Below, piece by piece: positions 1 to 64,000 of a DNA stretch of 64,000 nt. Within the stretch, counting starts at the first letter, position 1. Each line of letters begins with the position of its first letter. This DNA comes from Methanofollis liminatans DSM 4140 (lineage in GTDB: Archaea > Halobacteriota > Methanomicrobia > Methanomicrobiales > Methanofollaceae), in contig NZ_CM001555.1 of the NCBI RefSeq assembly GCF_000275865.1, positions 124,001 to 188,000 on the forward strand. Reading direction: 5' to 3'. A model generated the notes under the pieces. The model was not told where the DNA came from. It worked only from the letters and a program-made list of their open reading frames with translations, and searched no databases. The translations under genes were made by a program, and so were the position numbers.

Positions 1-2
1 CG

Positions 3-1565
<1,563 letters not shown>

Positions 1566-1584
1566 TCTTTCTTTTTTTCTCTGC
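1566..1584 (+). terminator. Oligo-T terminator after the pyrophosphatase gene
   Basis: A T-rich run, including seven consecutive T, follows the stop codon directly. Archaeal RNA polymerase commonly terminates on such oligo-T tracts without a hairpin. The call rests on composition and position only. Confidence 0.45.
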
Positions 1585-1669
1585 GACCGCCGTCAGGCGC
1601 AAACACCTTCATCTCTGATCAGAACAGAACCCTATGCGCAGGAAACGCTTTCCTGCAGGGGACACTTCC

Positions 1670-2614
1670 ATGCTTCAGATTTTCAAGACCCGGCAGAACG
1701 GAGGGGGGACATTTATCGAGGAGCTCGACACCGTCGAGCCCGGGGCATGGATCATCTGCACCGCACCTGACGAGACCGAGATCGCCCGTGCCGCCGGGAT
1801 CATGGGGATCCCGGCCGAAGACCTGCGGGCGGCGCTCGACGAGGAGGAGCGGCCCCGCATGGAGACCGAAGAGGGACGGACCTTCATCCTGATCGACATC
1901 CCGATGCGGATCGCGGGCGGGCCCACGGGGACCTACTCGACGATCCCGCTCGGCGTTGCGATCAACGACGACTATATCCTCACCATCTGCCTCCAGGAAA
2001 GCCCGATCCTGCAGGACTTCATCGCCGGGAAAGTGAAGACCTTTTACACCTTCAAAAAGACGCGGTTCCTCTTCCAGATCCTCTACCGCAGCGCCTTTTA
2101 TTACCTGAACTTCCTCAGGCAGATCGACAAGCGCTCGACCGAGATCGAAAAAGCGCTCCATATGTCCCTGCGCAACGAGGAGTTGATCCTCCTGTTGAAC
2201 CTGGAGAAGTCCCTGGTCTATTTCTCGACCTCGTTGAAGAGCAACGAGGTGGTGCTCGAGAAGATCCTCAGGTTCAAACCGGTCAGGATGTTCCCGGAGG
2301 ACGAGGAACTCCTGGAAGACGTCATCATCGAGAACAAGCAGGCGATCGAGATGGCGAACATCTACTCGAACATCCTCTCCAGCACGATGGACGCCTTCGC
2401 CTCGGTGATCTCGAACAACCTGAACATCGTGATGAAGTTCCTCGCCTCGGTGACGATCGTGCTCGCCGTGCCGACGATGATCGCGAGTTTCTTCGGGATG
2501 AACGTCGGCATCCCGCTCAGCGAGAGCCCGATCGCCTTTGCGATCGTCGTCGGGACCTCGATGGTGATCTCGGCCGTGCTGGTGCTGGTGCTGATGAAAA
2601 AGAACATGATCTAA
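1670..2614 (+). CDS. corA: CorA-family divalent cation (Mg2+/Co2+) transporter
   Basis: A pentameric Mg2+/Co2+ channel of the cytoplasmic membrane. The 314-residue product has the family layout: an acidic alpha/beta cytoplasmic domain over the first ~240 residues with long charged helices, then two closely spaced C-terminal transmembrane helices. The signature GMN follows the first helix (FFGMNVGIPL), and the protein ends with a short basic tail. I prefer the ATG at 1670 because homologues start near the MLQIFKT sequence and a GGGGA stretch precedes it; an in-frame ATG at 1634 would add 12 residues that do not look conserved. The stop codon overlaps that of the opposing sensor kinase, so the two genes are convergent. 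Confidence 0.9.
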   Translation: MLQIFKTRQNGGGTFIEELDTVEPGAWIICTAPDETEIARAAGIMGIPAEDLRAALDEEERPRMETEEGRTFILIDIPMRIAGGPTGTYSTIPLGVAINDDYILTICLQESPILQDFIAGKVKTFYTFKKTRFLFQILYRSAFYYLNFLRQIDKRSTEIEKALHMSLRNEELILLLNLEKSLVYFSTSLKSNEVVLEKILRFKPVRMFPEDEELLEDVIIENKQAIEMANIYSNILSSTMDAFASVISNNLNIVMKFLASVTIVLAVPTMIASFFGMNVGIPLSESPIAFAIVVGTSMVISAVLVLVLMKKNMI

Positions 2615-4056
2615 GGGTTGCGGTACGCCCCCTTCGGCACGGAGAGCACAAACCGCGCCCCCTCGCCGGGCATGCCCCCCTCGCGGATCCCGATCCCGGT
2701 GAGATCGAGCACCTCTTTTGCAAGGAAGAGCCCGAACCCGGTATGCTGTCCGATACCCCGCGCAAAGATGTTTTTTTTCTGCGCGAACGGGACGCCGACC
2801 CCGTCGTCGGCGACGACGATCTCCCCGCAGGTCTCCCTTTCGACAAACGAGACCTCGATCCGGCTCACCCCGCCGCCGTGGCGGAGGGCGTTTTCAAAGC
2901 AGTTGAAGAGCACCTTCTCAAAGAGGGGGTCGGCGAAGACCTCCAGGTCCCCGGTGGCGACGGAGAAGGTAATCCCCCGGAAATCAAGCCCCTCGGCGGC
3001 GCGGGCGGCGACCTTCCCCACATGCTGCCAGCGCGGCTCCATCACGCCAAGGTCGGCGTAGAGCCGGGTGAACTCCACTTCGCGGCTGATCATCCCGACG
3101 AGGTCCCGTATCTTTCCGAGGGTGTCGCGCTGGAAGGGCGAGAGCGACCCGGTATCCAGCAGCAGCCAGGTGTAGCCTGCGATCGCCGTCACCTGGTTGA
3201 GAACGTCATGGCGCGTGATCGAACCGAGGAGGTTGAGTTTCCGGTTTGCCTCCCGCAGCGCCTCCTCGGCCCGGCGCCTGGCGGTGACGTCCTGCGAGAT
3301 GCCGGCAACGCGGCTGACCTGGCCGGCGGGATCGTCCCGTTGGGCCCGCCCTATCGAGAGGATCCACTTCCACGCACCGTCGTCGCAGCGGAGGCGGTAC
3401 TCCACGGAAAACGCGTTTTCCCTCCTGATTCCCTCGACGATCGCATCCATCACCCCCTCCCGGTCGTCGGGGTGGATGCGGGCCTGCCAGGCGGCGAGAT
3501 CGTTCTTCGGGACGGTGCCAGAAGGGCCGATGATCTCGCCCCAGCGGCGGTTGTAGGTGATCTCCCCGGTTACAAGGTCATAGCCCCAGACCGCGAGCCC
3601 TGCCCCTTCGACAGCAAGGGCGAGCCACTCGTCGGCCGTATGCCGGGCAATCGGAGGGGCACCGGCGAGGGCGATGGCGCACCTGACCGCATGGAGGAGC
3701 TCGGCGCACTCGGCAGGGGTGCACCCGCCTTTTCTCACATAGAACGACGCCCCGGCATCGATGGCCTCCTCGAAGACCGAATCCCGGCTTTTTCCGGTGT
3801 AGAGCACGAAGGGGACGGTGACGCCCCGCGCCCGCAGGGCCCGGAGAAAGGCGATGCCGTTCATGCCCGGCATCTGCTCGTCGGAGACGACGGCGGCGCA
3901 CTCGATCCTGCCGACGAGGGAGAGGGCCTCTTCCGCGGATGATGCCCTGATGCAGTCGTACCCCCCGGTCCCCTCGAGATATCCCCCTGCCCGCTCCAGG
4001 ACGACCGGATCGTCGTCGACGATCAGCACCCTGGCCGTCCCCCCGGCACGCGCCAT
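2611..4056 (-). CDS. Response-regulator / PAS / histidine kinase hybrid
   Basis: A soluble two-component protein with the receiver at the N-terminus. Residues ~7-125 form the receiver (VLIVDDDP acidic pocket, phospho-acceptor Asp in SDEQMPGMNG, Thr in LYTGKS, Lys in VRKGG). Residues ~140-265 are a PAS/PAC sensor (HPDDREGV, ending GISQDVTARRRAEE). A phosphoacceptor helix follows (TRHDVLNQVTAI), then a HATPase domain with N box NCFENALRHGG, G1 DDGVGVP and G2 GFGLFLAKE. There are no membrane segments, so it senses a cytoplasmic signal or is fed by another kinase. I chose the ATG at 4056, the second of two adjacent ATGs, because GGTG lies just upstream; a GTG-to-ATG extension up to 4140 would run into the marC promoter. 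The ligand is unknown. Receiver-first kinases of this kind are common in methanogens. Confidence 0.88.
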   Translation of the reverse strand: MARAGGTARVLIVDDDPVVLERAGGYLEGTGGYDCIRASSAEEALSLVGRIECAAVVSDEQMPGMNGIAFLRALRARGVTVPFVLYTGKSRDSVFEEAIDAGASFYVRKGGCTPAECAELLHAVRCAIALAGAPPIARHTADEWLALAVEGAGLAVWGYDLVTGEITYNRRWGEIIGPSGTVPKNDLAAWQARIHPDDREGVMDAIVEGIRRENAFSVEYRLRCDDGAWKWILSIGRAQRDDPAGQVSRVAGISQDVTARRRAEEALREANRKLNLLGSITRHDVLNQVTAIAGYTWLLLDTGSLSPFQRDTLGKIRDLVGMISREVEFTRLYADLGVMEPRWQHVGKVAARAAEGLDFRGITFSVATGDLEVFADPLFEKVLFNCFENALRHGGGVSRIEVSFVERETCGEIVVADDGVGVPFAQKKNIFARGIGQHTGFGLFLAKEVLDLTGIGIREGGMPGEGARFVLSVPKGAYRNP

Positions 4057-4126
4057 CATCACACCGAGAGAGCGCGGCCACGAATAAATAACTGGCGGCA
4101 CGCCCGGTTCAGGAGGGCGCCCCTCA

Positions 4127-4134
4127 AAATATAT
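4127..4134 (+). promoter_or_regulatory. TATA box for marC
   Basis: AAAATATAT is centred about 27 nt before the ATG at 4160. That is the archaeal TATA-to-start distance, so the marC mRNA is probably leaderless from 4160. Confidence 0.5.
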
Positions 4135-4159
4135 CTCCATGCCGGGCCCACAGCGCTGT

Positions 4160-4747
4160 ATGCAGGACCTGCTCGCCCCCCTTCTCTACGCCTTCACCAC
4201 GCTCTTCGTCATTCTCGACCCCCTGCTCTCGGTGCCGATCTTCGTCTCGCTCACGGCCGGGAGCCTGCCCGAGGAGAAGGCGAGACAGGCCGGGATCGCC
4301 GTCGCCGTGGCCGGCGCCCTCATGTACCTCTTCCTGGTCTTCGGGCTCTTCATCTTCGACATCCTGGGGATCACGCTCGCGAGCTTCGAGGTGGCCGGCG
4401 GGATCCTCCTCTTCATCCTGGGTATCCAGGAGTCGCTCGGGATCGAGTTCGGGCACGAGGGGAAGGAGCGGCGGTCGATGGCCGGGGTGGTGATCGGCAC
4501 CCCCCTCCTCTGCGGGCCCGGGGCGATCACCACGGTCGTCCTCCTCTCCACGCGGGTGGGCGCGGTCGTCACCGGGATCGCCATCGGGCTCTGCCTCGGG
4601 GCGACCTGGCTCGTCCTCAGGTACGCCGCCCAGATCCAGCGTTTCCTCGGCGAGACCGTCACCGACATCATGGGCAAGGTGCTCGGCATGCTCCTCGCGG
4701 CGATCGCCGTGAAGATCATCGTGGACGGGATCGTCGGGCTGATCTGA
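4160..4747 (+). CDS. MarC family (UPF0056) integral membrane protein
   Basis: A six-helix membrane protein of the MarC family, whose transport function is unsettled. About 195 residues show six hydrophobic segments and the family sequence FVILDPLLSVPIFVSLT near the N-terminus, with GTPLLCGPGAITT in the middle. The ATG at 4160 is preferred over that at 4139 because a TATA box sits about 27 nt before it and because the protein then starts directly with the first helix. The gene converges on pdxT. A specific role, such as amino-acid or drug export, cannot be inferred from sequence. Confidence 0.85.
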   Translation: MQDLLAPLLYAFTTLFVILDPLLSVPIFVSLTAGSLPEEKARQAGIAVAVAGALMYLFLVFGLFIFDILGITLASFEVAGGILLFILGIQESLGIEFGHEGKERRSMAGVVIGTPLLCGPGAITTVVLLSTRVGAVVTGIAIGLCLGATWLVLRYAAQIQRFLGETVTDIMGKVLGMLLAAIAVKIIVDGIVGLI

Positions 4748-4770
4748 AAAAAAGATGGGGAGCGCCCGGC

Positions 4771-5340
4771 CTACAGCCCGGCGAGAAACATCCGGTGAAG
4801 CCTGAGGTCGCCGGAGAGTTCGGGGTGGAAGGAGAGCGCCATATGCTTCCCCTGCCGCACCGCAACGATCCCCTGCGGTATCCTGGAGAGCACCTCGACG
4901 CCCGGGCCCGCGGCCGCCGCAACCGGCGCCCTGATGAAGACCGCATGGAAGGGATCCTCAAGCCCGAGAACCTCGAGGTCGGCCTCGAAGGAGTCCTTCT
5001 GCCGCCCGAAGGCGTTTCTCTCCACCGTGATATCGACGATGCCGAGGGGTGCAAACCGGGTGTCGTTGATCGTTGCGGCGACGATCACCATCCCGGCGCA
5101 GGTGGCGAAGATCCCGCCTGTAAAGGAGCGGATCGCCTCCCGGAGTCCGTTTTCACCGATCAGGCGGGCGATCGTCGTCGACTCCCCGCCCGGGATCGCG
5201 AAGGCGTCGCAGCCGGCGAGGTCGGCGGCGGACCTGACCTCCACCACCTCGCCCTCGCCCCCGAGGGCATCCACAAACGCCCTCACGTGCTCGGATACGT
5301 CCCCCTGCACGGCAAGGACGCCGACCTTCTTACCAGCCAC
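4771..5340 (-). CDS. pdxT: Pyridoxal 5'-phosphate synthase glutaminase subunit PdxT
   Basis: The class I glutamine amidotransferase subunit of PLP synthase: it hydrolyses glutamine and channels ammonia to PdxS. The 189 residues are normal length. The nucleophile Cys is in FATCAGM, the His-Glu pair of the triad is in SFHPELS, and the oxyanion region is PGGESTT. It overlaps the end of pdxS by 11 bp, so the two subunits are translationally coupled and made together in the 12+12 complex. An A7 stretch in the + strand just past the stop (4747-4753) reads as T7 in the transcript and may end it. Confidence 0.96.
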
Positions 5341-6226
5341 GTTCCTGGAGCCTCTCCTCGTCTTTGAGCTCGTGGACGTCCAGGCCCTTCATCGGGTCGC
5401 CGATGCCGCGGCTCACCGCGGCGATCACCTTCGCGTCGGTGTAGTGGTGGACGGCCTCGACGATCGCCTTCGCCATCTTCTCCGGGTTCGTGGACTTGAA
5501 GATCCCTGAGCCGACGAAGACGCCGTCCGCGCCCATCTGCATCATCAGGGCGGCGTCGCAGGGGGTGGCGATCCCGCCGGCCGAGAAGTTGACGACCGGG
5601 AGGCGGCCCCGTTTCGCCGTCTCGGCAAGGACCTCGTACGGCGCCTCGATCGCGCGGGCGCGGGCCCGGAGTTCCTGCTCGTCCATGCCCTGGAGCTCGC
5701 GGATCTCGCCGCCGATCGCGTGCATGTGCCTGACCGCCTCGACGACGTTGCCGGTGCCGGCCTCGCCCTTCGTCCTGATCATCGCCGCGCCCTCGCCGAT
5801 CCGGCGCATCGCCTCGCCGAGGTTCCGTGCGCCGCAGACGAACGGGACGGTGAACCGGGTCTTCTCGATATGGTATTGCTCGTCTGCCGGGGTGAGCACC
5901 TCGCTCTCGTCGATCATGTCGACGCCGATCGACTCAAGGACCTGGGCCTCGACATAATGGCCGATCCGCACCTTGCCCATCACCGGAATGGAGACGGCGT
6001 CGATGATCTCGATGACCTTTTCCGGGTCGGCCATGCGCGCCACGCCCCCGGCCTTCCTGATGTCCGCCGGTACGCGCTCGAGGGCCATCACCGCGACGGC
6101 GCCCGCATCCTCGGCGATCCGCGCCTGTTCGGCGTTCACCACGTCCATGATGACGCCGCCCTTCTGCATGGACGCGAAGCCCCGCTTCAGGAGCTCGGTG
6201 CCGTACCTCAGTTCCTCAAGTTTCAT
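5330..6226 (-). CDS. pdxS: Pyridoxal 5'-phosphate synthase lyase subunit PdxS
   Basis: This TIM-barrel subunit makes PLP from ribose 5-phosphate, glyceraldehyde 3-phosphate and ammonia from PdxT (DXP-independent vitamin B6 route). The 298 residues are typical. The first catalytic Lys is in [10 protein letters not shown], the conserved Asp is in [12 protein letters not shown], and the phosphate-binding loop is [11 protein letters not shown]. The start at 6226 is preceded by GGTAGGA. It is the first gene of a two-gene operon with pdxT. Confidence 0.97.
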
Positions 6227-6246
6227 TATTCCTACCTATTGGGCGG

Positions 6247-7167
6247 TCATGCCAATAAAAATAGTGCGATGATGGCAGATACCGCAAATATCAGCGTTAT
6301 TCCTCGAACGGACGCTATTATATCGTTTCCACCCTCTGCAAGGCTCCGCTCCCCGGGTCCGATCGCGTAGATACCCCGTTTGCAGAACCGCACCCCGACA
6401 CCGCCGGCGACCACCGACATCGGCCAGCCGCCGTTGTAGCCCGGCCTTTTCTTCCGGTCGGCGCTGAGCGCCTGCCACGCCGGGGCGAACCGCCCCTGTA
6501 CCCCGAAATAGAGGAGGCCGACGAGGGCGGTGAGCCGTGCGGGGACGAGGTTTGCCAGGTCGTCGGCCCGTGCGGCGCACCAGCCGAGCCTGATCCGCTC
6601 GTCGGTGTAGCCGAGCATGGCGTCCATGCAGTTGATCGAGCGATAGAGGGCGGCGGCGGTCAGCCCGAGGCCGAAGGGGGCGAAGACGGCGAACCAGAAG
6701 AGCGGGGCGACGATCGAGTCGGAGAGGTTCTCGGCGACCGACTCGTATGCCGCGGACCTGATCTCCTCCGCGGAGAGGGCCGAGGTGTCGCGCGAGACGA
6801 GCATGCCGGCGGCCGTCCGCCCGGCGTCCAGGCCCCCGCCGGCGAGCGCCGCCTCGACCGAAGCGGCGTGCTCCTCCAGGGAGCGCCAGGCGAAGACCGC
6901 CTTGAGGAGGAAGGGGGCGAGCACCAGGAGCAGGAGAGGGGGAGCATGGTGCTCGACGAGATAGAAGGGTGCGGCAAACAGGCAGGCGGAGACCGCCCAG
7001 AGGACGACGCCGGCCGCTCGCTGGAGGCGCACCGGATAGCGGCCCGGTCTGCCCCACCAGCCCACGAACCTGCCGAAGAGGGCGACCGGGTGGAGGGGCG
7101 TGCGCGGGTCGCCGAAGAGCCGGTCCACGACGAGCGCCAGGGCGAGGGTCAGCGCCGCAAAAACCAT
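6247..7167 (-). CDS. cbiB: Adenosylcobinamide-phosphate synthase (CbiB/CobD)
   Basis: A membrane enzyme that attaches the aminopropanol (phosphate) arm to adenosylcobyric acid in cobamide synthesis, the cofactor of methyl transfer in methanogens. The 306-residue product is usual for the family. The N-terminal signature DRLFGDPRTPLHPVALFGR is present, as is the central SVAENLSDSIVAPLFWF, and four to five hydrophobic segments can be seen. It overlaps the preceding gene by 19 bp and probably ends an operon purA - zinc-ribbon protein - membrane protein - cbiB. No other cobalamin gene lies nearby. Confidence 0.94.
   Translation of the reverse strand: MVFAALTLALALVVDRLFGDPRTPLHPVALFGRFVGWWGRPGRYPVRLQRAAGVVLWAVSACLFAAPFYLVEHHAPPLLLLVLAPFLLKAVFAWRSLEEHAASVEAALAGGGLDAGRTAAGMLVSRDTSALSAEEIRSAAYESVAENLSDSIVAPLFWFAVFAPFGLGLTAAALYRSINCMDAMLGYTDERIRLGWCAARADDLANLVPARLTALVGLLYFGVQGRFAPAWQALSADRKKRPGYNGGWPMSVVAGGVGVRFCKRGIYAIGPGERSLAEGGNDIIASVRGITLIFAVSAIIALFLLA
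6253..6265 (-). promoter_or_regulatory. Putative TATA box of the pdxST operon
   Basis: An A/T-rich box (CTATTTTTATTGG on the minus strand) lies about 30 nt upstream of the pdxS start, at the expected distance for a short-leader archaeal transcript. It overlaps the 3' end of cbiB. Confidence 0.35.
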
Positions 7168-7661
7168 GCGGCAATCACCCCGAGGACCAGTACGACGAAT
7201 GCTGCGGCCTCGAAGAGGAGGATCCCGGTGCCGACGTAGAGGATAAAGAGGAGGGCGGCGACGATGACGATGGCGAAGGGCACCACCGGGAGCCGCGGGG
7301 CCGGGGGCGGGGGGAGCGGCTGCGGCGGTTCTTCCACCGGGGCCGGGCGCTCCCTGACGGCGACCTTCAGGGCCGAACGGTTCGTGCCGTAGCCGGTGAT
7401 CACCGTGATCGCAAACATTCCCGGAAAGACGTCGTCCCTGATGATCACCGGCACGTCTGCCAGACGCTCAAGATAGAGATTTTCATGGAAAAAATCGGTG
7501 AACCGCGCGGCGTCGGCGGTGGAAAGGGTGAGATGGAGGGGAGAGCCCTCGTTTTTCAGTTTGAGGACCAGGGTGTCCCCTGCCAGGACCTCAACCGATT
7601 CGGGCAGGTCGATCGAATTTATTGAGCGTGCATTGAACCGGATTTCACAGGGAACATCCAT
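7149..7661 (-). CDS. Uncharacterised C-terminally membrane-anchored archaeal protein
   Basis: I do not recognise a functional family. The ~170-residue protein starts with a beta-rich soluble domain (residues ~1-100, resembling an immunoglobulin- or cupredoxin-like sandwich). A proline-rich linker follows (PPQPLPPPPAPRLP), then two adjacent hydrophobic helices at the C-terminus and a short basic tail. The ATG at 7661 is chosen over the GTG/ATG extension to 7727 because the extra residues are low-complexity and would overlap the previous gene. It begins 4 nt after the zinc-ribbon gene and overlaps cbiB by 19 bp, so it is co-transcribed with them. Confidence 0.72.
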   Translation of the reverse strand: MDVPCEIRFNARSINSIDLPESVEVLAGDTLVLKLKNEGSPLHLTLSTADAARFTDFFHENLYLERLADVPVIIRDDVFPGMFAITVITGYGTNRSALKVAVRERPAPVEEPPQPLPPPPAPRLPVVPFAIVIVAALLFILYVGTGILLFEAAAFVVLVLGVIAAWFLRR

Positions 7662-7665
7662 ATTT

Positions 7666-7848
7666 TTAGTCCTTGTCGGTCTGGGGGAGGAGGTTTGGTA
7701 TGCCCTCCGTGATGGGGTATGCGACACCGCAGGCGGCGCACCAGAGCGAGCCCTCGACGATATCGTCGCCGGTCTCCTCGTCGACGCGCAGTTCGAGGTC
7801 GCCCTTGCAGACCGGACAGCAGAGGATGTCGAGGAGCGAACGCCTCAC
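7666..7848 (-). CDS. Trm112-like zinc-ribbon protein
   Basis: A 60-residue zinc-ribbon protein of the Trm112/UPF0434 family. Family members bind and activate S-adenosylmethionine methyltransferases that act on tRNA, rRNA or release factor. Two Cys pairs are visible, CCPVCKG near residue 10 and CAACG near residue 37, followed by the family YPI(T/V)EGIPNLL segment at the C-terminus. It overlaps purA by four bases (ATGA), indicating translational coupling. Its methyltransferase partner is not encoded next to it. Confidence 0.85.
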   Translation of the reverse strand: MRRSLLDILCCPVCKGDLELRVDEETGDDIVEGSLWCAACGVAYPITEGIPNLLPQTDKD

Positions 7849-8855
7849 AGTTCATCCCTCAGGTCGATGATCTGGGTGAGCTCGGGCCCCGTGGAGATCA
7901 GGCCGATCGGGGCGCCGATGTCCTTCTCGGCCTGTTCGAGGAAGGCGATCGCCTTCTCGGTCAGGCCGTCGTACGTGGTGGCGCCGAAACAGGCCGGGTC
8001 CACGTGGTCGATCCCGGTGATCGCCGCGATCGTGCAGCCGTTGATCATCGCCGAGTACCGGGCCATCTCGCCGTCCCAGCCGCCGATCCGCCGCTGGCGG
8101 TGGGTGACGGTGCCGAACTCCTTGAACCCGAGGGCGTCGGAGTCCTCGGCGTTCATCTCGGTCTGGAACGGCCCCTCGCCGACCCTGGTCGGGTAGGCCT
8201 TGAAGACGACGACGACGTCGTCGATCCTGGTCGGGCCGACGCCGTTGTCCGCGGCGATCTGCGAGGCCGAGGTGTCCTTGCTCGTCACGAAGGGGTAGGT
8301 GCCGTAGTACAGGGAGATCCCGAAGCCCTGCGTCCCCTCGAGGAGGACGTTCTCATCACGGTCGATCGCCGCGTTCACTTCGGCGGCGACGTCGATGATG
8401 TAGGGTGCGAGTTCAGGGACGTCCTTTGCCTGCCTGGAGGTGCGGAGGACGCGGTCGGAGTTCGCCGGGCCGCACCCGGTCCCGGTGGATCCGATCTTCT
8501 TCGAGAGGTGGTCGCTCGCCTTGTCCCGGGCGATATGCTCCTCCTCGATCACGCCGCAGCGCCCGTCCACAAAGATCCTGTCGCCGACATCCAGGAGTTC
8601 GACCTCGCGGAGGAAGACCCGCGGGTCGACGAGAACGCCGCTGCCGATGCAGAGTCGCGCACCCGGGTAGACGAACCCGGACGGGATCATCCGCACGCCA
8701 TAGTTTTTGTCGCCGACCGTCACCGTGTGTCCGGCGTTCGGGCCCACGCCGCCCCTGGAGATGATCGATGTGTGGTCCTGATGGGCAATATGGGCCACAA
8801 TCTTGCCTTTTCCCTCATCCCCGAAAAATCCGCCGACAATAATCGTACACGCCAT
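7845..8855 (-). CDS. purA: Adenylosuccinate synthetase
   Basis: This enzyme condenses IMP and aspartate with GTP to adenylosuccinate, the first step from IMP to AMP. The 336-residue form is the short archaeal type, lacking insertions of the ~430-residue bacterial enzyme. The P-loop GDEGKGK is at residues ~12-18, the IMP-binding GPNAGHT is at ~38-44, and the Thr/Arg-rich substrate loop THRQRRIGGWD is present. It is the first gene of the four-gene run down to cbiB. Confidence 0.96.
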   Translation of the reverse strand: MACTIIVGGFFGDEGKGKIVAHIAHQDHTSIISRGGVGPNAGHTVTVGDKNYGVRMIPSGFVYPGARLCIGSGVLVDPRVFLREVELLDVGDRIFVDGRCGVIEEEHIARDKASDHLSKKIGSTGTGCGPANSDRVLRTSRQAKDVPELAPYIIDVAAEVNAAIDRDENVLLEGTQGFGISLYYGTYPFVTSKDTSASQIAADNGVGPTRIDDVVVVFKAYPTRVGEGPFQTEMNAEDSDALGFKEFGTVTHRQRRIGGWDGEMARYSAMINGCTIAAITGIDHVDPACFGATTYDGLTEKAIAFLEQAEKDIGAPIGLISTGPELTQIIDLRDEL

Positions 8856-8888
8856 TGCTATATCATGTAATTTGGGGTGATACTTGAT

Positions 8889-8901
8889 GATAAAAGTATA
8901 T
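8889..8901 (-). promoter_or_regulatory. Putative TATA box of the purA operon
   Basis: On the minus strand this reads TATACTTTTATC, about 40 nt upstream of the purA start, giving a short leader. The same A/T-rich block separates purA from the gene behind it. Confidence 0.4.
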
Positions 8902-8919
8902 CATCGGGGTTTGCTCCCC

Positions 8920-9234
8920 TCACTCATTCTCGCACCGGTCATTTTTTCCCGGCAAAAGACAGCGCCTGATATCCCTGAAATAGGGGATATGGAGGAGAGT
9001 ATGGACGGCCATCAGCACGATGAAGACGATGCCGGTGATATTGTGGAGGTCCACCCACTGACCCCTGGTGACGCCCAGGAACACTTTCAGGTTCGCGACG
9101 CCGGTGCTGGCGTGCACCCATCCCCCGCCTGCCGATGGGAGGAAGAACAAGAGGACGATAGACGATAAGGCGACGATAACGAATGCCACGAGCATCGCAA
9201 GGTCGACGATCGCATTCACCTGTCTCTTCTGCAT
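8920..9234 (-). CDS. DUF4405-like small cytochrome b-type membrane protein
   Basis: A ~104-residue membrane protein with three hydrophobic helices, resembling DUF4405 / cytochrome b561-like proteins. Conserved-looking histidines lie at the membrane edges (WVHAST, DLHNITG, AVHTLLHIPYF), compatible with heme ligation, but heme binding is inference. The start at 9234 (MQKRQVNAIVDLAML) puts the first helix at the N-terminus; upstream extension would add ~76 residues with no membrane or domain signal, across an ORB-like element. The redox partner is unknown. Confidence 0.7.
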   Translation of the reverse strand: MQKRQVNAIVDLAMLVAFVIVALSSIVLLFFLPSAGGGWVHASTGVANLKVFLGVTRGQWVDLHNITGIVFIVLMAVHTLLHIPYFRDIRRCLLPGKNDRCENE

Positions 9235-9407
9235 GGAAGAGGAGAGGGCGCACCGCCGTATTATACCATTCGCCCTTATCCAGAAATGCAAACGATCCGC
9301 CGGTGGAGGTGTTCCCGAAGAAATGGCGAGGTACGAGAGTACACGAAAAATCCTGCGTGCACCGGGGAGGATTCGCGCGGGATCGAACGCCGCGAATATC
9401 TCCAGAG

Positions 9408-9428
9408 TTCCAGTGGAAATAAAGGGGT
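9408..9428 (+). repeat. ORB-like element, outlying copy
   Basis: This reads CCAGTGGAAATAAAGGGG with flanking TT and T, matching the euryarchaeal origin recognition box bound by Orc1/Cdc6. It differs by one base from the origin copy at 12535 in its core. It lies in a 281-bp gene-free gap about 3.1 kb from the nearest origin copy, between the aminotransferase 3' end and the DUF4405 gene. Nothing else recognisable is in that gap. Confidence 0.75.
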
Positions 9429-9515
9429 TATCTGGCTGCCGATTGTCAGACAGCAGGCACATCCGGCCCGGGCAGGATCAAAAGGATTGTTTCCCGGAAA
9501 ATGAGAAGGAGGGGA

Positions 9516-10676
9516 TCACGGCAGACCGGCGATGAACGCCCCCATCCGCTCGACGGCCAGGGAGAGGTTCTGGCGGCTCGTCGCATAGGAGCAGCGGATA
9601 TGCCCCTTCCCCGAGGCGCCGAAGGCGCTGCCGGGAACAACGGCGACCTTCTGCTCCTTGAGGAGGCGCTCGGCAAACTCCTCGTCTGAAAGGCCGGTCG
9701 TCTCGATCGAGGGGAAGGCGTAGAAGGCGCCCTGCGGAAGGTGACAGGCGAGACCGATCCGATTGAGACCCTCCACGAAGAGGTTCCGGCGGAGGCGGTA
9801 CTCCCGCACCATCTCGTTTTTGTTCTCTTCGGCCTGCCTGAGCGCCGCATGGGCGGCGATCTGCCCCATCACCGGGGCGCAGAGCATCACGTACTGGTGG
9901 ATCTTCAGGGCGGCGTCGCAGATCGGCTTGGGGGCGCAGAGGTAACCGATCCGCCACCCGGTCATCGCATAGGCCTTGGAGAAACCGTTGAGCGTGATCG
10001 TCCGGTCGCGCAGGTCGTCCATCGAGGCCGGCGAGCAGTGGGTGCCGTCGTAGGTGAGCTCGGAGTAGACCTCGTCGGAGATCAGGACGAGGTCGTGGTC
10101 GACGATGATGTCGGCGATGGCGCGGTAGTCGTCCCTGTTCATCACCCCGCCGGTCGGGTTGTTCGGGAAGTTGAGCACCAGGGATTTGGTCTTTTGTGTG
10201 ACGCGCTCCATCAGGGCGTCGGGCGTCACCCTGAAGCGGTCCTTCTCCAGGCAGGGCAGGGGCACCGGCACGCCGCCGGCCAGGGTGACGCAGGGGGCGT
10301 AACTGACATAGGCCGGGTCCAGGACGATCACCTCGTCCCCCGGGTCGGTGACGGCCCTGATGGCGATGTCGGCCGCTTCGGAGACGCCGGTCGTGACGAT
10401 GATCTCCTCTGCAGGCGAGTAGGAGAGGCCGTACTTCTGCTCCAGGTCGAGGGCGAGCGCCGCCAGCAGGGGCGGGTAGCCCCGGTTCGAGGTGTACGAG
10501 GTGACGCCCTGCTCGATCGAGTAGATGCCTGCCTCGCAGACGTTCCAGGGGGTCACGAAGTCAGGTTCGCCGACGCCCAGGGAGACGACGTCCTGCATGC
10601 CCATGCAGAGATCGAAAAATTTTCTGATCCCCGAGGGGGGGATCACCCGCGCCCGCTCTGATACGAAGTCCCGCAT
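9516..10676 (-). CDS. Class I/II pyridoxal-phosphate aminotransferase
   Basis: A fold-type I aminotransferase of 386 residues, close to archaeal aspartate/aromatic aminotransferases. The PLP-binding Lys is in GFSKAYAMTGWRIGYL (~residue 233), the cofactor Asp is in LISDEVYSELTY, and the substrate motif NFPNNPTGG is present. The exact amino-acid substrate cannot be read from sequence. It follows the Lrp-type regulator by 8 bp, and the pair is downstream of orc1 in one apparent operon. Confidence 0.9.
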   Translation of the reverse strand: MRDFVSERARVIPPSGIRKFFDLCMGMQDVVSLGVGEPDFVTPWNVCEAGIYSIEQGVTSYTSNRGYPPLLAALALDLEQKYGLSYSPAEEIIVTTGVSEAADIAIRAVTDPGDEVIVLDPAYVSYAPCVTLAGGVPVPLPCLEKDRFRVTPDALMERVTQKTKSLVLNFPNNPTGGVMNRDDYRAIADIIVDHDLVLISDEVYSELTYDGTHCSPASMDDLRDRTITLNGFSKAYAMTGWRIGYLCAPKPICDAALKIHQYVMLCAPVMGQIAAHAALRQAEENKNEMVREYRLRRNLFVEGLNRIGLACHLPQGAFYAFPSIETTGLSDEEFAERLLKEQKVAVVPGSAFGASGKGHIRCSYATSRQNLSLAVERMGAFIAGLP

Positions 10677-10684
10677 CGTTCACC

Positions 10685-11185
10685 TCAGAAGGAGTACGGC
10701 AGGCGCTCCCCCGCCTCGCGCTCGTCGTACGGGGTGCCGTTCTCCTTGTAGGTCTTCATCACGAACTGGGTCGTCGTCTCCCTGATCCGGTCCATCGGGG
10801 CGATATGCTCGGAGACGAAACGAGCGATCTCCTGCATGTTCTTCCCCTTGACCAGGAGGATGAAATCGTACCGGCCCGAGACCAGGCGGAGGGCCCTGAC
10901 CTCCCTGAAACGCGCGATCCGCTCGGCGATCTTGTCGTAGCCGAAGTCCCGCTCGGGGGAGACCTTCAGGGCGATGATCGAGCTCACCTCGTCCCTGCCG
11001 GCGCGCTCCCAGTCGACGACGGCGGCGTACTTCCTGATGATCCTGGCCTCTTCCATCGCGCGGATCCGCCGTTCTACGTCTTCGACCGTGAGCTCTACCA
11101 TCGTCGCCAGTTCGCCGGGAGGCACCTGGCTGTTCTCCTCCAGGAGATGGAGGATTAAGAGATCTTTTTCGTCCATTGTCATCAC
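10685..11185 (-). CDS. Lrp/AsnC-family transcriptional regulator
   Basis: A DNA-binding regulator responding to small molecules, usually amino acids. The 166-residue product has an N-terminal winged helix-turn-helix (residues ~5-55, beginning MDEKDLLILHLLEENSQ) and a C-terminal RAM ligand-binding domain (~75-150, with GRYDFILLVKGKNMQEI). Its start overlaps the orc1 stop by four bases. It sits between orc1 and an aminotransferase, so it probably controls that aminotransferase or reports amino-acid supply; this is inference from context. The true start may be the ATG at 11176. Confidence 0.92.
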   Translation of the reverse strand: MMTMDEKDLLILHLLEENSQVPPGELATMVELTVEDVERRIRAMEEARIIRKYAAVVDWERAGRDEVSSIIALKVSPERDFGYDKIAERIARFREVRALRLVSGRYDFILLVKGKNMQEIARFVSEHIAPMDRIRETTTQFVMKTYKENGTPYDEREAGERLPYSF

Positions 11186-12465
11186 CGGAACGAGGCCCTC
11201 AGGCGGTTGAGGTCGACCTGGGCAAGGCGGTCCTCAGAGAGTCTGGGATCCTTCGCGAGTACTTCCTGTATCTTTTTGGTGTTGGTGTCAAACCACATCT
11301 CTTTTGTCCTTCCGTACCGCCCTTTGGAGACGACCCGGGTGTTGATCACCCCGAGCATGTTCAGCTCGGAGATCAGGTCGGTGATCCGGCGGTGGGTGAG
11401 GGGATCGATGTCGACGATCCGGCTGACGTCCCGGTAGACCCGGGTCACCTCGCCTGAGGTGAAGATCTTCTTGTCCATCTCCTCGAGCAGGAGCATCGAG
11501 TAGAGGACGACCTTGCTCTGGGTGGGCAGGGTCGAGATGCACTCGATCATCGAGTCGGTCTCGATCTTCTCGAGGGCCATGCGGACGTGCTTCTCCCCGA
11601 CGCGCTCGGCGTTCTCCCTGTCGGCGAGTTCGCCCGAGACCCGCAGGAGGTCGAGGGCACGCCGTGCGTCGCCGTGCTCCTGCGCGGCGAAGGCGGCGCA
11701 GAGCGGGATGACACCCTCGTCGAGCCCGCCCTCCATGAAGGCCATCTGGGCGCGCTGGGTGAGGATGTCGCAGAGCTGCGGGGCGTTGTACGGCGGGAAG
11801 ACGATCTCCTCCTCTGAAAGGGAGGAGAGGACGCGGGGGTCGAGGAAATCAGTGAACCGGAGGTCGTTGGAGATCCCGATCATCGAGACCTTCGACTGCC
11901 GCAGGTCCGAGTTGATCCTGGTGAGGTTGTACAGGGTCTCGTCCCCGCTCTTCTTCACCAGTTTGTCGATCTCGTCGAGCACGATGACGAGCACCCCGCC
12001 GGCCGCCTCGAGCTGGTTTTTCAGCTCGGTGTAGACCTGGTCGGTCGGCCACCCGGTCATCGGGATGTGGGCACGCGCCTTGTCGCTCGGGGTGGCGTCG
12101 ATATCCTCGAGCCCTTTGGCGATCTGGGCGAGCACCCGGTACTGGGTGTCGATCACCTCGCAGTTGAGGTGGACGACCTTGCACCCGGTGGACATGCTCG
12201 CGGCCACCTTCTCGAGTTCTGCCCCGACATACCTGACGCTCGCGGTCTTGCCGGTCCCGGTCTTGCCGTAGATCAGGATGTTCGAAGGGGTCTCGTTCTT
12301 CAGGGCCGGGGCGAGGATCGATGCGATCGCATCGATCTGGGGACGACGGTGGGGGAGGATCTGGGGACGGTACGAGTGGCGGAGAACCTCCCGGTTTTTG
12401 AAGATCCGGTTGTTCGAAAGGAACTTCTGGAAGAGGCCAAAGGATGGATTTTCGTTCTCAGACAT
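11182..12465 (-). CDS. orc1: Orc1/Cdc6 replication initiator
   Basis: The archaeal origin-binding AAA+ ATPase, which recognises ORB elements and loads the MCM helicase. The 427 residues show a Walker A motif IYGKTGTGKTASV (~residue 68), a Walker B motif VIVLDEIDKL (~150), sensor 1 region GISNDLRF, and a C-terminal winged-helix domain from ~residue 330 (VTRVYRDVSRIVD). It is transcribed away from the 661-bp region holding three ORB elements, the classic arrangement of an archaeal origin. It is translationally coupled to the lrp gene downstream. Confidence 0.96.
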   Translation of the reverse strand: MSENENPSFGLFQKFLSNNRIFKNREVLRHSYRPQILPHRRPQIDAIASILAPALKNETPSNILIYGKTGTGKTASVRYVGAELEKVAASMSTGCKVVHLNCEVIDTQYRVLAQIAKGLEDIDATPSDKARAHIPMTGWPTDQVYTELKNQLEAAGGVLVIVLDEIDKLVKKSGDETLYNLTRINSDLRQSKVSMIGISNDLRFTDFLDPRVLSSLSEEEIVFPPYNAPQLCDILTQRAQMAFMEGGLDEGVIPLCAAFAAQEHGDARRALDLLRVSGELADRENAERVGEKHVRMALEKIETDSMIECISTLPTQSKVVLYSMLLLEEMDKKIFTSGEVTRVYRDVSRIVDIDPLTHRRITDLISELNMLGVINTRVVSKGRYGRTKEMWFDTNTKKIQEVLAKDPRLSEDRLAQVDLNRLRASFR

Positions 12466-12534
12466 GGTATCAGCCGCGGGTGTTGAGGGGGTTCGGGTGG
12501 GCAGGAATAGAGATCATGTGGGGTGTGGAGATAT

Positions 12535-12556
12535 AACCCCTTTGTTTCCACTGGAG
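12535..12556 (-). repeat. Origin recognition box (ORB 1)
   Basis: On the minus strand this reads CCAGTGGAAACAAAGGGG followed by TT, an almost canonical euryarchaeal ORB with its G-string. It lies 70 bp upstream of the orc1 start, so it could serve both in initiation and in autoregulation of orc1. Confidence 0.85.
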
Positions 12557-12626
12557 TATGCTTATAAAGGTGATCAGGAGGTCGAGAAAAAAACCCGGAT
12601 CCATCGAGATCCATGCCGCGAACCGG

Positions 12627-12646
12627 GACCCCTTTATTTCGACTGG
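12627..12646 (-). repeat. Origin recognition box (ORB 2)
   Basis: On the minus strand this reads CCAGTCGAAATAAAGGGG, the ORB core with two changes, in the same orientation as ORB 1 and 92 bp from it. Weaker half-matches follow at ~12676-12694 and ~12709-12718 (TTATCCACTGG). Confidence 0.8.
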
Positions 12647-12655
12647 AGCATGTGG

Positions 12656-12735
12656 AAAACAGGTGACCTGTTTTTCTTTACCACAGTGAAAACAGCTTGT
12701 TGTAGGGTTATCCACTGGTACTATAAATCTTCTCT
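12656..12735. other. AT-rich stretch, possible duplex unwinding element
   Basis: About 80 bp distinctly richer in A and T than the surrounding DNA, with runs such as TTTTTCTTTA and CTATAAATCTT. It lies between ORB 2 and the GATC array, where an unwinding element would be expected. This is inferred from composition and position. Confidence 0.5.
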
Positions 12736-12995
12736 GATCTCAGGACAGGGATCGCGATCGATCGCGGATCCCGATCAGGAAGATCAGGGCAGATCGCGAC
12801 CGATCGCGATCCCGCGATCAGGGGAGAGCGCGGATCCGGGATCAGAACGATCCGGATCAGGGCGATCAGAGCAGATCGCGATCCCTGGATCAGGGAGGTG
12901 TACAGATCCGGGATCAAAACGATCGAGACCAGAACGATCCAGGATCAAAGTCCAGGATCAAAACCGGCGATCGCCTTCAAGGTGCAATCGGGATC
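12736..12995. repeat. Dense GATC array (27 sites in 260 bp)
   Basis: I counted 27 GATC tetramers between 12736 and 12995, where about one is expected by chance at this base composition. They occur in degenerate units such as CCGGATCAGG, GCGATCGATCGC and GATCGCGATCC at irregular 4-20 bp spacing, with no single repeated unit and no coding potential. The array lies inside the candidate origin between the oppositely oriented ORBs. Confidence 0.9.
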
Positions 12996-13026
12996 CTCAC
13001 TCTTCCTCCCATTCCGTTTCCACCCG

Positions 13027-13047
13027 TTCCAGTCGAAACAAAGGGGT
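13027..13047 (+). repeat. Origin recognition box (ORB 3), inverted
   Basis: This reads CCAGTCGAAACAAAGGGG plus flanks on the + strand, opposite in orientation to ORBs 1 and 2. It closes the candidate origin on the moaB side. Confidence 0.82.
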
Positions 13048-13126
13048 CGGGGATCGCGCCCTCCCCTCACCCCCGCGGCACAGGAGATATCATAGGGTAA
13101 GAACAACACAGGAAGAAGGAGAGACC

Positions 13127-13615
13127 ATGAAACAGGAGCATCTCAGGGAGATCGAGATTAAGACGGCGGTGATCACCGTCTCCACCACGCGCACCGAGGA
13201 GACCGATACGAGCGGACGGGCGATCCGCGACCTGCTCGCCGGGGCGGGTTTTCAGGTGAGCGTTTCGGCGATCGTGAAGGACGATATCGGGGCGATCCGC
13301 TCGATTCTTGCCCGGACTCTGCCCGAGGCGGATGCGGTGATCTTCAACGGAGGGACCGGACTCACCCCTGACGACTGCACCATCGAGGCGATCGAACCCT
13401 TCTTCGAAAAGAAGATGGAGGGGTTCGGCGAGCTCTTCAGGATGCTCTCGTACGGGGAGATCGGGACCTCGGCCCTGCTCTCGCGCGCGGCCGCGGGGAT
13501 TGCCGGTGGAAAAGCGATCTTCTGCATCCCGGGATCGACGGGGGCGGTAAAACTCGCCACCGAACAGATCATTCTGCCCGAACTCAGGCACATCATCTCG
13601 CACGCGCGGGGATAA
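13127..13615 (+). CDS. moaB: MoaB/MogA-family molybdopterin (tungstopterin) biosynthesis protein
   Basis: This family adenylylates molybdopterin before insertion of molybdenum or tungsten, needed for example by formylmethanofuran and formate dehydrogenases. The 162-residue product shows the signature NGGTGLTPDDCTIEAI and the TTRTEETDTSG loop. The start at 13127 is set by GGAAGAAGGAGAGACC directly upstream; an open frame continuing back to 12278 runs through the origin and has no coding character. No other cofactor gene is adjacent. Confidence 0.92.
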   Translation: MKQEHLREIEIKTAVITVSTTRTEETDTSGRAIRDLLAGAGFQVSVSAIVKDDIGAIRSILARTLPEADAVIFNGGTGLTPDDCTIEAIEPFFEKKMEGFGELFRMLSYGEIGTSALLSRAAAGIAGGKAIFCIPGSTGAVKLATEQIILPELRHIISHARG

Positions 13616-13620
13616 GCACT

Positions 13621-14130
13621 TTAGCGGTTCACTTCGAGGAGGGCGATCCGCTCAAAGACCAGGGGCCTGATCCGCCCGCCTGCGGCGGCGAGTTCCTCCC
13701 CGGTGATCGCGTAGCGCTTCATCAGCCGCATTTTTTTTGCCTCGTCGATCCCCTCCCAGTCCCCGTCGTCCGGGCGCAGGATCCTCTCCAGGGCCTCCGC
13801 GGCCGCGGGGGAAGGGGGGCAGATGCAGACATAGCAGCGGTTCTCCCCCTCGTGGAGGCCGAGGTCCATCGCCACCCGGCACTGCCTGGTCCCCCCCGCA
13901 TAGAGGAGGGCCTCCATCTCGAGGCTGTTTGCGATCGCCCGGCCCTCGCGCCAGGAGCGGACCGCATGGCCGACCGCCTTCCTGGCATGGGCCTTTCCGG
14001 CGATTTTTTCGGCGTCGAAGCAGATGATATGCGTCCCGGTCGCCGCGGCAATCTCCCTGACGCTCTCTAGAAAGGCGGGAATCGAGGGGATATCGGCGAT
14101 CCCCTGCCTGATCTCACACTCGTGCTCCAT
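13621..14130 (-). CDS. KEOPS complex subunit Cgi121-like
   Basis: A probable Cgi121 subunit of KEOPS, the complex that makes the t6A modification of ANN-decoding tRNAs; Cgi121 recruits tRNA. The ~169-residue product carries the family segment NSLEMEALLYAGGTRQ in the middle and a C-terminal helix-rich part (KKMRLMKRYAITGEEL). The start at 14130 follows a strong GGAGAGATCA ribosome-binding sequence; an upstream in-frame codon at 14190 has none. It converges on moaB, leaving 5 bp between the genes. Confidence 0.82.
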   Translation of the reverse strand: MEHECEIRQGIADIPSIPAFLESVREIAAATGTHIICFDAEKIAGKAHARKAVGHAVRSWREGRAIANSLEMEALLYAGGTRQCRVAMDLGLHEGENRCYVCICPPSPAAAEALERILRPDDGDWEGIDEAKKMRLMKRYAITGEELAAAGGRIRPLVFERIALLEVNR

Positions 14131-14228
14131 TGATCTCTCCTGTATGTGTGCCCGAAGGGTATAAGGGGATTTTTCCGGCACCTCCCTCATGGGATCCGGG
14201 GTGGCCCTCCTCTCCCGGCATCGCAGAA

Positions 14229-14236
14229 TTTATATA
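14229..14236 (+). promoter_or_regulatory. TATA box of the GT4 glycosyltransferase gene
   Basis: TTTATATA centred 27 nt before the ATG at 14260 suggests a leaderless transcript starting at that codon. It also marks the left edge of the glycan cluster. Confidence 0.5.
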
Positions 14237-14259
14237 CCGGGTACTGCGAGATGGCGGTC

Positions 14260-15372
14260 ATGAAGATTTCGGTCCTCTCGATGTACTGGAACGAGCCGCA
14301 GGGCGGGGGGATCAACGCCTATGTCACGGGGCTGGTGACGATGCTCCGGAACCGCCACCCCGAAAACCCGGTGGACGTCCTCTATGTGCAGGGAGACGGC
14401 GATCCCGCCGGGAGGGTCAGGCCCGGCGCCCTGGGAGAGATCGTCGGGACCGCCCTGCACCTCCACCGCCTCTCCCCTGACGTGATCCATGTCCACGACA
14501 GCATCGGGCTTCTCCTGGGGGCGGCCCTCTACCGCTCGGTCCTGAGGAGAGGAACGGTGGTCTACACCTTTCTCACCGAGACGAAACGGCCCGTCCATAT
14601 CAAAGACCGGTTCCTCCGCCTCTTCGGGACGTGCCTGTACTCCTGGGGGATCGGCCGGTGCGCGTGCGTGACCTTCGTGAGCCGGGACCTCCAGACGAAG
14701 ATCGACGCCGTCTATGCCATCCCGATTGCGCAGCCGACGGCGATCACCTATCCGGGCGTGGAGGCGCGGCCTGTCCTCCCCGGGAAGATCCTGGAGTTCC
14801 AGGAGCGGTTCGGGATCGCCGACGGCGATATCGTCCTCCTCTCCCAGGGGGTCACCGTCAACCGGTTCAAGGCGAAAGGGACCGAGGAACTGATCGCCGC
14901 CGTCGCTCTCCTCAGAGGGGAATACCCCGGGATAAAACTCGTCCTGACCAGAGACGGGAGGTTCAGGCCGGATCTCGAGAGATATGCGCGGACGATCGGG
15001 GTCGCGGACGCCGTGGTCTTCACCGGGGACGTCGACGACCCCTTCGTCCCGCTCGCCCGCGCCGACCTCTACTGCCATATCACCCTGGCCGACGGCCTTC
15101 CGATCGCCCTGCTCGAGGCGATGGCGATGACAAAACCGATCGTTGCGTCGCGGACCGGGGGGATACCTGAGGCGATCGCCGACGGCGAGGACGGTCTGCT
15201 CGTCGAACCGCGTGCCGGGGCGATCGCGGCGGCGGTCAGGCGGGTGCTCTCCGACCCGACGCTTGCAGAGGCCCTGGGGAGGCACGCACGCCAGAAGACG
15301 CTGGAACAGTTCGGGTGGGCCGATCGCTCCGATCTCGTCGCCGGGATCTACACCTCCCTGAAGAGGCGCTGA
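14260..15372 (+). CDS. GT4-family glycosyltransferase
   Basis: A retaining glycosyltransferase with the GT-B fold, of 370 residues. The N-terminal domain starts MKISVLSMYWNEPQGGGIN, and the C-terminal nucleotide-sugar domain has the E-x7-E motif region LPIALLEAMAMTKPIVAS (~residues 285-305) followed by GGIPEAIADGEDGLL. The ATG at 14260 is chosen from the TATA distance; the ATG at 14251 is the alternative. There is no membrane segment. It opens the surface-glycan cluster; donor and acceptor are unknown. Confidence 0.88.
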   Translation: MKISVLSMYWNEPQGGGINAYVTGLVTMLRNRHPENPVDVLYVQGDGDPAGRVRPGALGEIVGTALHLHRLSPDVIHVHDSIGLLLGAALYRSVLRRGTVVYTFLTETKRPVHIKDRFLRLFGTCLYSWGIGRCACVTFVSRDLQTKIDAVYAIPIAQPTAITYPGVEARPVLPGKILEFQERFGIADGDIVLLSQGVTVNRFKAKGTEELIAAVALLRGEYPGIKLVLTRDGRFRPDLERYARTIGVADAVVFTGDVDDPFVPLARADLYCHITLADGLPIALLEAMAMTKPIVASRTGGIPEAIADGEDGLLVEPRAGAIAAAVRRVLSDPTLAEALGRHARQKTLEQFGWADRSDLVAGIYTSLKRR

Positions 15373-15615
15373 TCACTCGCTGGCCTCGAACGATATATTT
15401 TTATATTATTGCCGATATCTGTGCAACTGTCAGATGAATCGGCCTTTCGTTCGTCTATAAATGGTTAAAAGAGCGTTTGGTATTCTTTATCCCGGAGATT
15501 TCCAGACAGGCCTGAGGGGGAGCGATGGGATATCTCACATAACGGCGTTATCTGCCTGATCCGGCGCCCGAATGCGCCTGGTAATCTTGAAAACTACAAT
15601 CAGAAGGGGGGTCAT

Positions 15616-16605
15616 ATGGACGTGGGCAGCAGCACAATTTTTCTCACCGGAGGGGGCGGCTTTATTGGCAGCCACCTCACCGAATATTTCGTCGAACAGA
15701 ACGCCACCGTAAAGGCGCTGGTGAAATACACCTCGCGCTCTGACCGGGGGATGCTCGACCTCCTCCCCCCTGAGACGATGCAGTCGGTGGAGGTGATCTC
15801 CGGCGACCTCAAGGACGGGGACGCCATCAGGCGGGCCACCAGGGACGTGGACGCCATCGTCCACCTCGGCTCGATCATCTCGGTGCCCTACTCCTATCTC
15901 AGTCCCAGGGAGACGATCGAAACCAATATCCTGGGCACCTTAAACGTCCTCCAGGCGGCCAGGGAGAACGGCGTCGGGCGGGTCGTCCACACCTCGACGA
16001 GCGAGGTCTACGGCACCGCCCGCTCGGTCCCGATCGACGAGTCCCATCCCCTCCAGGGGCAGTCGCCGTACTCGGCGAGCAAGATCGGGGCGGACAAGAT
16101 CGCCGAGAGTTTCTTCTGCTCCTTCGACCTCCCGGTCGTGACCATACGCCCGTTCAACACCTACGGCCCGCGGCAGTCGGCGCGGGCGGTGATCCCGACG
16201 ATCGTCACCCAGGCCCTGACCGGGAAGGAGGTGCGCCTGGGCGCCCTCGGGTCCACGCGGGACTTCACCTACGTGGGCGACCTGGTCCGCGCCTTCGCCC
16301 TCGCCCTCGCCGCTCCCGGCGTGGTGGGCGAGACGATCAACGTCGGATCGAACTTCGAGATTGCCATCCTCGACCTGGCCGAACGGATCCTCTCCCTCTG
16401 CGGGAGCGATGCGGCGATCGTCACCGAGCCTGTCCGCCGGCGCCCGGAGAAGAGCGAGGTGGCGCGGCTGTGGTGCGACAACACCCGCGCCCGCGACCTG
16501 CTCGGGTGGGCCCCGCAGACCTCGCTCGAAGACGGCCTGAAGGCGACGATCGCATGGATCGCCGGGAACATCGAGATGTATCGGCCGGGTGTCTATGTCA
16601 GGTGA
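15616..16605 (+). CDS. LegB-like NAD-dependent sugar 4,6-dehydratase
   Basis: An extended short-chain dehydrogenase acting on a nucleotide sugar. The Rossmann motif TGGGGFIGSH is at ~residues 11-20, the catalytic Tyr-x3-Lys is in SPYSASKIGADK, and the Ser/Thr is in HTSTSEVYG. The segments SIISVPYSYLSP and RPFNTYGPRQSARAVIPTI match the LegB (legionaminic acid pathway) and related 4,6-dehydratases rather than GalE. AGGGGGGTCAT precedes the ATG. It is followed within 4 bp by a nucleotidyltransferase. The sugar product is inferred, not proven; the 243-bp gap before it has A/T-rich boxes but no gene. Confidence 0.86.
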   Translation: MDVGSSTIFLTGGGGFIGSHLTEYFVEQNATVKALVKYTSRSDRGMLDLLPPETMQSVEVISGDLKDGDAIRRATRDVDAIVHLGSIISVPYSYLSPRETIETNILGTLNVLQAARENGVGRVVHTSTSEVYGTARSVPIDESHPLQGQSPYSASKIGADKIAESFFCSFDLPVVTIRPFNTYGPRQSARAVIPTIVTQALTGKEVRLGALGSTRDFTYVGDLVRAFALALAAPGVVGETINVGSNFEIAILDLAERILSLCGSDAAIVTEPVRRRPEKSEVARLWCDNTRARDLLGWAPQTSLEDGLKATIAWIAGNIEMYRPGVYVR

Positions 16606-16609
16606 TGCG

Positions 16610-17320
16610 ATGGTGAAGGCGGTGATCCTCGCGGGCGGGAGCGGCACCAGGCTCAAGCCCTATACGACGGTCTTCCCAAAACCCCTGATGCCCATCAGGG
16701 AGAGGCCGATCCTGGAGATCATCCTGCGGCAGCTCCACACCAGCGGCATCGAGGAGGCGGTGATCGCCGTCGGCTATCTTGCCGAGCTGGTCATGACCTA
16801 CTGCGGCGACGGGTCGCGCTTTGGCTGTCCCGTCACCTATTCCCGGGAGGACAGACCCCTCGGGACGGCCGGGTGCCTGGGGCAGCTGAAGGAGCGGCTG
16901 CCCGAGACGTTCCTGATGATGAACGGCGACGTCCTCACGACCCTGGACTATGCCGCCTTACTCGACTACCACCGGCGCCACGGCGGGATCGCCACCATCG
17001 CCCTCCACCGGCGTGATATCCCGGTCGACTTCGGGGTGGTCGGGATGAACGGGGGGCAGCGGATCATCGAGTACACCGAAAAACCGACGCTTTCGAACCT
17101 GGTGAGCATGGGGGTGTACGCCTTCGAGCCCCGTGTGCTGGACTACATCGAGCCCGGGGCCCACCTCGACTTTCCCGACCTGATACAGAGCCTGATCGCA
17201 GAGGGAGAGGAGGTGATGGGCTACGTCTATGACGGCTACTGGCTCGATATCGGGCGGGTGGACGATTATGAGCAGGCGAAGGCGGATTTCGACGTGATCG
17301 CTCCGCATCTCGGGATCTGA
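16610..17320 (+). CDS. Sugar-phosphate nucleotidyltransferase
   Basis: A NDP-sugar pyrophosphorylase of ~236 residues that makes an activated sugar for the cluster. The signature ILAGGSGTRLKPYTTVFPKP is at the N-terminus (it binds the nucleotide phosphates), the metal Asp is in MMNGDVLTT, and the product-site motif is YWLDIGRVDDYEQA. It resembles mannose-1-phosphate guanylyltransferase and the CBS-less relatives found in leg/ptm clusters. The start at 16610 follows AGGTGATGCG, overlapping the upstream stop region; an ATG at 16589 would overlap legB by 17 bp. Confidence 0.88.
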   Translation: MVKAVILAGGSGTRLKPYTTVFPKPLMPIRERPILEIILRQLHTSGIEEAVIAVGYLAELVMTYCGDGSRFGCPVTYSREDRPLGTAGCLGQLKERLPETFLMMNGDVLTTLDYAALLDYHRRHGGIATIALHRRDIPVDFGVVGMNGGQRIIEYTEKPTLSNLVSMGVYAFEPRVLDYIEPGAHLDFPDLIQSLIAEGEEVMGYVYDGYWLDIGRVDDYEQAKADFDVIAPHLGI

Positions 17321-17324
17321 TCGC

Positions 17325-18464
17325 ATGGGATGGAGGGTCCCGCTCTCGGACGTCTCCCTTTCCGCGGAGGAGCTCAGGGCCGCGACGGCGGTCCTTGCCT
17401 CGGGCTGGCTCTCCATGGGGCCGGTGACCGAGGCGTTCGAGCGGGCGTTTGCCGACTACCTCGGGGTGACGTACGCGTTTGCCGTCTCCAGCGGGACCGC
17501 CGCCCTGCACCTGGCCCACCTGGCCGCGGGGGTCGGTCAGGGGGACGAGGTGGTCGCCCCCTCGCTCACCTTCGTCGCCACCGCAAACGCCGCCGTCTAT
17601 TGCGGGGCAACCCCGGTCTTCGCCGATGTCGCCGGGACCGACGACTTCAATCTCTCCGCCGACACCATCGCCCCGGCGCTCTCCCGTGCGACGCGGGCGA
17701 TCACCGTGGTGCATTACGGCGGATACCCCTGCGATATGGCGCCTATCCTGGAGATCGCTGAGGAGCGGGGCATCCCGGTGATCGAGGACGCCGCCCACGC
17801 CGTCGGAGCGTCATATGCCGGCAGGCGGTGCGGCACCATCGGGGATATCGGGTGCTTCAGTTTTTTTGCGAACAAGAACCTCCCCACCGGGGAAGGCGGG
17901 ATGGTCGTCACCGACAACGAGGCGTACGCCGGGCGGATCAGGACGATGCGCTCCCACGGGATGACCACCCTCACCTGGGACCGCCACCGCGGCCACGCCC
18001 GGGCGTACGATGTCGTGGACCTCGGCTACAACTACCGGATCGGCGAGGTCGCATCGGCCCTCGGGCTTGCCGGCCTCGCGGACCTGGACCGGGCGAACGC
18101 CCGCAGGGAGGAGATCGTGGAGCGCTACCGCCGGCGCCTCCGGGAGATGCCCGGGCTCTCGTCCCCGTTCGAAGGGGCGCCGGGCCGCTCTGCCTGCCAC
18201 CTCTTTCCTGTCCTCCTCCCCACGGAATTACCGCGGGAGGGAGTAGCGGCGGCGATGCAGGAGGCGGGCGTCCAGACGAGCGTTCATTACCGGCCCGTCC
18301 ACCTCTTCTCCTATTACCGGCGGCGTTTCGGCGGAAGAGCGGGCCTTCTCCCGGTGACCGAGGATGTCGGCGAGCGCGAGATCACGCTCCCCCTGTACCC
18401 GGGCATGGACGATCGCACGGTCGAGTACGTGATGGACGCCCTGGCGGCGGCGGTGGGCAGGTAG
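17325..18464 (+). CDS. DegT/DnrJ/EryC1/StrS sugar aminotransferase
   Basis: A PLP-dependent aminotransferase converting a keto-sugar nucleotide into an amino sugar, the step after the LegB-like dehydratase (LegC or ArnB/PseC-like). The 379 residues are standard. The PLP Lys is in FANKNLPTGEGGMV (~residue 184), the cofactor pocket residues are in SSGTAALHLA and IEDAAHAVGA, and the family ending HLFSYYRRRF is present. It starts 4 bp after the nucleotidyltransferase gene and overlaps none. Confidence 0.92.
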   Translation: MGWRVPLSDVSLSAEELRAATAVLASGWLSMGPVTEAFERAFADYLGVTYAFAVSSGTAALHLAHLAAGVGQGDEVVAPSLTFVATANAAVYCGATPVFADVAGTDDFNLSADTIAPALSRATRAITVVHYGGYPCDMAPILEIAEERGIPVIEDAAHAVGASYAGRRCGTIGDIGCFSFFANKNLPTGEGGMVVTDNEAYAGRIRTMRSHGMTTLTWDRHRGHARAYDVVDLGYNYRIGEVASALGLAGLADLDRANARREEIVERYRRRLREMPGLSSPFEGAPGRSACHLFPVLLPTELPREGVAAAMQEAGVQTSVHYRPVHLFSYYRRRFGGRAGLLPVTEDVGEREITLPLYPGMDDRTVEYVMDALAAAVGR

Positions 18465-18466
18465 GC

Positions 18467-19444
18467 ATGCAGGTCGCATGGGACGATCAGGTCTCGAAGA
18501 AGAGGTGGACCTCGATCCTCCGCTCCTCCGGGCACGCCTATTTCTTCCATACGCCCGAGTGGGCCGAGATCCTGCAGCAGACCTTCGGCCACACGATCGC
18601 CACGCGGATCTACGAGGTGGACGGGGCCGAGGTGCTCATCCCGATGGTCGAGAAGAGGACGGCCCCCTTCCGGGCGTACGCCTCGGTGCCCCACGGCTAT
18701 GGCGGGGTATTCGGGGCCGAAGACCTCTCGCCCGACGCCCTCTCCCGGATCTTCCGGAGCATCGTCGGCGGGCGCTCGGTCGGCCTCACCCTGCATCTCC
18801 CGCCGGGGGCGACGATCCCGGCGAACGGCGATCGCGTGATCCGGCGGAACAGTAACGCCTGGACCTCGGCGCATGTGCTTTCCCTCGACCGCCCGTGCAA
18901 GGACCTCCACGCCGCTATCCACCGGGAGATCAGGCGCCAGGTCAGGACCGCAGAGAAGCGTTCGGTCGTCGTCTGTCACCCCGACGGGATCGAGGGATAT
19001 CGATCCTTTTACTCCCTCTACGAGCAGCGGTCGAGGGAGTGGGGCTACCGGGCCCCGGAGTTTCCCTGGACGCTCTTCGAGCACCTCTGCGCCTGCGGCA
19101 CCCCGCACGTCCGCCTGCGGATCGCGGAGCACGAGGGCACGGCCGTCGGCGGGCTGATCACCCTCGAGTACGGCGATACAATCTTCTGCTGGGGTCTTGC
19201 CGTGCCCATGGCCTCCCGGCATCTCTACCCGACCCATCTGATGTTTTTTGACCTGATCGAGGACGCCTGCGAGCGCGGTTTCTCCTGCATCAACTTCGGG
19301 GCGAGCGGCCCGCTCTCAGGCGTGCGGAACTTCAAGGAGCGGTTCGGGGCGCGGGAGATACCGACAGAGGATTACCGCGTCCTCTCCGGCATCGGGGATC
19401 TCTGGTGGCATCTCAGGGGCTATCCCCTCTCCCCGTTTCTCTGA
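18467..19444 (+). CDS. GNAT/FemAB-like acyltransferase
   Basis: A ~325-residue protein with the double-GNAT layout of FemAB-like transferases. The C-terminal half carries NFGASGPLSGVRNFKERFGA, the family ending, and the central part RQVRTAEKRSVVV resembles the acyl-CoA or aminoacyl binding region. In this position it most likely N-acylates the amino sugar made by the upstream enzymes. The ATG at 18467 lies 2 bp after the aminotransferase stop; a longer open frame running back into the aminotransferase gene has no start evidence. Confidence 0.82.
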   Translation: MQVAWDDQVSKKRWTSILRSSGHAYFFHTPEWAEILQQTFGHTIATRIYEVDGAEVLIPMVEKRTAPFRAYASVPHGYGGVFGAEDLSPDALSRIFRSIVGGRSVGLTLHLPPGATIPANGDRVIRRNSNAWTSAHVLSLDRPCKDLHAAIHREIRRQVRTAEKRSVVVCHPDGIEGYRSFYSLYEQRSREWGYRAPEFPWTLFEHLCACGTPHVRLRIAEHEGTAVGGLITLEYGDTIFCWGLAVPMASRHLYPTHLMFFDLIEDACERGFSCINFGASGPLSGVRNFKERFGAREIPTEDYRVLSGIGDLWWHLRGYPLSPFL

Positions 19445-19450
19445 GCGTTT

Positions 19451-20989
19451 TTAGTGCCCGGGCACCCGGGCTGCGACGAGCGCCCCCACCCTCCTGAGGA
19501 CGCCCCTCTCCTCCCCGGTCAGGACGGCGGCGTAGAGGAAGCAGCAATAGAGCCCGACGAGGAGGACGGTCAGCGGCACCGGGTGGACCAGGGCCCGAAG
19601 GAGGAAGAAGGCGCCCAGCAGGACGAGCACGGCCGGTATGACCTGGCGGTAGGGCGCAAGGTCGATCCCCACCCCGAAGACCCGTTTCAGAACAACGACG
19701 AGCATCCCGCCGAGAAGGACGAAAGAGCCCGCCGTCCCGATCGCCGCTCCCATGACGCCGAAGACCGGGATAAGGGCGGCGTTTGCGGCGATGTTCGTCC
19801 CGGTGACCGCCAGGTTGGTCTTTGAGGAGAGGTCGGGCCGGTCCATCGCCGTGACGGCGGCCCCGATCGCCGCCATCGGCCCGAAGGCGATCATCGCGAG
19901 GGCGAGGACCGTGAGGGGCGGGACGGCCGGGAGAAAGGCGGGGCCGATCAGCACCGGGATGATCTCGCCGGCAAGGCAGATCATCAGCACCCCGGCGACC
20001 GAGAGGATCATCAGGGTGTATTTCACGGTCCGGTTCATCAGGGCCTCGATCGCATCCGTCCGCCCCAGGCTTCTGTACTCGGCGATCGCCGGGAAGGTGA
20101 CGGCGGAGACGGCCATCGGGAGGGCGAGGAGGATTGAGCGCGACAGGGCGATCGCCATCGCGTAGACCCCGACGTCGGCGTCGTCGAGATAATAACCCAC
20201 CATCAGGGTGTCGGTGGAGATCATCGCCGAGTAGAGGATGCTGGCCAGGAAGACCCGGGACCCGAACGCCAGCAGGCGCCTGCTGACCGCAGCGTAGTCC
20301 CGCGTGCTGAACTGCAGGCGGCCGCCGGCGACCGAGGCCATCAGGAGGAGGATCCCGGCCTCGGCGACCACCACCGAGAGGGCGGCGCCGGTCACGCCCC
20401 ATCCCGCACTGAGGAAGAGGACGTTCATGCCGACCAGGAGGAGGGAGCGGAGGAGAGAGCGGAGGGAGTGGGCCTTCATCTCCCGCATGCCGTTGAGGAC
20501 GCCGAGCAGGATGTTGTTGACGACGAAGAGCGGGACCGAGAGGGAGACGATCCTGATCACGCCGGCAAGACCGGGCATCGAGAAGAGGGCGGCCAGGAGA
20601 TCCGAGGAGACGAAGAGGGCGCCGGCAAACACCACCCCGAGCCCGGCGCCGTTGATCAGGCCGACCGTGACCGATGCGTTCACGGCCTCCCGGTCGCCGC
20701 CCGAACCGGCGACGTACCTGACCATCGCCTCCGGGATGCCCAGGCAGGCGACCATCGAGACGAGCGTGGTGAGGATGAGGGCGAGGGCGTAGAGCCCGTA
20801 CTCGGCGACGCCGAGCCAGCGCCCCAGGATCACCGTGAGGAGAAAACCGAGACCGAGGGCGGCGACCTGGCCGGAAAACGTCCAGCCGACGTCGAATACA
20901 AATTTTTTCGCCTCCTGAATCGTTTCTCCCCCTGTGTCAGCTTCGCAGGAGTGTGGCGCCGCTCTGCTCCTTCCCGCGGCTTCCTGCAC
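19451..20989 (-). CDS. Oligosaccharide flippase (Wzx/MATE-like)
   Basis: A polytopic membrane protein of about 490-512 residues with twelve or more hydrophobic segments, of the polysaccharide-biosynthesis export family. It is expected to flip lipid-linked glycan across the membrane. The first helix region reads VFDVGWTFSGQVAALGLGFLL, and the loop GRWLGVAEYGLYALALIL is typical. The GTG at 20989 is the only standard start; a TATA box at ~21004-21014 lies so close that it would put the transcript start inside this N-terminus. The true start may be the downstream ATT in GGAGAAACGATT, which has a good ribosome-binding sequence, but that would be unusual. Confidence 0.88.
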   Translation of the reverse strand: MQEAAGRSRAAPHSCEADTGGETIQEAKKFVFDVGWTFSGQVAALGLGFLLTVILGRWLGVAEYGLYALALILTTLVSMVACLGIPEAMVRYVAGSGGDREAVNASVTVGLINGAGLGVVFAGALFVSSDLLAALFSMPGLAGVIRIVSLSVPLFVVNNILLGVLNGMREMKAHSLRSLLRSLLLVGMNVLFLSAGWGVTGAALSVVVAEAGILLLMASVAGGRLQFSTRDYAAVSRRLLAFGSRVFLASILYSAMISTDTLMVGYYLDDADVGVYAMAIALSRSILLALPMAVSAVTFPAIAEYRSLGRTDAIEALMNRTVKYTLMILSVAGVLMICLAGEIIPVLIGPAFLPAVPPLTVLALAMIAFGPMAAIGAAVTAMDRPDLSSKTNLAVTGTNIAANAALIPVFGVMGAAIGTAGSFVLLGGMLVVVLKRVFGVGIDLAPYRQVIPAVLVLLGAFFLLRALVHPVPLTVLLVGLYCCFLYAAVLTGEERGVLRRVGALVAARVPGH

Positions 20990-21122
20990 ACCAACTCCAG
21001 GCGGCTATATTTAAACTTTTTGGCAGGGGGCGGCGTGCTCCCCGGTGCTCACGCCCCGGCTGCGAAAAAACGAATCTCTCTCCTTTCGCGACCTATAGCG
21101 CGATATCCCCCGAAGAACCCTC

Positions 21123-23303
21123 TCACTCCTCGTCGCCGCAAAAGGCGCTGAGAAACGCCTGGCGGCTCCGCGGGGCCTCGTCCTTCTCCGGCGGTGCGGT
21201 CTTCCCGCCGCCTTTTCCCTCGACCTGGGCGAGGACCGAGGCGGCCGTCTTCTCACCCAGCACGGGGACGAGCGCCCCGATACCGGCGGCCCTGAGCTCC
21301 TCGGGCGTGGTCAGGCCGGCGTTGAAGAGGCGGCGAGCGCGGACCCGGCCGATGCCGCGGAGTTTGATGAGCGGGAGGAGCTCCTTTTTGATCCCGTGCT
21401 TCACCCTGATCTCCAGGTCGGCGATCGGTTGCGCGAACGGCCGTTTGAAGAGGGAGGCCAGGCGGGAGGCGGCGTGGATGAGCCAGACCGCCGTCTCGAC
21501 CTTGTTGTGGATGTCGCCCGGCCCCACGTTGAAGCGCTCGCAGATCATCGCCTCGGTCACCTCCTCGGACCAGTTCAACAGCAGCATCGCCGTCTTGACG
21601 CTGCAGAAGAAGGCCTGCATCTCGTCGTCGCCATAGGGCAACCCGGTCCAGAGTTCGTCGATGTGCTCGTCGATGAAGCGGTAAATGACCTCGTAGTCGT
21701 CTTTGCGCAGGTACAGGGTGAGCATGTCCGGCGTTCTGGCGAGGGTCTCGAGCAGCCCGAGATCGGCGAAGTCCGGGGCCTTTGCGAGGGCGTCGACGAT
21801 CGTCTCGGCGCTCCGCGGGTCGATATAGAGCCTGGAGACCAGGGTGCCGTACTCGGTCGCCTCAAGCCGGTCGCCGAGGGCCGTGACCATCTCCTTATCG
21901 CAGAGCCAGTCGATCACCCGCTCGATCGTCTCGTGGATCGTGGACCGGCGCCCCTGGTGCTCGTAGGCGTAGAAGGTCCGGTCCATGAAGGCGAGCACAT
22001 CCGGGCGGGAGCGGCAAAAAGCCGTGGCGATGAGGGAGAGGACATGCGAGCGGAGGGCGTTTTCGGCGTTGCACTGCGATGCGATCTCCTCGGGCGGGGC
22101 GTCGATGTAATTTTCAAACAGGTCGTTTACGGCATCGGCAGTCTTCGCGATGAGCACCGCCTCGCCGTACGGGTCGAGGTGCGGTCGGCCGGCCCGCCCG
22201 GCCATCTGCTTGTACTCGCCCACCGGGATCGGGGCCATCCCGCCGTCGCCGAAGCGGAGGTAGTCGCGGATCACCACCCTTCGCGCCGGGAGGTTGAGCC
22301 CGGCGGCGAGGGTCGGCGTGGAGGAGATCACCCGGATCGACCCGTTCCGAAACCCCTCCTCGACGATATGGCGCTCTGCCGAGGAGAGGCCGGCGTGGTG
22401 GAAGGCCGCCCCGTTCCTGACGCAGAGGGCGAGGGTGCGGCCGAGATCGGTCTGCGCTTCGTGCTCGATCGCCGCCGACGCCGTATCGAGGGCGGGCTCG
22501 GAGAGTTTGAGCCCGCCGGCCGCCCGCTTCGCAAACGCCTCGGCGTTCCGCCGGGAGGAGACGAAGACCAGGCACTGCCCGCCCTCGGCGACGGTGTCCA
22601 GCACCAGGTTGAGGTCGTCGTACCGGGACTTCCCGGCCACGGTGCGGTCCTCCCGCTCGGCGAAATGGATCGCCCCCTCGAAATAGACGCCCTCCCGCAG
22701 GTCCACCGGGCGCCACTCGCTCGTGACGAGGGCGGCGTTCAGCCACCCGGCGATGGCGCCGGGGTTGCCCACCGTCGCCGAGAGGGCGATCACCTGCATG
22801 CCGGGATTTTTCATCAGGAGTTTGGCGATCACCATCTCCAGGGTCGCCCCGCGGTCGGGCGAACCGATCAGGTGGCACTCGTCCACGACGAGAAGGGTGA
22901 TCTTCGAAAGCCAGGGGGCGCCGTTTCGCAGGAGCGAATCGACCTTCTCCGAGGTGGCGACGACGATATCGTTTCTCCCCAGGTAGGCGTCGGGCCGGTC
23001 GAGGTCGCCGGTCGCCACCCCGACCTTTGCCCCCTTTCCCGAGAAGTCCTCGAACTTCTCGGATGCGAGGGCCCTGAGCGGGACGATGTACAGGCACTTC
23101 CCGCCGTCGGCGATATGGCGGTGCATCACCATCTCGGCGACGATCGTCTTGCCGCTCGCCGTCGGGATGGCGCAGAGGAGGTTTTTTTTCTCGAAGATCC
23201 CGGCGGCCACGCAGGCCTCCTGGGGCGGGTAGAGGTTTTCGATCCCACGCTCTGCATAGCGCGTTTTAAGGGTTTGTGGGAGGGGAAGGTCAGCTACCTT
23301 CAT
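21123..23303 (-). CDS. hel308: Hel308 ATP-dependent DNA helicase
   Basis: A Ski2-like superfamily 2 helicase that unwinds lagging strands at stalled forks. The ~726 residues show motif I AIPTASGKT (~45), motif II DECHL (~140), motif III SATVGNPG, motif VI QMAGRAGRPHLDPYG, and a C-terminal helix-hairpin-helix LRGIGRVRARRLFNAG. The C-terminus is longer than usual by a charged tail (KGGGKTAPPEKDEAPRSR). The ATG at 23303 gives the family N-terminus MKVADLPLPQTL; the longer frame to 23357 would translate an ORB element. That ORB sits 4 bp before the start codon. Confidence 0.95.
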   Translation of the reverse strand: MKVADLPLPQTLKTRYAERGIENLYPPQEACVAAGIFEKKNLLCAIPTASGKTIVAEMVMHRHIADGGKCLYIVPLRALASEKFEDFSGKGAKVGVATGDLDRPDAYLGRNDIVVATSEKVDSLLRNGAPWLSKITLLVVDECHLIGSPDRGATLEMVIAKLLMKNPGMQVIALSATVGNPGAIAGWLNAALVTSEWRPVDLREGVYFEGAIHFAEREDRTVAGKSRYDDLNLVLDTVAEGGQCLVFVSSRRNAEAFAKRAAGGLKLSEPALDTASAAIEHEAQTDLGRTLALCVRNGAAFHHAGLSSAERHIVEEGFRNGSIRVISSTPTLAAGLNLPARRVVIRDYLRFGDGGMAPIPVGEYKQMAGRAGRPHLDPYGEAVLIAKTADAVNDLFENYIDAPPEEIASQCNAENALRSHVLSLIATAFCRSRPDVLAFMDRTFYAYEHQGRRSTIHETIERVIDWLCDKEMVTALGDRLEATEYGTLVSRLYIDPRSAETIVDALAKAPDFADLGLLETLARTPDMLTLYLRKDDYEVIYRFIDEHIDELWTGLPYGDDEMQAFFCSVKTAMLLLNWSEEVTEAMICERFNVGPGDIHNKVETAVWLIHAASRLASLFKRPFAQPIADLEIRVKHGIKKELLPLIKLRGIGRVRARRLFNAGLTTPEELRAAGIGALVPVLGEKTAASVLAQVEGKGGGKTAPPEKDEAPRSRQAFLSAFCGDEE

Positions 23304-23307
23304 ATGA

Positions 23308-23329
23308 ACCCCTTTGTTTCCACTCGAAA
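23308..23329 (-). repeat. ORB-like element at the hel308 start
   Basis: On the minus strand this reads GAGTGGAAACAAAGGGG plus T, differing from the origin ORBs mainly at one base of the 5' half. Its G-run ends about 5 nt before the hel308 ATG and may double as the ribosome-binding sequence. It is ~10.3 kb from the origin. Confidence 0.72.
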
Positions 23330-23411
23330 ATCCGGCAAGCGCCCATAAATTTCTCAAAATATAGTTTTTAGTGGATATCCTGCTCCACCGGAAACCGTGC
23401 GGCGCACGCCC

Positions 23412-23951
23412 CTAGTAGTAGTAGTCCAGGATATTTTCCTTCTCTTCGCGCCGCTTCTTCTCCAGGAAGGAGAATACCGCCTCGTGAGGAACGCCGTTGA
23501 TCAGCATGTCGATGGCGGTGCGGGCGTTCTTGAGCTGATCGGGCAGCCCGATCATCGCCACGGTCTTGCCCTGCACCGAGAGCTCGATCCCGGCCATGTT
23601 CTCGATCTGCTCGCGCGCCCGTCCGGCCTTGCCGATGATCCGCCCGCGGAGGCGCTCCTGCTGCTGCGGCGAGGGCTCGATCCCGGAGAGATCGATCACG
23701 TCCAGGACCAGGTCGTCATCCTCAAGGAGGATGAAGGCCCGTTCCGGCGAGAAACCCCGGCCGATTGCGGTGACGACCTCTGCCGCCCGCAGCGCTCCCA
23801 CCGGGTCCTCGCCCTCGACCTTCACCAGCCCTTCCTCGCTGTCGATGGTGATGGCGGCGCCGGTCTTCTCTTCGAGTTTCCTCTTGGTAAGCCCACCCTT
23901 TCCGATGAGGGAGCCCACCCTGTTTGTCCCGATCCTGATTTCCTGTATCAT
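23412..23951 (-). CDS. KH-domain RNA-binding protein (Pno1/Dim2-like)
   Basis: A 179-residue protein with two KH domains, the archaeal counterpart of Pno1/Dim2, which helps mature the 3' end of 16S rRNA in pre-40S-like particles. The GxxG loops are visible in GSLIGKGGLTKRK (~residue 13) and RIIGKAGRAREQ (~105). The C-terminus ends in a basic helix and a short YYY. It lies 6 bp downstream of rio1, whose product is another small-subunit maturation factor, and that linkage is recurrent in archaea. Confidence 0.9.
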   Translation of the reverse strand: MIQEIRIGTNRVGSLIGKGGLTKRKLEEKTGAAITIDSEEGLVKVEGEDPVGALRAAEVVTAIGRGFSPERAFILLEDDDLVLDVIDLSGIEPSPQQQERLRGRIIGKAGRAREQIENMAGIELSVQGKTVAMIGLPDQLKNARTAIDMLINGVPHEAVFSFLEKKRREEKENILDYYY

Positions 23952-23957
23952 CTCTCT

Positions 23958-24761
23958 TCACCGATCCCTATCACCGAGCCGTTTGATCGCCCCGCCGGTT
24001 ACCTCGCGCATCAGCGCCTCCTCGTCCTCGACCTCGCAGAGGGCGGAGAAAAACCGGTTGACGTTCCTGATATCCCTGATCAGAAAGGTGCCGGCGTTCG
24101 GGTGATCGCGGGTGACCGCCTGGCCCATATCGATGATATAGGGTTTGTCCTGCCAGAGTATATTGTATTCACTCAGGTCACCGTGGACGAGCCGCGCCTC
24201 CTGGTAGAGACGTTTGATCTCGTCGACCACCGCACGGTAGGCCGTCGCCGGGTCGGAAAGGCCCACCGAGCGGATCTGCTGGGCAGGAATGTCGCCTTCC
24301 CCGATGAACTCCATGATCAGGATGTTGCGCTCGAAGGCATAGGGTTCGGGGACCGGGACGCCGGCCTCCCGGGCGCGCCTCAGGTTTGCGAACTCCTTTT
24401 TCGTCCAGGTGAAGACGATCTCCTTGCGGCTCCGGCGCACCGAGGCGAAGCGCGGATCGCCGAGGATGTACTCGGCCATCGCCTTGAAGTTGGCGTTGCG
24501 TATCCGGTAGATCTTGATCGCCACCGGCGCACCCTCGCGCTCCCCGATAAAGACGTTCGCCTCTTTTCCGGTGGAGATCGAGCCGCCGATCGCCGATATC
24601 TTCTTCCGGTGGACAAGGCGGTACAGGGCGAGGAGGGTCTCCTCGTCGAAGACCTCCCCGCGCACCTTGCGGGTGTTCTCGTCTTTGATCCGGATGCCCA
24701 TCTCCTCGAGCTTCCGGTCGAAATCCTTACCTTCCCTGTCCTTTGCCATAATCGTCCTCAC
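23958..24761 (-). CDS. rio1: Rio1-type serine protein kinase/ATPase
   Basis: An atypical kinase involved in small ribosomal subunit maturation. The 267 residues show the nucleotide loop GSISTGKEANVF (~residue 62), the catalytic Asp in VHGDLSEYNILW (~190), and the metal-binding Asp in YIIDMGQAV. It overlaps tyrS by four bases and precedes the KH gene, forming the operon tyrS-rio1-KH. Confidence 0.95.
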   Translation of the reverse strand: MRTIMAKDREGKDFDRKLEEMGIRIKDENTRKVRGEVFDEETLLALYRLVHRKKISAIGGSISTGKEANVFIGEREGAPVAIKIYRIRNANFKAMAEYILGDPRFASVRRSRKEIVFTWTKKEFANLRRAREAGVPVPEPYAFERNILIMEFIGEGDIPAQQIRSVGLSDPATAYRAVVDEIKRLYQEARLVHGDLSEYNILWQDKPYIIDMGQAVTRDHPNAGTFLIRDIRNVNRFFSALCEVEDEEALMREVTGGAIKRLGDRDR

Positions 24762-25699
24762 GCCACGGCGTCATGGACGCCGGCGAGCATCTCGACGAGA
24801 TAGTCTGCGGTCATCTTCTTCAGGTCGAGGGGGTGGACCTTTCCGGCGCCGTAGGCGGCCTCGACGGCCTCGTACGAGGCGAACGCAAGGTCGCCGCCGA
24901 ACTTCTCGGGCCGGCTGAGGTTCACCGTCTCGAAGCGGGGGAAGATGTGGTACTTCAGCACCTGGAGCACCGGGTTCTCCTCGACTTCGGGCGGGCAGAA
25001 GGCCTTCTTCATCTTCGCCCTGATATCGTCCTCTGAGTCGGCGACCGAGATGAGGTTTCCGGCCGAGGAGGACATCTTCTTCCCGTCCAGGCCGTTGAGG
25101 ATCGGGGTGTGGATGCAGACCGGGGAGGGGTAGCCCATCGCCGGGAGGTGCTCGCGGGCGAGCATGTGGATCTTCCGCTGGTCGATCCCGCCGACGGCGG
25201 CGTCCACGCCGAGCATGGCGATATCGGCCATCTGCATGATCGGGTAGACCATCTGCGATACCGCCGGGTGGTCCATGCCGCGGCCGACCTCGTCCATCGA
25301 ACGCTTCGCCCGGTTCACGGTCACCTCCTGCGAGAGCTGCAGGACCAGGAGTTCGTAGTCCGGGTGGAGCTGGAGGTCGGTGCCCATCACGTATTTTGCG
25401 CCCTTGAGGCCGAGGGCCTCGAAGCAGCGGCGGTTGTACTCGGCGGTCTCCCTGACCTCGTCGAGGGTGCCCTTGTGATTCAGGAACGCATGAAGGTCGG
25501 CGAGCAGGACGGTCACCTCGAACCCGGCCTTCTGCAGGTCCATGAGTTTGTTCACGGTCACCAGGTGGCCGAGATGGATCTCTCCTGAGGGCTCGTAGCC
25601 CGCATAGACCGATCTGGCGGGCTGGTCGAGGAGAGCCCGCAGCTCCTCGTCGGTGACGATCTCTACCGTGTTGCGCGTGGCAAGGGAGTATGGATCCAT
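24758..25699 (-). CDS. tyrS: Tyrosyl-tRNA synthetase
   Basis: A class I aminoacyl-tRNA synthetase charging tRNA-Tyr. The 313-residue size is that of the compact archaeal/eukaryotic form. The HIGH-type motif appears as GEIHLGH (~residue 40), and the KMSKS motif as KMSSSAGN (~205). The tyrosine pocket sequence QLSQEVTVNRAKRS and the Asp of YAGYEPSG are present. It heads an operon with rio1 and the KH gene. Confidence 0.96.
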   Translation of the reverse strand: MDPYSLATRNTVEIVTDEELRALLDQPARSVYAGYEPSGEIHLGHLVTVNKLMDLQKAGFEVTVLLADLHAFLNHKGTLDEVRETAEYNRRCFEALGLKGAKYVMGTDLQLHPDYELLVLQLSQEVTVNRAKRSMDEVGRGMDHPAVSQMVYPIMQMADIAMLGVDAAVGGIDQRKIHMLAREHLPAMGYPSPVCIHTPILNGLDGKKMSSSAGNLISVADSEDDIRAKMKKAFCPPEVEENPVLQVLKYHIFPRFETVNLSRPEKFGGDLAFASYEAVEAAYGAGKVHPLDLKKMTADYLVEMLAGVHDAVA

Positions 25700-25735
25700 A
25701 AAAGAGAGTTGGGCGGGGTTCAGGATTAATCCTTC

Positions 25736-26755
25736 TTAGATCGCCGTGAACCCGAGCGCCCGGTTCGTCATCTCGATCGAGACGGCGGCCTCGTCGACGG
25801 CGTTCATCATCGCCCTGATCGCATCCACGTTCTCGACGACGACGTCCGCCTCCTGGTGGATCGCCTGGAAGAGGAAGAGCTCCCGGCCCACGAGGCCGAT
25901 CGAGTCGGCGAAGATGGCGCTCTCGTAGAGGTCGGCGCGCGGCCGCCCGAGGTCCTGGGCGTACTCCCGCAGTTCGGCCGTGCTCGTGATCCCGGTGCCG
26001 GGCCTGACCAGCCCCATCCGCGGGTGCGCCTCGATGATCGCCAGGATCTCCTCCTTCGTGGCGTCGGACTTCAGGTCCATCTGGAGGGCGTGCATGTGCA
26101 TGAAGGTCGTCGGGACGATCATCGCCATCGTGGTGATGTCGATCTGCGGCAGGACGGTCTGGACGTCAGGGCCGTGGTGGCTCGGCACCTTCACCGGGTT
26201 GAGGACGATCGCATCGACCGGCCCCTTCTTGATCTCGCCGGGGTCGGAGCCGCGGCGAACCATCGTCGCCCGCACCCGTCCGACACCGTAGCGCTCGTCC
26301 ATCGCGTGGATGATCCGGCACAGCCCGGTGGTGTTGCAGGAGACGACCCGCACGAACTGCCGGTTCTTCGCCTCGTTGTAGTTGCAGGACGAGCAGAACG
26401 AGAACCCGGCGACCTCGTGGTCCTCGCCGCCCTGCCAGATCGCCTTCACGCCGTAGAGCTCGTAGAGCTTCTTGTTCTTCTCCCCGATCCCGCCGGGCGT
26501 GGCGTCCACCACGACGTCGGCGTGCTTGATCATATCGGTGACGTCGCCGGCGATCTCGAGGCCGGCGTCCTCGAAGGCCTGGCGTTTGCTCATCTCGGCA
26601 ATATAGAGCGGGTAGCCGCGTTGCCTGGCGACGTAGGCCTCGGCGCTCGGCTTGGTCTTGGAGACGCCGACAACTTCCATATCAGGCTGAGCAGCGACCG
26701 CATCGGCGACACGCTTGCCGATGGTGCCGTATCCGTTGATTGCTACCTTGATCAT
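25736..26755 (-). CDS. gap: Type II (archaeal) glyceraldehyde-3-phosphate dehydrogenase
   Basis: The phosphorylating, NAD(P)-dependent GAPDH of archaeal sugar metabolism, mainly gluconeogenic in methanogens. The 339 residues start MIKVAINGYGTIGKRVADAV (Rossmann fold); the catalytic Cys is in VSCNTTGLCRIIHA (~residue 140), and VPTTFMHMHALQ is typical of the archaeal class. The start at 26755 is fixed by this Rossmann motif; a frame open to 26878 adds no homologous residues. It is divergent from the acyltransferase gene across ~80 bp of A/T-rich DNA. Confidence 0.96.
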   Translation of the reverse strand: MIKVAINGYGTIGKRVADAVAAQPDMEVVGVSKTKPSAEAYVARQRGYPLYIAEMSKRQAFEDAGLEIAGDVTDMIKHADVVVDATPGGIGEKNKKLYELYGVKAIWQGGEDHEVAGFSFCSSCNYNEAKNRQFVRVVSCNTTGLCRIIHAMDERYGVGRVRATMVRRGSDPGEIKKGPVDAIVLNPVKVPSHHGPDVQTVLPQIDITTMAMIVPTTFMHMHALQMDLKSDATKEEILAIIEAHPRMGLVRPGTGITSTAELREYAQDLGRPRADLYESAIFADSIGLVGRELFLFQAIHQEADVVVENVDAIRAMMNAVDEAAVSIEMTNRALGFTAI

Positions 26756-26831
26756 GTAGAGCTTCAGTAAGAACAGAAATAGATAAAGGTTCCTGACGGT
26801 GAGGTCTATATCCCCTGCCGTCCATCCCCTG

Positions 26832-27863
26832 ATGACGATGCAGACACCCCCGCGGCATGGAAACAACTTCGATCTCATCCGCCTTGCGGCGGCCCTGGTG
26901 ATCGTGGTCTCCCATGCGTATGTCCTGCAGATCGGCTACGCCGCCATGCCGGCCACGGCCCCCCTCCTCCTGGTCGGCTACGCCGCCCTTGCCGCCCTCT
27001 TTACGATCAGCGGCCATTTGATCCCGTTGAGCTGGCTCGCTCAGCCGGACGCCGCCCGTTTCTTCTGGAAACGCTCCCTCCGGGTGCTTCCCGGCCTGGT
27101 CGGCGCCGTCCTCTTCACCCTCTTTCTCATCGGCCCTCTCGCCACCACCCTCTCCCCCGAAGGATATTTTTCCGCCCTGTTCTCGGGGGCGGTCGCCACC
27201 CTCCCCTTCTTCGAGGACGGATCGGCCCTCGGGCTCTTCGTCGCAAACCCGGTCTCGTTCGTGAACGCCTCCCTCTGGACGATCCCGGTGGAGTGCACGA
27301 TGTACGTCCTGGTCGTCGCCCTCGGCCTCCTCGGGGTGCTCAGGAAGCGGTCCGCCCTCCTCGTCCTGATCGCCGCCAACCTCCTCCTCTGGCTCGCCCT
27401 CTACCACGACCCCGCCCTCTCGAAGGTCAGGTTCACCCTCTACTTCCTGATCGGGGCCTACCTCTCTATCCACCACCCGCACCTCCGCTACGACGGCCCG
27501 ACCGCCTTCTTCCTCGCCCTCGCCCTGGTCGCCGCCGCCGGCACGCCCCTCTGCTCGTTCCTCGCCCTGGTCGCCATACCCTACATCGTCCTCTGGTTCG
27601 CCGGCCTCCAGGTGCCGGCCCTCAACCGCTTCGGGACGCACGGGGACTTCAGCTACGGGGTGTACATCTACGCCTACCCGGTCCAGCAGGCGATCGTCCT
27701 CTTCCTCGGGCCCTCTCTGCCCCTCTGGCTCTTCTGCCTCCTCTCGATCGGGATCACCTTCCCCTTCGCCTATCTCTCCTGGAACCTCATCGAGAAGCGG
27801 GCGCTCGGGCTCAAACAGGTCGATCTCAAATCGGTGCGATCGGCGCTTTTCTCCCCGGACTGA
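26832..27863 (+). CDS. Acyltransferase family 3 (OafA-like) membrane protein
   Basis: An integral membrane O-acyltransferase of ~343 residues with about ten hydrophobic helices. The family motif FDLIRLAAALVIVVSHAYVL near residue 15 contains the His proposed to be catalytic, and the second half contains FLIGAYLSIHHP. It probably acetylates a surface glycan or lipid. Start codons at 26832 and 26838 are both possible. It is not in an operon with the downstream ppk gene, which has its own TATA box. Confidence 0.85.
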   Translation: MTMQTPPRHGNNFDLIRLAAALVIVVSHAYVLQIGYAAMPATAPLLLVGYAALAALFTISGHLIPLSWLAQPDAARFFWKRSLRVLPGLVGAVLFTLFLIGPLATTLSPEGYFSALFSGAVATLPFFEDGSALGLFVANPVSFVNASLWTIPVECTMYVLVVALGLLGVLRKRSALLVLIAANLLLWLALYHDPALSKVRFTLYFLIGAYLSIHHPHLRYDGPTAFFLALALVAAAGTPLCSFLALVAIPYIVLWFAGLQVPALNRFGTHGDFSYGVYIYAYPVQQAIVLFLGPSLPLWLFCLLSIGITFPFAYLSWNLIEKRALGLKQVDLKSVRSALFSPD

Positions 27864-27892
27864 GGGCGTATATCGAGTCTATTGTCTCTCAA

Positions 27893-27901
27893 TATTATAT
27901 A
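27893..27901 (+). promoter_or_regulatory. TATA box of the polyphosphate operon
   Basis: TATTATATA lies about 50 nt before the ppk start. A strong AAGGAGG sequence follows at ~27921, but the ATG it serves (27928) is followed at once by TCG and TGA, so it heads a two-codon frame rather than ppk. Confidence 0.5.
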
Positions 27902-27946
27902 GTGGGAGGAATATTTTTTTAAGGAGGATGTCGTGATCCTACCGTG

Positions 27947-30052
27947 ATGATCGGGCCGGACGATGCACATGCCATGAACAGCGAGAAGGAGGGGTGCGAT
28001 CTCCTGGACCTCGACGCTCCAGGGCTCTATATCAACCGGGAACTCTCGTGGCTCTCGTTCAACCGCCGGGTGCTCGAGGAGGCGCAGGACCCCGCCCACC
28101 CCCTCCTCGAGCGGCTGAAGTTCCTCGCCATCTGCGGGAGCAACCTCGACGAGTTCTTCATGGCCCGGGTCTCCGGGCTTTTGCGGCAGGTCGAGGAGGG
28201 GGCCCTCGAGACCCCGCCCGACGGGATGACGCCGGGAGAGCAGCTCGCCGCCATCCGCACCGAAGTCCGCTCCCTCTACCCGGCCTATGCGCACTGCTGG
28301 GAGGACGCCCTCCTCCCGGCCCTCAGGGACGCCGGGATCGCGATCGACCGGGTGGCCGACCTCGACCCCTCTCTGCGGGCGGCCCTGCGGCAGATCTTCG
28401 AGACCTCCATCCTCCCCACCCTCACCCCGATGGCCTTCGACGCCGCCCGTCCCTTCCCCTTCATCTCGAGCCTGGCCCTCTCCCTCGCGGTCGTCGTCAG
28501 GGACGGCGACTGCTCATCCCGCTTCGCCAGGGTGAAGGTGCCGGTCGGGCTCTTCGGCCGGTTCTACCCGGTGGACGCCCGCTCCTTCGTCCTCCTCGAA
28601 GACCTGGTGGCGGCGAACCTCGACCTCCTCTTTCCGGGGATGGAGATCGCCGGGGCCTGGGCCTTCAGGGTGACGCGCGACGCCGAGATCGAGGTCCAGA
28701 TCGAGGAGGGCTCCGACCTCCTCACCGCCGTCGAGGAGGGCGTCGCCCACCGCCGCACCGCCGACGCCGTCCGCCTGGAGGTCGCCGCCGATATGCCCGC
28801 CGATCTCGTCTCCTTCCTTGCCCCGCACACCGGGCTTCTCCCGGAGCAGGTCTATCGCTCCCCGGCCCCGCTCGCCCTCTCCGACCTCTGGAGCCTCCAC
28901 GCCCTCGACCGCCCCGACCTCAGGGACGCCCCCTTCCTGCCGGCCGTCCCGCCCCTCCTCGACCCCCCGGAGGCGGCGGCCGAACGGCTGCGCCGGGAAG
29001 ACCTCCTCCTCTACCACCCCTACGACAGCTTCGCCGCCTTCGTCAGGTTCCTCTCCCACGCCGCGGACGACCCGGCGGTGCTGGCGATCAAGATCACCCT
29101 CTACCGGATCGGGGCGGACTCGCCGGTGCTCGACGCCCTTCTCGCCGCCCGGAAGAACGGCAAACAGGTGACGGTCCTCGTCGAACTGAAGGCGAAGTTC
29201 GACGAGACCGAGAACATCTCCTGGGCCCGGACCCTGGAGCGGGCCGGGGTCCACGTCGTCCTGGGCCACCCGCACCTGAAGGTGCACGCGAAGATCTGCC
29301 TGATCGTCATGCGCCACGACAACGGGATCCTGCGGATCGTCCATCTCGGCTCGGGCAACTACAACCCGGTGACGACCCGCATCTACGGCGACCTCTCGTA
29401 TATGACGGTCGATCCCGCGATCGCCGACGACGCGAGCCGCCTCTTCAACGCCCTCACCGGCTACGCCCGCCCGCCCGGCTACAAACGGCTCCTGGTCGCC
29501 CCTGACTACCTCAGGGACGGGATCGTCGCCCGGATCAACCGGGAGATCGAGCGGCACCAGGCGCACGGCGACGGTTATATTGCCTGGAAGATGAACGGCC
29601 TCCTGGACAGGGACGTGATCAGGGCGCTCTACCGCGCCTCGCGCGCCGGCGTGCGGGTGGACCTGAACGTCCGGGGCCTCTGCGCCCTGCGGCCCGGCGT
29701 GCCCGGCGTCTCGGAGAACATCCGCGTCCTCTCGATCGTCGGGCGGTTCCTGGAGCACGCCCGGATCTATTACTTCCACAACGGCGGCGAGCCCGAGGTG
29801 CTCCTGGGCAGCGCCGACATGATGCCGCGGAACCTGAAGCGGCGGGTCGAGGTGCTCTTCCCGGTGCCGGACCCCTCGCTCGCCCGTGAGGTGAAGCGGA
29901 TCTTCGACGTCCATTTCGCCGACACGGTGAAGGGGCGCTGGCTCTGTCCCGACGGCACCTATCTCCGCGCCCGGCCCGGCGGGGAGATCGAACCGCTCTC
30001 CTCGCAGGACTGGCTGATCGCGAACAGGGGGGTCTGGCATGGCAGGACCTGA
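27947..30052 (+). CDS. ppk1: Polyphosphate kinase 1
   Basis: A reversible polymerase of ATP gamma-phosphate into inorganic polyphosphate. The ~701 residues carry the N-terminal YINRELSWLSFNRRVLEEA, the phospho-His region in LKVHAKICLIV (~residue 447) and the second catalytic block NGGEPEVLLGSADMMPRNL (~620). The ATG at 27947 (or GTG at 27944) gives the longest conserved N-terminus; an ATG at 27974 is also possible. It overlaps the next gene by 14 bp, and the next two genes encode polyphosphate-related domains. Confidence 0.95.
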   Translation: MIGPDDAHAMNSEKEGCDLLDLDAPGLYINRELSWLSFNRRVLEEAQDPAHPLLERLKFLAICGSNLDEFFMARVSGLLRQVEEGALETPPDGMTPGEQLAAIRTEVRSLYPAYAHCWEDALLPALRDAGIAIDRVADLDPSLRAALRQIFETSILPTLTPMAFDAARPFPFISSLALSLAVVVRDGDCSSRFARVKVPVGLFGRFYPVDARSFVLLEDLVAANLDLLFPGMEIAGAWAFRVTRDAEIEVQIEEGSDLLTAVEEGVAHRRTADAVRLEVAADMPADLVSFLAPHTGLLPEQVYRSPAPLALSDLWSLHALDRPDLRDAPFLPAVPPLLDPPEAAAERLRREDLLLYHPYDSFAAFVRFLSHAADDPAVLAIKITLYRIGADSPVLDALLAARKNGKQVTVLVELKAKFDETENISWARTLERAGVHVVLGHPHLKVHAKICLIVMRHDNGILRIVHLGSGNYNPVTTRIYGDLSYMTVDPAIADDASRLFNALTGYARPPGYKRLLVAPDYLRDGIVARINREIERHQAHGDGYIAWKMNGLLDRDVIRALYRASRAGVRVDLNVRGLCALRPGVPGVSENIRVLSIVGRFLEHARIYYFHNGGEPEVLLGSADMMPRNLKRRVEVLFPVPDPSLAREVKRIFDVHFADTVKGRWLCPDGTYLRARPGGEIEPLSSQDWLIANRGVWHGRT

Positions 30053-31811
30053 CCCCGAATACTGCCGCTTCGGCTCGGGGGTCCTGGGGACATATGCCGA
30101 ACACCTTGCCGCCGAGGCCGACGGCGTCAGGGCGGCCGCCGATATCGAGCACATCCACCGGATGCGGGTCGCCTCCAGGCGGCTGCGGGCGGCCCTCCCG
30201 ATCTTCGCCGAATGTTTCGGGAGAGGTGCGTACCGGCGGTGGCGGCGGGAGATCAGGGAGGTGACCCGCGCCCTGGGGGCGGCACGGGACGCCGACGTCC
30301 AGATCGCCTTCCTGCGTTCGTACCTGGCGACGGTCCCGGCAGAGGGGGAGCCTCGTTTCGGCCTGCATTTTTCTGCGGAGGCGGGTGGGGCGGCGGCCCC
30401 GGCCGCGCCCCTCCGCACCGGCGTCGAGTGCCTCCTCCTGCGGCTCTCGCAGAGGAGGGCGGCCCTCCAGCCGGCCGTGGCGGCGGCGATGGACGACCTG
30501 GAGGCGGCCGGCACCGCCGGGGCGATCGCGGCGGCCTGCCGGGAGCGGATGGCGGGCGCCGACGTCCGTTCGCCCTACGCTCTCGAGCAGGCGTTCGTCC
30601 ACATCTCCCTCTGCCTGGACGACCTCTTCTCGCACGCCGCCTCAGTCGCCGACCCGGCGGCGGAGAAAGAGCACCATGCGATGCGGATCGCCGCAAAGCG
30701 TCTCCGCTATACGATGGAGACCTTCGCCCCCCTCTATCCCGGGGAGCTGAAGAGCGAGATCGCCGCCCTCAAAAAACTCCAGGACTACCTCGGCGACATC
30801 CACGACTGCGACGTCTGGGCGGCGTTCCTCCCCGGTTTCCTGGAGGAGGAGCGGGAGCGGTGCCGCACCTATTTCGGGCACGAGGGGGCGATGGCCGCGA
30901 TCGAGCCCGGCATCCTCCGCCTCAGGGAGGAGCGGATGGCGCGGCGCCGGGCGCTCTTCGACGATTTCGCCGCGTACTGGGCCGATCTCGGGAGGAGCGG
31001 CTCCTGGGACGGGCTCGGCGATGCGATCGGCGGCGGCAAACCGGTGACGATCGCCCTGATCGGCGACGTCCACGCCAACCTCCCGGCCCTCGAGGCGGTG
31101 CTCAGGGACGCCCGCGAGCGCGGGGCGATCGCCGTCCTGGACGCCGGGGACGCCGTCGGCTACGGCCCCTTCCCCGAGGAGACGGTCGCGTACCTCAGGG
31201 AGCAGGGGGTGCTCTCGGTGGTCGGCAACTACGACCGCCAGGTGCTCGCCGCCGGCGGGAAGAAAAAAGCCCTCCCGAAGGACCCGGAGAAGCGCCTCGC
31301 CGTCCGCTGGGCGTACGAGCATCTCTCGAAGGAGGGGCGGTCCTCCCTCGCCTCCCTCCCCGAGCACCGCCGCCTCGCCCCGGGCAGCCGCCGCATCCTC
31401 CTCTGCCACGGCAGCCCGGAGGCGATCGACGAGTACCTCGACGCCGACACCCCGGCCTCCCGCCTGGCGGCGATCGCCCGGACCGCTTCGGCCGACGTGA
31501 TCGTCTCGGGCCATGCCCACCGCCCGTCGGCGCGGGAGGTCGGCGGGGTCTGGTTCGTGAACACCGGGAGCGTGGGCCGCCCGGACGACGGCGACCCGCG
31601 GGCGTGCTACGCCCTCCTCCAGACCAGCCCCTTCTCGGTCTGCCACCTCCGGGTGCCCTACGACGTCGAGCGCACGGTCGCCGCCGTCCTCGAGGCGGGC
31701 CTCCCGCCCTCTTTCGCCCGGATCTTCCTGGAGGGGCGGCCCCTCGACGCCCTGGACGGCGGGGAGGTCTCGGTCTCCTGCACGGTCGAGGAGGACCATG
31801 AAGAGGGATGA
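30039..31811 (+). CDS. CHAD domain - metallophosphoesterase fusion
   Basis: Residues 1 to ~310 form a CHAD domain: a helical, Arg/His-rich fold that binds polyphosphate, here with HIHRMRVASRRLRAALPIF and HHAMRIAAKRLRYTMETF as the two paired basic helices. Residues ~336-560 form a YfcE-type calcineurin-like phosphoesterase with all metal motifs: GDVHAN, GDAVGYGP, GNYD, CHGSP, GHAH and NTGSVGRP. The gene overlaps ppk1 by 14 bp and the HD gene by 14 bp. The obvious reading is a polyphosphate-targeted phosphatase, with CHAD docking the polymer; activity is inference. Confidence 0.87.
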   Translation: MAGPDPEYCRFGSGVLGTYAEHLAAEADGVRAAADIEHIHRMRVASRRLRAALPIFAECFGRGAYRRWRREIREVTRALGAARDADVQIAFLRSYLATVPAEGEPRFGLHFSAEAGGAAAPAAPLRTGVECLLLRLSQRRAALQPAVAAAMDDLEAAGTAGAIAAACRERMAGADVRSPYALEQAFVHISLCLDDLFSHAASVADPAAEKEHHAMRIAAKRLRYTMETFAPLYPGELKSEIAALKKLQDYLGDIHDCDVWAAFLPGFLEEERERCRTYFGHEGAMAAIEPGILRLREERMARRRALFDDFAAYWADLGRSGSWDGLGDAIGGGKPVTIALIGDVHANLPALEAVLRDARERGAIAVLDAGDAVGYGPFPEETVAYLREQGVLSVVGNYDRQVLAAGGKKKALPKDPEKRLAVRWAYEHLSKEGRSSLASLPEHRRLAPGSRRILLCHGSPEAIDEYLDADTPASRLAAIARTASADVIVSGHAHRPSAREVGGVWFVNTGSVGRPDDGDPRACYALLQTSPFSVCHLRVPYDVERTVAAVLEAGLPPSFARIFLEGRPLDALDGGEVSVSCTVEEDHEEG

Positions 31812-32388
31812 GGTCGCCGCCTTTGCGGCCCGCTACGACCCCGATCCCCCGCACGCCCGCCAGGTGGAGCGTTTATCTCTCCTCCTCTTCGACGCCCTCG
31901 CCCCCCTCCACCGCCTGGGCGAGGCGGAGCGGGAGGTCCTCTCCTCCGCCGCCCTCCTCCACGACATCGGGTGGGTCGGCGGGGTGCAGGGGCACCACAA
32001 ACGCTCCTGCCTGATGGTCCTGGAGGATAAGACCCTCCCCTTCAGCGACGAGGAGCGCACCCTCGTCGCCCTGGTCGCCCGGTACCACCGCCGCGCCCTC
32101 CCCGCGAGAAAGCACCCCCTCTTTGCCGCCCTCTCCCCGGAAGACCAGGCGACCGTCTCCGCCCTCGCGGCGATCCTCAGGGTCGCCGACGGCCTGGACG
32201 TCGGGCACGCCGGGGCCGTCGCCGGTCTCGCCTGCACCCTCGGGGAGGAGGCGGTGACGGTCGCCCTGACCCCCTGCGGGCCCGTGGACGCCGAGGTGCG
32301 GGCGGCCGAGAAGAAGGGCGACCTCTTCAGGGCGATCTACCGGAGAGACCTGGTGGTCCGCCCCCGCGAACAAAATGGGCAGGTATAA
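31798..32388 (+). CDS. Ppx/GppA-type HD domain protein (stand-alone)
   Basis: A 196-residue HD-fold protein. The metal motif LLHDIGWVGGVQGHHKRS (~residues 58-75) and the segment AAILRVADGLDVGHAG are those of the C-terminal domain of exopolyphosphatase/GppA proteins. The N-terminal ASKHA phosphatase domain of those enzymes is absent. It is translationally coupled to the CHAD fusion and is the third gene of the ppk operon. It may hydrolyse or bind polyphosphate or a nucleotide such as (p)ppGpp; the substrate is not shown. Confidence 0.82.
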   Translation: MKRDEVAAFAARYDPDPPHARQVERLSLLLFDALAPLHRLGEAEREVLSSAALLHDIGWVGGVQGHHKRSCLMVLEDKTLPFSDEERTLVALVARYHRRALPARKHPLFAALSPEDQATVSALAAILRVADGLDVGHAGAVAGLACTLGEEAVTVALTPCGPVDAEVRAAEKKGDLFRAIYRRDLVVRPREQNGQV

Positions 32389-32390
32389 CT
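32383..32390 (+). promoter_or_regulatory. TATA box of the nucleobase permease gene
   Basis: GTATAACT is centred 26 nt before the GTG at 32412, pointing to a leaderless transcript that starts at that codon. It overlaps the end of the HD gene. Confidence 0.4.
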
Positions 32391-32411
32391 CCGGCGCACG
32401 CGCAACGTCCA

Positions 32412-33674
32412 GTGAAGAAGCACCTGGAGAGGTTCATGGACGCCGGAGACGTTTTTGCTGGTTTTAAGACTCTATTTCAGGGCGTCCAGATCCTCTTCGT
32501 CGCCTTCGGCGCCCTCGTCCTCGTCCCCCTCCTTACGGGGCTTGACCCGGGCGTCGCCCTCTGTACCGCCGGCATCGGGACGCTGATCTTCCAGGCGGCG
32601 ACCGGGATGAAGGTGCCGATCTTTCTCGCCTCCTCGTTCGCCTTCGTCCCGGCGATCACCTACGGCGTTGCGGCCTGGGGCGTGCCCGGCACCCTCTGCG
32701 GCCTCGCCGCCTCGGGTCTGCTCTACGTTGCGCTGAGTTTTGTCGTCAGGGTCTTCGGCAGCGGGGTCGTCACCAGGCTCTTCCCGCCGGTCGTGGTCGG
32801 CCCGGTGATCTGCGTCATCGGCCTCTCCCTCGCCCCGAGTGCGGTGGGCATGGCGCTCGGGCGGTCAGGCGGCCTGCAGGTCGTCCCGGCAGAGACGGCC
32901 CTGTTCATCGCCGGCGTCTCGCTCCTTGCAACCCTGCTGGCGTTTCTCTTCGGGAGGAGCTGGATCGGGCTCGTCCCGATCCTCGTCGGGATCGCCGCAG
33001 GCTACGCGGTATCCGCCGCCCTGGGCGTCGTCGACTACGCGGGCATCGCCGGGGCCGCATGGTTCTCCGTCCCCGCCTTCGTCTTTCCCGCGTGGAACCC
33101 CGCGGCGGTCCTCTTCATCGTCCCGGTCGCCATCGCCCCGGCGATCGAGCACTTCGGCGACATCCTTGCCATCGGGTCGGTGACCGGCAAGGACTACTTA
33201 AAGGACCCCGGGATCCACCGGACGATGCTCGGGGACGGGATTGCGACCCTCGCCGCCTCGTTTGTCGGCGGACCGCCCAACACCACCTACTCCGAGGTGA
33301 CCGGGGCGGTGACGCTGACCCGGGCGTACAGCCCGGTGATCATGACCGTCGCCGCCGTCTTCGCGATCGTTTTTGCGTTTGTCGGGAAGATCGGGGCCGG
33401 GCTGCAGAGCATTCCCCCGCCGGTGATGGGCGGGGTGATGGTCCTGCTCTTCGGCCTGATCGCAGGCCTGGGCATCAAACACCTGGTCGTGCACCAGGTC
33501 GACCTGGGCGTCCAGAAGAACGCCGTGATCCTCTCTCTTGTGCTGGTGACCGGGATAGGGGGCCTTTGCATCCCGATCGGGGAGTTCGAGCTGGCAGGGG
33601 TCGGGCTTGCGGCGATCATCGGCGTGGTCCTCAACCTCCTCATCCCCGAACCGGCCGGGCCCGGGGCGCGGTGA
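32412..33674 (+). CDS. Uracil/xanthine (NCS2) permease
   Basis: A nucleobase:cation symporter of the NCS2 (UraA/PbuX) family. The 420-residue product has 12-14 hydrophobic helices. The family substrate motif region reads IEHFGDILAIGSVTGKDY (~residues 237-254, containing the essential Glu), and GGPPNTTYSEVTGAV matches the conserved TM10 Glu/Asn loop. The GTG at 32412 fits the TATA distance; an ATG at ~32436 is the alternative. Uracil is the likeliest substrate from the GGPPNTTY motif, with modest certainty. Confidence 0.88.
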   Translation: MKKHLERFMDAGDVFAGFKTLFQGVQILFVAFGALVLVPLLTGLDPGVALCTAGIGTLIFQAATGMKVPIFLASSFAFVPAITYGVAAWGVPGTLCGLAASGLLYVALSFVVRVFGSGVVTRLFPPVVVGPVICVIGLSLAPSAVGMALGRSGGLQVVPAETALFIAGVSLLATLLAFLFGRSWIGLVPILVGIAAGYAVSAALGVVDYAGIAGAAWFSVPAFVFPAWNPAAVLFIVPVAIAPAIEHFGDILAIGSVTGKDYLKDPGIHRTMLGDGIATLAASFVGGPPNTTYSEVTGAVTLTRAYSPVIMTVAAVFAIVFAFVGKIGAGLQSIPPPVMGGVMVLLFGLIAGLGIKHLVVHQVDLGVQKNAVILSLVLVTGIGGLCIPIGEFELAGVGLAAIIGVVLNLLIPEPAGPGAR

Positions 33675-33729
33675 CCCGGCCGGAGCGAAAGAGCAGATTT
33701 TTCCGCCACCAACCGGATAATTAGAGGAA

Positions 33730-35574
33730 ATGGTCTCCCCCCTCTCCCGGATACTCGCCGGCATCCTTCCCCCTTCCTTAAAGGAACGCCTTTTTTTCCT
33801 GGGCCCGGGCCTCCTCCTGGCCGTCACCGTGAGCGGGGAGAGCGGGATCGCCGAACTCCTCCCCGGCGGCACCGAATACGGCTACGAACTCCTCTGGGTC
33901 ATGGTGGCGGCGCTCGCCTTCAAGTTCGCCTTCACCAAGGGGATCGCCCGCTATACGGTGGCGACCGGCCAGGACATCTTCCAGGGCCTGCGAACGGTGC
34001 CCGGCCCGAAGAACTGGGAGGTGATCTTCGTCATGCTCATCTACATGATGGAGATGATCGCCTACGGCGGGATCGCCGTCATCGCCGGGATCTACCTCTC
34101 CACCCTCTTCCCGGCGGCCCTCTCCGCGGACCTCTTTGCGATCTGCACCCTCGCCCTGGTCTTTTGCCTCCTCTTCTCGGGCTCGTACGCCCTCTTCGAG
34201 CGCCTCACCGCCGCCATGGCCCTCGCCCTCTTCGCCGGGATCGTCTACACCCTCGTCGCCGTCCCGCTCCCGTTCGGGGAGGTGGCGGCCGGGTTCGTCC
34301 CGGCGATCCACGACCACCTCCTCCCTGAGACGATGGCCCTGATGGGTGCGGTCGGGTCGGGCCTCAACCTCCTCCTCTACTCGCTCTGGCTCCACAAAAA
34401 AGTCGGCGACCGCCACGGCGAGGCGTATTTTAAGGCGCACATGCAGAGCATCAACCTCGACCTCGTCCTCGCCTTCGTGCTGATCGGGCTTGCGGCCTTC
34501 GGGTTCTTCGCCCTGGGCAGCGCCGCGGCGGCGGTGCCCGACGCCGTCAGCGAGGATCTCCTGGAAAGCCTCGCCTCGGTCCTCGAAGGCGTGCCCTTCG
34601 CGATGGTCGTCTTCCTGGTCACCGGCTACTTCACCCTCTTCGGCGGGATCGCCGCCGGGATCCAGGGCCGGGCCGGGGCGATCACCTCCATCCTCCGCTC
34701 CACCGTCCTGACCGCTCTTTCCGAGAAGACGGTCTACCGCGGCATCGTCCTCGTCTTTGCGGCGCTGATCCTCGTCGCCACCCGCATCGACGACCCGGCG
34801 GCGGTGATCAGGGCGGTCTCGTCCGCCTCCTCGATCATGTTCGGCGTGATGGGTTTCCTCCTCATCTACGTGGACGGCAGGCTCCCGGCCTATGCCCGCG
34901 GCTCGAACCTCTGGCTCGTCGTGATGGCGGCCGGGAGCCTGCTCTTCCTGGCCGTGGCCCTGCTGCGGGAGGAGACGATCCTGGAATACGGCATCCCCCT
35001 GATGGAGCGGATCGCCGTGGTGACGATCGTCATCTATCTCGTCGCCCAGTCGAAGACGATGCGGGACGTGATCCGGTGGCGCGCCACCCTCACCGACCGG
35101 GTGTGGCTCGTCGTGATCTTCGGCATGCTCTCGGTCTACGGCACCCTGCGGGGGATCGACGCCGGCGGCTACCTCGTCAACTTCCGCGACCTCGGGCCGC
35201 TGATCGCCGGTCTCCTGGGCGGCCCCCTGGTCGGGGCGTGCGCCGGGGCGATCGGCGGCGTCTACCGCTACGGCCTGGGCGGGTGGACGGCCCTCCCCTG
35301 CTCCCTGGCCCCGGTCGCCGCCGGGCTCATCGCCGGCTACGCCTCGCGGCGGTGGAAGGGGCGGCCGACCTACCTCAGGATGGTCGCCCTCTCGATCGTC
35401 GTCGAGGTCGTCCATATCGTGGTCCTCGTCCCGCTGCTGACGCAGGCGCCGCCCGACGTGCTGATCGCCACGATCAGGACGACCCTTCTCCCGATGATCG
35501 TGACGAACTCCTGCGGGCTGATGCTCTTCCTGTACGTGATGCGGGAACAGGGGCTCGCCGAAGGGGACGACTGA
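33730..35574 (+). CDS. Nramp-like transporter fused to LytS-type 5TM sensor domain
   Basis: A 614-residue membrane protein. Residues 1 to ~430 follow the Nramp fold (GPGLLLAVTVSGESGIAELL in TM1, eleven or so helices). The DPGN motif of TM1 is replaced by SGES and the MPH motif of TM6 by GSGLN, so classic Mn2+/Fe2+ binding is unlikely. Residues ~455-610 are a clear 5TM-LYT (LytS/YhcK) receptor domain with FRDLGPLIAGLLGGPLVG, GGVYRYGLGGWTA and a final PMIVTNSCGL. No kinase or cyclase output is attached. GAGGAA precedes the ATG. The ligand and ion are unknown. Confidence 0.8.
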   Translation: MVSPLSRILAGILPPSLKERLFFLGPGLLLAVTVSGESGIAELLPGGTEYGYELLWVMVAALAFKFAFTKGIARYTVATGQDIFQGLRTVPGPKNWEVIFVMLIYMMEMIAYGGIAVIAGIYLSTLFPAALSADLFAICTLALVFCLLFSGSYALFERLTAAMALALFAGIVYTLVAVPLPFGEVAAGFVPAIHDHLLPETMALMGAVGSGLNLLLYSLWLHKKVGDRHGEAYFKAHMQSINLDLVLAFVLIGLAAFGFFALGSAAAAVPDAVSEDLLESLASVLEGVPFAMVVFLVTGYFTLFGGIAAGIQGRAGAITSILRSTVLTALSEKTVYRGIVLVFAALILVATRIDDPAAVIRAVSSASSIMFGVMGFLLIYVDGRLPAYARGSNLWLVVMAAGSLLFLAVALLREETILEYGIPLMERIAVVTIVIYLVAQSKTMRDVIRWRATLTDRVWLVVIFGMLSVYGTLRGIDAGGYLVNFRDLGPLIAGLLGGPLVGACAGAIGGVYRYGLGGWTALPCSLAPVAAGLIAGYASRRWKGRPTYLRMVALSIVVEVVHIVVLVPLLTQAPPDVLIATIRTTLLPMIVTNSCGLMLFLYVMREQGLAEGDD

Positions 35575-35582
35575 ACGGTGCG

Positions 35583-35588
35583 TTATAT
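35583..35588 (+). promoter_or_regulatory. TATA box of the iron-sulfur protein gene
   Basis: TTATAT in CGTTATATCC lies ~29 nt before the ATG at 35615, compatible with a leaderless or very short-leader transcript. Confidence 0.35.
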
Positions 35589-35614
35589 CCGGGAGGCCGT
35601 CGAGGGAATCGCGT

Positions 35615-36391
35615 ATGAGCGGTGACCTGAAAGCGGCCCTCATCGAGAGGTGCAGGGCGATGGAGATCCCCCTCGTCGGGGTGGCGGACGTGCGGCGGTG
35701 GGAGGAACCGCCGTTTCAACCCTGGATGCCCGAAGCGTTCTTCCCGCAGGCGATCGTCCCGGGCGCCCGGTCGGTGATCGTGATCGGGCTGCCCATCCAC
35801 CTGCCGGTGATCGAGACGACGCCGTCGATCTGGTACCACGAGCTCTACCGGACGGTGAACACCCTCCTCGACCAGTACACCTACCGGATTGCGGAGTTCC
35901 TCAACGAAGAGGGCCACCCCTCGGTCTCCGTGCCGCGGGACGGCTACGGCGGGATCGACGTCCTCCTCGAACGCCCGATCGCCTTCTTCTCCCACCGCCA
36001 CGCCGCCCTCCTCGCCGGGCTCGGGACCTTCGGGGTGAACAACATGCTCCTGACCCGGAAATACGGACCGCGGGTCCGCTTCGGCTCGGTGATCACCGCC
36101 GCCGCCCTCCCGCCCGACCCCCTGATCGAGGAGGACCTCTGCACCCGGTGCATGGCCTGCGTCCGGATGTGCCCGGTCCATGCCCTGGGCGGGGAGGACT
36201 ATCCCGAAGGGCTGACCGACAAGCGCGCCTGCGCCGAGAACAGCGCCGGCCTGAGCAAACGCTCCCTCTCGCCGTGCGGGATCTGCGTGAAGGTCTGCCC
36301 GGTCGGGGAGGATATCGACCTCTACGGGAAACGGGACGCCGGGGCCCTGGAGCGGGCGGCCGGGCACGTCCGCTCGTACGGCTCGCGCTGA
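35615..36391 (+). CDS. QueG-like double [4Fe-4S] protein
   Basis: A 258-residue iron-sulfur protein related to epoxyqueuosine reductase and the reductive dehalogenase iron-sulfur core. Two cluster motifs are visible, CTRCMACVRMCP (~residues 178-189) and CGICVKVCP (~221-229), preceded by the family segment LAGLGTFGVNNMLLTRKYGP. Archaea do not make queuosine, so the substrate is something else, perhaps a corrinoid or another oxidised base; this is inference. It stands alone between the transporter fusion and a convergent gene pair. Confidence 0.85.
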   Translation: MSGDLKAALIERCRAMEIPLVGVADVRRWEEPPFQPWMPEAFFPQAIVPGARSVIVIGLPIHLPVIETTPSIWYHELYRTVNTLLDQYTYRIAEFLNEEGHPSVSVPRDGYGGIDVLLERPIAFFSHRHAALLAGLGTFGVNNMLLTRKYGPRVRFGSVITAAALPPDPLIEEDLCTRCMACVRMCPVHALGGEDYPEGLTDKRACAENSAGLSKRSLSPCGICVKVCPVGEDIDLYGKRDAGALERAAGHVRSYGSR

Positions 36392-36399
36392 GGGCCCTT

Positions 36400-36636
36400 T
36401 CAGGCCTGCAGCTTCCTGATCACGTTGGCGACGAAGCGGGCGTCGGCGGCCGGGATGTACCTGACCGCATGCGTCTCCACGTTGGCGGCGAAGCCCTCGA
36501 CGTTCGCGGGGGAGAGGTCGGCGAAGCGCAGGCCGGCACGGGCCGCCATGTCCTGCGCGAAGTCCGCCGCCGCCGGCCCGAGTTTTCTGGCCAGGGTGCT
36601 GACGACCATCCGCTGGTAGCGTTCCTGCTCTGCCAT
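36400..36636 (-). CDS. Small uncharacterised helical protein downstream of a sensor
   Basis: I do not recognise this 78-residue protein. It is soluble and mainly helical by composition, starting MAEQERYQRMVVSTLARKLG and ending VANVIRKLQA. Its start codon directly abuts the stop codon of the upstream HAMP sensor gene, so the two are co-translated. It could be a cytoplasmic partner or output of that sensor; nothing in the sequence proves this. Confidence 0.7.
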   Translation of the reverse strand: MAEQERYQRMVVSTLARKLGPAAADFAQDMAARAGLRFADLSPANVEGFAANVETHAVRYIPAADARFVANVIRKLQA

Positions 36637-37605
36637 TTACGCCTCCTCCCTGCGTTCCGATGCGGACGCCGCCTTCTCCATGTAATACTTCATGCTGACG
36701 ATCATCCGCCCGAACGAGGCGGCGAGGTCGCCGATCTCGTCCTCGTTCCTGATCTCGATCGCCGTCTCCTCCATATCGCCCATGCTCACCCGGTCGGCGA
36801 GGTCGCGGAGCCGCCTGATCGGGCCGGTGATCGAGGCGGAGACCAGGAAGGCGACGGCCGCCGCCGCCCCCATCGTGGCGAGGGTGAGGAGCAGGATCGT
36901 GTTCTGCGTCGACATCGCGGCCGTCTGCTCGGCGATGGCGGCCTTTGCGGCGGCGAGCCGCTCTTCGATTCGCGCCTGTGTCTCCCGGGCCGGCGCCGAG
37001 AACTCGTCGAGGTAGACGGTGGCGCCGACCCTGAGGTAGACGTGGTCGGCGGTCGGGGCGCCGGCGACGACGAAATAGCCGTACCGGTCCCGCACGCTCC
37101 CGCTCTCGTCGGCCCAGGCGAAGGTGCCCGCGGTGTCGATGTAGCCCCACCCGCTCTGGAGGAGTTTGTAGTAGGCCGGATTCGTCTCTTTTCTCTCGTG
37201 GAGGTCGACGCCGACGTCGCCGGGGTTTTCGTGGAAGGCGATCACCAGGGTGTCGGCGTCCATCGCCATCGTGGACCCGGTCCTGCCGACCGGCTGGACG
37301 ACGATCGCCTGGAAGGCGGGGTCGGCCTGGAGGTCGGCCAGGGTGAGGTCGGGGTGGTCGGCGAGGTAGATCTCCACCTGGCGGGCGACGTCGGTCGCCT
37401 TTGTCCTGACCAGTTCGGTGCCCAGGGCGGTGAGGGCCCCGGTGCTCTCGTCGATGGAGAGCGCCCCGATCGCTTCGGCCTCGGCGGCGATCCCGGTGCT
37501 GAGCCGGTTGGCGTCCTGGAGGGAGGCGCAGCCCAGGATGCAGAGCGGGACGAGGGAGATGGCGAGCATGACGGCGACGAGCCTGGACCTGATCGAGAGC
37601 CTCAT
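36637..37605 (-). CDS. Membrane sensor with Cache-like ectodomain and HAMP, no output domain
   Basis: A 322-residue receptor. A first transmembrane helix (~8-28) is followed by an extracellular domain of ~200 residues (segments YYKLLQSGWGYIDTAGTF and YGYFVVAGAP fit a Cache-type fold), a second helix (~237-258) and a HAMP domain (~259-312, ITGPIRRLRDLADRVSMGDM). The protein stops after a short helix, without methyl-accepting, kinase or cyclase domain. It is coupled to the 78-residue gene downstream. Two-gene sensors of this kind may work by protein contact. Confidence 0.82.
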   Translation of the reverse strand: MRLSIRSRLVAVMLAISLVPLCILGCASLQDANRLSTGIAAEAEAIGALSIDESTGALTALGTELVRTKATDVARQVEIYLADHPDLTLADLQADPAFQAIVVQPVGRTGSTMAMDADTLVIAFHENPGDVGVDLHERKETNPAYYKLLQSGWGYIDTAGTFAWADESGSVRDRYGYFVVAGAPTADHVYLRVGATVYLDEFSAPARETQARIEERLAAAKAAIAEQTAAMSTQNTILLLTLATMGAAAAVAFLVSASITGPIRRLRDLADRVSMGDMEETAIEIRNEDEIGDLAASFGRMIVSMKYYMEKAASASERREEA

Positions 37606-37883
37606 CGGCTCACCCTGCCGTATCCTGGCTGTTCTGCGAGAGGGCTCCTGTACGGTGCCGGTCCGCGGGGGGACGGGCGCGGGATCTGCATACGACCTGA
37701 CTCCATGTGACTCTATCCTGGATGTGCTGATGGAGAGATGATCGCGGGGAAGTATATGTCTTGTCGAAATAGGCTATAGTCCCTCTATAGTTATCCGGCG
37801 GGCTCCGGCCCCGTTCGCTAATGCTAAATTCTCTCAAACCAAACTACCCTGGGTTCAAAAAACCAGCAGAGCGCAGATTTACC

Positions 37884-38807
37884 ATGGCGAAGGCCGAAGC
37901 ACGACCGTTTCTCAAGTGGGCAGGCGGAAAGACCCAGCTCCTCGATGCATTCACCGGACGGATCCCGGAGGGACTGGCCGACGGCGAAATCTCCACCTTC
38001 GTGGAGCCGTTCGTCGGCGGGGGTGCGGTGTTTTTTCATTTCAATACCCTCTTCCCCTTTGAGAAATGCCATATCTTCGACGTCAACGAGGAACTGGTCC
38101 TCGCGTACACCGTCGTCAAGAGGGACGTGGACGCCCTCATCGAGGACCTCTCCGGCCTCGCCGGCGAGTTCCTGGCGCACGACGACGAGGGGCGGCGGGA
38201 TTATTTTTACGCCCTCCGCACCGAGTTCAACCGGACGAAGCAGGATATCACCTTCAAACGCTACGGGAAGGCGTGGATCTCACGGGCGGCCCGGCTGATC
38301 TTCCTGAATCGGACCTGCTATAACGGTCTGTTCCGGGTGAACTCCCGGGGGGCGTTCAACGCCCCCTTCGGGCGCTACAAAAACCCGCGGATCGTGTACC
38401 CGGAGGTGCTGCGGGCCTGCGCCGCGGCGCTGGAGAACACCGAGATCCATCACGGCGACTTCGAGCGCTCGCTCAGGTACATCGATGAAAAATCCTTCGT
38501 CTACTTCGACCCCCCGTACCGCCCCCTGAGCGCCACCGCCTCGTTCACCGGGTATGCGAAGGGGGGATTCGACGACGCCGGGCAGGAGAGGCTCGCCGCC
38601 TTTTTCGCACGGTGCGACCGGCGGGGGGCGAAGGCGATGCTGAGCAATTCCGACCCGAAAAACATCGACCCGGACGACGATTTCTTCGACCGCCTCTACG
38701 CGAAGTTCACGATCGAGCGGGTGCCGGCCCGGCGGATGATCAACTCGGACGCGAGAGGGCGGGGAGAGATCACCGAGATCGTCGTCACGAACTATCCGGG
38801 CAGGTGA
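37884..38807 (+). CDS. dam: Dam-family DNA adenine N6-methyltransferase
   Basis: A D12-class (alpha-type) adenine methyltransferase of ~307 residues. The AdoMet motif is FLKWAGGKTQLL at the N-terminus, the region FVEPFVGGGAVFF follows, and the catalytic motif IV is DPPY in FVYFDPPYRPLSATASF (~residue 215). This class includes EcoDam and DpnM, which methylate GATC; specificity here is inferred from family only. The ATG at 37884 starts the conserved part; an ATG at 37821 would add 21 residues. No restriction endonuclease is recognisable next to it, so it looks like an orphan methylase. Confidence 0.88.
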   Translation: MAKAEARPFLKWAGGKTQLLDAFTGRIPEGLADGEISTFVEPFVGGGAVFFHFNTLFPFEKCHIFDVNEELVLAYTVVKRDVDALIEDLSGLAGEFLAHDDEGRRDYFYALRTEFNRTKQDITFKRYGKAWISRAARLIFLNRTCYNGLFRVNSRGAFNAPFGRYKNPRIVYPEVLRACAAALENTEIHHGDFERSLRYIDEKSFVYFDPPYRPLSATASFTGYAKGGFDDAGQERLAAFFARCDRRGAKAMLSNSDPKNIDPDDDFFDRLYAKFTIERVPARRMINSDARGRGEITEIVVTNYPGR

Positions 38808-39014
38808 AGGGCTCCTTTTTTCCGGGCAAGGTCCGCCGGCGCGCATGCGCTCTTCTCGCCAGTATGCGCCGCCTGTTTCTTCTTCCAACCACGATATGCG
38901 CCCTGACGCCCCCCGCGGCCATCCGCCCCCCGCCGCCGCAGACATTTGCACCTCTCCCCCGTAAAGAAGCGCATAAATACGATGATTATTCTCTTTCAAC
39001 CCCCGCGGCTTTCA

Positions 39015-39022
39015 TTTATATC
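39015..39022 (+). promoter_or_regulatory. TATA box of the primase-helicase operon
   Basis: TTTATATC lies ~75 nt before the ATG at 39091, giving a leader of about 48 nt that contains a GC-rich inverted repeat (GCCGCCCCCCGCGGCGG). The 283-bp gap after dam holds no gene that I can support. Confidence 0.4.
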
Positions 39023-39090
39023 GGCCCCCGCCGATCGATCTCTTGATGCGGGCCGCCCCCCGCGGCGGTTTCGCACCGGAGAAAAAAACC

Positions 39091-39372
39091 ATGAGAGAGA
39101 ACCATGCAGACCCCCCGGCCACCGACCGGGGAGAGGTTGAGAAGGAGAGATGCGGCAGCCCCCGGATTGAATCGTGCGCCAACACATGTTCAGGGAGGAC
39201 CGCCGGCAGGAGAGAGACGAACACCGCGGAGCCGGTGCCCCTGTACCTGGTGCCGGTGGCGATCGCCGGCGAGATCCGCCGCTTCGGCGGGGTGATCTCC
39301 GAGATCTCTGTCCGCCGGACCGGGCGGCACTGCTATGCGATCGCCGTGGTGAGGCGGCTGGAGGAGGCATGA
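39091..39372 (+). CDS. Small uncharacterised protein, first gene of primase operon
   Basis: A 93-residue protein that I do not recognise. GGAGAAAAAAACC precedes the ATG at 39091. The N-terminal ~45 residues are polar with three Cys, and the C-terminal half reads as a beta-rich fold (VPLYLVPVAIAGEIRRFGG). It overlaps the next gene by four bases, so it is coupled to the replication protein downstream. It could be a DNA-binding accessory or regulator; this is only context. Confidence 0.6.
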   Translation: MRENHADPPATDRGEVEKERCGSPRIESCANTCSGRTAGRRETNTAEPVPLYLVPVAIAGEIRRFGGVISEISVRRTGRHCYAIAVVRRLEEA

Positions 39373-39668
39373 ACGCCACACTCCGCCTGGGCTCGGACGA
39401 TGCCCTGTACCTGCTCATCGGGTCGATGCGCTACCGGATTGCCGCCGAGGACCTGCGGGCCCTCCTCTTCTACGGCCGGGCCGTCCCGGTGACCGGGGAG
39501 GGGGCGGCGATCGTCGGCCACGCCGCCGTGAACGCCGCCGGCCGGGCGGTGCAGGTGTTCACGCCCAGGGGCCCCTTCATCGTGCCCCTGGTGAGCTTCC
39601 GCCGGGTGGTCACGGGAGAGGCGGCCTCGGCGCCGCTCTTCCCGCTCGTGCCGGGGGGATCCCCGTGA
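39369..39668 (+). CDS. Small uncharacterised protein, second gene of primase operon
   Basis: A 99-residue protein with no recognised domain, predicted mostly beta-stranded (LYLLIGSMRYRIAAEDLRAL, then GRAVQVFTPRGPFIVPLVSF). ATG overlaps the previous stop by four bases, and its own stop overlaps the GTG of the primase-helicase gene. Tight coupling on both sides supports a real gene in a three-gene operon. Confidence 0.62.
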   Translation: MNATLRLGSDDALYLLIGSMRYRIAAEDLRALLFYGRAVPVTGEGAAIVGHAAVNAAGRAVQVFTPRGPFIVPLVSFRRVVTGEAASAPLFPLVPGGSP

Positions 39669-42418
39669 TCGGGGCTGCCCTCGCCGCCCTGTTCCGGGAG
39701 GGGGACGTGGTGGAGGTGCGGGCGCTCGCCGACCGCTTCACGCACTCGGGCTACTTCGACGATCTTTCACGGCTCGCCGCGGCGGCGGCCGCCCTGGACG
39801 CCGACCCGGAGGTGCGGGGGATCTACGTCACCTTAAACGAGGTGAAGCCCGCCCTCCTCGCCCGGCGGGCAAACCGGGTGAAGATGCGGCTGACCAGGAG
39901 CGATCCCACCACCGCCGACGCCGACATCGTGCGCCGGCGCTGGCTTCCCATCGACCTCGACCCGGTCAGGCCGAGCGGGGTCTCGTCCACGGAGGAGGAG
40001 CACGCGGCGGCATTGCGCAAAGCGGACGAGATCGCCCTCTGGCTTTCTGAGCGGGGGTTTCCCGCCCCGATCCGGGCCGACTCAGGGAACGGGGCGCACC
40101 TGCTCTACCGGGTGGACCTCGAAAACGACGACGGGGGGCTGGTCAGGGGGGTGCTCGCCACCCTCGACGCGTTGTTCTCCGATGAGCACGTCACCGTGGA
40201 CACCGCCAACTTCAACCCCGCCCGGATCTGGAAACTCTACGGGACGTGCTCACGGAAGGGCGACCACACCCCCGAACGCCCGCACCGGCGGGCGCGGCTC
40301 CTTTCGGTGCCCGGGGAGGTGGAGACGGTGCCGGTCGACCTCCTCGGGCAGATCGCCGCCCTCCTCCCGAAAGACGCCCCGGCCCCGCCCTCGAAAGGGA
40401 TCGACCTTGCGGCCTGGCTCTCCGAGCACGGGATCCCGGTCCGGAGCAGAAAACCCTGGCAGGGCGGCACCCTCTTTGTCCTGGACGACTGCCCGTTCTC
40501 CACGGCGCACCGCGACGGCGCCTTCGCGATCCAGTTCCCCTCGGGAGCGGTCTATGCCGGGTGCCACCACGCCAGCTGCGGCGGCGGGGTGCAGCGCTGG
40601 CCCGAGATGCGGGCGCGGCACGAGAAGAAGAAGGAGGAGGTGCCGCCCCCTCCTCCTCCTCCCCCTTCGCCCGACCCTGCCGCCAGGGAGCGGGCGATGG
40701 AGATCCTCGCCCGCGGCGACCCCCTCGCCTTCCTCCTGGACACCTTCAACCGGGAGCACGTGGGCGACCGCACCGTCGCCGAGTGCCTGGCGATCTCGGT
40801 CGCCTCGCAGTCGGTGGAGAACACGAACGGGCTGCACGTCGCCATCTCGGGCAACTCCGGGAAGGGGAAGAGTCACGCCTGCACGGCGATGCTCGCCCTC
40901 CTCCCGGAGACGGCCAGGCTCACGGGCACCGTCTCGAACAAGGCGCTCTACTACCACGACAGCCTGCAGCCCGGCACCGTCCTCCTCTTCGACGACGTCT
41001 CCCTCTCCGACGACCTGCAGGAGGTCCTCAAATCCGCCACCGCGAACTTCAGGGAGCCGATCGAGCACCGCACCGTCACCGCCGACCGGAAACTCCAGGT
41101 CTGCCGGATCCCCGAACGCTGCGTCTGGTGGCTCGCGAAGGTCGAGGACCCGGGCGACGACCAGGTGATGAACCGGATGCTCACGGTCTGGATCGACGAT
41201 TCGCGAGAGCAGGACGAGCGGGTGCTCGCCCACATGAAGGAGGCGGAGGCGGTCGGGCCGTCTTTGGGAGAGGACGAGGACGTGCTCACCGCCCGGGCGC
41301 TCTGGGAGGCGGTCAGGGAAGAGGTCCTGCCGGTCCGCATCCCGTTTGCGAGGGCCATCCACTTCTCGGCGGCGCAGAACCGCCGGAACCCCGGCATGCT
41401 CTTCGACCTGATCAAGTGTCGCGCCCGCCTTTTCTTCCTCCAGCGGGAGCGCGACGGTGAGGGCCGGGTGCTCGCGTCCCCGGAGGATTTCGCCGCGGCG
41501 GCCCGGCTCTACGGCAGCCTGAACGGGACGGCCGGCGGGCAGGAGACGAAGCTGACGAAGAACGAGGCGGCGGCCCTGGAGACGGTGGCGGCGATGGGGT
41601 GGGCGGAGTTCACGGTCAAAATGCTCCAGGAGGCGCTCGGGCTGTCGTACCACCAGACCCGCCGGATCCTCCACGGCTACATGAGCCGCGGGGAGACGTA
41701 CTCGGGCCTCCTGGAGAAGTGCCCGGCGGTGAGTTACGTGGACGCAACAGTCCTGGATGAGGGGGAAGGCTACGCGGTCCGCCGCCGGCAGCACATCTTC
41801 TCCTTCGACCCGGAGAGGTACCGGCGGTGGGCACGCGGTGCGGCGGTGTGGATCGATGGGGGCGGGGACCGGGACGACGGTCCCGGGGGCGGCGATCCTT
41901 GCAGCATTGCAGCAGGTTTTCAGCAGCATTGCAACACCGACCGCGAGGATCGAAAGGCCGGGAAACGCCTCCGTTCTGACAGTAACAGTACAGACAGAGA
42001 GACGCGTCTATCTCTCAGTACGAAAGTACAGCAGATCACGAACACACACACCCCTGTCGGTTCTGGTGCGGGTGTGGGTGGGTGTGGGTGCGATCCCCGG
42101 AATGCTGCAAACGATCCCGGTATATCTGATGCCCGTGCCGAAAATCTGGATCAGGCGCCAATTTCCCCTCCTGTGGGTGACGGCGCCTGCTGCAACGTGC
42201 TGAAAAGAGCTGGAAAGATCGGGCCTGTGCTGCAAGAGTCCCTGCCGGGCGTCCTGGACCACCGGGAGTTCGCCCGCGTCTCGACCGCTCTGGGGCGCTG
42301 CACGGGATGCGGGGAGGGGCGGGCGGTGTTTCGGTCGGCTGACGGGCGGGTGCGGTTGTGCGAGGGGTGTTATGGGCGATTGGTCCGGGCGTGGAATGCG
42401 GGGGAGGGGGTGGGGTGA
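39665..42418 (+). CDS. Plasmid/virus-type primase-helicase (AEP primase + ATPase)
   Basis: A 917-residue replication protein. Residues ~1-240 resemble an archaeo-eukaryotic primase domain, with the acidic pair in WLPIDLDPVRP (D97, D99) and SGNGAHLLYRVD. A zinc-binding segment follows (CPFSTAHRDG...GCHHASC, ~280-310), then a charged/proline linker. A P-loop ATPase domain has Walker A SGNSGKGKSHA (~396) and Walker B VLLFDDVSL (~440). Residues ~740-870 are low complexity and the C-terminus has a four-Cys zinc finger (CTGC...CEGC). Such proteins initiate replication of integrative plasmids and viruses. GTG start, coupled to the upstream small gene. Confidence 0.85.
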   Translation: MIGAALAALFREGDVVEVRALADRFTHSGYFDDLSRLAAAAAALDADPEVRGIYVTLNEVKPALLARRANRVKMRLTRSDPTTADADIVRRRWLPIDLDPVRPSGVSSTEEEHAAALRKADEIALWLSERGFPAPIRADSGNGAHLLYRVDLENDDGGLVRGVLATLDALFSDEHVTVDTANFNPARIWKLYGTCSRKGDHTPERPHRRARLLSVPGEVETVPVDLLGQIAALLPKDAPAPPSKGIDLAAWLSEHGIPVRSRKPWQGGTLFVLDDCPFSTAHRDGAFAIQFPSGAVYAGCHHASCGGGVQRWPEMRARHEKKKEEVPPPPPPPPSPDPAARERAMEILARGDPLAFLLDTFNREHVGDRTVAECLAISVASQSVENTNGLHVAISGNSGKGKSHACTAMLALLPETARLTGTVSNKALYYHDSLQPGTVLLFDDVSLSDDLQEVLKSATANFREPIEHRTVTADRKLQVCRIPERCVWWLAKVEDPGDDQVMNRMLTVWIDDSREQDERVLAHMKEAEAVGPSLGEDEDVLTARALWEAVREEVLPVRIPFARAIHFSAAQNRRNPGMLFDLIKCRARLFFLQRERDGEGRVLASPEDFAAAARLYGSLNGTAGGQETKLTKNEAAALETVAAMGWAEFTVKMLQEALGLSYHQTRRILHGYMSRGETYSGLLEKCPAVSYVDATVLDEGEGYAVRRRQHIFSFDPERYRRWARGAAVWIDGGGDRDDGPGGGDPCSIAAGFQQHCNTDREDRKAGKRLRSDSNSTDRETRLSLSTKVQQITNTHTPVGSGAGVGGCGCDPRNAANDPGISDARAENLDQAPISPPVGDGACCNVLKRAGKIGPVLQESLPGVLDHREFARVSTALGRCTGCGEGRAVFRSADGRVRLCEGCYGRLVRAWNAGEGVG
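41899..42235. repeat. Iteron-like TTGCAGCA repeats inside the primase-helicase gene
   Basis: The octamer TTGCAGCA occurs twice in direct orientation (41899, 41907) and three times inverted as TGCTGCAA (42103, 42188, 42228). The 11-mer GCAGCATTGCA is repeated at 41901 and 41923, exactly 22 bp apart, two helical turns. They fall in the low-complexity coding stretch. A GT-rich run (~42067-42091) lies between the direct and inverted copies. The layout recalls iterons at a plasmid origin inside its own rep gene. Confidence 0.55.
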
Positions 42419-42424
42419 TTTCTC

Positions 42425-45400
42425 TTACCCGATCACCATCTTATTCGCCCGGACAAACAACCCCGGCGGCATCGGGCGGTCGAGTTCCCAGAGGATGCTC
42501 ATGGGGCGACTGCCTTCATGGGAGAGATAGCGTGCTGCTCCAAGGAATATGTATGGCTCTGTTATTTGTCCGACCTTCTTGAACTCCCGGACAAATAACA
42601 GGACCTTGCTTCCTCTCTCTTCATGGTGGATGTAGCGCTCTCCTACCGGCGACGACGCAGATGTGGTGCTCTGCGATTGCCAGTGGAAGAGGGATTCGGA
42701 GACGGCGTAGTCCATGTACATCGTGGTGGGCGAGTAGTGTTCCTCGGTCTTGTTAAGCGTGATGAAGAAGGCATCGATGTTTTTGTCGCGGAGATAGAGC
42801 ACGCCCTCCCGACTCCCCTGTGAGGGTTTATTGTGCAGGGTGTAATGACCGAGAGCAGAGAAGATCTGGTCTCGGGTATAGGTGCAATGCACTTCCAGCG
42901 GAGCATCGAATCCCAGATCGATCGACTCCGGGATAAATTCGAGGTGTTTGAAGGTATAGTCCAGAAGATCGGAGATTTCGTCTTTGATCCATGGATTGTC
43001 AAGGATCCCTTCGAACAGAGAGCCACTATCCATTGCCGCGGTTGATACCGGCGCATCGAAGATGGAGTAGTAGAAGAGCGTGAGCATGTGGCGCTCGCCC
43101 TCGGAGAGATCGTCATACGAACGCCTGCGTGGATCGTCCAGAAGAGCCTGGATGAACTGGATCAATCGTGGCGAGTCGATCGTGCAGAGGCGGAGTGCGG
43201 CGGTCCGTGTGAACGGGGAGTCCGATCCGGTGTGCTGATAGACCCCGGCCCGGCAGGCCAACGCATAGAAGGTATCCTTCTGATAGACCTCTCTCGGCGT
43301 CAACGAGTGATACTCGATAAAATTTTTAAATGTCAGCGGTTTGCCGGTCCTCTCTTCAAACGTGCGAATATTGTCGATCAACGACGTCCGGGTGGTAATC
43401 GAGGAACGGATGTTCTCAAGGATCCGCTCTTGGGCGACCTTTTCGAGATGAATATGGCATCCCTTGGGGAGATCAAATGTGTTGTCTGCAACCTGCATAA
43501 GGAGCGGTCTATCGCTTGTCGAGAGCAATGCCGTTATTTTGTCGCCGAACCGATAGTTTGCATGATGCCGCCCTACAAAGTCGAGCACTGTGAGGCATTC
43601 TTTTCCCTCTGAAATCCTCAGACCCCGCCCGAGTTGCTGTAAAAATATCGTTAGGCTCTCTGTTGGACGGAGGAAGAGGATCGTGTTCACTTCAGGGATA
43701 TCGACCCCTTCATTGTAGAGATCAACAACAAAGATGAAGTGGATCTCCCTTGATATCAGGCGGTTCTGGATGGAGAAGCGCTCTTCGTGCGGACTGTTGG
43801 CATGGAGATATGCCGATGGGATGCCTGCTTTAGTGAAGGATTCTGCCATATACGCTGCATGATCGACAGAGACGCAGAACCCAAGACCGATGGTATCGTC
43901 GATGTCGGCGATGTATTCTTGTAAGGCCACCACGATCCGTTCAGCACGCTTTGTATTCCCGGTGTAGAGGGCATTGAGTTCGCTGGGATTATAGGCGCCA
44001 CACCGCCAGGATACGGCGTCGAGATCGACCACATCGGTCACGCCAAAATAATGAAACGGTGAGAGAAGTTTCCGGTTGATCGCCTCGGGCAACCGGATCT
44101 CTGCGGTGATGCTCCCGTTGAAATACTGGAGGATATCGAGTCCATCCATGCGTTCAGGGGTCGCTGTAAGTCCGACGAGGACTCTTGGTGTATAGTATGA
44201 TAGAAGGCGCTGATAGGACGGTGCCGCTGCATGATGGAACTCGTCGATGATGATCACGTCATAATAGTCTGGTCGTGTACGTTGGATCAGGTCTTTGCTG
44301 TTGAGACTCTGGATGGAGGTGAAGAGATATTCGATCTGGGCGGGTTGGTTTTTCCCGACCAGGAGGTCGCCGAAATTGGGGTCTTTCAAAACGCCTCTGA
44401 ATACGTTGATGCTCTGCTGGAGGATCTCCTCACGGTGGGCGACAAAGAGGAGGCGGGGGTAGTGTCCCTGTTCTGAAGCGAGATCTTTGTAGTCGAATGC
44501 AGATATGGCCGTTTTTCCGGTGCCGGTTGCTGCGACGATGAGGTTTTTGAAATTATTATGGTATTTTCGCTCTGCTTTTATCTGTTCGAGGATCTCCTTC
44601 TGGAAGTGGTAGGGATGGATATCAAATACGGGGATGATCCCTGGTTCTTTCTTCGTCTCTTTTGAGAGCGCTTGTATGAGGAGGTCTCTGCTCGCATCGG
44701 TGTAGGTGACAAACTCCGGGTCGTTCCAGTAGGTCTCAAATGTCGCATCGATCTTTTTTAAGATGTGGCCTGAGTCCTGCTGGGTTACCTTCACATTCCA
44801 TTCCAGACCGCTGGTGACCGCCGGGTTTGAGAGATTCGACGAACCGATATATGCGGTGGAGAACCCGTTTCTCCGGTGAAAGATGTAGGATTTTGCATGG
44901 AGCCGGGTCCGTTCGGTGTCGTATGATATTTTTACGGTGGTGTTTTGGAGGCGAGAGAGCACCTCAACTGCTTTTATCTCGGTTGCGCCGGTGTAGGATG
45001 TGGTGATGACCCGGAGGGTGCCGTGCCGTACAAACTCTTTGAGTTCGTCGAGGATCAGGCGGATGCCACTCCATTTGATGAACGAGATGAGGAGATCGAT
45101 CTGGTCGGCACTGTTGATCTCCTTTTTGAGTTCATATACGAGTCCTGGTTCTTGGGGCGATCCGGTGAAGAGACTGCTCTGAGAGATGGAGGTCTCTGGT
45201 CGGGGTAGGCTCTGTGGGTTCAGGGCGGTGGATTGGTCTGGGTCGAGGATGGCGAGTAAGAGTTCGGCGTCCTCGGTGATTTTACATTGATGGAGGCAAT
45301 TTTCATCGATCTCGTCGGCAAGGTGAGAGATGACGCCGTTGCAGATGGCGATTTGATCTGCCAATGACCGGTTTTTATCTTCTGCTGTCCTGAGGGCGTT

Positions 45401-45556
45401 TTCCGTTATTGTGCGAATATAGCGGGACAGAATGGCCTGCGGGTCATAGTGCCTTATGGTATCTCTGAAGGGTTTTTGATCTGGTCTGAGGGAGGAGAGT
45501 TTTGATTGGAGGTATTCGTTTATTACCTGTTCATAGATTCCTGGAAAAAGGTCCAT
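42425..45556 (-). CDS. PLD-nuclease / SF2 helicase protein (DUF3427 type)
   Basis: A 1043-residue protein. Residues ~140-300 form a phospholipase-D-type nuclease domain with HAKSYIF and the companion GSSNLSNP (one HKD half-site, so a dimer may form the active site). A DEAD/DEAH helicase core follows: Walker A AATGTGKTAISAF (~343), DEFHH (~437), TATPERMDG, and motif VI QLGRGLRISEGK. The C-terminal ~350 residues match the DUF3427 region. This architecture is frequent in defence islands and is thought to cut or remodel foreign DNA. It has lower GC than the preceding genes. It is divergent from the XRE gene. Confidence 0.85.
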   Translation of the reverse strand: MDLFPGIYEQVINEYLQSKLSSLRPDQKPFRDTIRHYDPQAILSRYIRTITENALRTAEDKNRSLADQIAICNGVISHLADEIDENCLHQCKITEDAELLLAILDPDQSTALNPQSLPRPETSISQSSLFTGSPQEPGLVYELKKEINSADQIDLLISFIKWSGIRLILDELKEFVRHGTLRVITTSYTGATEIKAVEVLSRLQNTTVKISYDTERTRLHAKSYIFHRRNGFSTAYIGSSNLSNPAVTSGLEWNVKVTQQDSGHILKKIDATFETYWNDPEFVTYTDASRDLLIQALSKETKKEPGIIPVFDIHPYHFQKEILEQIKAERKYHNNFKNLIVAATGTGKTAISAFDYKDLASEQGHYPRLLFVAHREEILQQSINVFRGVLKDPNFGDLLVGKNQPAQIEYLFTSIQSLNSKDLIQRTRPDYYDVIIIDEFHHAAAPSYQRLLSYYTPRVLVGLTATPERMDGLDILQYFNGSITAEIRLPEAINRKLLSPFHYFGVTDVVDLDAVSWRCGAYNPSELNALYTGNTKRAERIVVALQEYIADIDDTIGLGFCVSVDHAAYMAESFTKAGIPSAYLHANSPHEERFSIQNRLISREIHFIFVVDLYNEGVDIPEVNTILFLRPTESLTIFLQQLGRGLRISEGKECLTVLDFVGRHHANYRFGDKITALLSTSDRPLLMQVADNTFDLPKGCHIHLEKVAQERILENIRSSITTRTSLIDNIRTFEERTGKPLTFKNFIEYHSLTPREVYQKDTFYALACRAGVYQHTGSDSPFTRTAALRLCTIDSPRLIQFIQALLDDPRRRSYDDLSEGERHMLTLFYYSIFDAPVSTAAMDSGSLFEGILDNPWIKDEISDLLDYTFKHLEFIPESIDLGFDAPLEVHCTYTRDQIFSALGHYTLHNKPSQGSREGVLYLRDKNIDAFFITLNKTEEHYSPTTMYMDYAVSESLFHWQSQSTTSASSPVGERYIHHEERGSKVLLFVREFKKVGQITEPYIFLGAARYLSHEGSRPMSILWELDRPMPPGLFVRANKMVIG

Positions 45557-45751
45557 TGGTTTCTATTTTTGTTGATTGATATATTAAAGTGATTATTTGG
45601 TCTTTCTACGGCACCTCTCTTGAGATCATCACTGACTTTGGCTATGGGAGGATGAACCTCCCGAATCGCAATAATGACTCCCCTTTCCCCCGGAAGAAGC
45701 CCCCCCCTGAAACATCACAATCTTCAAATATCATGGTGTCCCCCGGAGTAT

Positions 45752-45789
45752 AGTTTACAAAATCCACAATTCTGTTCCATTTGTAAACT
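45752..45789. promoter_or_regulatory. Inverted-repeat operator upstream of the XRE-IrrE gene
   Basis: Perfect 10-bp arms AGTTTACAAA (45752-45761) and TTTGTAAACT (45780-45789) flank an 18-bp spacer, ending 17 bp before the start codon. The position and symmetry suit binding of the XRE-family protein encoded just downstream (autorepression). The rest of the 250-bp gap to the PLD-helicase holds A/T-rich promoter-like sequence. Confidence 0.6.
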
Positions 45790-45806
45790 GACGGGGAGAA
45801 AAGGAT

Positions 45807-46841
45807 GTGTGCAATGTGAGCATTGCCGGGCGAATCCGGGTGGCCAGGAGAAGTGCTGGAATGAGCCAGCGGGACCTTGGCGCTGCAATCGGTGTGAGTG
45901 CGACGGCGATCTCAAAGTATGAGAAAGGGGAGGTGATCCCGGGTTCTGAGATGCTCATCCGCCTGAGCCAGGCCCTGGGCGTGAACATCGATTTCTTCTT
46001 CAGGCAGGTTGTGGCTGATGTCTCAGAACCCCGTTATCGCTGCCGGAGATCGCTCACGAAAAAGGAGGAGCGTATCATCCATGGGAAGGTGACCGAATGG
46101 CTTGAACGCTACCTGGAGGTCGAGATGATCTCCGGGATCACGGCCACTCTGGACCTCCCGCCCCGCGAGGCGTGCCTGGTCTCAACCCTCGACGATGTGG
46201 AAGTGGTCGCCCGGATGGTTCGGGATGCATGGGACCTGGGCACAGATCCGATCGAGAACGTGATGGACGTGCTTGAGCAGCACGGCATCAGGGTCGGACT
46301 CTTTGACGCCCCTGATTCTTTTGACGCCCTGACGTTTTATCACGACGAACAAACGCCGGTGATTGCGATCAACACGTCCATGGCCGGGGACCGCCAGCGC
46401 TACAACTGTGCCCATGAACTGGGGCACCTGCTCCTCCAGGTCGATCCCTCTCTCGATGAGGAAGATGCGGCACACCGTTTTGCCGGGGCATTTCTTGTAC
46501 CCGATGAGATGGTGCACAAGGAGCTGGGAGAGCAGCGGTGCGCCATCGATCTGCGGGAACTCTCCCTGCTCAAACACAAGTACGGGATGAGCATGAAGGC
46601 CTGGATCCGCCGTGCCCAGGACCTCGGGGTGATCACCGGGGGGACGGCAAAGGGGTTGTATATCCGCCTGAACCGGGTGACGGTCGGGGATGAGGAGCCA
46701 GGGCGGCAGGTCAGACCTGAAGCGCCCACCTATATGCACCTTCTCATCCTGCGGGCGCTGAACGAGAAGAAGATCACTCTGTCCAGGGCCCGTGAACTCT
46801 TCGGCGGCGATCTGCCGGGGATCTCGATGGGGGCAGAGTAG
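45807..46841 (+). CDS. XRE-type HTH + IrrE/ImmA-like metallopeptidase
   Basis: A 344-residue two-domain regulator. The N-terminal helix-turn-helix (~10-65: MSQRDLGAAIGVSATAISKYEKGE) is of XRE type. From ~130 to 260 there is a COG2856/IrrE metallopeptidase domain with the zinc motif NCAHELGHLLLQ. Proteins of this class serve as antitoxins or as switches in mobile elements (ImmA cleaves repressors). It uses a GTG start, and the inverted-repeat operator lies just before it. The PIN-domain gene follows with no gap, forming a toxin-antitoxin-like pair. Confidence 0.87.
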   Translation: MCNVSIAGRIRVARRSAGMSQRDLGAAIGVSATAISKYEKGEVIPGSEMLIRLSQALGVNIDFFFRQVVADVSEPRYRCRRSLTKKEERIIHGKVTEWLERYLEVEMISGITATLDLPPREACLVSTLDDVEVVARMVRDAWDLGTDPIENVMDVLEQHGIRVGLFDAPDSFDALTFYHDEQTPVIAINTSMAGDRQRYNCAHELGHLLLQVDPSLDEEDAAHRFAGAFLVPDEMVHKELGEQRCAIDLRELSLLKHKYGMSMKAWIRRAQDLGVITGGTAKGLYIRLNRVTVGDEEPGRQVRPEAPTYMHLLILRALNEKKITLSRARELFGGDLPGISMGAE

Positions 46842-47348
46842 GTGGGACACGAGGCAGGACCTTCCCCGGTCTGTGTCATCGACACGAATGTGCTCTTTGA
46901 CGCCGTCGCCGGCGGGATCCTGCCCGATCTCTTCGGTCTTGCGTGTGTATTTTTGATCACCGACATTGCGGTCAGGGAGGTCAGGACGATTCCCCTTCCG
47001 GACCTGCTCGATCTGGGGCTTGAGGTCCGTGAACTCACCGGCGCTCAGGTCCTTGAGATGCTCGAACTCAGGGGGAAAAATGCCCCCCTTTCCATCGCAG
47101 ATCTCTCGGTGCTGGTGCTTGCACGGCAGACCGGGGCGGTGCTCCTCTCGGGAGACGGGCCGCTGCGAACGGTCGCCCGGCGTGAGGGGGTGGAGGTGCA
47201 CGGCATCCTCTGGGTGCTGGATCGCCTTGTTGCCGGCGGGGTGCTGCCGGGGCGGAGAGCGGCGGAGGTGATCGGGGTGATGCGGCAGAACGGAAGCCGG
47301 TTGCCCCGGGAGGAGTGCGAGCGGAGGATCCGGGCGTGGATGCGGTAG
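46842..47348 (+). CDS. PIN-domain protein, putative toxin
   Basis: A 168-residue PIN-like ribonuclease. The first acidic motif VIDTNVLFD is at ~residues 12-20, and further acidic residues occur in SIADLSVLVLARQTG and LLSGDGPLRTVA, as in DUF3368-type PIN proteins. It starts with GTG directly after the stop of the XRE-IrrE gene. The pair matches the antitoxin/toxin arrangement COG2856-PIN often found on archaeal mobile islands. RNA target unknown. Confidence 0.83.
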   Translation: MGHEAGPSPVCVIDTNVLFDAVAGGILPDLFGLACVFLITDIAVREVRTIPLPDLLDLGLEVRELTGAQVLEMLELRGKNAPLSIADLSVLVLARQTGAVLLSGDGPLRTVARREGVEVHGILWVLDRLVAGGVLPGRRAAEVIGVMRQNGSRLPREECERRIRAWMR

Positions 47349-47383
47349 TTATGGGATGTTATTGGATCCCGGTGTATCTGTTG

Positions 47384-47440
47384 TGGTCTAGCTGGTTATG
47401 ACGTCGCCTTGCTATGGCGAAGGTGTGTCCAGCTAGACCA
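47384..47440. other. tRNA-like hairpin, possible integration-site remnant
   Basis: A 12-bp perfect outer stem (TGGTCTAGCTGG at 47384, CCAGCTAGACCA at 47429) encloses an inner 5-bp stem TCGCC/GGCGA with a 7-nt loop. The first half reads like the D-arm and anticodon arm of an archaeal tRNA-Val, but the acceptor stem and T-arm are missing. It lies in the 380-bp gene-free gap between the PIN gene and the AT-rich helicase island; the remainder of the gap shows only A/T-rich promoter sequence near 47700. Confidence 0.5.
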
Positions 47441-47728
47441 TGTGGCGGGCGCGGCGGGAGGAGTGTATACGTTATGACAGTGTTTGGGTTTTACCGGGCG
47501 TGAGGTGGAAATTGGATTCTTCAGTACTCATTACAGTTGAGAGTAGAACCACAGTCCCGCGGCGTCTCCGATGCCGTCTGAGTACAAAGTTTTCCTCAGG
47601 AGTCGCCATTGCTGCTTGCCACACTGGTATTGCCAGTCCAGAATCAACCAGACAATATCTTTGAAGTAAAACAACAATTTACAGCGCTAAATCGAAAATT
47701 TTAATCTATAATAAATAAATCCGAATCT

Positions 47729-49522
47729 ATGGTCTTATGTTATGAAAATTGGAATAATAGACTATTTAAATATTTTTTTAACGAAAATATGGCCTATCAA
47801 GAAGTTATCATATACGCAGACGCAGAGGTAATAACTAGAGTAGGCAGCCCAGAAGGGGATGTATCTGCCTTCCTCGACACGATAAAAAGTTGGAGTGGCT
47901 ACACTAACCGGAAATCTTTCTGCCAGAGGGCGCTGAGTACCTATAGAGCGTGGGAAAATAACCCTGAAAAGTTTTCCGAGCCACCATATTTCGCATACCT
48001 TGTATTTTTAATATACGCAGGCACCATCGAGGACCAAGAAGGACGTTCTTACTATCGAAAATTAAATACACTCTTAGATGACCTGGAAAGAGATAACCAT
48101 AGTCCCCCTTCTTTTAACCGAATGGAAACACTCTGGGAAGACCTGGACCGGTGGACGACACAGACTTGCAAGGGGAGGATTGGGAAGTTCACAAAAGTTG
48201 AAAGCCATTTTGTCCATGTAAGCAACCCCATATCGCAGTCCCTTCTATCGGAAGAAGACCGGAAGAAATTACCAAACATATTTTCGTGGGCAGCGATGTC
48301 CCCCGACACCCTCCCCTTAGAGGAGGAGGTGCGGCGTGCAATGGTGGACTATAATGGTCCAGGCGGGCTCAGTGCAAGGATCAGAAGGCTCCTTGAAAAA
48401 GTTGGAAAAAATAGGTCTGCTCTCAGTGAAAATGAAAATGCAGCATACATTTTAATGATGCGGCTTGTCTTTTCCGATCTCGTGAACTGGGACGGAAACA
48501 AGCCCTTAGACTTACAGGGTGGCCTGAGTTCCCGTGTGTGGATATGTATACGGGAGAAGGGGATCTTTACTTCCACAGGTGTTAGGGTCAGGTTACAGGG
48601 GGATAAATATTGTTCTTTCTATGATATTGATAGACTCTCTTTAAAGGTAGGTGACCAAGAGATTGACCTTTCATGTGAAGGTAGCCCGGGACATATCGGT
48701 TGGTCTAAGAGAGTGAACATTTGTCGAAACAATAATAAAAAAATGCTGGACACCCTCGAATTCCCTTCGATCTGGTCGGAGGGTGCGACTTTCATAGGAG
48801 ATAACGGAGAGTTCCTGGCCAGGCTACGGGGAGGTGATATACACATCTTCCGTGACGGTTCGGTGTGGAGTTTTGATGAGACGTGGGTTGAGGTAAACCG
48901 GCTAGAGAAAAATCATAGGCTCCTCATTGCATGTCGTGCTGAGGTCTCACGAAATGTTGAGAAGTGGGGGAGATCCTGCTGTCGAGCGTTCAAGGAGAGA
49001 CAGATATTGCAGTCTCTGACCGGGTGGATATTTTATGAAGTCGATGGCGTGGAAAAGGGTAATGAGGATATTTCCGGACTTTCAATCCCGGATTTTGCTA
49101 CTTCAAGACTTGAAGGGGGTTTAAAATTAAAAGATAAGAACAGGCATATCAAAAAGTACCTTCAGGGAGGACTTCCGGTACTCGTCCTGGAAGGGGGAGA
49201 TGGGGATGAGGTCGGTGTGCTCAGGACAGAAAATGGAGATCTAGTCCTCCAGAAAATGCCCGGAGAGGGGGATAGGTGGCTCTTACCGCAAGACATACCT
49301 GTGGGGACTCTTCTGAGGATCGAGATTGGCAGGTACGATGAAGATGGGATGTTCAGAAAAGTAGCCTATTCCCATACGATCACTGTCGAGCCGATTAAAA
49401 TAAAAAAGACTATACACAGTGTCTGGAGAGATTCCATTGGGGAAGTTGTCGACGACAAAGCGAACAACAGGCCGGTGATAAATGGCTACTCCATCCGAGA
49501 GGCCCAGGAGAGGGTGGACTAA
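47729..49522 (+). CDS. Uncharacterised protein A of candidate defence operon
   Basis: A 597-residue soluble protein with no domain that I can name. The N-terminal ~200 residues are helical (SYYRKLNTLLDDLERD), the middle (~270-400) is rich in short beta strands with Gly/Asp turns, and the C-terminus is mixed. There are no signal peptide, P-loop or Cys clusters. An A/T-rich box TCTATAATAAATAAAT precedes the frame; the ATG at 47789 (MAYQEVIIYADAEV) may be the real start since the box lies very close to 47729. It is followed without gap by gene B. Codon usage is AT-richer than in the core genes, suggesting transfer. Confidence 0.72.
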   Translation: MVLCYENWNNRLFKYFFNENMAYQEVIIYADAEVITRVGSPEGDVSAFLDTIKSWSGYTNRKSFCQRALSTYRAWENNPEKFSEPPYFAYLVFLIYAGTIEDQEGRSYYRKLNTLLDDLERDNHSPPSFNRMETLWEDLDRWTTQTCKGRIGKFTKVESHFVHVSNPISQSLLSEEDRKKLPNIFSWAAMSPDTLPLEEEVRRAMVDYNGPGGLSARIRRLLEKVGKNRSALSENENAAYILMMRLVFSDLVNWDGNKPLDLQGGLSSRVWICIREKGIFTSTGVRVRLQGDKYCSFYDIDRLSLKVGDQEIDLSCEGSPGHIGWSKRVNICRNNNKKMLDTLEFPSIWSEGATFIGDNGEFLARLRGGDIHIFRDGSVWSFDETWVEVNRLEKNHRLLIACRAEVSRNVEKWGRSCCRAFKERQILQSLTGWIFYEVDGVEKGNEDISGLSIPDFATSRLEGGLKLKDKNRHIKKYLQGGLPVLVLEGGDGDEVGVLRTENGDLVLQKMPGEGDRWLLPQDIPVGTLLRIEIGRYDEDGMFRKVAYSHTITVEPIKIKKTIHSVWRDSIGEVVDDKANNRPVINGYSIREAQERVD

Positions 49523-51124
49523 GTGAAGTGCACGGGTTGGGAATCAGCGGTTGGACAACCAGCCCTCTCCCTTACAGTGAATACCCTAACAGGTACAAAG
49601 GTATCAGGGCCTGAAGTTGAGGCGTGGTTTAGAGGTATCCGGGGTAGCAGTCTTTCTCTCTATTATAAAGGCGTGGCATACTTCAGGGTTACAAACTATC
49701 CCGAAAAAGGCTGGGAGTGTTTCCAGAGGGCACTCGACTCCGGGTTGACAGGACCGCAGGCGTGTCTATTAAAGGCCGAAAGAGTGGTGCGAGAACGTGG
49801 CTCCAGTCAGAGTATAGAATATCTGATGGACACTCTCAAGGCATGTGAAACACCCGAAGAAAAGGAGGCAATAAACGGTAAACTTGGCTATTTTTTCTAT
49901 TCTTCAGGGAAATATAAGGATGCGGTAGAACACTACGAGGTTGCAAGGAATATAAACTCTAGACTGGAGTGGCTCAATAATTTAGGGTGTTGCTATCTCA
50001 AATTAGGGGATGTAGAGGCAGGAAGGAGGTTTTTAAAGAGAGCAGCACAGTTGGCTCCATACAATGACAGGATCCAGAACAATAAATTACACTTGGATCT
50101 ATTGTGCGGGGGCAGACAGACGCTCTCAAAATCCATCGCTTCCTTTATGAGTTCAGGAGCCCTCGATAAGGGTCAGAAAGAGAAGTTTATATCCTTGGTT
50201 TCCTTGGCCTCAGAGATGGGTCAGATATCTGATGAGGTAAAAGAAGAGTATCTGTTACTTGCCGATCTGGCTTCAGGTAACGTCGAAAAGGCCATCATCG
50301 GTCTTACTGAGAAGAGAGAAGGATTCAAAGGTCTTGGAGAGGGGGTCGAGGCCGGAGTGTTCTCTATACTCTATAACTATGTCTGTACGGACTGGCCAGA
50401 TAGGTATTCTCAGGGGCTGAGGTGTGCGATACTCAATACCTGCAGTAGGCAGACTGTCCTAGATGGGCTGCAAAAAAATGCCATAGAAACAGAGGGTGAT
50501 CAGTGCATCGCCCTGAAATTTGTTTTGAGGGCGTTTGTACATGACATTTCGGTAGAACAAAATACAGACATCTTGAAAGACCTAACACAGGCGCTCGAAC
50601 ACGACTGTGAGGGACTTATAAGAATTGCTGAGGCTGATAGCGGTGTACGAAATTTAATACACCAGGTGGGCACGTCACTACACTGGGCGCACATCGGAAT
50701 AGAAAAGACCGACGCTGCAATGTGTGATTACTGTAGAGATGATGGCTTCAATGAAATAGACCCCAATAAATCATATTTTGAGAGTCCCATAATTTTTTAC
50801 AAAAATGCTCTCTTGATTTTCCCTCAAGATCTTGCCCTCTTGGAGGGATATGCTGACCTCTTAAAGGCTATCCGGTCCATAAGCAGTCTCCCGGAGGCAA
50901 TAGAGTTATATCAACGAATCATACAATTAGACTCCACCAAGGCTCAAAAAATCAATGAAAAAATAAATAATTCTCAAAGTTCTTTAAAGGGGTTACTAGA
51001 GTCAACTGATAGAAAAAAATATAGAGATAACAAAAAAAGAATAATTCTATTGACGGAAAGAGAAAAGAAGAGATTTATAGAAAAAGAGAAAGAGAGGGCC
51101 AGAAAAAAGAGATGGAGAAAATGA
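49523..51124 (+). CDS. TPR-repeat protein B of candidate defence operon
   Basis: A 533-residue helical protein with tetratricopeptide-like repeats in ~50-200 (YYKGVAYFRVTNYPEKGWEC, LGYFFYSSGKYKDAVEHYE, LGCCYLKLGDVEAGRRFLKR) and again at ~420-460. The last ~45 residues are a very basic coiled segment (REKKRFIEKEKERARKKRWRK), likely nucleic-acid or partner binding. GTG start immediately after the stop of gene A, and its end overlaps gene C by up to 13 bp. TPR proteins in defence operons often serve as scaffolds or sensors; the role here is inference. Confidence 0.75.
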   Translation: MKCTGWESAVGQPALSLTVNTLTGTKVSGPEVEAWFRGIRGSSLSLYYKGVAYFRVTNYPEKGWECFQRALDSGLTGPQACLLKAERVVRERGSSQSIEYLMDTLKACETPEEKEAINGKLGYFFYSSGKYKDAVEHYEVARNINSRLEWLNNLGCCYLKLGDVEAGRRFLKRAAQLAPYNDRIQNNKLHLDLLCGGRQTLSKSIASFMSSGALDKGQKEKFISLVSLASEMGQISDEVKEEYLLLADLASGNVEKAIIGLTEKREGFKGLGEGVEAGVFSILYNYVCTDWPDRYSQGLRCAILNTCSRQTVLDGLQKNAIETEGDQCIALKFVLRAFVHDISVEQNTDILKDLTQALEHDCEGLIRIAEADSGVRNLIHQVGTSLHWAHIGIEKTDAAMCDYCRDDGFNEIDPNKSYFESPIIFYKNALLIFPQDLALLEGYADLLKAIRSISSLPEAIELYQRIIQLDSTKAQKINEKINNSQSSLKGLLESTDRKKYRDNKKRIILLTEREKKRFIEKEKERARKKRWRK

Positions 51125-52164
51125 TCCCCGAAACGATTCCGGAACAAGAAAAATTTCTGTACTACCTGAGCGCCCTTGGCACCGTCGATAAGTCTGTGTT
51201 CCGACAGTGGTTCGGGGAGTTGTGCCTCCGCTCCGATGCAAAGGAAGATCTCAATATCAGTTTCCTGGAAAACCGGTATATCCGAGTGATGCAGTCACTC
51301 GGGCATATCGATGATAGTGGGGGGAAACTCTGGGTCTGCCCCCCTGTTTTGTCTTTTATACGGAAGGATCCGAAACCTATCGCTCTCTTAAGCGGGGCAT
51401 GTGACAGCGATCTTATATCAACATTGGACCACATCATCAGTACAGAGTTCCCACAGGGTGAGGTGCTCTGTGTCAAGCAAAGCCAATGCGTAAGCAGTGA
51501 CACTGTTCTGTTGTTCCCCGACGCTTTTTTTATAAAAAATATTGGCCCAGATGACCTCAGAGATGTTGCGAGGGCACTCGGTGCCGGTCTCCAGACTGAA
51601 GAAGCACCCCCGTCGATAGTATCTTTAGCGGGTGGTATAGACCAGATGAGCCAGCGCCTTGAGTGGAGAAAATATAGAGAGGACGAACCAATAAACTCTA
51701 TAAACCGTGTTTTCTCTCCCCATTTGCTCCACTTCACGGGGGATAGGGAAGATGGGAGAGACTATAGACTTGTCGAGTACAGGTTCAACTACTTATACGA
51801 GTACTGGATATGGGACGACACGGAAAAAGGGGCGGTCGTGCAAAGGGACTGGGGGAGGTATATGGCCCTCAATGCTGAGGGTGTAGACGTCCTCATCTAT
51901 GACGAGGACGCGGGTTCGCTCGCTGTTCCGACGAATGTCCCCCTACCGGTCAACCTCGCAAGGGCGGTGACGGCGTGTTCTGGCCTTGTGCCGTATGAGG
52001 TCTGGTCAGGAGACCTCAGGGGCCTGGGCCTCCACGCAAATAATGTACCTTTTGATGTCTATTTCGGTGTCCCTAAAGACGTAGGTGTGAGTGTCGCAGA
52101 GAAACTTGGCCAGAGGCTGGTTACAGTCGGGGGGGTCTTTCAGCCAGAACTCTGCACCCTTTAG
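51121..52164 (+). CDS. Uncharacterised protein C of candidate defence operon
   Basis: A ~347-residue protein without a recognised domain. The first ~90 residues (FLYYLSALGTVDKSVFRQWF...RYIRVMQSLGHIDDSGGKLWV) look like a winged-helix DNA-binding fold. The rest is mixed alpha/beta, with conserved-looking aromatic patches (YRFNYLYEYWIWDD). The ATG at 51121 overlaps the end of gene B by four bases (ATGA); the one at 51112 is an alternative. It converges on the giant helicase gene with 62 bp between the stops. Confidence 0.7.
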   Translation: MIPETIPEQEKFLYYLSALGTVDKSVFRQWFGELCLRSDAKEDLNISFLENRYIRVMQSLGHIDDSGGKLWVCPPVLSFIRKDPKPIALLSGACDSDLISTLDHIISTEFPQGEVLCVKQSQCVSSDTVLLFPDAFFIKNIGPDDLRDVARALGAGLQTEEAPPSIVSLAGGIDQMSQRLEWRKYREDEPINSINRVFSPHLLHFTGDREDGRDYRLVEYRFNYLYEYWIWDDTEKGAVVQRDWGRYMALNAEGVDVLIYDEDAGSLAVPTNVPLPVNLARAVTACSGLVPYEVWSGDLRGLGLHANNVPFDVYFGVPKDVGVSVAEKLGQRLVTVGGVFQPELCTL

Positions 52165-52226
52165 GAACTATTGTGCAGAGTTTAGCACCACCCTATCTCT
52201 TGCCTCAATGTCTCCATACTTTCCTA

Positions 52227-55200
52227 TTATTCCCCACCAGAAAGAACTCTTTCCAGACACCATGTTGGGCGCCGAACAAGGTTAAATGTGTCAATTGAAA
52301 TAATGGGATTTCTTTCGCCGATTTTTGCGTGGAGTCGTGCTTTAGCCGTCGATAGTAGACTGTCACCAGGTGTATTGAAGTCCCATAAGGGATGGCAAAT
52401 AATGATACCCATTTTTGAACCTGCACACTCTAGACAAATTACTGGGAGGCCGTATTCTGTGTTGTGGTCGAAAAATAAGGCCTGCCCTCCATTATCCCCT
52501 GCACTGTGCTCGATCATTCGAGAGAATGTCCGGGCTTCTCTGTCTGCATTATCAGGCCATCCCTTCAGTTCAGGGTATGTAAAATTTCCATCTAGACCAC
52601 AACGGTAATTCAGATCCCCCATAAGACGAAGGTAAGCTAGACCAAGTCTCCAGTCGAGAAGGCCGTGGTAGGGCATGTTTCTGTAGTTCATTATGCAACG
52701 ATAACATGCTGTTGTACATGGAGGCTTACCATCACCTCCGAATATATGTTCATCCGACAAGATAGAACCCATGAATGTTTCATTTCTGGGATTGGTGGAG
52801 AGTATATTGGGCAGCACCCTCTCCTTCCAGTTGTTGTACAACCACAAGCTGAACCCAGAGCCGTTGGGTAGTTTGTCTGCTATGACAACCTGCCCTACAT
52901 TTTCCTCTCCGGATATAGGTGAAGGTATGCTCATTGGCTGGATACGACAGATGTCCAGTTCTTCAGGGTCGATGTCGAGCATGTCCCCCACCACACTCCT
53001 TATGATAAATGCAGAGGAATATAGAGCAGATCTGGTTGTTTCCGTTGATGAAAGTGGATTTACTAGTATTCCTGATGGCTTTTGCTGAATATTATACCTG
53101 AAAATATCTGTTACTTTTCTTGAAGCGATTGCTATTTTTCGTACCTCTTCTTCACCACCGCTTTCGATTTTCCCCATAATATACTGGGATATGGCATCTT
53201 TATCCCTGACGCGATCATTTTGTTGGTCTTCAGCAATCCACTGTTTTGCACGAATCTTGGACTCGTAGTACCTTTTGGATTTTCTGTCGTATTGATAGCA
53301 TTTAGATGGGACATACGACCCTGCAAACAGTTTTGGATGAATTCCAATCCGGTTATCATTGATCTTCCAGACAGGGACTCTTTCACTGAATGAAACCTTC
53401 CAGTTCTCGTTTCCTCTCTCTTTAGGGGAGGTGGATCGGTGTTCAGCAATGGTTAATGATGTCCTGTTGAAGACGTTGTCTTCAACAATGTCATGCCCTC
53501 TCCATAAATCCGTACGAAAACCAGCAGGTACTGCGACCCAGTAGGCTTCGATCTCTTCTGGCCTGGCCTGATGGCAGAATGGGCACTCTTCTGCATCGTG
53601 AAGAGGTTTTTTTAACAATATTTTGACTCCTCCACATCTGCGGCACCGTTGAATCCATCGTATAAACTTCAAGGGATCGTTTTCCTGGCCGGCAGGTTTC
53701 CATACAGCCCATTTATTCTCAAAAGATTTCCTGAGGGGTACAGAAAAGCCGATTGAGGTATATACTGCCTTATCCTTTGTCTTCTGGGCGCCCGGAGCGA
53801 ACTCCGTAACTGCAAGGTCGAGGCTGCGTGATATTGAGTATGGCTCAGTCCTTTTTGATTCTTTGTCGGGGAGGCCGTGCATGAGCACTCGCTCGTCTGT
53901 AGGCATTCCGTACATTGGCAAGATCGCCATCTCCGCAAGCCTCTGTGCTAGACCCTCACCAATGATGTCATCCCTTTCAAGGGCTTTATCCAGTTGTTCT
54001 GGCAGTACCCTTGTCACATAATCCCGGAGGTGGGCTACTTTTTTTTCTGCCTTTTTCTGTGGGGTGCTGGGGTCAACAAATGCCATTATTATCTGTTCTC
54101 GGGCACTTTTTCCAGCATCACCCATGAGCCACTCTCGTACTTTTTCATGGACACGCCGATCTTTCGCTCCCTCTTCTATGCCCTGGAAAAGTACAGATGT
54201 GCCAAACTCTCCGTGAATGTCGCCGCCTCCAGGGCAGTCTTTTTTCGTGACGCCTGCATATTTAAACGCCAACCGGAGTGCCTCTTTTGCGACGAGACGA
54301 TCCAGTATGCTTTCATTCTCGTCTTCTTTCATCGAGAGAAATGGCATGGGGGGCTTGCTGCCCGTCATATATGAAGGATCAGAGTAATGATACTCGTCGT
54401 GACTCCTGCCACCTCGGCAGAGGGTGAGGACAAAAGAATATGCCTGCCCCCTCCTTCCTACCCTGCCAGCCCTCTGTTGATAATTAAACCGCTCGGGCGG
54501 CATGTTTGCAAGAACTACTGCCCTGAGAGTACCGATGTCGACACCCACTTCCATCGTCGTCGTCACACTGAGGGCATCTATTTCTTGTGCTTTCTTTTTT
54601 TCCTGTTTCTCTCCCCCAGGGCACTCAACAAAGATTCCTCGGAACTGCCTCTGGCGCTGTGCCGGGTTATCAGTTTGACCGGTGAGTTCTTCACAATGAA
54701 GACGAATCAACCTTTCATGCTGGTCTGTTGATCCTTCCTGCCAAAAACTATGCGAATAGTAGTTTCTCTTCCGGATTTCATTACACTCCAAAGAAGGATC
54801 CCCGGACAATGGTGACAGACATTCAGTACATATTCCAGCAGAGGGATGGAGGTGCGGCCATTTGCAGTTTGGACAGATCCATACAGGTGTGTTACTTTTT
54901 GTGGGGACGATGACTACCTCACCTATGTTAACAATCAAGTTTGGATGCCCGCATCTAGCGAGGAATTCAATTATTGAGTTCCCAACAACTTCGGGATTTG
55001 TGCCCCACATTTCAGCCAATTTTCCGAGAAAATTTTTGATCTTTTTTGAGGTAATGGATCGATAGTCTGGAAATTCTGTGACGTTGAAATCGGATGCATC
55101 ATATCTGTAGGTGTCGCCCAGTATCCGTATCATCGAATCACAGGCCTGCTGAAATACTTCTGGTTTGCAATTGCACTGAGACCCATAGTATTCAAGTGCT

Positions 55201-58200
55201 AACCTATAGACCTCAGAATAGGGCTGACCCTGACAACCTTCAAGACACTCTTCAAATCTTTCAATGCTGATGGCTGTTGGGAGAGCTTTTACGAAGCCAA
55301 GGCCTGAAGACTCCAGGCTGTAGAACAATTTAGGGAACAAAAAGTTGCTTATCCCCTTGTAAAGATCATTTATTATCTTTACTCGTGCTTTTTTCTTGTC
55401 ATCGTCATCGGTGGGCAACCACTTGCCAGTCTCCATATCAAATAGATCGTACCAAGTGAAATAGCGAACAATATTGATCGTTTTACCTTCCGGGAAATTC
55501 TGTTCGGTCTTAACTTCTATCTCTTGCTCTGAAAACCGTGTGCCACCAGGGGAGACACCCAGTTGAACAAATCTCTCTACTAGATATCCCGGTGAGTCAC
55601 CCAGACCTTTTTTGACCGCAGCAGGTCTGGCAACAAGATCATATATGGGGACTGGTGGCAGGCCATTATCCATAGGTTCAAAAAACATTAACCTGCTTTG
55701 GGCAGATGAATACTCCTTTCTCAGTATATCAAGATCATCAGGATCAAGATCGGGGTTGTCTTTAATCTGCTTGCTCGTCCGTCTTACATCTTTTACAATC
55801 TGCAGGATGTCTGGAGAATAGAGATTTATATAGTCGCTTGTTTTTTGGGAAAACTGGCTCTTTGAAAATTCATGTATCTTATCCTTGTTTTTTGTTTTGG
55901 TGAGATCTTGTAGGTGCGTCCTGATCTCATCTATGAGATACTCTTTGCCTTCGGCTACGACCAATATCTCTCTGAACAAAATTTCCCTGATGAGTTGTTT
56001 GTACTGCTCCTGCTCGATGCCGGCAGCGGTCGTTGCCGCCTCTTCCCTGCTGTCTGAGAACACAACGACCTTTCTCTCTTCAGCTGGCAGGAGGGAGAAG
56101 AGTTCCTTCGTGAGCGTCTGTGTAAATTTTGAGAAACCTGTCCTGAACCCGCGGATAGGGGAGGAAATATATCTTTTTTTGAGGTAGTTCGCCCCACACT
56201 CTGCACAGACTGTTGGAAGTGCGCGGAGAGTTTCTGCCTTTTCAGGCCCTCCAACCATTGTAAGGATATCACGGAAAGAACCCCGATTTTCTATCCCAAT
56301 CTCATAAATATACCCCTCAAACCATTTTTCTGGGGATAATCCAGGGTCCTCGCGAGAAAATTCCCCTGTTGAATAGTTCATCCATGTGTGTCTCCAGTGT
56401 CCCATCAATAACTGATCATCAAAATGCCTATCCTGTTTTTCCCACAGTTCCCAGTTGCTGCTGGCTATTCCTTCTAAAAACGATCTATTTTTTGGTTTGG
56501 GATAAAATATGCCATATTCCCGATAATTTCTCAGATTGACCTGGACATCAATACTTCTTTCAGGTATTCCTGAAAGTTCAGGGTCTAACGGCAAGAGTTC
56601 TTTTGTATCTTTGTTGTTCAGAAGCCTGTAGCCACCAAGATATACTGCACCGCACCGTTCGCAACGCAATAGTTCAAGTACGCGGGAACCACTGTCGCCC
56701 GGCGTAAGGTAGCAGGGATGGGAAAAAAGTTCACCGACCGGCCGCTCCTCACCGCTGGAGATGCTTCCATTACTTGTCGGCTCCGTAGATGCCCAGAGGC
56801 CATCCAAGTTCCTGAAAAACCAGTGGAAACGGAATAATGGTAGGATGTTTTCGTCTATTTCAGGGGAGTTTCCGATAAATCCGCTGAGATCCTGATTGTC
56901 TGGATCTTTATACCCATCACATAAACCACGGGCGATAAAGAGTCCCCGAACAGCCTGTTCATTATATGGTTGAGCAAAGATTCGCTCTCCAAATGTTTCT
57001 ATCGATTCTGCCTGGAAGCCTCCGGACTCTTTGTTGTAGAGTGCAGAGAGTAGCCTCTCCCTGATGTTGAGCTCTTTTGAACGGAACAGCACCGTCAGGG
57101 CTGCAGCGGCAGAGCCAGTGTTAGGATTATAGGGATAGCCCAACGCATGGGCTAGTTCGACTGCTGTGCGTCTGCAGGCTTCATCTGTATTGGAGGGGCT
57201 GCTACCGTATCTCTCATAGTCCTCTGCAAGGCACTCAAAGGCATGGGCAAGCCTATTCCACTCCATATCTGTGAGTCCTTCAGAGGATCCTGTCGTCTGC
57301 TCAAGAGCGCCCTCTATGACTTCAAATTTTTCCGCAGGCGCCCCAAACATCTGATGAAGGAACTCTTTTGCACTCAAACCTATGTTTCCATCCTCCTCCA
57401 GGGATGCGCTGGACCCAAGGATCCGTAACTGGTCACTATCAGGCGTGAGCCCAAGGCGGTAGAGGAGGAGCCGAAGGAGGTAGGCAACTTCAGTCCCTGC
57501 CGTCCCACGGTAAAGATGAATCTCATCGAGCACCAGATGAAATAGTCTTTCCTTACCTGAATCACGCCCCTCTTTGAGCCAGTCCCGTGTTTTATCAAAG
57601 ATACCAGACTCCTCACCACGCATCATCATGATGCTGAGCATCGAAAAGTTCGTTATCAGGATATCTGGGGGATGTTCTTGCATGTCCCAGCGGGATCTCA
57701 TCTCTGCACCATTGAGATTTTGAAAAAAGAATGAGGCCTCTTTTTTTGCGTCTCTTAGTGTAGGGCTATCCTGGGTAGAGGCACTCTTGGAAAATAATTT
57801 TGCTCTGTCCGAGGCGTCTTCAAATTCTCTTAATTTTTTCCGGAGTTCACCTGACTTATATTTTAGCCCGATTGTATCCATTGATCTCCGATCACCGGTA
57901 ACAGGCGTGACCCCGGTATAACGGCCAAAATAGAAACGATTCCCATTTCTGTGTTTATTGAGCCATTCGAGCGCACTTTCAGAGTCTAACGCCTTGCGCA
58001 ATCGGACAAGTTGGTCTTCAACAAGGGCATTCATAGGATAGAGTATCATGGCTCGCACTGCAGCAGGCCGTGTTTCATTAATCCTCTGAGGGATCCACTG
58101 ACTTTTATGTTGCCAATAATCGTCCTGATGCTCACGCTTTTTCCGAGGTCTAGACCAGGTTTCTGCGTCCGAAGACTCTTTCACTAAATAGGCGAATATC

Positions 58201-58628
58201 GGCAAGAGAAAGGACTCTGTTTTTCCGGAACCGGTGCCAGATGTAATTATACAATGTCTGTCTCCTTTCAGTGCAACCTTTAACATCTCATACTGGTGCT
58301 GGTAGAGAGTGTGGTCTTGGCTGAAGAGGCCACATGTAGCGAATTGTTTGAATTCCTTGAGTGTGCATTCGTCAAAAACATCATCAAGATCCTCTGTTGT
58401 GAGATCCCGTGTCTGATCTGACTGCTTGCTCTTTGAATCCAGCGACAAGCCTGAACTGCGATATGTTGGAAGGGCTTCAATCCATGGTTTCTGGCACAAA
58501 ACATCAGAATTTTTTAATTGTAATTCACGTTCAGAATTGATTGAATCATAGCGTGTCTTGAAGGTTGTCTGAACATAGCGTATAACTCCGTCTTTTACAG
58601 CATTATATGCACCAATTGGATCAATCAT
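52227..58628 (-). CDS. Giant SF2 helicase with DUF1998 domain (DruE-like)
   Basis: A 2133-residue helicase. Walker A is SGTGSGKTESF (~residue 128), the DEAH box is LVLDEIHLYRG (~365), and motif VI is QQRAGRVGRRGQA (~1382). Zinc-binding Cys pairs recur (CERCGAVY, CAECGANY, CPNCKWPHL...CTECL, CRRCGG...CPFC), and the C-terminus carries the DUF1998 signature CTTACYRCIMNYRN...HGLLDWRLG (~1970). Size and architecture match DruE of Druantia; related helicases occur in DISARM and Dpd systems. I chose the ATG at 58628, preceded by GGTGATTGATACCA, over the TTG at 58637. A TATA box is at 58671. The gene is AT-rich relative to the core. Confidence 0.87.
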   Translation of the reverse strand: MIDPIGAYNAVKDGVIRYVQTTFKTRYDSINSERELQLKNSDVLCQKPWIEALPTYRSSGLSLDSKSKQSDQTRDLTTEDLDDVFDECTLKEFKQFATCGLFSQDHTLYQHQYEMLKVALKGDRHCIITSGTGSGKTESFLLPIFAYLVKESSDAETWSRPRKKREHQDDYWQHKSQWIPQRINETRPAAVRAMILYPMNALVEDQLVRLRKALDSESALEWLNKHRNGNRFYFGRYTGVTPVTGDRRSMDTIGLKYKSGELRKKLREFEDASDRAKLFSKSASTQDSPTLRDAKKEASFFFQNLNGAEMRSRWDMQEHPPDILITNFSMLSIMMMRGEESGIFDKTRDWLKEGRDSGKERLFHLVLDEIHLYRGTAGTEVAYLLRLLLYRLGLTPDSDQLRILGSSASLEEDGNIGLSAKEFLHQMFGAPAEKFEVIEGALEQTTGSSEGLTDMEWNRLAHAFECLAEDYERYGSSPSNTDEACRRTAVELAHALGYPYNPNTGSAAAALTVLFRSKELNIRERLLSALYNKESGGFQAESIETFGERIFAQPYNEQAVRGLFIARGLCDGYKDPDNQDLSGFIGNSPEIDENILPLFRFHWFFRNLDGLWASTEPTSNGSISSGEERPVGELFSHPCYLTPGDSGSRVLELLRCERCGAVYLGGYRLLNNKDTKELLPLDPELSGIPERSIDVQVNLRNYREYGIFYPKPKNRSFLEGIASSNWELWEKQDRHFDDQLLMGHWRHTWMNYSTGEFSREDPGLSPEKWFEGYIYEIGIENRGSFRDILTMVGGPEKAETLRALPTVCAECGANYLKKRYISSPIRGFRTGFSKFTQTLTKELFSLLPAEERKVVVFSDSREEAATTAAGIEQEQYKQLIREILFREILVVAEGKEYLIDEIRTHLQDLTKTKNKDKIHEFSKSQFSQKTSDYINLYSPDILQIVKDVRRTSKQIKDNPDLDPDDLDILRKEYSSAQSRLMFFEPMDNGLPPVPIYDLVARPAAVKKGLGDSPGYLVERFVQLGVSPGGTRFSEQEIEVKTEQNFPEGKTINIVRYFTWYDLFDMETGKWLPTDDDDKKKARVKIINDLYKGISNFLFPKLFYSLESSGLGFVKALPTAISIERFEECLEGCQGQPYSEVYRLALEYYGSQCNCKPEVFQQACDSMIRILGDTYRYDASDFNVTEFPDYRSITSKKIKNFLGKLAEMWGTNPEVVGNSIIEFLARCGHPNLIVNIGEVVIVPTKSNTPVWICPNCKWPHLHPSAGICTECLSPLSGDPSLECNEIRKRNYYSHSFWQEGSTDQHERLIRLHCEELTGQTDNPAQRQRQFRGIFVECPGGEKQEKKKAQEIDALSVTTTMEVGVDIGTLRAVVLANMPPERFNYQQRAGRVGRRGQAYSFVLTLCRGGRSHDEYHYSDPSYMTGSKPPMPFLSMKEDENESILDRLVAKEALRLAFKYAGVTKKDCPGGGDIHGEFGTSVLFQGIEEGAKDRRVHEKVREWLMGDAGKSAREQIIMAFVDPSTPQKKAEKKVAHLRDYVTRVLPEQLDKALERDDIIGEGLAQRLAEMAILPMYGMPTDERVLMHGLPDKESKRTEPYSISRSLDLAVTEFAPGAQKTKDKAVYTSIGFSVPLRKSFENKWAVWKPAGQENDPLKFIRWIQRCRRCGGVKILLKKPLHDAEECPFCHQARPEEIEAYWVAVPAGFRTDLWRGHDIVEDNVFNRTSLTIAEHRSTSPKERGNENWKVSFSERVPVWKINDNRIGIHPKLFAGSYVPSKCYQYDRKSKRYYESKIRAKQWIAEDQQNDRVRDKDAISQYIMGKIESGGEEEVRKIAIASRKVTDIFRYNIQQKPSGILVNPLSSTETTRSALYSSAFIIRSVVGDMLDIDPEELDICRIQPMSIPSPISGEENVGQVVIADKLPNGSGFSLWLYNNWKERVLPNILSTNPRNETFMGSILSDEHIFGGDGKPPCTTACYRCIMNYRNMPYHGLLDWRLGLAYLRLMGDLNYRCGLDGNFTYPELKGWPDNADREARTFSRMIEHSAGDNGGQALFFDHNTEYGLPVICLECAGSKMGIIICHPLWDFNTPGDSLLSTAKARLHAKIGERNPIISIDTFNLVRRPTWCLERVLSGGE

Positions 58629-58670
58629 TGGTATCAATCACCCATATGATGTTTGAAAAAAGGTTTTTTC

Positions 58671-58679
58671 ATTATATAG
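58671..58679 (-). promoter_or_regulatory. TATA box of the giant helicase gene
   Basis: On the minus strand this reads CTATATAAT, about 45 nt before the ATG at 58628; the GGTGAT ribosome-binding sequence sits between. From 58680 to 58924 I see no supported gene. Confidence 0.5.
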
Positions 58680-58924
58680 AGGTATTGTTTTGAATATTCT
58701 CAAAAATAGGGCCTAAGAATGGAATATTTGAGCAGCAGCATGATCATGTGCTTCTGTGATTGATCTCTCTGACACGTATCGAGGTTCTGCGTGACTGAGC
58801 GTGACCGAGCAGTCCATGTGGTCGAACTTCTGGGGGTTGCCAGCAGGACGAACTACATGAATTTCAGGGAGCAGGTCATCAAAGCCCTGCGCCATTGTTC
58901 TCACTTTGAGATAGTGGTGATCTC

Positions 58925-59030
58925 CCCTCTCCCCTCAATACACCCTCCTCTCCGGAATAACCCCCCGCACACCGCCCCTCGGGTTCTCGATGTCCCCCCG
59001 GTACCAGGGGATCAGGTGGACGTGCAGGTG
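58925..59030 (-). pseudogene. Truncated second copy of the HIT gene 3' end
   Basis: These 106 bp match 59963-60068 (the 3' end of the intact HIT gene) with 99 identities. Translated on the minus strand they keep the frame and stop codon: HLHVHLIPWYRGD, then ENPRGGVRGVIPERRVY and stop at 58935. The copy ends exactly where an IS-like terminal repeat begins, so the rest of the gene is lost. The mostly silent differences suggest that it descended from a functional HIT gene of a related strain or element. Confidence 0.8.
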
Positions 59031-59349
59031 TCAACGGCGGTGCAAAAGTGTACAGATCGGACGGAAAAAAAGCGTACACTTGATCAGATAATGATATCGG
59101 AACTCATCCCGGCAGGGTGTGTCCGGCGAAGCCCCTGCCTCCGTCGTTCCTTCAAGCGATAACTATCGCCTTTAATGTTCAGCGTCGTGCAGTGGTAAAA
59201 ATCCGGTCAGGGACCGCTGCAACAATCACATGGTCCGCGAAGATAATTGTCGAGAAGTGTTTCAAAGGTCGCCAATTTCAGCCTCTTCAGGTTATCGGGC
59301 CGGGATCTTTATCCCACCGAAACCGGGGAATTTTGCACCGCCGATGACA
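59029..59349. mobile_element. IS21-like element remnant, 321 bp
   Basis: Near-perfect terminal inverted repeats: the left end is TGTCAACGGCGGTGCAAAA (59029-59047) and the right end is TTTTGCACCGCCGATGACA (59331-59349), whose complement differs at one of 19 positions. The ends begin TGT and finish ACA as in IS21-type elements. Only a stub of a reading frame remains (ATG at 59090, MISELIPAGC, stop at 59162), so the element is internally deleted. No clear target-site duplication is visible. It interrupts the HIT gene copy on its left but not on its right. Confidence 0.68.
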
Positions 59350-59421
59350 CAGAGGGGAACTCGTTCCTGAGAATGGGGGGACAGCATGACAACCCGGGGT
59401 TTTGCGTCTGCATAACGGGAT

Positions 59422-59450
59422 CATTGTAAATATGATCAATACTTACAATG
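59422..59450. promoter_or_regulatory. Inverted-repeat operator of the RelBE-like module
   Basis: Perfect 8-bp arms CATTGTAA (59422-59429) and TTACAATG (59443-59450) with a 13-bp spacer end 4 bp before the antitoxin ATG. The position suits autoregulation by the antitoxin or the toxin-antitoxin complex. Confidence 0.55.
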
Positions 59451-59454
59451 GTTC

Positions 59455-59658
59455 ATGTCAGCCACAAAGCGCGTGCCCGTTTCGGAGGAGGTATGGTCCG
59501 ACCTCTCCACGCTGAAAGGCCCCGGTCAGACCTATGACGATCTTCTTGCCAGGATGATCGAGCAGGAAAAGAAGCGGCGCTTCATTGAGGACATGGATCG
59601 CATCGAAGAGGATGGGGACTTCGTGGAGCTGGACGTTGGCGCACAGAGTTCTGATTGA
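59455..59658 (+). CDS. Antitoxin of a type II toxin-antitoxin pair
   Basis: A 67-residue protein with an N-terminal ribbon-helix-helix-like segment (TKRVPVSEEVWSDLSTLKGP, then TYDDLLARMIEQEKKRR) and an acidic C-terminus suited to covering the toxin. It resembles short archaeal antitoxins of the VapB/DUF7557 kind. Its end overlaps the toxin gene by 23 bp. The inverted repeat directly upstream is the likely binding site. Confidence 0.78.
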   Translation: MSATKRVPVSEEVWSDLSTLKGPGQTYDDLLARMIEQEKKRRFIEDMDRIEEDGDFVELDVGAQSSD

Positions 59659-59926
59659 TCGGAAGGTCGGTGAATCCCTTCGTCGCCTCAGCCCCAAAAG
59701 CCAGCGGATCGTCATGGACAAACTCTCTGCTCTTGTGGAGGATCCCTATCCCGGCAACGGCAGCGACAAAGAGCGCCTCCATGTGCAGGGCCGTGATGAC
59801 ACCTACCGGATCCACATCGGCCACACCTACACTGCATTTTACCGCATTCACGAACCGGAAAAAGAAGTGCTGATCCTCGCGGTGATGTCGATCGAGCAGG
59901 CCCATAAAAAGTATGGATTTTTTTGA
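59636..59926 (+). CDS. RelE/ParE-family toxin
   Basis: A ~96-residue RelE-fold mRNA interferase or related toxin. The segments VLIDRKVGESLRRLSPKSQR and RVHIGHTYTAFYRIHEPEKE-like strands (here YRIHIGHTYTAFYRI) are typical of the family, ending with VMSIEQAHKKYGFF. The TTG at 59636 is the best start, following GGAGCTGGACG within the antitoxin gene; an ATG further upstream would read through the antitoxin in another frame. Active-site residues cannot be confirmed by eye. Confidence 0.78.
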   Translation: MAHRVLIDRKVGESLRRLSPKSQRIVMDKLSALVEDPYPGNGSDKERLHVQGRDDTYRIHIGHTYTAFYRIHEPEKEVLILAVMSIEQAHKKYGFF

Positions 59927-59972
59927 TCCCAAACACCGCATGGCGCAGGGCATATACTCTCCCCCTCTCCCC

Positions 59973-60350
59973 TCAATACACCCTCCTCTCCGGAATAACT
60001 CCCCGCACGCCGCCCCGCGGGTTCTCGATATCCCCCCGGTATCGGGGGATCAGGTGGATGTGCAGGTGCATCACCGTCTGGCCGGCTGCCTCGCCGACAT
60101 TCACGCCGACGTTGTAGCCGTCGGGGTTGAACTCGCGGTCGAGGTGGGCCTTCGCCTCCCTGACCAGGGCGAGGAGGGCGGCCTCCTCCTCCCCGGTGGC
60201 GTCGAAGAGGTCGGGGAAATGCCTGAACGGGATGATCAGCAGGTGGCCCGGGTTCACCGGGTAGCGGTCGTACCTGGCATAGCAGAGGTCGTTTTTGAGG
60301 ACGACCTCTGAGGGTTCGGGGTTGCAGAACGGACAGGTCATAGCGCCCAT
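59973..60350 (-). CDS. HIT-family (histidine triad) nucleotide hydrolase
   Basis: A 125-residue HIT protein that acts on nucleoside-phosphate conjugates. The signature HLHIHLIPRYRGD (histidine triad) lies near the C-terminus; CPFCN and a His-rich middle (GHLLIIPFRHFPD) complete the family pattern. GC content is high, like the core genome, in contrast to the flanking islands. It starts at 60350 with GAGG upstream; the ATG at 60341 is possible. Its last 106 bp are duplicated at 58925-59030. Confidence 0.93.
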   Translation of the reverse strand: MGAMTCPFCNPEPSEVVLKNDLCYARYDRYPVNPGHLLIIPFRHFPDLFDATGEEEAALLALVREAKAHLDREFNPDGYNVGVNVGEAAGQTVMHLHIHLIPRYRGDIENPRGGVRGVIPERRVY

Positions 60351-60410
60351 GCCTCGTAGCCCCTGATCTCAATTAAATCTTCATATTCAATTTTAATACA
60401 GAAACAGGGC

Positions 60411-60707
60411 TCAAAATTGTTTTTTCTTATCTTTATCGGTGTTAACTTTCTGATCCAAATCCTTACCGATCTCCTCAATGATTATGTGTGGCTTTTTGAA
60501 CTCATACACCTTCTTACGGCGGTCATCGCTCAAGCGATGGGAAATGATCCATCCAGACTTTACAAGAATCGGAAGTACCTGACCAGCATAAGATTTTGAG
60601 ATATTAAGTATCGTTTGAGCATCTGTATGCGTGAACTTTTCACCTTTTTTTACGAAATAAAGCAGGGAAAATTTCTCGAGGAGGTTTTTGGGGATTGATT
60701 GGGTCAT
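60411..60707 (-). CDS. Winged-helix regulator divergent from dpdA
   Basis: A ~98-residue protein with a MarR-like winged helix-turn-helix (KNLLEKFSLLYFVKKGEKFT, DAQTILNISKSYAGQVLPILVKSGWI, then the wing HRLSDDRRKKVYEF) and a basic, Lys-rich tail. The ATG at 60707 is preferred; a TTG at 60719 would add four residues. It faces away from the dpdA operon across 77 bp that contain a shared TATA region and an inverted repeat, so it is the natural candidate regulator of that operon. Confidence 0.78.
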   Translation of the reverse strand: MTQSIPKNLLEKFSLLYFVKKGEKFTHTDAQTILNISKSYAGQVLPILVKSGWIISHRLSDDRRKKVYEFKKPHIIIEEIGKDLDQKVNTDKDKKKQF

Positions 60708-60749
60708 TCCTATGTTCAATATCGAGGAAAAATTACTTATACATATGAG

Positions 60750-60772
60750 TAGTCTACCTATTTCCTAGACTA
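60750..60772. promoter_or_regulatory. Inverted-repeat operator between the wHTH gene and dpdA
   Basis: Perfect 7-bp arms TAGTCTA (60750-60756) and TAGACTA (60766-60772) flank a 9-bp spacer. A TATA-like box CTTATACATA is at ~60737-60746, so the repeat covers the expected dpdA transcription start and would block it when bound. Confidence 0.5.
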
Positions 60773-60784
60773 ATTGTTGATGAC

Positions 60785-61813
60785 ATGGTACAACTCAAAA
60801 TAATTCAGACAGCCACGCGAGAACTTGAAACACCGGCCTTCTTTCCCGTACATAACGGGGGAAAAAGTGCTGAGGGAAATACACCCCGATACTGGGAAAC
60901 CATTCCCGAAATGAACACGATGATGATCAATGCGTATTCTATTCTTTCCAGTCCGTTGTATGAAAAAATGGGAAATGGTGGGCTTCATAAAAAATTTTCA
61001 GAAAATGGGGTTTTCTTTGTCGATAGTGGAGGTTTCCAGCAGAAGAGCCGCAACATCACTCTCGACCCTATTAAAATACTTCGGGTTCAGGAGACGGTCG
61101 GCGCCGATATTGCTGCGACACTGGATTTGCCAACGTTCACGGAGGACTGCATCTACAACCAGAATCATGCAGATTTCGTCAAGAAGTCCGTTAAAAATGC
61201 ACTCATTGCCCTTGAGAACCGAGAACGTGAAGATATGCTCATCTATGCATCTTTGCAGGGGAACGATCCCGCAATGATGGTGAACACCATCGATTACCTG
61301 ATGAAAAAGGGTAATTTTGATGGCTTTGCAATCGGCGGCTGTGTCCCCAAACGCTCCAGGTATCACGAGATCATAGACATCATCCATGCCGTACGGCGAC
61401 GAATCGGCGATCGACCTCTTCATGTTTTTGGCCTGGGAGGGCCGGCCATGATCCCCCTCATGGTGTATATGGGGGCAGACACCTTTGATTCATCGGCATT
61501 TATCACAGCCGGATCAAAACGCCTCTATTTCATGCCAGAAAAAGGGACAATAGAATTTTCTGATATTCCTGAAACACTATATCTGCCTTGTGTATGCCCG
61601 GTCTGCAGCAAGCATACCTACCACGAGGTGCGCTCAGAGCGAAAACTCATTGCAATGCACAATCTCTGGATGATAACGCACGAACTACGGAAACTGAAAG
61701 TCGCCCTTGAAGAGAACGAGGTTGAGCGCTACCTTGAGAAACGATTAAGGCACAATCCCGCGGTTTACGACGCCTTCCGCTACGCAAAAACAAAAAAAAG
61801 AGGTCTGGTATGA
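60785..61813 (+). CDS. dpdA: DpdA-like DNA 7-deazaguanine transglycosylase (TGT fold)
   Basis: A 342-residue member of the tRNA-guanine transglycosylase superfamily. The substrate Asp is in FVDSGGFQQKS (~residue 80), the nucleophile Asp is in GADTFDSSAF (~234), and the zinc site is CVCPVCSKHT (~271) with the His in LIAMHNLW (~291). It lacks the PUA and C-terminal domains of archaeosine TGT (ArcTGT), is too short for it, and stands in an island next to helicase-type genes. This fits DpdA, which exchanges guanine in DNA for preQ0. Archaea already make preQ0 for archaeosine, so the precursor is available. It heads a three-gene coupled operon. Confidence 0.82.
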   Translation: MVQLKIIQTATRELETPAFFPVHNGGKSAEGNTPRYWETIPEMNTMMINAYSILSSPLYEKMGNGGLHKKFSENGVFFVDSGGFQQKSRNITLDPIKILRVQETVGADIAATLDLPTFTEDCIYNQNHADFVKKSVKNALIALENREREDMLIYASLQGNDPAMMVNTIDYLMKKGNFDGFAIGGCVPKRSRYHEIIDIIHAVRRRIGDRPLHVFGLGGPAMIPLMVYMGADTFDSSAFITAGSKRLYFMPEKGTIEFSDIPETLYLPCVCPVCSKHTYHEVRSERKLIAMHNLWMITHELRKLKVALEENEVERYLEKRLRHNPAVYDAFRYAKTKKRGLV

Positions 61814-62649
61814 GAAAGAGCCTGCGTCCAATAACATTTCGGAGAGTCGTCGAAGCGGCGTTCTGCGTAGAAGACGAGCACGAGCTATCATACCAACAAT
61901 TTCAGGATATTTTCGCCCTTTCAGCAAACAGATCTAAAGAAATTCTCCGTGAAATGGCACGAATGGGTCTGATATCGCAGGAAGACGATCATTACGTCAG
62001 AACAGAGACGACAGGACAGTTCGTACAGGCCGTCAGAGATGACGACTGGCTATCTGTCCATGATCTCATGATGGGATATCCGTATTATGCTGCGTTCTAT
62101 CGTGGGGTGAAGAATTCCGGACCTATCGAGTTACACGATCTCCAGGACCTCATCTCTGATGAAGAGTTCAACTTCAACGAAACAGCTCTCTCCGTTATCT
62201 CAGACTGGACATTGAGGATCGGATCGCTTCAACGGAACGTCTTCAACAACCATTATTATGACGTTGATGGCACAGGTGAATCCTTTACAAAGGTCTTATT
62301 GAATGCATACGATGACTTGAACCTCTCCGGGAGCGGGAACCTCAAACAACGATATGTCGAGATTCCGAAGATCCGGGAATATGTCTGTGAGCAATTGAAA
62401 ATTTCAAGAAAGAAGTTTGATACAACATTTGTCGATCTCTATGGGAACAATATTGGAAGATGGGAACTGGCCGGCGCTCCGATCACTACACACGCAAAAA
62501 AATCCAGCACTAAGATAAAATCTCTTGTTTTCTCTCAGATGCTCGATAGAGTGTCGATAGAACTCACATCTGATCGATATTTACAGGGGATCGAGTACGG
62601 GAGAAAGCAGTACTATTATCTGGCAATTCACACGAGGGATGTTTTATGA
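61810..62649 (+). CDS. Winged-helix protein of the dpdA operon (possible DpdG)
   Basis: A 279-residue protein with an N-terminal winged-helix segment (LSYQQFQDIFALSANRSKEI, then LREMARMGLISQEDDHYVRT, ~30-75). The middle is helical with acidic patches, and the C-terminal ~60 residues are beta-rich (RVSIELTSDRYLQGIEYG). Its start overlaps dpdA by four bases and its stop overlaps the ATPase gene by four bases. In bacterial Dpd clusters a winged-helix protein (DpdG) is next to an ATPase (DpdH); equivalence here is inference from order and fold. Confidence 0.75.
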   Translation: MRKSLRPITFRRVVEAAFCVEDEHELSYQQFQDIFALSANRSKEILREMARMGLISQEDDHYVRTETTGQFVQAVRDDDWLSVHDLMMGYPYYAAFYRGVKNSGPIELHDLQDLISDEEFNFNETALSVISDWTLRIGSLQRNVFNNHYYDVDGTGESFTKVLLNAYDDLNLSGSGNLKQRYVEIPKIREYVCEQLKISRKKFDTTFVDLYGNNIGRWELAGAPITTHAKKSSTKIKSLVFSQMLDRVSIELTSDRYLQGIEYGRKQYYYLAIHTRDVL

Positions 62650-63827
62650 GTGATTTAAAAATTATCATTTCTAAGAAAAATTATGAAGTTTTCGGGCTGA
62701 ATGCAAATCCGTTCCCCTATTCGGGTATACCCGATCAGGTTCCAAATATTTACGTCGGCCAACCGGAGGTGATGGGCAAGGTGAGTGCTGTTCTATCCTC
62801 GGTGTTCTCGACCGGCCACTCGAATCACCTGATCCTCACCGGATCCTATGGCAACGGGAAGAGTCACACCCTGAAGTTTATTCAAGCTCAGGTACAAAAC
62901 AAATTTTTTGAAGGTTCGGCCATCAAACCAGTTGCAGGATATGTTGCCCAACCTGGGGAGTCTTTTCTGGATATATACCGGGATTTTATCTACGACCTTG
63001 GTTCGGCGTATTTGAAATCATGTTCGCAGGAATATATCGGCACAGTATGCGAGGAGATATCGGAGAACGGGACGATCGAGGAAGACATTCAACCGGGGAT
63101 GGGCTGGCGAGCCATTGAGAAGGGAAAGGTCCTGCTCTCTGACATCGTCCCTCAGGCATATGTTCGGCTCTCCGAGTTGACGAGGTACCCTGATTTTTCC
63201 CGGGCGTTTTTGAACCTCTCCTATGAGGAGAATGCCTACACCTCATGGGAGTGGTTGAGCGGAGAGTCTATCGAGTATTCACGTCGGAGAGAACTGCATC
63301 TGACCTCGAACATCACGGCCCATCACGCACAACGTGCGTTTATGGCATTGAAGACGGCGCTGGAGGCGATCGGTCATTCGCCGATGATCATGCTCATCGA
63401 CGAGTTTGAATGTATCGAAACGCTTCAGGCCAGGACGAAACAGAATATGCTCAATGCACTCCGGCATTTGATCGATATCAATCCAACGGGTCTTTCGATG
63501 ATCATCGCCTGTGCGCCAGAGGTCTGGGAGCCACTTGTTGCCGAATATCATGCATTTTCTGATCGTATTGCAAAAGAAGCCAACCTGAAGCCTCTGGATA
63601 AGAATTCAGTTGTTCACCTTATCACTGAATACCTCAATACCTGTAGGCCGAATCCCTCTGATTCTCTTGAGCCATTCACTGAGGAGTGTGTGCAACGGAT
63701 TTTCGTGGAAGGTAACGGGAATGCACGGCGGATTATTACGATATGTGGTCAGGCGATTGATGAGGCTCTCTCGAAAGAGATGGAGGGTGTTGATCTGGGG
63801 GTGCTTGAACGTATGAGTGGAATATGA
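62646..63827 (+). CDS. AAA-type P-loop ATPase of the dpdA operon (possible DpdH)
   Basis: A 393-residue ATPase. Walker A is GSYGNGKSHTLKF (~residue 67), Walker B is MLIDEFECIE (~251), and the sensor-like IIACAPEVWEP follows. The N-terminal NPFPYSGIPDQVPNIYVGQ resembles Orc/BrxC/DUF2791-like loading ATPases. ATGA overlap with the previous gene. It probably loads or powers the restriction part of the system; the downstream genes are beyond the window. Alternative reading: a BREX-like BrxD ATPase. Confidence 0.8.
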   Translation: MSDLKIIISKKNYEVFGLNANPFPYSGIPDQVPNIYVGQPEVMGKVSAVLSSVFSTGHSNHLILTGSYGNGKSHTLKFIQAQVQNKFFEGSAIKPVAGYVAQPGESFLDIYRDFIYDLGSAYLKSCSQEYIGTVCEEISENGTIEEDIQPGMGWRAIEKGKVLLSDIVPQAYVRLSELTRYPDFSRAFLNLSYEENAYTSWEWLSGESIEYSRRRELHLTSNITAHHAQRAFMALKTALEAIGHSPMIMLIDEFECIETLQARTKQNMLNALRHLIDINPTGLSMIIACAPEVWEPLVAEYHAFSDRIAKEANLKPLDKNSVVHLITEYLNTCRPNPSDSLEPFTEECVQRIFVEGNGNARRIITICGQAIDEALSKEMEGVDLGVLERMSGI

Positions 63828-63888
63828 CATAATATCCATCATGCTGACTCAGTTAATATTCCATTCATCCACTCAATAAGATCAACAA

Positions 63889-64000
63889 TTATTTACACAT
63901 CCCTTTTTTTATCAGTTCATCTGTTACAATCGGCATCGTCATTTCAATCAACCCCCTCATCCCCTCAGCGATCTTCGATGGATGGATGTCTCCGTTGTAT
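63889..64000 (-). CDS. 3' end of a gene running off the right edge
   Basis: A minus-strand frame is open from the window edge to a TAA at 63889-63891. Its last residues read PSKIAEGMRGLIEMTMPIVT and then DELIKKGMCK. The piece is too short to identify. It converges on the ATPase gene, so the operon beginning at dpdA ends at 63827 unless it continues on the far side. Confidence 0.55.
   Translation of the reverse strand, partial: YNGDIHPSKIAEGMRGLIEMTMPIVTDELIKKGMCK

Follow-up and report, generated by a model that had tools for sequence, protein, structure and literature searches.

We identified a dense array of GATC sites inside the predicted chromosome origin of Methanofollis liminatans DSM 4140. 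The array lies in the 64,000-nucleotide stretch of DNA analyzed here (the window), which spans bases 124001-188000 of the genome, a single contig of 2,475,100 bp. We favor a model of an Orc1-ORB origin with a core that is methylated at the adenines of GATC, the methylation in turn gating initiation, and we consider this model probable, though well short of certain. Comparison of genome sequences provides the predicted anatomy of the origin, the array and its uniqueness, its conservation throughout the genus, and the distribution of candidate enzymes. The features of the origin locus, with their coordinates in the window, are as follows:

11182 to 12465, minus strand: orc1/cdc6 initiator gene (427 aa; NCBIfam NF001625 ORC1-type, 607 bits against a cut-off of 501)
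12536 to 12560, plus strand: ORB1, ACCCCTTTGTTTCCACTGGAGTATG, a direct repeat shared by 11 Methanofollis genomes and also conserved in Methanoculleus
12628 to 12652, plus strand: ORB2, ACCCCTTTATTTCGACTGGAGCATG, a conserved direct repeat
12655 to 12676, no strand: near-perfect palindrome GAAAACAGGTGACCTGTTTTTC, adjoining ORB2 and read from the sequence
12677 to 12735, no strand: AT-richer conserved block, AACAGCTTGTTGTA ... ACTATAAATC, near-invariant in 11 genomes of the genus
12736 to 12995, no strand: GATC array of 27 sites, filling the ORB2-ORB3 interval
13028 to 13047, minus strand: ORB3 core, TCCAGTCGAAACAAAGGGGT, an inverted repeat that is 95% complementary to ORB1
13128 to 13615, plus strand: MoaB-like gene, the far-side border of the interval (open reading frame; family name from reading the translation)

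The original prediction described three ORBs, two in one orientation and one opposite, and this arrangement held up. ORB1 and ORB2 run in the same direction and are 88% alike. The intergenic region extends from the orc1 start codon to the start of the MoaB-like gene at 13128. A noncoding region beside orc1/cdc6 and several ORBs in opposed orientation, two features of Orc1/Cdc6-ORB origins, are both present, and we predict that the Methanofollis chromosome has its Orc1-ORB origin here. Orthologues of orc1 are 91-99% identical in all members of the genus with a fully readable gene, and the best named relatives are Methanofollis MAGs at 95 and 92% identity. The AT skew flips sign at the orc1 locus (-0.031 on the right arm, +0.038 on the left; p = 5e-5), at a coarse resolution that spreads the best-scoring origin positions over about 100 kb or more to either side. 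The GC skew gave no signal at this locus. Replication presumably initiates at the orc1 locus.

Downstream of ORB2, the palindrome is followed by the short AT-richer block, the GATC array, and then the inverted ORB3. The ORB2-ORB3 interval has a GC content of 56% in the window. Its AT-richer part is confined to 12677-12735, a block that likely serves as the remaining unwinding segment, and the rest is GATC array.

An exact count confirmed the 27 GATC sites that had been reported within 260 bp (12736-12995), and there are 32 in 12466-13126. The accompanying estimate of about one expected site agrees with base composition (1.1 per 260 bp) but not with the genome mean. The genome is GATC-rich, averaging 2.99 sites per 260 bp in a sample of 40 evenly spaced stretches of 20 kb (800 kb, one-third of the genome). 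The maximum outside the array in this sample was 13 per 260 bp, inside a coding-looking stretch. The array exceeds the genome mean about 9-fold and the next densest sampled place 2-fold. A whole-genome pattern search located three GATC sites within 20 bp at 70 places. Five of these belong to the array, and outside the array never more than two such triplet places occur together. Both the sample and the pattern search bear out the suggestion that the array stands out from the rest of the genome, with no equally high density found elsewhere. As far as searched, no second array of this kind was detected in the chromosome. The genus has further orc1/cdc6-like loci, and these lack an array.

We asked whether sister species carry the array, a question on which the original prediction depended. 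A family-level search provided 12 genomes (G000 to G011), all from one genus. The region upstream of orc1 is readable in 11 of these, whereas in G007 a contig end interrupts it. All 11 have a GATC array after ORB1 and ORB2. In 10 of the 11, an inverted ORB follows on the far side of the array, and the G010 contig ends inside the array. ORB1, ORB2, the palindrome, and two nearly invariant elements, AACAGCTTGTTGTA and CTATAWAT, are likewise present in every readable genome. The palindrome, which changes at its center from genome to genome, is a candidate binding site; in Methanoculleus, another palindrome occupies this position after ORB2.

The intervals range in length from 211 bp (cut) to 1025 bp. 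They contain 27 GATC sites in G000, 30 in G011, 11 in G009, 31 in G003, 86 in G008, 57 in G002, 19 in G010 (cut), 61 in G005, 61 in G001, 54 in G004, and 63 in G006. GATC makes up 20-39% of the interval bases (11 genomes, 11-86 GATC each), and peak density is 10-13 GATC per 100 bp, except in G009 (7) and the cut G010 (8). The best 260 bp of G009 contain 13 GATC, compared with 25-33 in the remaining genomes with a fully read array, and the G009 array is still about 14-fold over the base-composition expectation. We found no excess of decay relics (GATC with one mismatch) in G009. Separately, the start of a G002 contig (C1, 114-177) contains several copies of a short repeat, GATCGTCGATCAGATC.

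Subclades have no more than about 4% of array 12-mers in common, indicating that spacers turn over while motif density stays. Such stable density in sequence that has itself been replaced is difficult to account for unless the motif is under selection. We also evaluated site-by-site GATC conservation and rejected it as evidence, as the apparent effect was largely reproduced by a spacer-shuffled control in distant pairs. Only the alignment-free argument for conservation was kept, because the aligner itself lines up GATCs in the shuffled control.

A candidate enzyme for modifying the array has its gene in the window, 25 kb away from the origin:

37821 to 38807, plus strand: Dam/DpnM-type D12 adenine methyltransferase, predicted to be GATC-specific (Pfam D12, 215 bits)

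This Dam-family gene matches NCBIfam TIGR00571 dam with 279 bits against a cut-off of 115, and the solved structures closest to its product are those of DpnM, at E 2e-52 (2dpm), and of E. coli Dam, at E 3e-37 (2g1p). A nearby gene (39665-42415) codes for a 917-aa protein with no Pfam match. It is followed by a helicase gene (42428-45556) with ResIII, PLD-like and DUF3427 domains, which starts a 20-kb stretch of lower GC content (0.46-0.54) that may be a genomic island carrying a defence gene.

Within the genus, Dam/DpnM-type enzymes at 70% identity or more occur only in G000, G003 and G011; G002 has an additional, distant D12 enzyme (34% identity). Eight genomes (G001, G002, G004-G008 and G010) code for an intact, apparently orphan DpnA-like enzyme (PF01555). 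Its gene sits between hxlB-like and ferredoxin-thioredoxin-reductase (FTR)-like genes, named from reading their translations, and in G000, G011 and G003 hxlB and FTR are adjacent with no methyltransferase between them. No DpnII domain was found among the tested neighbors of the Dam-type gene, and none was evident beside the DpnA-like genes. The closest plasmid relatives of the DpnA-like enzyme are second methyltransferases of DpnII-type operons, including that of Lactococcus plasmid pSRQ700, and the third gene of these operons codes for the DpnII endonuclease (Pfam PF04556). In pneumococcus, DpnM and DpnA both act on GATC, DpnA on single-stranded DNA (PMC3573125). We predict from its relatives that the DpnA-like enzyme is GATC-specific. 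The best solved-structure match of this 290-aa protein is CcrM, and we considered a CcrM-like GANTC specificity. Two observations make this less likely: a midpoint-rooted tree joins the protein to DpnII-operon enzymes and separates it from CcrM, and the arrays consist of GATC.

G009 retains only a DpnA remnant that lacks approximately residues 131-257 and has a broken frame, though this genome is one 88%-complete MAG and the remnant could be an assembly error. No Dam match was found in G009. A tree of orc1 plus hxlB places G009 beside G000 and G011. The simplest history is that an ancestral DpnA-like enzyme was lost on the side of G000, G011, G009 and G003, with a Dam-type replacement in G000/G011 and in G003 but not in G009. 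Ten readable genomes combine a GATC-type enzyme with a strong array, and the one without an enzyme (G009) has the weakest array.

We extended the comparison to about 76 other Methanomicrobiales loci upstream of orc1, none of which has a comparable GATC array. A search of these loci for arrays of other methyltransferase motifs (palindromic 4-, 5- and 6-mers) also revealed nothing comparable. With one exception, the 34 loci outside the genus with an ORB-delimited interval have 0-5.7 GATC per 260 bp at 22-57% GC. The exception, upstream of orc1 in Methanoculleus sp. FWC-SCC1 (L040), has 8 GATC in 218 bp between ORBs (9.5 per 260 bp), an intermediate density that perhaps reflects an early or independent array.

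Candidate enzymes are distributed more widely than the array. Among 28 genomes outside the genus, 22 have a strong Dam-type match and 4 a strong DpnA-like match, never both strongly, and in the remaining 2 a methyltransferase is lacking or doubtful. This alternation appears to be a swap, across the order, between two unrelated enzymes that are both predicted to act on GATC. An array is missing from most Methanomicrobiales outside the genus that carry a Dam or DpnA enzyme, and GATC methylation would therefore have another role there, or none at the origin. Because the alternation extends to the 28 genomes outside the genus, GATC methylation probably arose early in the order, whereas the array at the origin is probably a Methanofollis addition.

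We propose that the ORB2-ORB3 interval became a dense GATC array that has been kept as the target of an orphan methyltransferase. The acting enzyme would be Dam/DpnM-type in the window genome and DpnA-like in most sister species. The sites of the array are presumably methylated, and replication would leave 27 or more of them hemimethylated together. Joint hemimethylation would mark the origin as just replicated, and the marked state would delay or block new Orc1/MCM loading until remethylation. Gating of origin firing by the methylation state is a reasonable expectation because clusters of orphan-methyltransferase motifs at origins have been published (PMC4752239). The original prediction invoked E. 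coli oriC, with re-initiation controlled by Dam methylation and SeqA. The SeqA half of this analogy fell away when SeqA (PF03925) was found in 0 of 12 Methanofollis genomes, with a positive E. coli control. The methylation state would have to be read by a mechanism without SeqA.

An alternative that we regard as considerably less likely is that the array is a methylation-dependent unwinding element that replaces AT-rich DNA, with gating by DNA stability and no reader protein. N6-methyladenine weakens pairing; full methylation would make a GC-balanced interval meltable, and hemimethylation would do so to a lesser extent. The array occupies exactly the ORB2-ORB3 interval of relatives, which is often AT-rich (24-39% GC in Methanolinea-like loci), and the interval is 44-57% GC in Methanofollis genomes with an enzyme. 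The G009 interval, which has the fewest GATC, is the most AT-rich of the genus (41% GC). The absence of SeqA from the 12 genomes searched also fits gating without a reader. However, Methanoculleus intervals are mostly 45-56% GC and have no array, and therefore a GC-balanced interval evidently can work without one. In addition, the AT-rich block at 12677-12735 could serve for unwinding on its own.

We find it more doubtful still that GATC forms the core of a site bound by an origin protein, either Orc1 or a chromatin protein, independent of methylation and with a coincidental link to the methyltransferase. A binding platform would be expected inside the origin, where the array lies, and start-to-start GATC spacing peaks at 6-8 bp and shows multiples of this at 14 and 21, a pattern that tandem duplication may have caused. 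Yet the conserved unit is a bare 4-bp palindrome without fixed flanks or spacing, which suits a methyltransferase better; the bases flanking GATC differ between genomes and yield no extended motif. Also at odds with a platform of this kind, the genus has kept one GATC-type enzyme through a swap of unrelated types, and the array is weakest where the enzyme is missing. Finally, recent tandem duplications (a 72-bp period in the window, others in G001 and G010) might suggest neutral expansion of short repeats that happen to contain GATC, but this is highly improbable: repeat units differ by lineage and are nonetheless all GATC-dense, GATC alone is enriched among palindromic tetramers (500 copies in 6.1 kb; CCGG is next with 52), the array occupies the same place in 11 of 11 genomes, and the whole-genome search did not find many arrays at unrelated places.

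How archaea, with their Orc1/MCM machinery, prevent premature re-initiation is poorly known. With its tens of GATC sites inside an Orc1 origin and its persistence across the exchange of methyltransferases, the Methanofollis array would provide a strong sequence-level case for the control of archaeal replication by DNA methylation and for convergence with E. coli. We are evenly divided on the broader proposal that an archaeal lineage evolved a methylation-gated origin independently of the gammaproteobacteria, with a GATC array that replaces the unwinding interval, is read without SeqA, and was kept through an enzyme swap. The genus offers natural contrasts among Dam-type, DpnA-type and enzyme-less species. 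The two reviews of archaeal replication searched do not mention methylation, and they fit the earlier statement that a GATC array is absent from described archaeal origins. Among open-access journal papers, we found none that joins Methanofollis, methylation and GATC.

We compared the Methanofollis origin to known systems. E. coli oriC contains 11 GATC sites in about 245 bp and likewise pairs a GATC cluster at the origin with a Dam-family enzyme. The density in Methanofollis (10-13 per 100 bp) appears considerably higher than in oriC, and the Methanofollis origin differs in its use of Orc1 and ORBs instead of DnaA and in the absence of SeqA. Both Methanofollis enzyme types resemble the two methyltransferases (DpnM and DpnA) of DpnII/LlaDCHI restriction-modification systems. 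Unlike those systems, the Methanofollis enzymes are found alone, and the neighbors examined include no DpnII-type gene. A survey of Methanomicrobiales describes HG3, a persistent GATC orphan methyltransferase that it reports for 15 of 19 genomes from this order (PMC10609329), and the Dam-type gene in the window very probably belongs to HG3. The passages found in the survey report neither an origin array nor a DpnA-like substitute, and the array described here is restricted to Methanofollis among the Methanomicrobiales examined.

Clusters of GATC at origins are known from gammaproteobacteria. The closest precedent comes from a study that described four cases of orphan-methyltransferase motif clusters at origins (PMC4752239). 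In Haloarchaea, the region upstream of orc1/cdc6 contains CTAG clusters whose presence is linked to an orphan m4C methyltransferase (Blow et al. 2016, PMC4752239, Fig 6D). The earlier statement that a GATC array is absent from described archaeal origins did not take into account these CTAG clusters, which come close. Methanofollis shows one feature of such clusters, a dense noncoding cluster at orthologous origin positions in all 11 readable genomes. The two systems share an archaeal Orc1-linked noncoding region and a cluster of a motif for a predicted orphan methyltransferase, and within Methanofollis the strength of the array fits the presence of an enzyme. They differ in motif and predicted modification (GATC and m6A in Methanofollis), in enzyme family, and in taxonomic order. 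The Methanofollis array is further set apart by its placement between ORBs and its survival through a swap of two unrelated enzymes. Clusters of methyltransferase motifs at origins are thus already known, and the Methanofollis array represents a new and extreme form.

Follow-up and report, generated by a model that had tools for sequence, protein, structure and literature searches.

Methanofollis liminatans DSM 4140, a methanogen by the two full MCR alpha matches in its genome, almost certainly carries a member of Druantia type IV, as judged from profile matches and the phylogeny of its helicase. The locus is of a known kind, clearly type IV, rearranged locally in an unusual way and holding one component that matches no known Druantia protein. 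Its helicase gene, druE, is inverted relative to druF and druL; its DruF is devoid of the C-terminal domain (C-domain) of other standalone DruF proteins; and a TPR protein of 533 residues is encoded between DruF and DruL. We infer that the locus acts in defence, and on balance we favour the reading that it is, as a whole, a variant form of this anti-virus system working by the mechanism proposed below. The features lie in a window of 64,000 nucleotides, the whole stretch of DNA that was analysed, and are given here with the evidence for each:

42425..64000: low-GC island holding the locus (GC drops from about 0.68 to 0.46-0.55; right end past the window)
47729..49522, plus strand: DruF core (gene A, 597 aa), without the C-terminal domain found in other standalone DruF (PADLOC DruF4, F-core HMM)
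49523..51124, plus strand: gene B (533 aa), a TPR protein ending in a basic tail, candidate adaptor (Pfam TPR_2)
51112..52164, plus strand: DruL (gene C, 350 aa) (PADLOC DruL4, AlphaFold pLDDT 86.7)
52147..52183: hairpin with an 11-bp stem, spanning the DruL stop, possible shared terminator (RNA fold)
52227..58628, minus strand: DruE, YprA-family SF2 helicase (2133 aa) (PADLOC, motifs and Cys pairs, tree)

A DruE helicase facing a three-gene operon

The druE gene is a single unbroken open reading frame of 2133 codons on the minus strand. We placed its start at the ATG at 58628 because the N-terminal residues MIDP are identical in five aligned homologues. DruE retains its helicase motifs (GTGSGKTE at residue 131, DEIH at 368, QRAGRVGRRGQ at 1385), and the Pfam matches to DEAD (110-218) and Helicase_C (1344-1394) put the two helicase halves about 1,100 residues apart, just as an earlier note on this DNA had described an SF2 core split by long inserts. 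The same note had counted at least four zinc-binding Cys clusters. Indeed, six CxxC pairs are invariant in five aligned DruE proteins (656/659, 808/811, 1252/1255, 1267/1270, 1662/1665 and 1682/1685), as are C1971, C1975 and C1978 of the C-terminal motif CTTACYRC. The DUF1998 label, also proposed there, holds by virtue of this motif and full-length homology but not by the Pfam DUF1998/MZB model, whose match of 16.4 bits falls below the 24.2-bit cut-off. The DruE sequence gave no evidence of an active Vsr-type or nuclease C-terminus; in type I and II systems, the Vsr-type C-terminal domain of DruE is predicted to be inactive (PMC12458937).

The identification of the helicase as DruE was borne out. 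PADLOC DruE2 and DruE4 profiles match residues 1-2128 with 1656, 1630 and 1560 bits, the DruE2 models slightly outscoring DruE4, against 547 bits for DruE1, 297 for DruE3, 73 for DpdJ and 32 for DrmA. Two further models for relatives stay far under their cut-offs: NF041067 (DpdJ) reaches 65 bits of the 800 required and NF038326 (DISARM DrmA) 24 of 999. The relatives with solved structures, 9wae (717 bits), 9tu7 and YprA itself (6znp), are DruE and YprA proteins. Dpd, DISARM and ARMADA/BRIGADE/TALON also use helicases of the YprA family; by the DpdJ and DrmA models this helicase differs from those of Dpd and DISARM, and the partner genes of all these systems are not found in the neighbouring operon. 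Druantia type III (DruH-DruE) shares the YprA-family core but differs in the low DruE3 score and in DruH, which had no match among the neighbouring proteins scanned.

The helicase gene faces the operon of genes A, B and C tail to tail, the stop codons lying 62 nt apart, an arrangement that the earlier note had read correctly. The hairpin at the junction is predicted at -17.4 kcal/mol on the plus strand (z -2.25 relative to dinucleotide shuffles), whereas on the minus strand it is no more stable than the shuffles (z 0.39); it is a possible terminator for both DruL and DruE. The operon itself had been called unknown, and the usual companions DruA-D, DruM/F/G and DruH unrecognisable. Neither statement survives: gene A matches PADLOC DruF4 with 333 bits (8.8e-100, residues 5-593), and gene C matches DruL4 with 154 bits (8.4e-46, residues 12-338 on positions 2-321 of the 330-position model), leaving B as the only one of the three without a Druantia match. 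DruM and DruG had no PADLOC match among the window proteins scanned, DruM and DruK are absent from the window and the 34 kb past its end, and the C5 methyltransferase family PF00145 has no match across the whole genome.

Type IV membership and genomic setting

Druantia type IV is defined by DruE, DruF and DruL without DruM and DruG, and has been recorded in 11 phyla (PMC8565338). Since DruF and DruL define the type, and PADLOC matched all three proteins, the locus is neither a new subtype of the kind proposed in the earlier note nor a separate system that has borrowed the motor. Type II (DruM-DruF-DruG-DruE) has DruF in common with the locus, as well as the slight advantage of DruE2 over DruE4; the presence of DruL and the lack of DruM and DruG matches among the genes scanned set DSM 4140 apart from it.

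The phylogeny suggested in the note led to the same placement. We used a tree of 92 DruE sequences and a DpdJ-like outgroup for the position of DruE only, because it comes from a quick search with SH-aLRT support, without bootstrap, and has a very long outgroup. DSM 4140 DruE is sister to two proteins from the same genus (L030 and L031; SH-aLRT 100, about 45% identity, end branch 0.8), inside a clade of 25 sequences (support 99) nearly all of which come with DruF and DruL. Both sister loci are canonical type IV: they encode DruF, DruL, DruE and a DruK-like nuclease in one direction, with a full-length DruF and no TPR gene, unlike DSM 4140. A match to DruF4 occurs in 3/232 genomes of the class. 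Together with two well separated type IV lineages in one genus, this rarity fits horizontal acquisition.

How far the neighbours are conserved could be judged from 92 DruE loci with their context, some of them taken from the same genus and order. A scan of genome contigs with the alignment of five DruE proteins had returned 80 loci and a scan of viral contigs 16, whereas a single DruE protein as the query of the genome-contig scan returned no match. DruF and DruL both match in 65 of the 92 loci, 48 of which have a C5 DNA methyltransferase and 39 a PD-(D/E)xK nuclease in the fetched DNA. We dropped the idea that these two neighbours were undescribed, as PADLOC already names them DruM and DruK. 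The absence of both from DSM 4140 is not unusual in itself, because ten cyanobacterial loci with DruF and DruL likewise have no DruM or DruK match. The orientation of DruE is another matter: in all 80 other loci with a DruF or DruL match these genes lie on the DruE strand, and DSM 4140 has the only convergent arrangement in the sample. Co-directional F-L-E order is usual and lies outside the type IV definition. Gene B occurs in none of about 95 DruE loci. Of the partners, DruF and DruL are known components of a known subtype and B matches no Druantia component; the suspicion of something unusual is partly borne out by B, by the missing C-domain and by the inverted DruE. In one further locus (L032, 4204-12390), DruE (41% identical) occurs without DruF or DruL; its neighbour is a divergent 718-aa protein matching DrmE_C, and an SNF2 helicase lies further along. 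This is possibly an unclassified DruE system.

The island contains other genes of interest. A protein with PLD, SF2 helicase and DUF3427 domains (42425-45556, minus strand; PADLOC mREase_IV, 735 bits) is a further defence gene, and an RmrA-like HTH and M78 protease regulator followed by a PIN/DUF3368 protein (45807-47348, plus strand) is likely a toxin-antitoxin-like pair of host-like GC. A 107-nt direct repeat (93%; 58924-59030 and 59962-60068), made up of the 3'-terminal part of a HIT-family gene (59973-60350, minus strand), brackets an antitoxin/ParE-like pair (59455-59926). Apart from this duplication, no inverted or direct repeats that might explain the flip of DruE were found. Directly to the right of the locus, from 60785 to the window end at 64000 and on to about 80731 (L003, L004), lies a cluster that looks like a distinct methanogen variant of Dpd. 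It has a DpdA-DUF6884 (DpdC-like) fusion (319 bits against the NCBIfam DpdA cut-off of 200), a TgtA-like paralogue, a BrxD-like ATPase, a 1062-aa PD-(D/E)xK and AAA_12 protein, a DpdJ-like helicase split into an 851-aa motor and a 691-aa MZB gene, and a 1118-aa AAA protein.

The DruF C-terminal domain and gene B

The PADLOC DruF4 model has 678 positions, and the DruF proteins cover it in two ways. A standalone DruF (L048) covers positions 1-677 and those of two other genomes (G290 and G168) 2-678, whereas a DruF-DruL fusion (L060) ends at 572 (1-572) and DSM 4140 DruF at 564 (3-564). We built separate HMMs for the DruF core and the C-domain. The core model matches DSM 4140 DruF to residue 573 (6.5e-154), and the C-domain model has no match in it; nor was the missing domain found in a six-frame search of the region. 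With these models the C-domain was present in 26/26 standalone DruF proteins and absent from 34/35 DruF-DruL fusions, counts to be read with the caveats that many of these standalone proteins had served to train the C-domain model and that most of the fusions form one Bacteroidota/Ignavibacteriota clade. The sole fusion that retains the domain is from Planktothrix (L053, 6934-9960). PADLOC coordinates and linker lengths are free of the training-set weakness. In fusions matching both modules almost completely, about 50 residues separate the two; standalone DruF proteins have at least 127 residues after the core, and DSM 4140 DruF is shorter than all of its standalone relatives.

AlphaFold models (pLDDT 78 for DruF, 87 for DruL) suggest that the N-terminal half of DruF is helical and is followed by beta-sandwich regions, and that DruL begins with a winged-helix-like domain. 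The structural matches are weak: DruF 457-557 resembles Ig/Fn3-like sandwiches (Z about 7.5 and rmsd 2.5-3.6 over 75-84 residues in the best single-domain rows) and DruL 9-77 winged-helix domains (Z about 6.5), both at background level or slightly above, and Foldseek gave no confident known fold for either protein at E <= 0.001.

Gene B sits where the C-domain of a standalone DruF would begin. Its GTG start directly follows the DruF stop (GGACTAA|GTG, 0 nt gap), and its end overlaps druL by 13 nt. The protein has a Pfam TPR_2 match (2e-10) and a net charge of +14 over its last 60 residues. Generic TPR matches were all that turned up in 392 genomes from the phylum and 232 from the class; plasmids and viral contigs held no homologue; and PADLOC and PHROGs gave nothing specific. 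In codon usage, gene B lies close to DruF (distance 0.31), DruL (0.37) and DruE (0.30) and well away from host core genes (0.82), within the range of the four genes generally (0.26-0.37 among themselves, 0.61-0.82 to host core genes). B therefore arrived with the system or is equally old in it. This argues against a recent separate insertion, with the proviso that co-acquired genes from similar sources look alike.

Proposed mechanism and competing explanations

In Druantia type III, DruE is both helicase and nuclease and acts on ssDNA-containing intermediates, and DruH is the likely sensor (PMC13192584); for type IV, no published account of a mechanism was found in the literature searched. By analogy, the DSM 4140 system probably targets DNA with DruE as its motor. 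From its anatomy and its relatives, DruE would be an ATP-driven DNA translocase or helicase serving as the effector motor, and DruF and DruL would be the module that licenses DruE upon recognising infection, or viral DNA that is entering or replicating. In standard type IV systems the C-domain of about 130 residues would hold DruF and DruL together; we infer this docking from its presence in every standalone DruF and its near-complete absence from fusions. In DSM 4140, where the domain is gone, the TPR protein would bridge DruF and DruL, and DruE would have moved into its own convergent transcription unit. We offer the replacement of the C-domain by gene B as a tentative proposal, and with a little more reserve the view that the locus stands for a subtype whose F-L link was swapped for a separate TPR adaptor and whose helicase was uncoupled into its own unit.

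Several points weigh against this proposal. Gene B is known from one locus only, so that no conservation shows it to belong to the system; fusions may have lost the C-domain on very few occasions in evolution, given that one clade holds most of them; and no nuclease partner (DruK) is present. The inverted DruE and the shortened DruF could equally mark a type IV locus in decay, in which an unrelated TPR gene landed in the 3' end of druF, removing the C-domain, druE was separately inverted, and B is idle. No other locus in the sample has this arrangement, B is without a homologue in any other DruE locus, and rearrangement has left signs nearby, such as the duplicated HIT gene end. Yet all four reading frames are intact and every DruE catalytic motif that was checked is kept, a 0-nt junction and a 13-nt overlap would rarely be expected from random insertion, the codon usage of B matches that of F, L and E, and loss of the C-domain is tolerated elsewhere where F and L are fused. 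We consider decay rather unlikely. It is somewhat less likely still that B, rather than replacing the DruF C-domain, travels in the operon as independent cargo, a toxin-like gene or a sensor of its own. TPR proteins often sense or bind peptides, and an Acidobacteriaceae locus (L072, 3170-6476) has coiled-coil, HSP70-like and 190-aa genes between druF and druL next to a DruF of 777 aa, so the F/L junction tolerates additional genes alongside a long DruF. In that locus, however, DruF is not shortened, whereas in DSM 4140 the shortening coincides exactly with B.

A distinct system, or a BRIGADE-like hybrid with the adjacent Dpd-like cluster in which 7-deazaguanine would mark self DNA for a Druantia without a methyltransferase, is very improbable. 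The two loci do adjoin in one low-GC island, BRIGADE combines YprA helicases with Dpd-like modification (PMC12458937), and the genome has no C5 methyltransferase match. But the helicase is clearly a Druantia DruE and apparently not ARMADA-like, the Dpd-like cluster has a split DpdJ helicase of its own, and the ten cyanobacterial type IV loci do without a DruM match as well. At least six other genomes of the class have the DpdA-DUF6884 gene; in one (G217) about 1.8 Mb separate it from DruE, and another (G247) has no DruF4 match. We treated the cluster as a separate system because DpdA recurs in this way, and rejected a functional link because the adjacency is not conserved, which mostly refutes the hybrid reading.

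In conclusion, the C-domain pattern provides a concrete and cheap hypothesis on how DruF and DruL are joined, for which the DSM 4140 locus is a natural test. The locus adds to Druantia type IV a DruE-inverted arrangement without DruM and DruK, in a methanogen. If the proposed replacement is true, the DruF C-domain would be a dispensable F-L tether, kept where DruF and DruL are separate proteins and missing where a fusion or a bridge joins them.

What the first reader, a model, noticed from the sequence alone, without database searches (positions are those of the whole stretch)
60411..63827. Chromosomal archaeal DpdA-like operon: transglycosylase, winged-helix protein, AAA ATPase
The 342-residue TGT-fold protein has both catalytic Asp residues and the CxCxxC...H zinc site but no PUA domain, unlike archaeosine TGT. 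It is coupled by ATGA overlaps to a winged-helix protein and a P-loop ATPase. Bacterial Dpd clusters insert preQ0 into DNA and restrict unmodified DNA. In archaea preQ0 is already made for archaeosine, so a reduced cluster would be enough. An archaeal version with this composition seems little described.
Basis: partly seen in the sequence, partly recalled or inferred. Interest (0 to 1): 0.87.

Follow-up and report, generated by a model that had tools for sequence, protein, structure and literature searches.

The report
Archaeal two-transglycosylase DNA modification island
Part of a gene island in a methane-producing archaeon that most likely swaps a modified base (7-deazaguanine) into its own DNA and destroys unmarked foreign DNA; unlike the known bacterial systems it carries two different base-swapping enzymes, and the same two-enzyme core recurs across methanogens and salt-loving archaea with interchangeable DNA-destroying parts.

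Summary
At 60785-63827 three genes joined by ATGA overlaps encode a 342-aa TGT with both catalytic Asp, the zinc site and no PUA domain, a tandem winged-helix protein and a BrxD-like AAA ATPase; a MarR-like gene diverges at 60411-60719. This TGT is not DpdA: it scores against no DpdA model and forms its own clade, nearer the tRNA TGTs. In 394 genomes of the phylum the ATPase and DpdA co-occur 13 times, ATPase alone once, DpdA alone never (P = 2e-23). Haloarchaeal and Methanoregula homologues sit beside preQ0 biosynthesis genes. DpdB is absent from all 16 genomes tested. At least four restriction modules are coupled to the same core, with evidence of swapping. So this is a large archaeal Dpd-type island with two transglycosylases, not a reduced one. 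Part of the haloarchaeal branch corresponds to the BRIGADE systems of a 2025 preprint; I found no description of the methanogen form, the TGT-wHTH-AAA operon or the DpdA+second-TGT pairing. Modification of DNA is inferred, not shown.

The parts
60411..60719 (-). MarR-like winged-helix regulator (102 aa), divergent from the TGT operon; probable regulator
   Evidence: Weak MarR match E 5.5e-4; conserved in 7/7 loci of the order (38-80% identity) and as 'winged helix-turn-helix transcriptional regulator' in Haloarcula
60785..61813 (+). Core TGT (second transglycosylase, 342 aa): active-site and zinc residues intact, no PUA domain
   Evidence: PF01702 140 bits; arcTGT model TIGR00432 208 bits, below cut-off 350; own clade 99/96; invariant D80, D114, D235, C269/271/274, H292
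61810..62649 (+). Tandem winged-helix protein (279 aa), predicted nucleic-acid reader
   Evidence: No family hit; AlphaFold pLDDT 82; best PDB fold SelB winged-helix fragment 1lva E 6.5e-4, low TM-score; in 7/232 genomes of the order
62646..63827 (+). BrxD-like AAA ATPase (393 aa)
   Evidence: PF10923 53 bits, PADLOC BrxD 3e-15; 14/394 genomes of the phylum, 13 of them with DpdA

Best explanation
The operon is the second-transglycosylase arm of an archaeal Dpd-type DNA modification-restriction island whose other half lies just beyond the window. Proposed working: the cell makes preQ0 (in this genome presumably by the housekeeping archaeosine pathway, in many relatives by linked QueC/D/E/FolE genes). 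DpdA at C1:203010-204731 exchanges guanine in DNA for preQ0, and its DUF6884 (DpdC-like) domain hydrates the nitrile to the amide. The core TGT, brought to DNA by the winged-helix protein and the BrxD-like ATPase, acts as a second DNA transglycosylase (own sites or strand, or as partner of DpdA) in place of DpdB, which is missing. A swappable module, here winged helix, large AAA, YprA/DpdJ-like helicase, separate MZB (DUF1998-type) protein and PD-(D/E)XK-helicase, attacks DNA lacking the mark. Shown here: gene content, catalytic conservation, co-occurrence, module swapping, absence of DpdB. Inferred: that DNA is modified, the DpdC step, the role of the core TGT and the restriction step. My confidence: DNA-modification island about 0.85; core TGT an active DNA transglycosylase replacing DpdB about 0.5.
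For: True DpdA in the same island: NF041059 319 bits, cut-off 200; solved DpdA 7UI4 E 7.5e-56, fold TM 0.84; its catalytic and zinc residues are invariant. DUF6884 matches PADLOC DpdC 1.4e-6, and DUF6884 is given as dpdC in PMC11888242. Co-occurrence of ATPase and DpdA 13/13 in 394 genomes, P 1.9e-23; 6 shared of 7 and 7 in the order, P 2.4e-10. QueC within about 20 kb in 7 of 16 genomes, rough P 8e-10; a second QueC copy at the locus in G161, G467, G543. A separate canonical arcTGT in every genome except the metagenome bin G543. DpdB absent from 16/16 genomes and from the haloarchaeal, Paenibacillus, Nostoc, Picosynechococcus and Deinococcus plasmids that have a second TGT. Viral contigs carry QueD-QueE-FolE-QueC plus a TGT that is sister to the core TGTs (92/87), with no DpdA in the stretch read. 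Module swap: G417 and G501 have cores 88-95% identical but unrelated modules.
Against: No nucleoside data exist. The core TGT is closer to tRNA TGTs than to DpdA. Haloarchaeal members have changes in the base pocket (GGFQ to GGFD, Q158 to H, GG to GS), so the substrate may not be preQ0. Bacterial DpdA works with DpdB and no second TGT, so the second TGT is not chemically required. No que genes were seen near the locus in the window's own genome. The viral grouping is not fully supported.
Confidence: 0.7

Rival explanations
1. The core TGT is a regulatory or structural partner of DpdA: the two form a heterodimer (as QTRT1/QTRT2 do), and only DpdA does chemistry.
For: Strict co-occurrence with DpdA. 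TGTs commonly work as dimers, and heterodimeric QTRT1/2 structures exist. The cyanobacterial second TGTs lack the CxCxxC zinc motif.
Against: All catalytic Asp and zinc ligands are invariant in 17 archaeal core TGTs, unlike a decayed partner. The gene is coupled to wHTH and AAA, not to dpdA.
Confidence: 0.2
2. The core TGT-wHTH-AAA operon belongs to the restriction or sensing side: it reads or exchanges bases in unmodified invader DNA, while DpdA alone protects the host.
For: BrxD-like ATPases and winged helices occur in defence effector complexes; in module A a similar wHTH + AAA pair sits with the helicase (weak profile match).
Against: The core is constant while restriction modules are swapped, as expected of a modification unit. 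Viral relatives carry a core-like TGT beside a preQ0 pathway, which fits self-protection.
Confidence: 0.15
3. The core TGT is an extra tRNA (archaeosine-type) transglycosylase that happens to sit in a defence island.
For: Closest solved structure and best NCBIfam model are arcTGT; the tree puts it on the tRNA-TGT side.
Against: No PUA domain; score below the arcTGT cut-off; a canonical arcTGT gene is present elsewhere; 13/13 co-occurrence with DpdA; mobile distribution on haloarchaeal plasmids and low GC, 47% against 60%.
Confidence: 0.08

Closest known systems
Dpd system (bacterial 7-deazapurine-in-DNA island, DpdA-K)
   Same: Genuine DpdA; DpdC-like DUF6884 domain; DpdJ-like helicase; preQ0 genes nearby in relatives; restriction module beside the modification genes. 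The G120 locus has DpdK and faint DpdH matches.
   Different: No DpdB; a second TGT with winged-helix and BrxD-like ATPase; in the window genome no DpdK and no detected DpdD/E/F; the helicase is split from its MZB (DUF1998-type) part and the nuclease is PD-(D/E)XK.
BRIGADE (PMC12458937, haloarchaea only)
   Same: Archaeal Dpd-like system with a predicted deazaguanine cluster, YprA-type helicases and PLD or PD-(D/E)XK nuclease; haloarchaeal loci with two large helicases (G467, G272, L125) fit it.
   Different: The preprint defines BRIGADE by its YprA helicases, usually two, and reports it only from halophiles. The window is a methanogen with one split DpdJ-branch helicase in the module. The held text does not mention TGT, transglycosylase or BrxD; its supplements were not readable.
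BRC, BREX-related capture systems (PMC12839542)
   Same: Archaeal and bacterial defence systems in which a subset carries a TGT with BREX-type ATPases.
   Different: Built on PglZ, DUF6079, DUF4007 and HerA, with no DpdC; loci G336 and G534 look like BRC and their TGT is a separate lineage. Loci L032 and G366 combine our core with a PglZ-type module.
Archaeosine arcTGT (TgtA)
   Same: TGT fold, catalytic Asp pair, zinc site; closest solved structure 1IQ8.
   Different: No PUA domain, separate clade, present in addition to a canonical TgtA, embedded in a defence island.

Membership tests
Dpd | DpdA DNA transglycosylase | tested here: met
   P0005 NF041059 319 bits > 200; 7UI4 E 7.5e-56; outside the window at C1:203010-204731. 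The window's own TGT does not meet it.
Dpd | DpdB (DGQHR/ParB-like) partner | tested here: not met
   PDLC02811 absent from the window's whole genome and, apart from a 21-bit match far from the locus in G051, from all 16 genomes with the system; positive controls found
Dpd | DpdC amidohydrolase (YaaA/DUF6884 type) | tested here: met
   DUF6884 fused to DpdA, PF21818 59.5 bits, PADLOC DpdC 1.4e-6; catalytic activity not tested
Dpd | Restriction genes DpdD-K | tested here: inconclusive
   DpdJ-like helicase 214 bits, below cut-off 800; no DpdD/E/F/G/H/I/K by tblastn in this locus; an unrelated PD-(D/E)XK-helicase and HEAT protein instead
Dpd | 7-deazaguanine in genomic DNA | not testable with these tools
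   Needs LC-MS
BRIGADE | Two YprA-family helicases, at least one ARMADA-like, with a deazaguanine cluster | tested here: inconclusive
   The module has one split DpdJ-branch helicase; the neighbouring DruE belongs to a Druantia IV operon. No YprA tree was built.
BRIGADE | Occurs only in halophilic archaea (as reported) | tested here: not met
   The window genome is in the same order as Methanoregula UBA471, i.e. a methanogen
BRC | PglZ + DUF6079 + HerA with optional TGT | tested here: not met
   None of the window-genome module proteins matches PglZ, DUF6079 or HerA
arcTGT (tRNA archaeosine TGT) | Score above the TgtA equivalog cut-off and C-terminal PUA domain | tested here: not met
   TIGR00432 208.6 bits < 350; 342 aa, no PUA; the 485-aa canonical copy is elsewhere

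The most novel reading that the evidence does not exclude
A TGT lineage separate from both DpdA and the tRNA TGTs is a second DNA-modifying transglycosylase that works with a winged-helix reader and a BrxD-like ATPase. Together with DpdA it forms a dual-transglycosylase modification core that replaces DpdB and is plugged into at least four exchangeable restriction modules across archaea, with analogous two-TGT clusters in some bacteria and a viral relative carrying its own preQ0 pathway. The two enzymes would place two marks, or mark two strands or site classes.
Probability: 0.4. Interest if true: 0.82.

Novelty: new variant of a known kind. Interest (0 to 1): 0.66.

Why it matters
I found no report that archaeal chromosomes carry 7-deazaguanine in their DNA; this gives named loci, some in cultured haloarchaea (Haloarcula sinaiiensis, Haloferax alexandrinus), where it can be checked directly. 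It separates a constant modification core from swappable restriction modules and offers an explanation for Dpd-like clusters without DpdB. It identifies a TGT lineage annotated as a tRNA enzyme that is probably a DNA enzyme, and it links a viral preQ0-TGT operon to a host defence core.

Tried and rejected
Filing the window TGT as DpdA: rejected (no DpdA model hit; tree). Filing it as arcTGT: rejected (cut-off, PUA, second canonical copy). Treating the left-hand DruE helicase as part of the system: rejected, it forms a Druantia IV operon with DruF and DruL and the sister species G088 lacks it beside the TGT. Homology of the core winged helix to the module-A winged helix: only 41% probability, not claimed. 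First tree had four wrongly framed arcTGT rows; discarded and rebuilt. One viral scan with a narrow alignment found nothing; a wider one found three relatives. The genome-contig scan gave only two loci because its patterns were narrow. Strict exclusion of DpdB and a second TGT in bacteria is not claimed: some DpdA plasmids had no DpdB-model hit and no second TGT noted (W07, W08, W10), although W07 and W08 carry DGQHR/DndB-annotated genes.
Full report
What is there. The window is C1:124001-188000 of a 2.475-Mb archaeal genome; a relative in the same order is Methanoregula sp. UBA471, so it is a methanogen of the Methanomicrobiales. The reported operon is real: TGT 60785-61813, winged-helix protein 61810-62649, BrxD-like AAA ATPase 62646-63827, all +, with 4-nt overlaps, and a divergent MarR-like gene 60411-60719. 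The operon is 47% GC against 60% for the window, which suggests horizontal acquisition.

The TGT. It matches PF01702 (140 bits) and, in NCBIfam, best the archaeosine TGT model (208.6 bits, cut-off 350), not DpdA. Active-site and zinc residues map one to one on the solved P. horikoshii arcTGT, and the catalytic Asp and zinc ligands are invariant in 17 orthologues. It has no PUA domain, and a canonical 485-aa arcTGT is encoded elsewhere. In a maximum-likelihood tree it forms its own clade (99/96), separate from DpdA (98/98) and from arcTGT (100/99), on the tRNA-TGT side; joining it with arcTGT alone is weakly rejected (p-AU 0.022). I call it the core TGT.

The missing half. Reading past the window shows, at C1:187889-204731: a NucS-like gene, a HEAT-repeat protein, a PD-(D/E)XK nuclease with AAA_12 helicase domain, an MZB-domain protein (the zinc-binding part of YprA helicases), a DpdJ-like DEAD helicase, an 1118-aa AAA ATPase, a second protein of winged-helix size (268 aa, no family hit) and, divergently at 203010-204731, a bona fide DpdA (NF041059 319 bits, cut-off 200) fused to DUF6884. 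That DpdA matches the solved DNA preQ0 insertase DpdA 7UI4 by sequence (E 7.5e-56) and by predicted fold (TM 0.84 on the target). DUF6884 matches DpdC models and is given as dpdC in PMC11888242. A UvrD-like helicase and a RecB/Cas4-like nuclease follow (C1:206344-209941), as they do near DpdA in G051, G161, G216 and G016.

Conservation and linkage. The winged-helix gene occurs in 7 of 232 genomes of the order. In all seven it follows the TGT, six have the ATPase, and six have DpdA within about 25 kb; a MarR-like gene diverges from the TGT in six of them at this cut-off. The seventh, G095, is a natural remnant: G000 coordinates 186679-212862 are missing and an IS5-type transposase sits at the junction. 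In 394 genomes of the phylum the ATPase is found in 14 and DpdA over its cut-off in 13; the 13 are a subset of the 14 (P 1.9e-23). Nine of these 13, plus the metagenome bin behind L032, are haloarchaeal in gene content; most carry QueD, QueE, QueC and often FolE next to the operon, and several haloarchaeal plasmids do too. QueC lies within about 20 kb in 7 of 16 genomes, about 8e-10 by a simple binomial estimate; three genomes have a second QueC copy there. DpdB is absent from the islands of all 16 genomes, with positive controls detected.

Swappable modules. Module A, as in this genome, is in G000, G088, G051, G501 and partly G385. Module B, with a DpdJ-like helicase, a faint DpdH-like ATPase and DpdK, is in G120; related modules are in several haloarchaea. 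Module C, with NurA/HerA-like, UvrD and Cas4-like proteins (NurA and HerA named by eye), is in G161 and G216. Module D, with a PglZ-like protein, is in L032 and G366. G417 and G501 have core proteins 88-95% identical but different modules, which is direct evidence of exchange.

Beyond archaeal hosts. Bacterial clusters with DpdA and a second TGT but no DpdB occur in Paenibacillus, Nostoc and Picosynechococcus, and probably in Deinococcus; their second TGTs are other lineages, so the two-TGT design may have arisen more than once. Two viral contigs carry QueD-QueE-FolE-QueC and a TGT sister to the core TGTs (92/87, not fully supported), one also with a DUF6884 gene; no DpdA was seen in the stretch read. 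Viral DpdA enzymes with preQ0 genes modify DNA (PMC6884629), so this favours a DNA substrate for the core TGT.

Mechanism. Best supported: a Dpd-type DNA modification-restriction island (about 0.85). That the core TGT is a DNA transglycosylase targeted by wHTH and AAA in place of DpdB is inference (about 0.5). Alternatives are a non-catalytic partner of DpdA, a restriction-side role, or a stray tRNA enzyme. The substrate pocket differs in haloarchaeal members (Q158 to H, GG to GS), so the base need not be preQ0.

Relation to published work. A 2025 preprint (PMC12458937) names BRIGADE systems, Dpd-like and only in halophilic archaea, defined by YprA helicases, and mentions further uncharacterised Dpd-like classes. 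A 2026 paper (PMC12839542) names BRC systems, some with a TGT; loci G336 and G534 look like BRC and have a separate TGT lineage. Neither held main text, as searched, describes the TGT-wHTH-BrxD operon or the pairing of DpdA with a second TGT, but I could not read their supplements, and two key Dpd papers were not held. Hence: new variant of a known kind.

Noticed in passing
window 47729-58637: A Druantia type IV-like operon (DruF 47729-49522, TPR protein 49523-51124, DruL 51112-52164) with DruE 52227-58637 on the opposite strand; absent from the syntenic place in sister genome G095.
   Followed up: partly
window 58924-59030 and 59962-60068: A 107-nt direct repeat (93% identity) covering the 3' end of a HIT-family gene, flanking a probable antitoxin/RelE-type toxin pair (59455-59658, 59585-59926); looks like an insertion with duplication.
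   Followed up: partly
window 37821-47348: More defence-type genes: orphan Dam-like methyltransferase (37821-38807), type IV restriction-like PLD helicase (42425-45556), HTH-peptidase gene (45807-46841) followed by a PIN-like gene (46842-47348).
   Followed up: no
L128:17209-22012, L129:15167-16114, L130:6159-7082, L142:12001-16602: Bacterial DpdA clusters without DpdB carry a second TGT; in Paenibacillus and Deinococcus it is followed by a ~245-aa protein and a large NTPase, echoing the archaeal triad.
   Followed up: partly
L139:2019-6026 and L140:2408-6032: Viral contigs with a full preQ0 pathway and a TGT sister to the core TGTs, one with a DUF6884 gene; candidate viral DNA-modification operons with a distinct TGT.
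   Followed up: partly
L124:11576-12049: An EVE-domain gene (a fold thought to read modified bases) sits between DpdA and the core TGT in Haloarcula sinaiiensis.
   Followed up: no
G095:C1:1117072-1120418: Natural remnant: MarR-TGT-wHTH kept (dN/dS about 0.09 for the TGT) after loss of the ATPase, restriction module and DpdA beside an IS5-type transposase; a ready-made negative control.
   Followed up: partly
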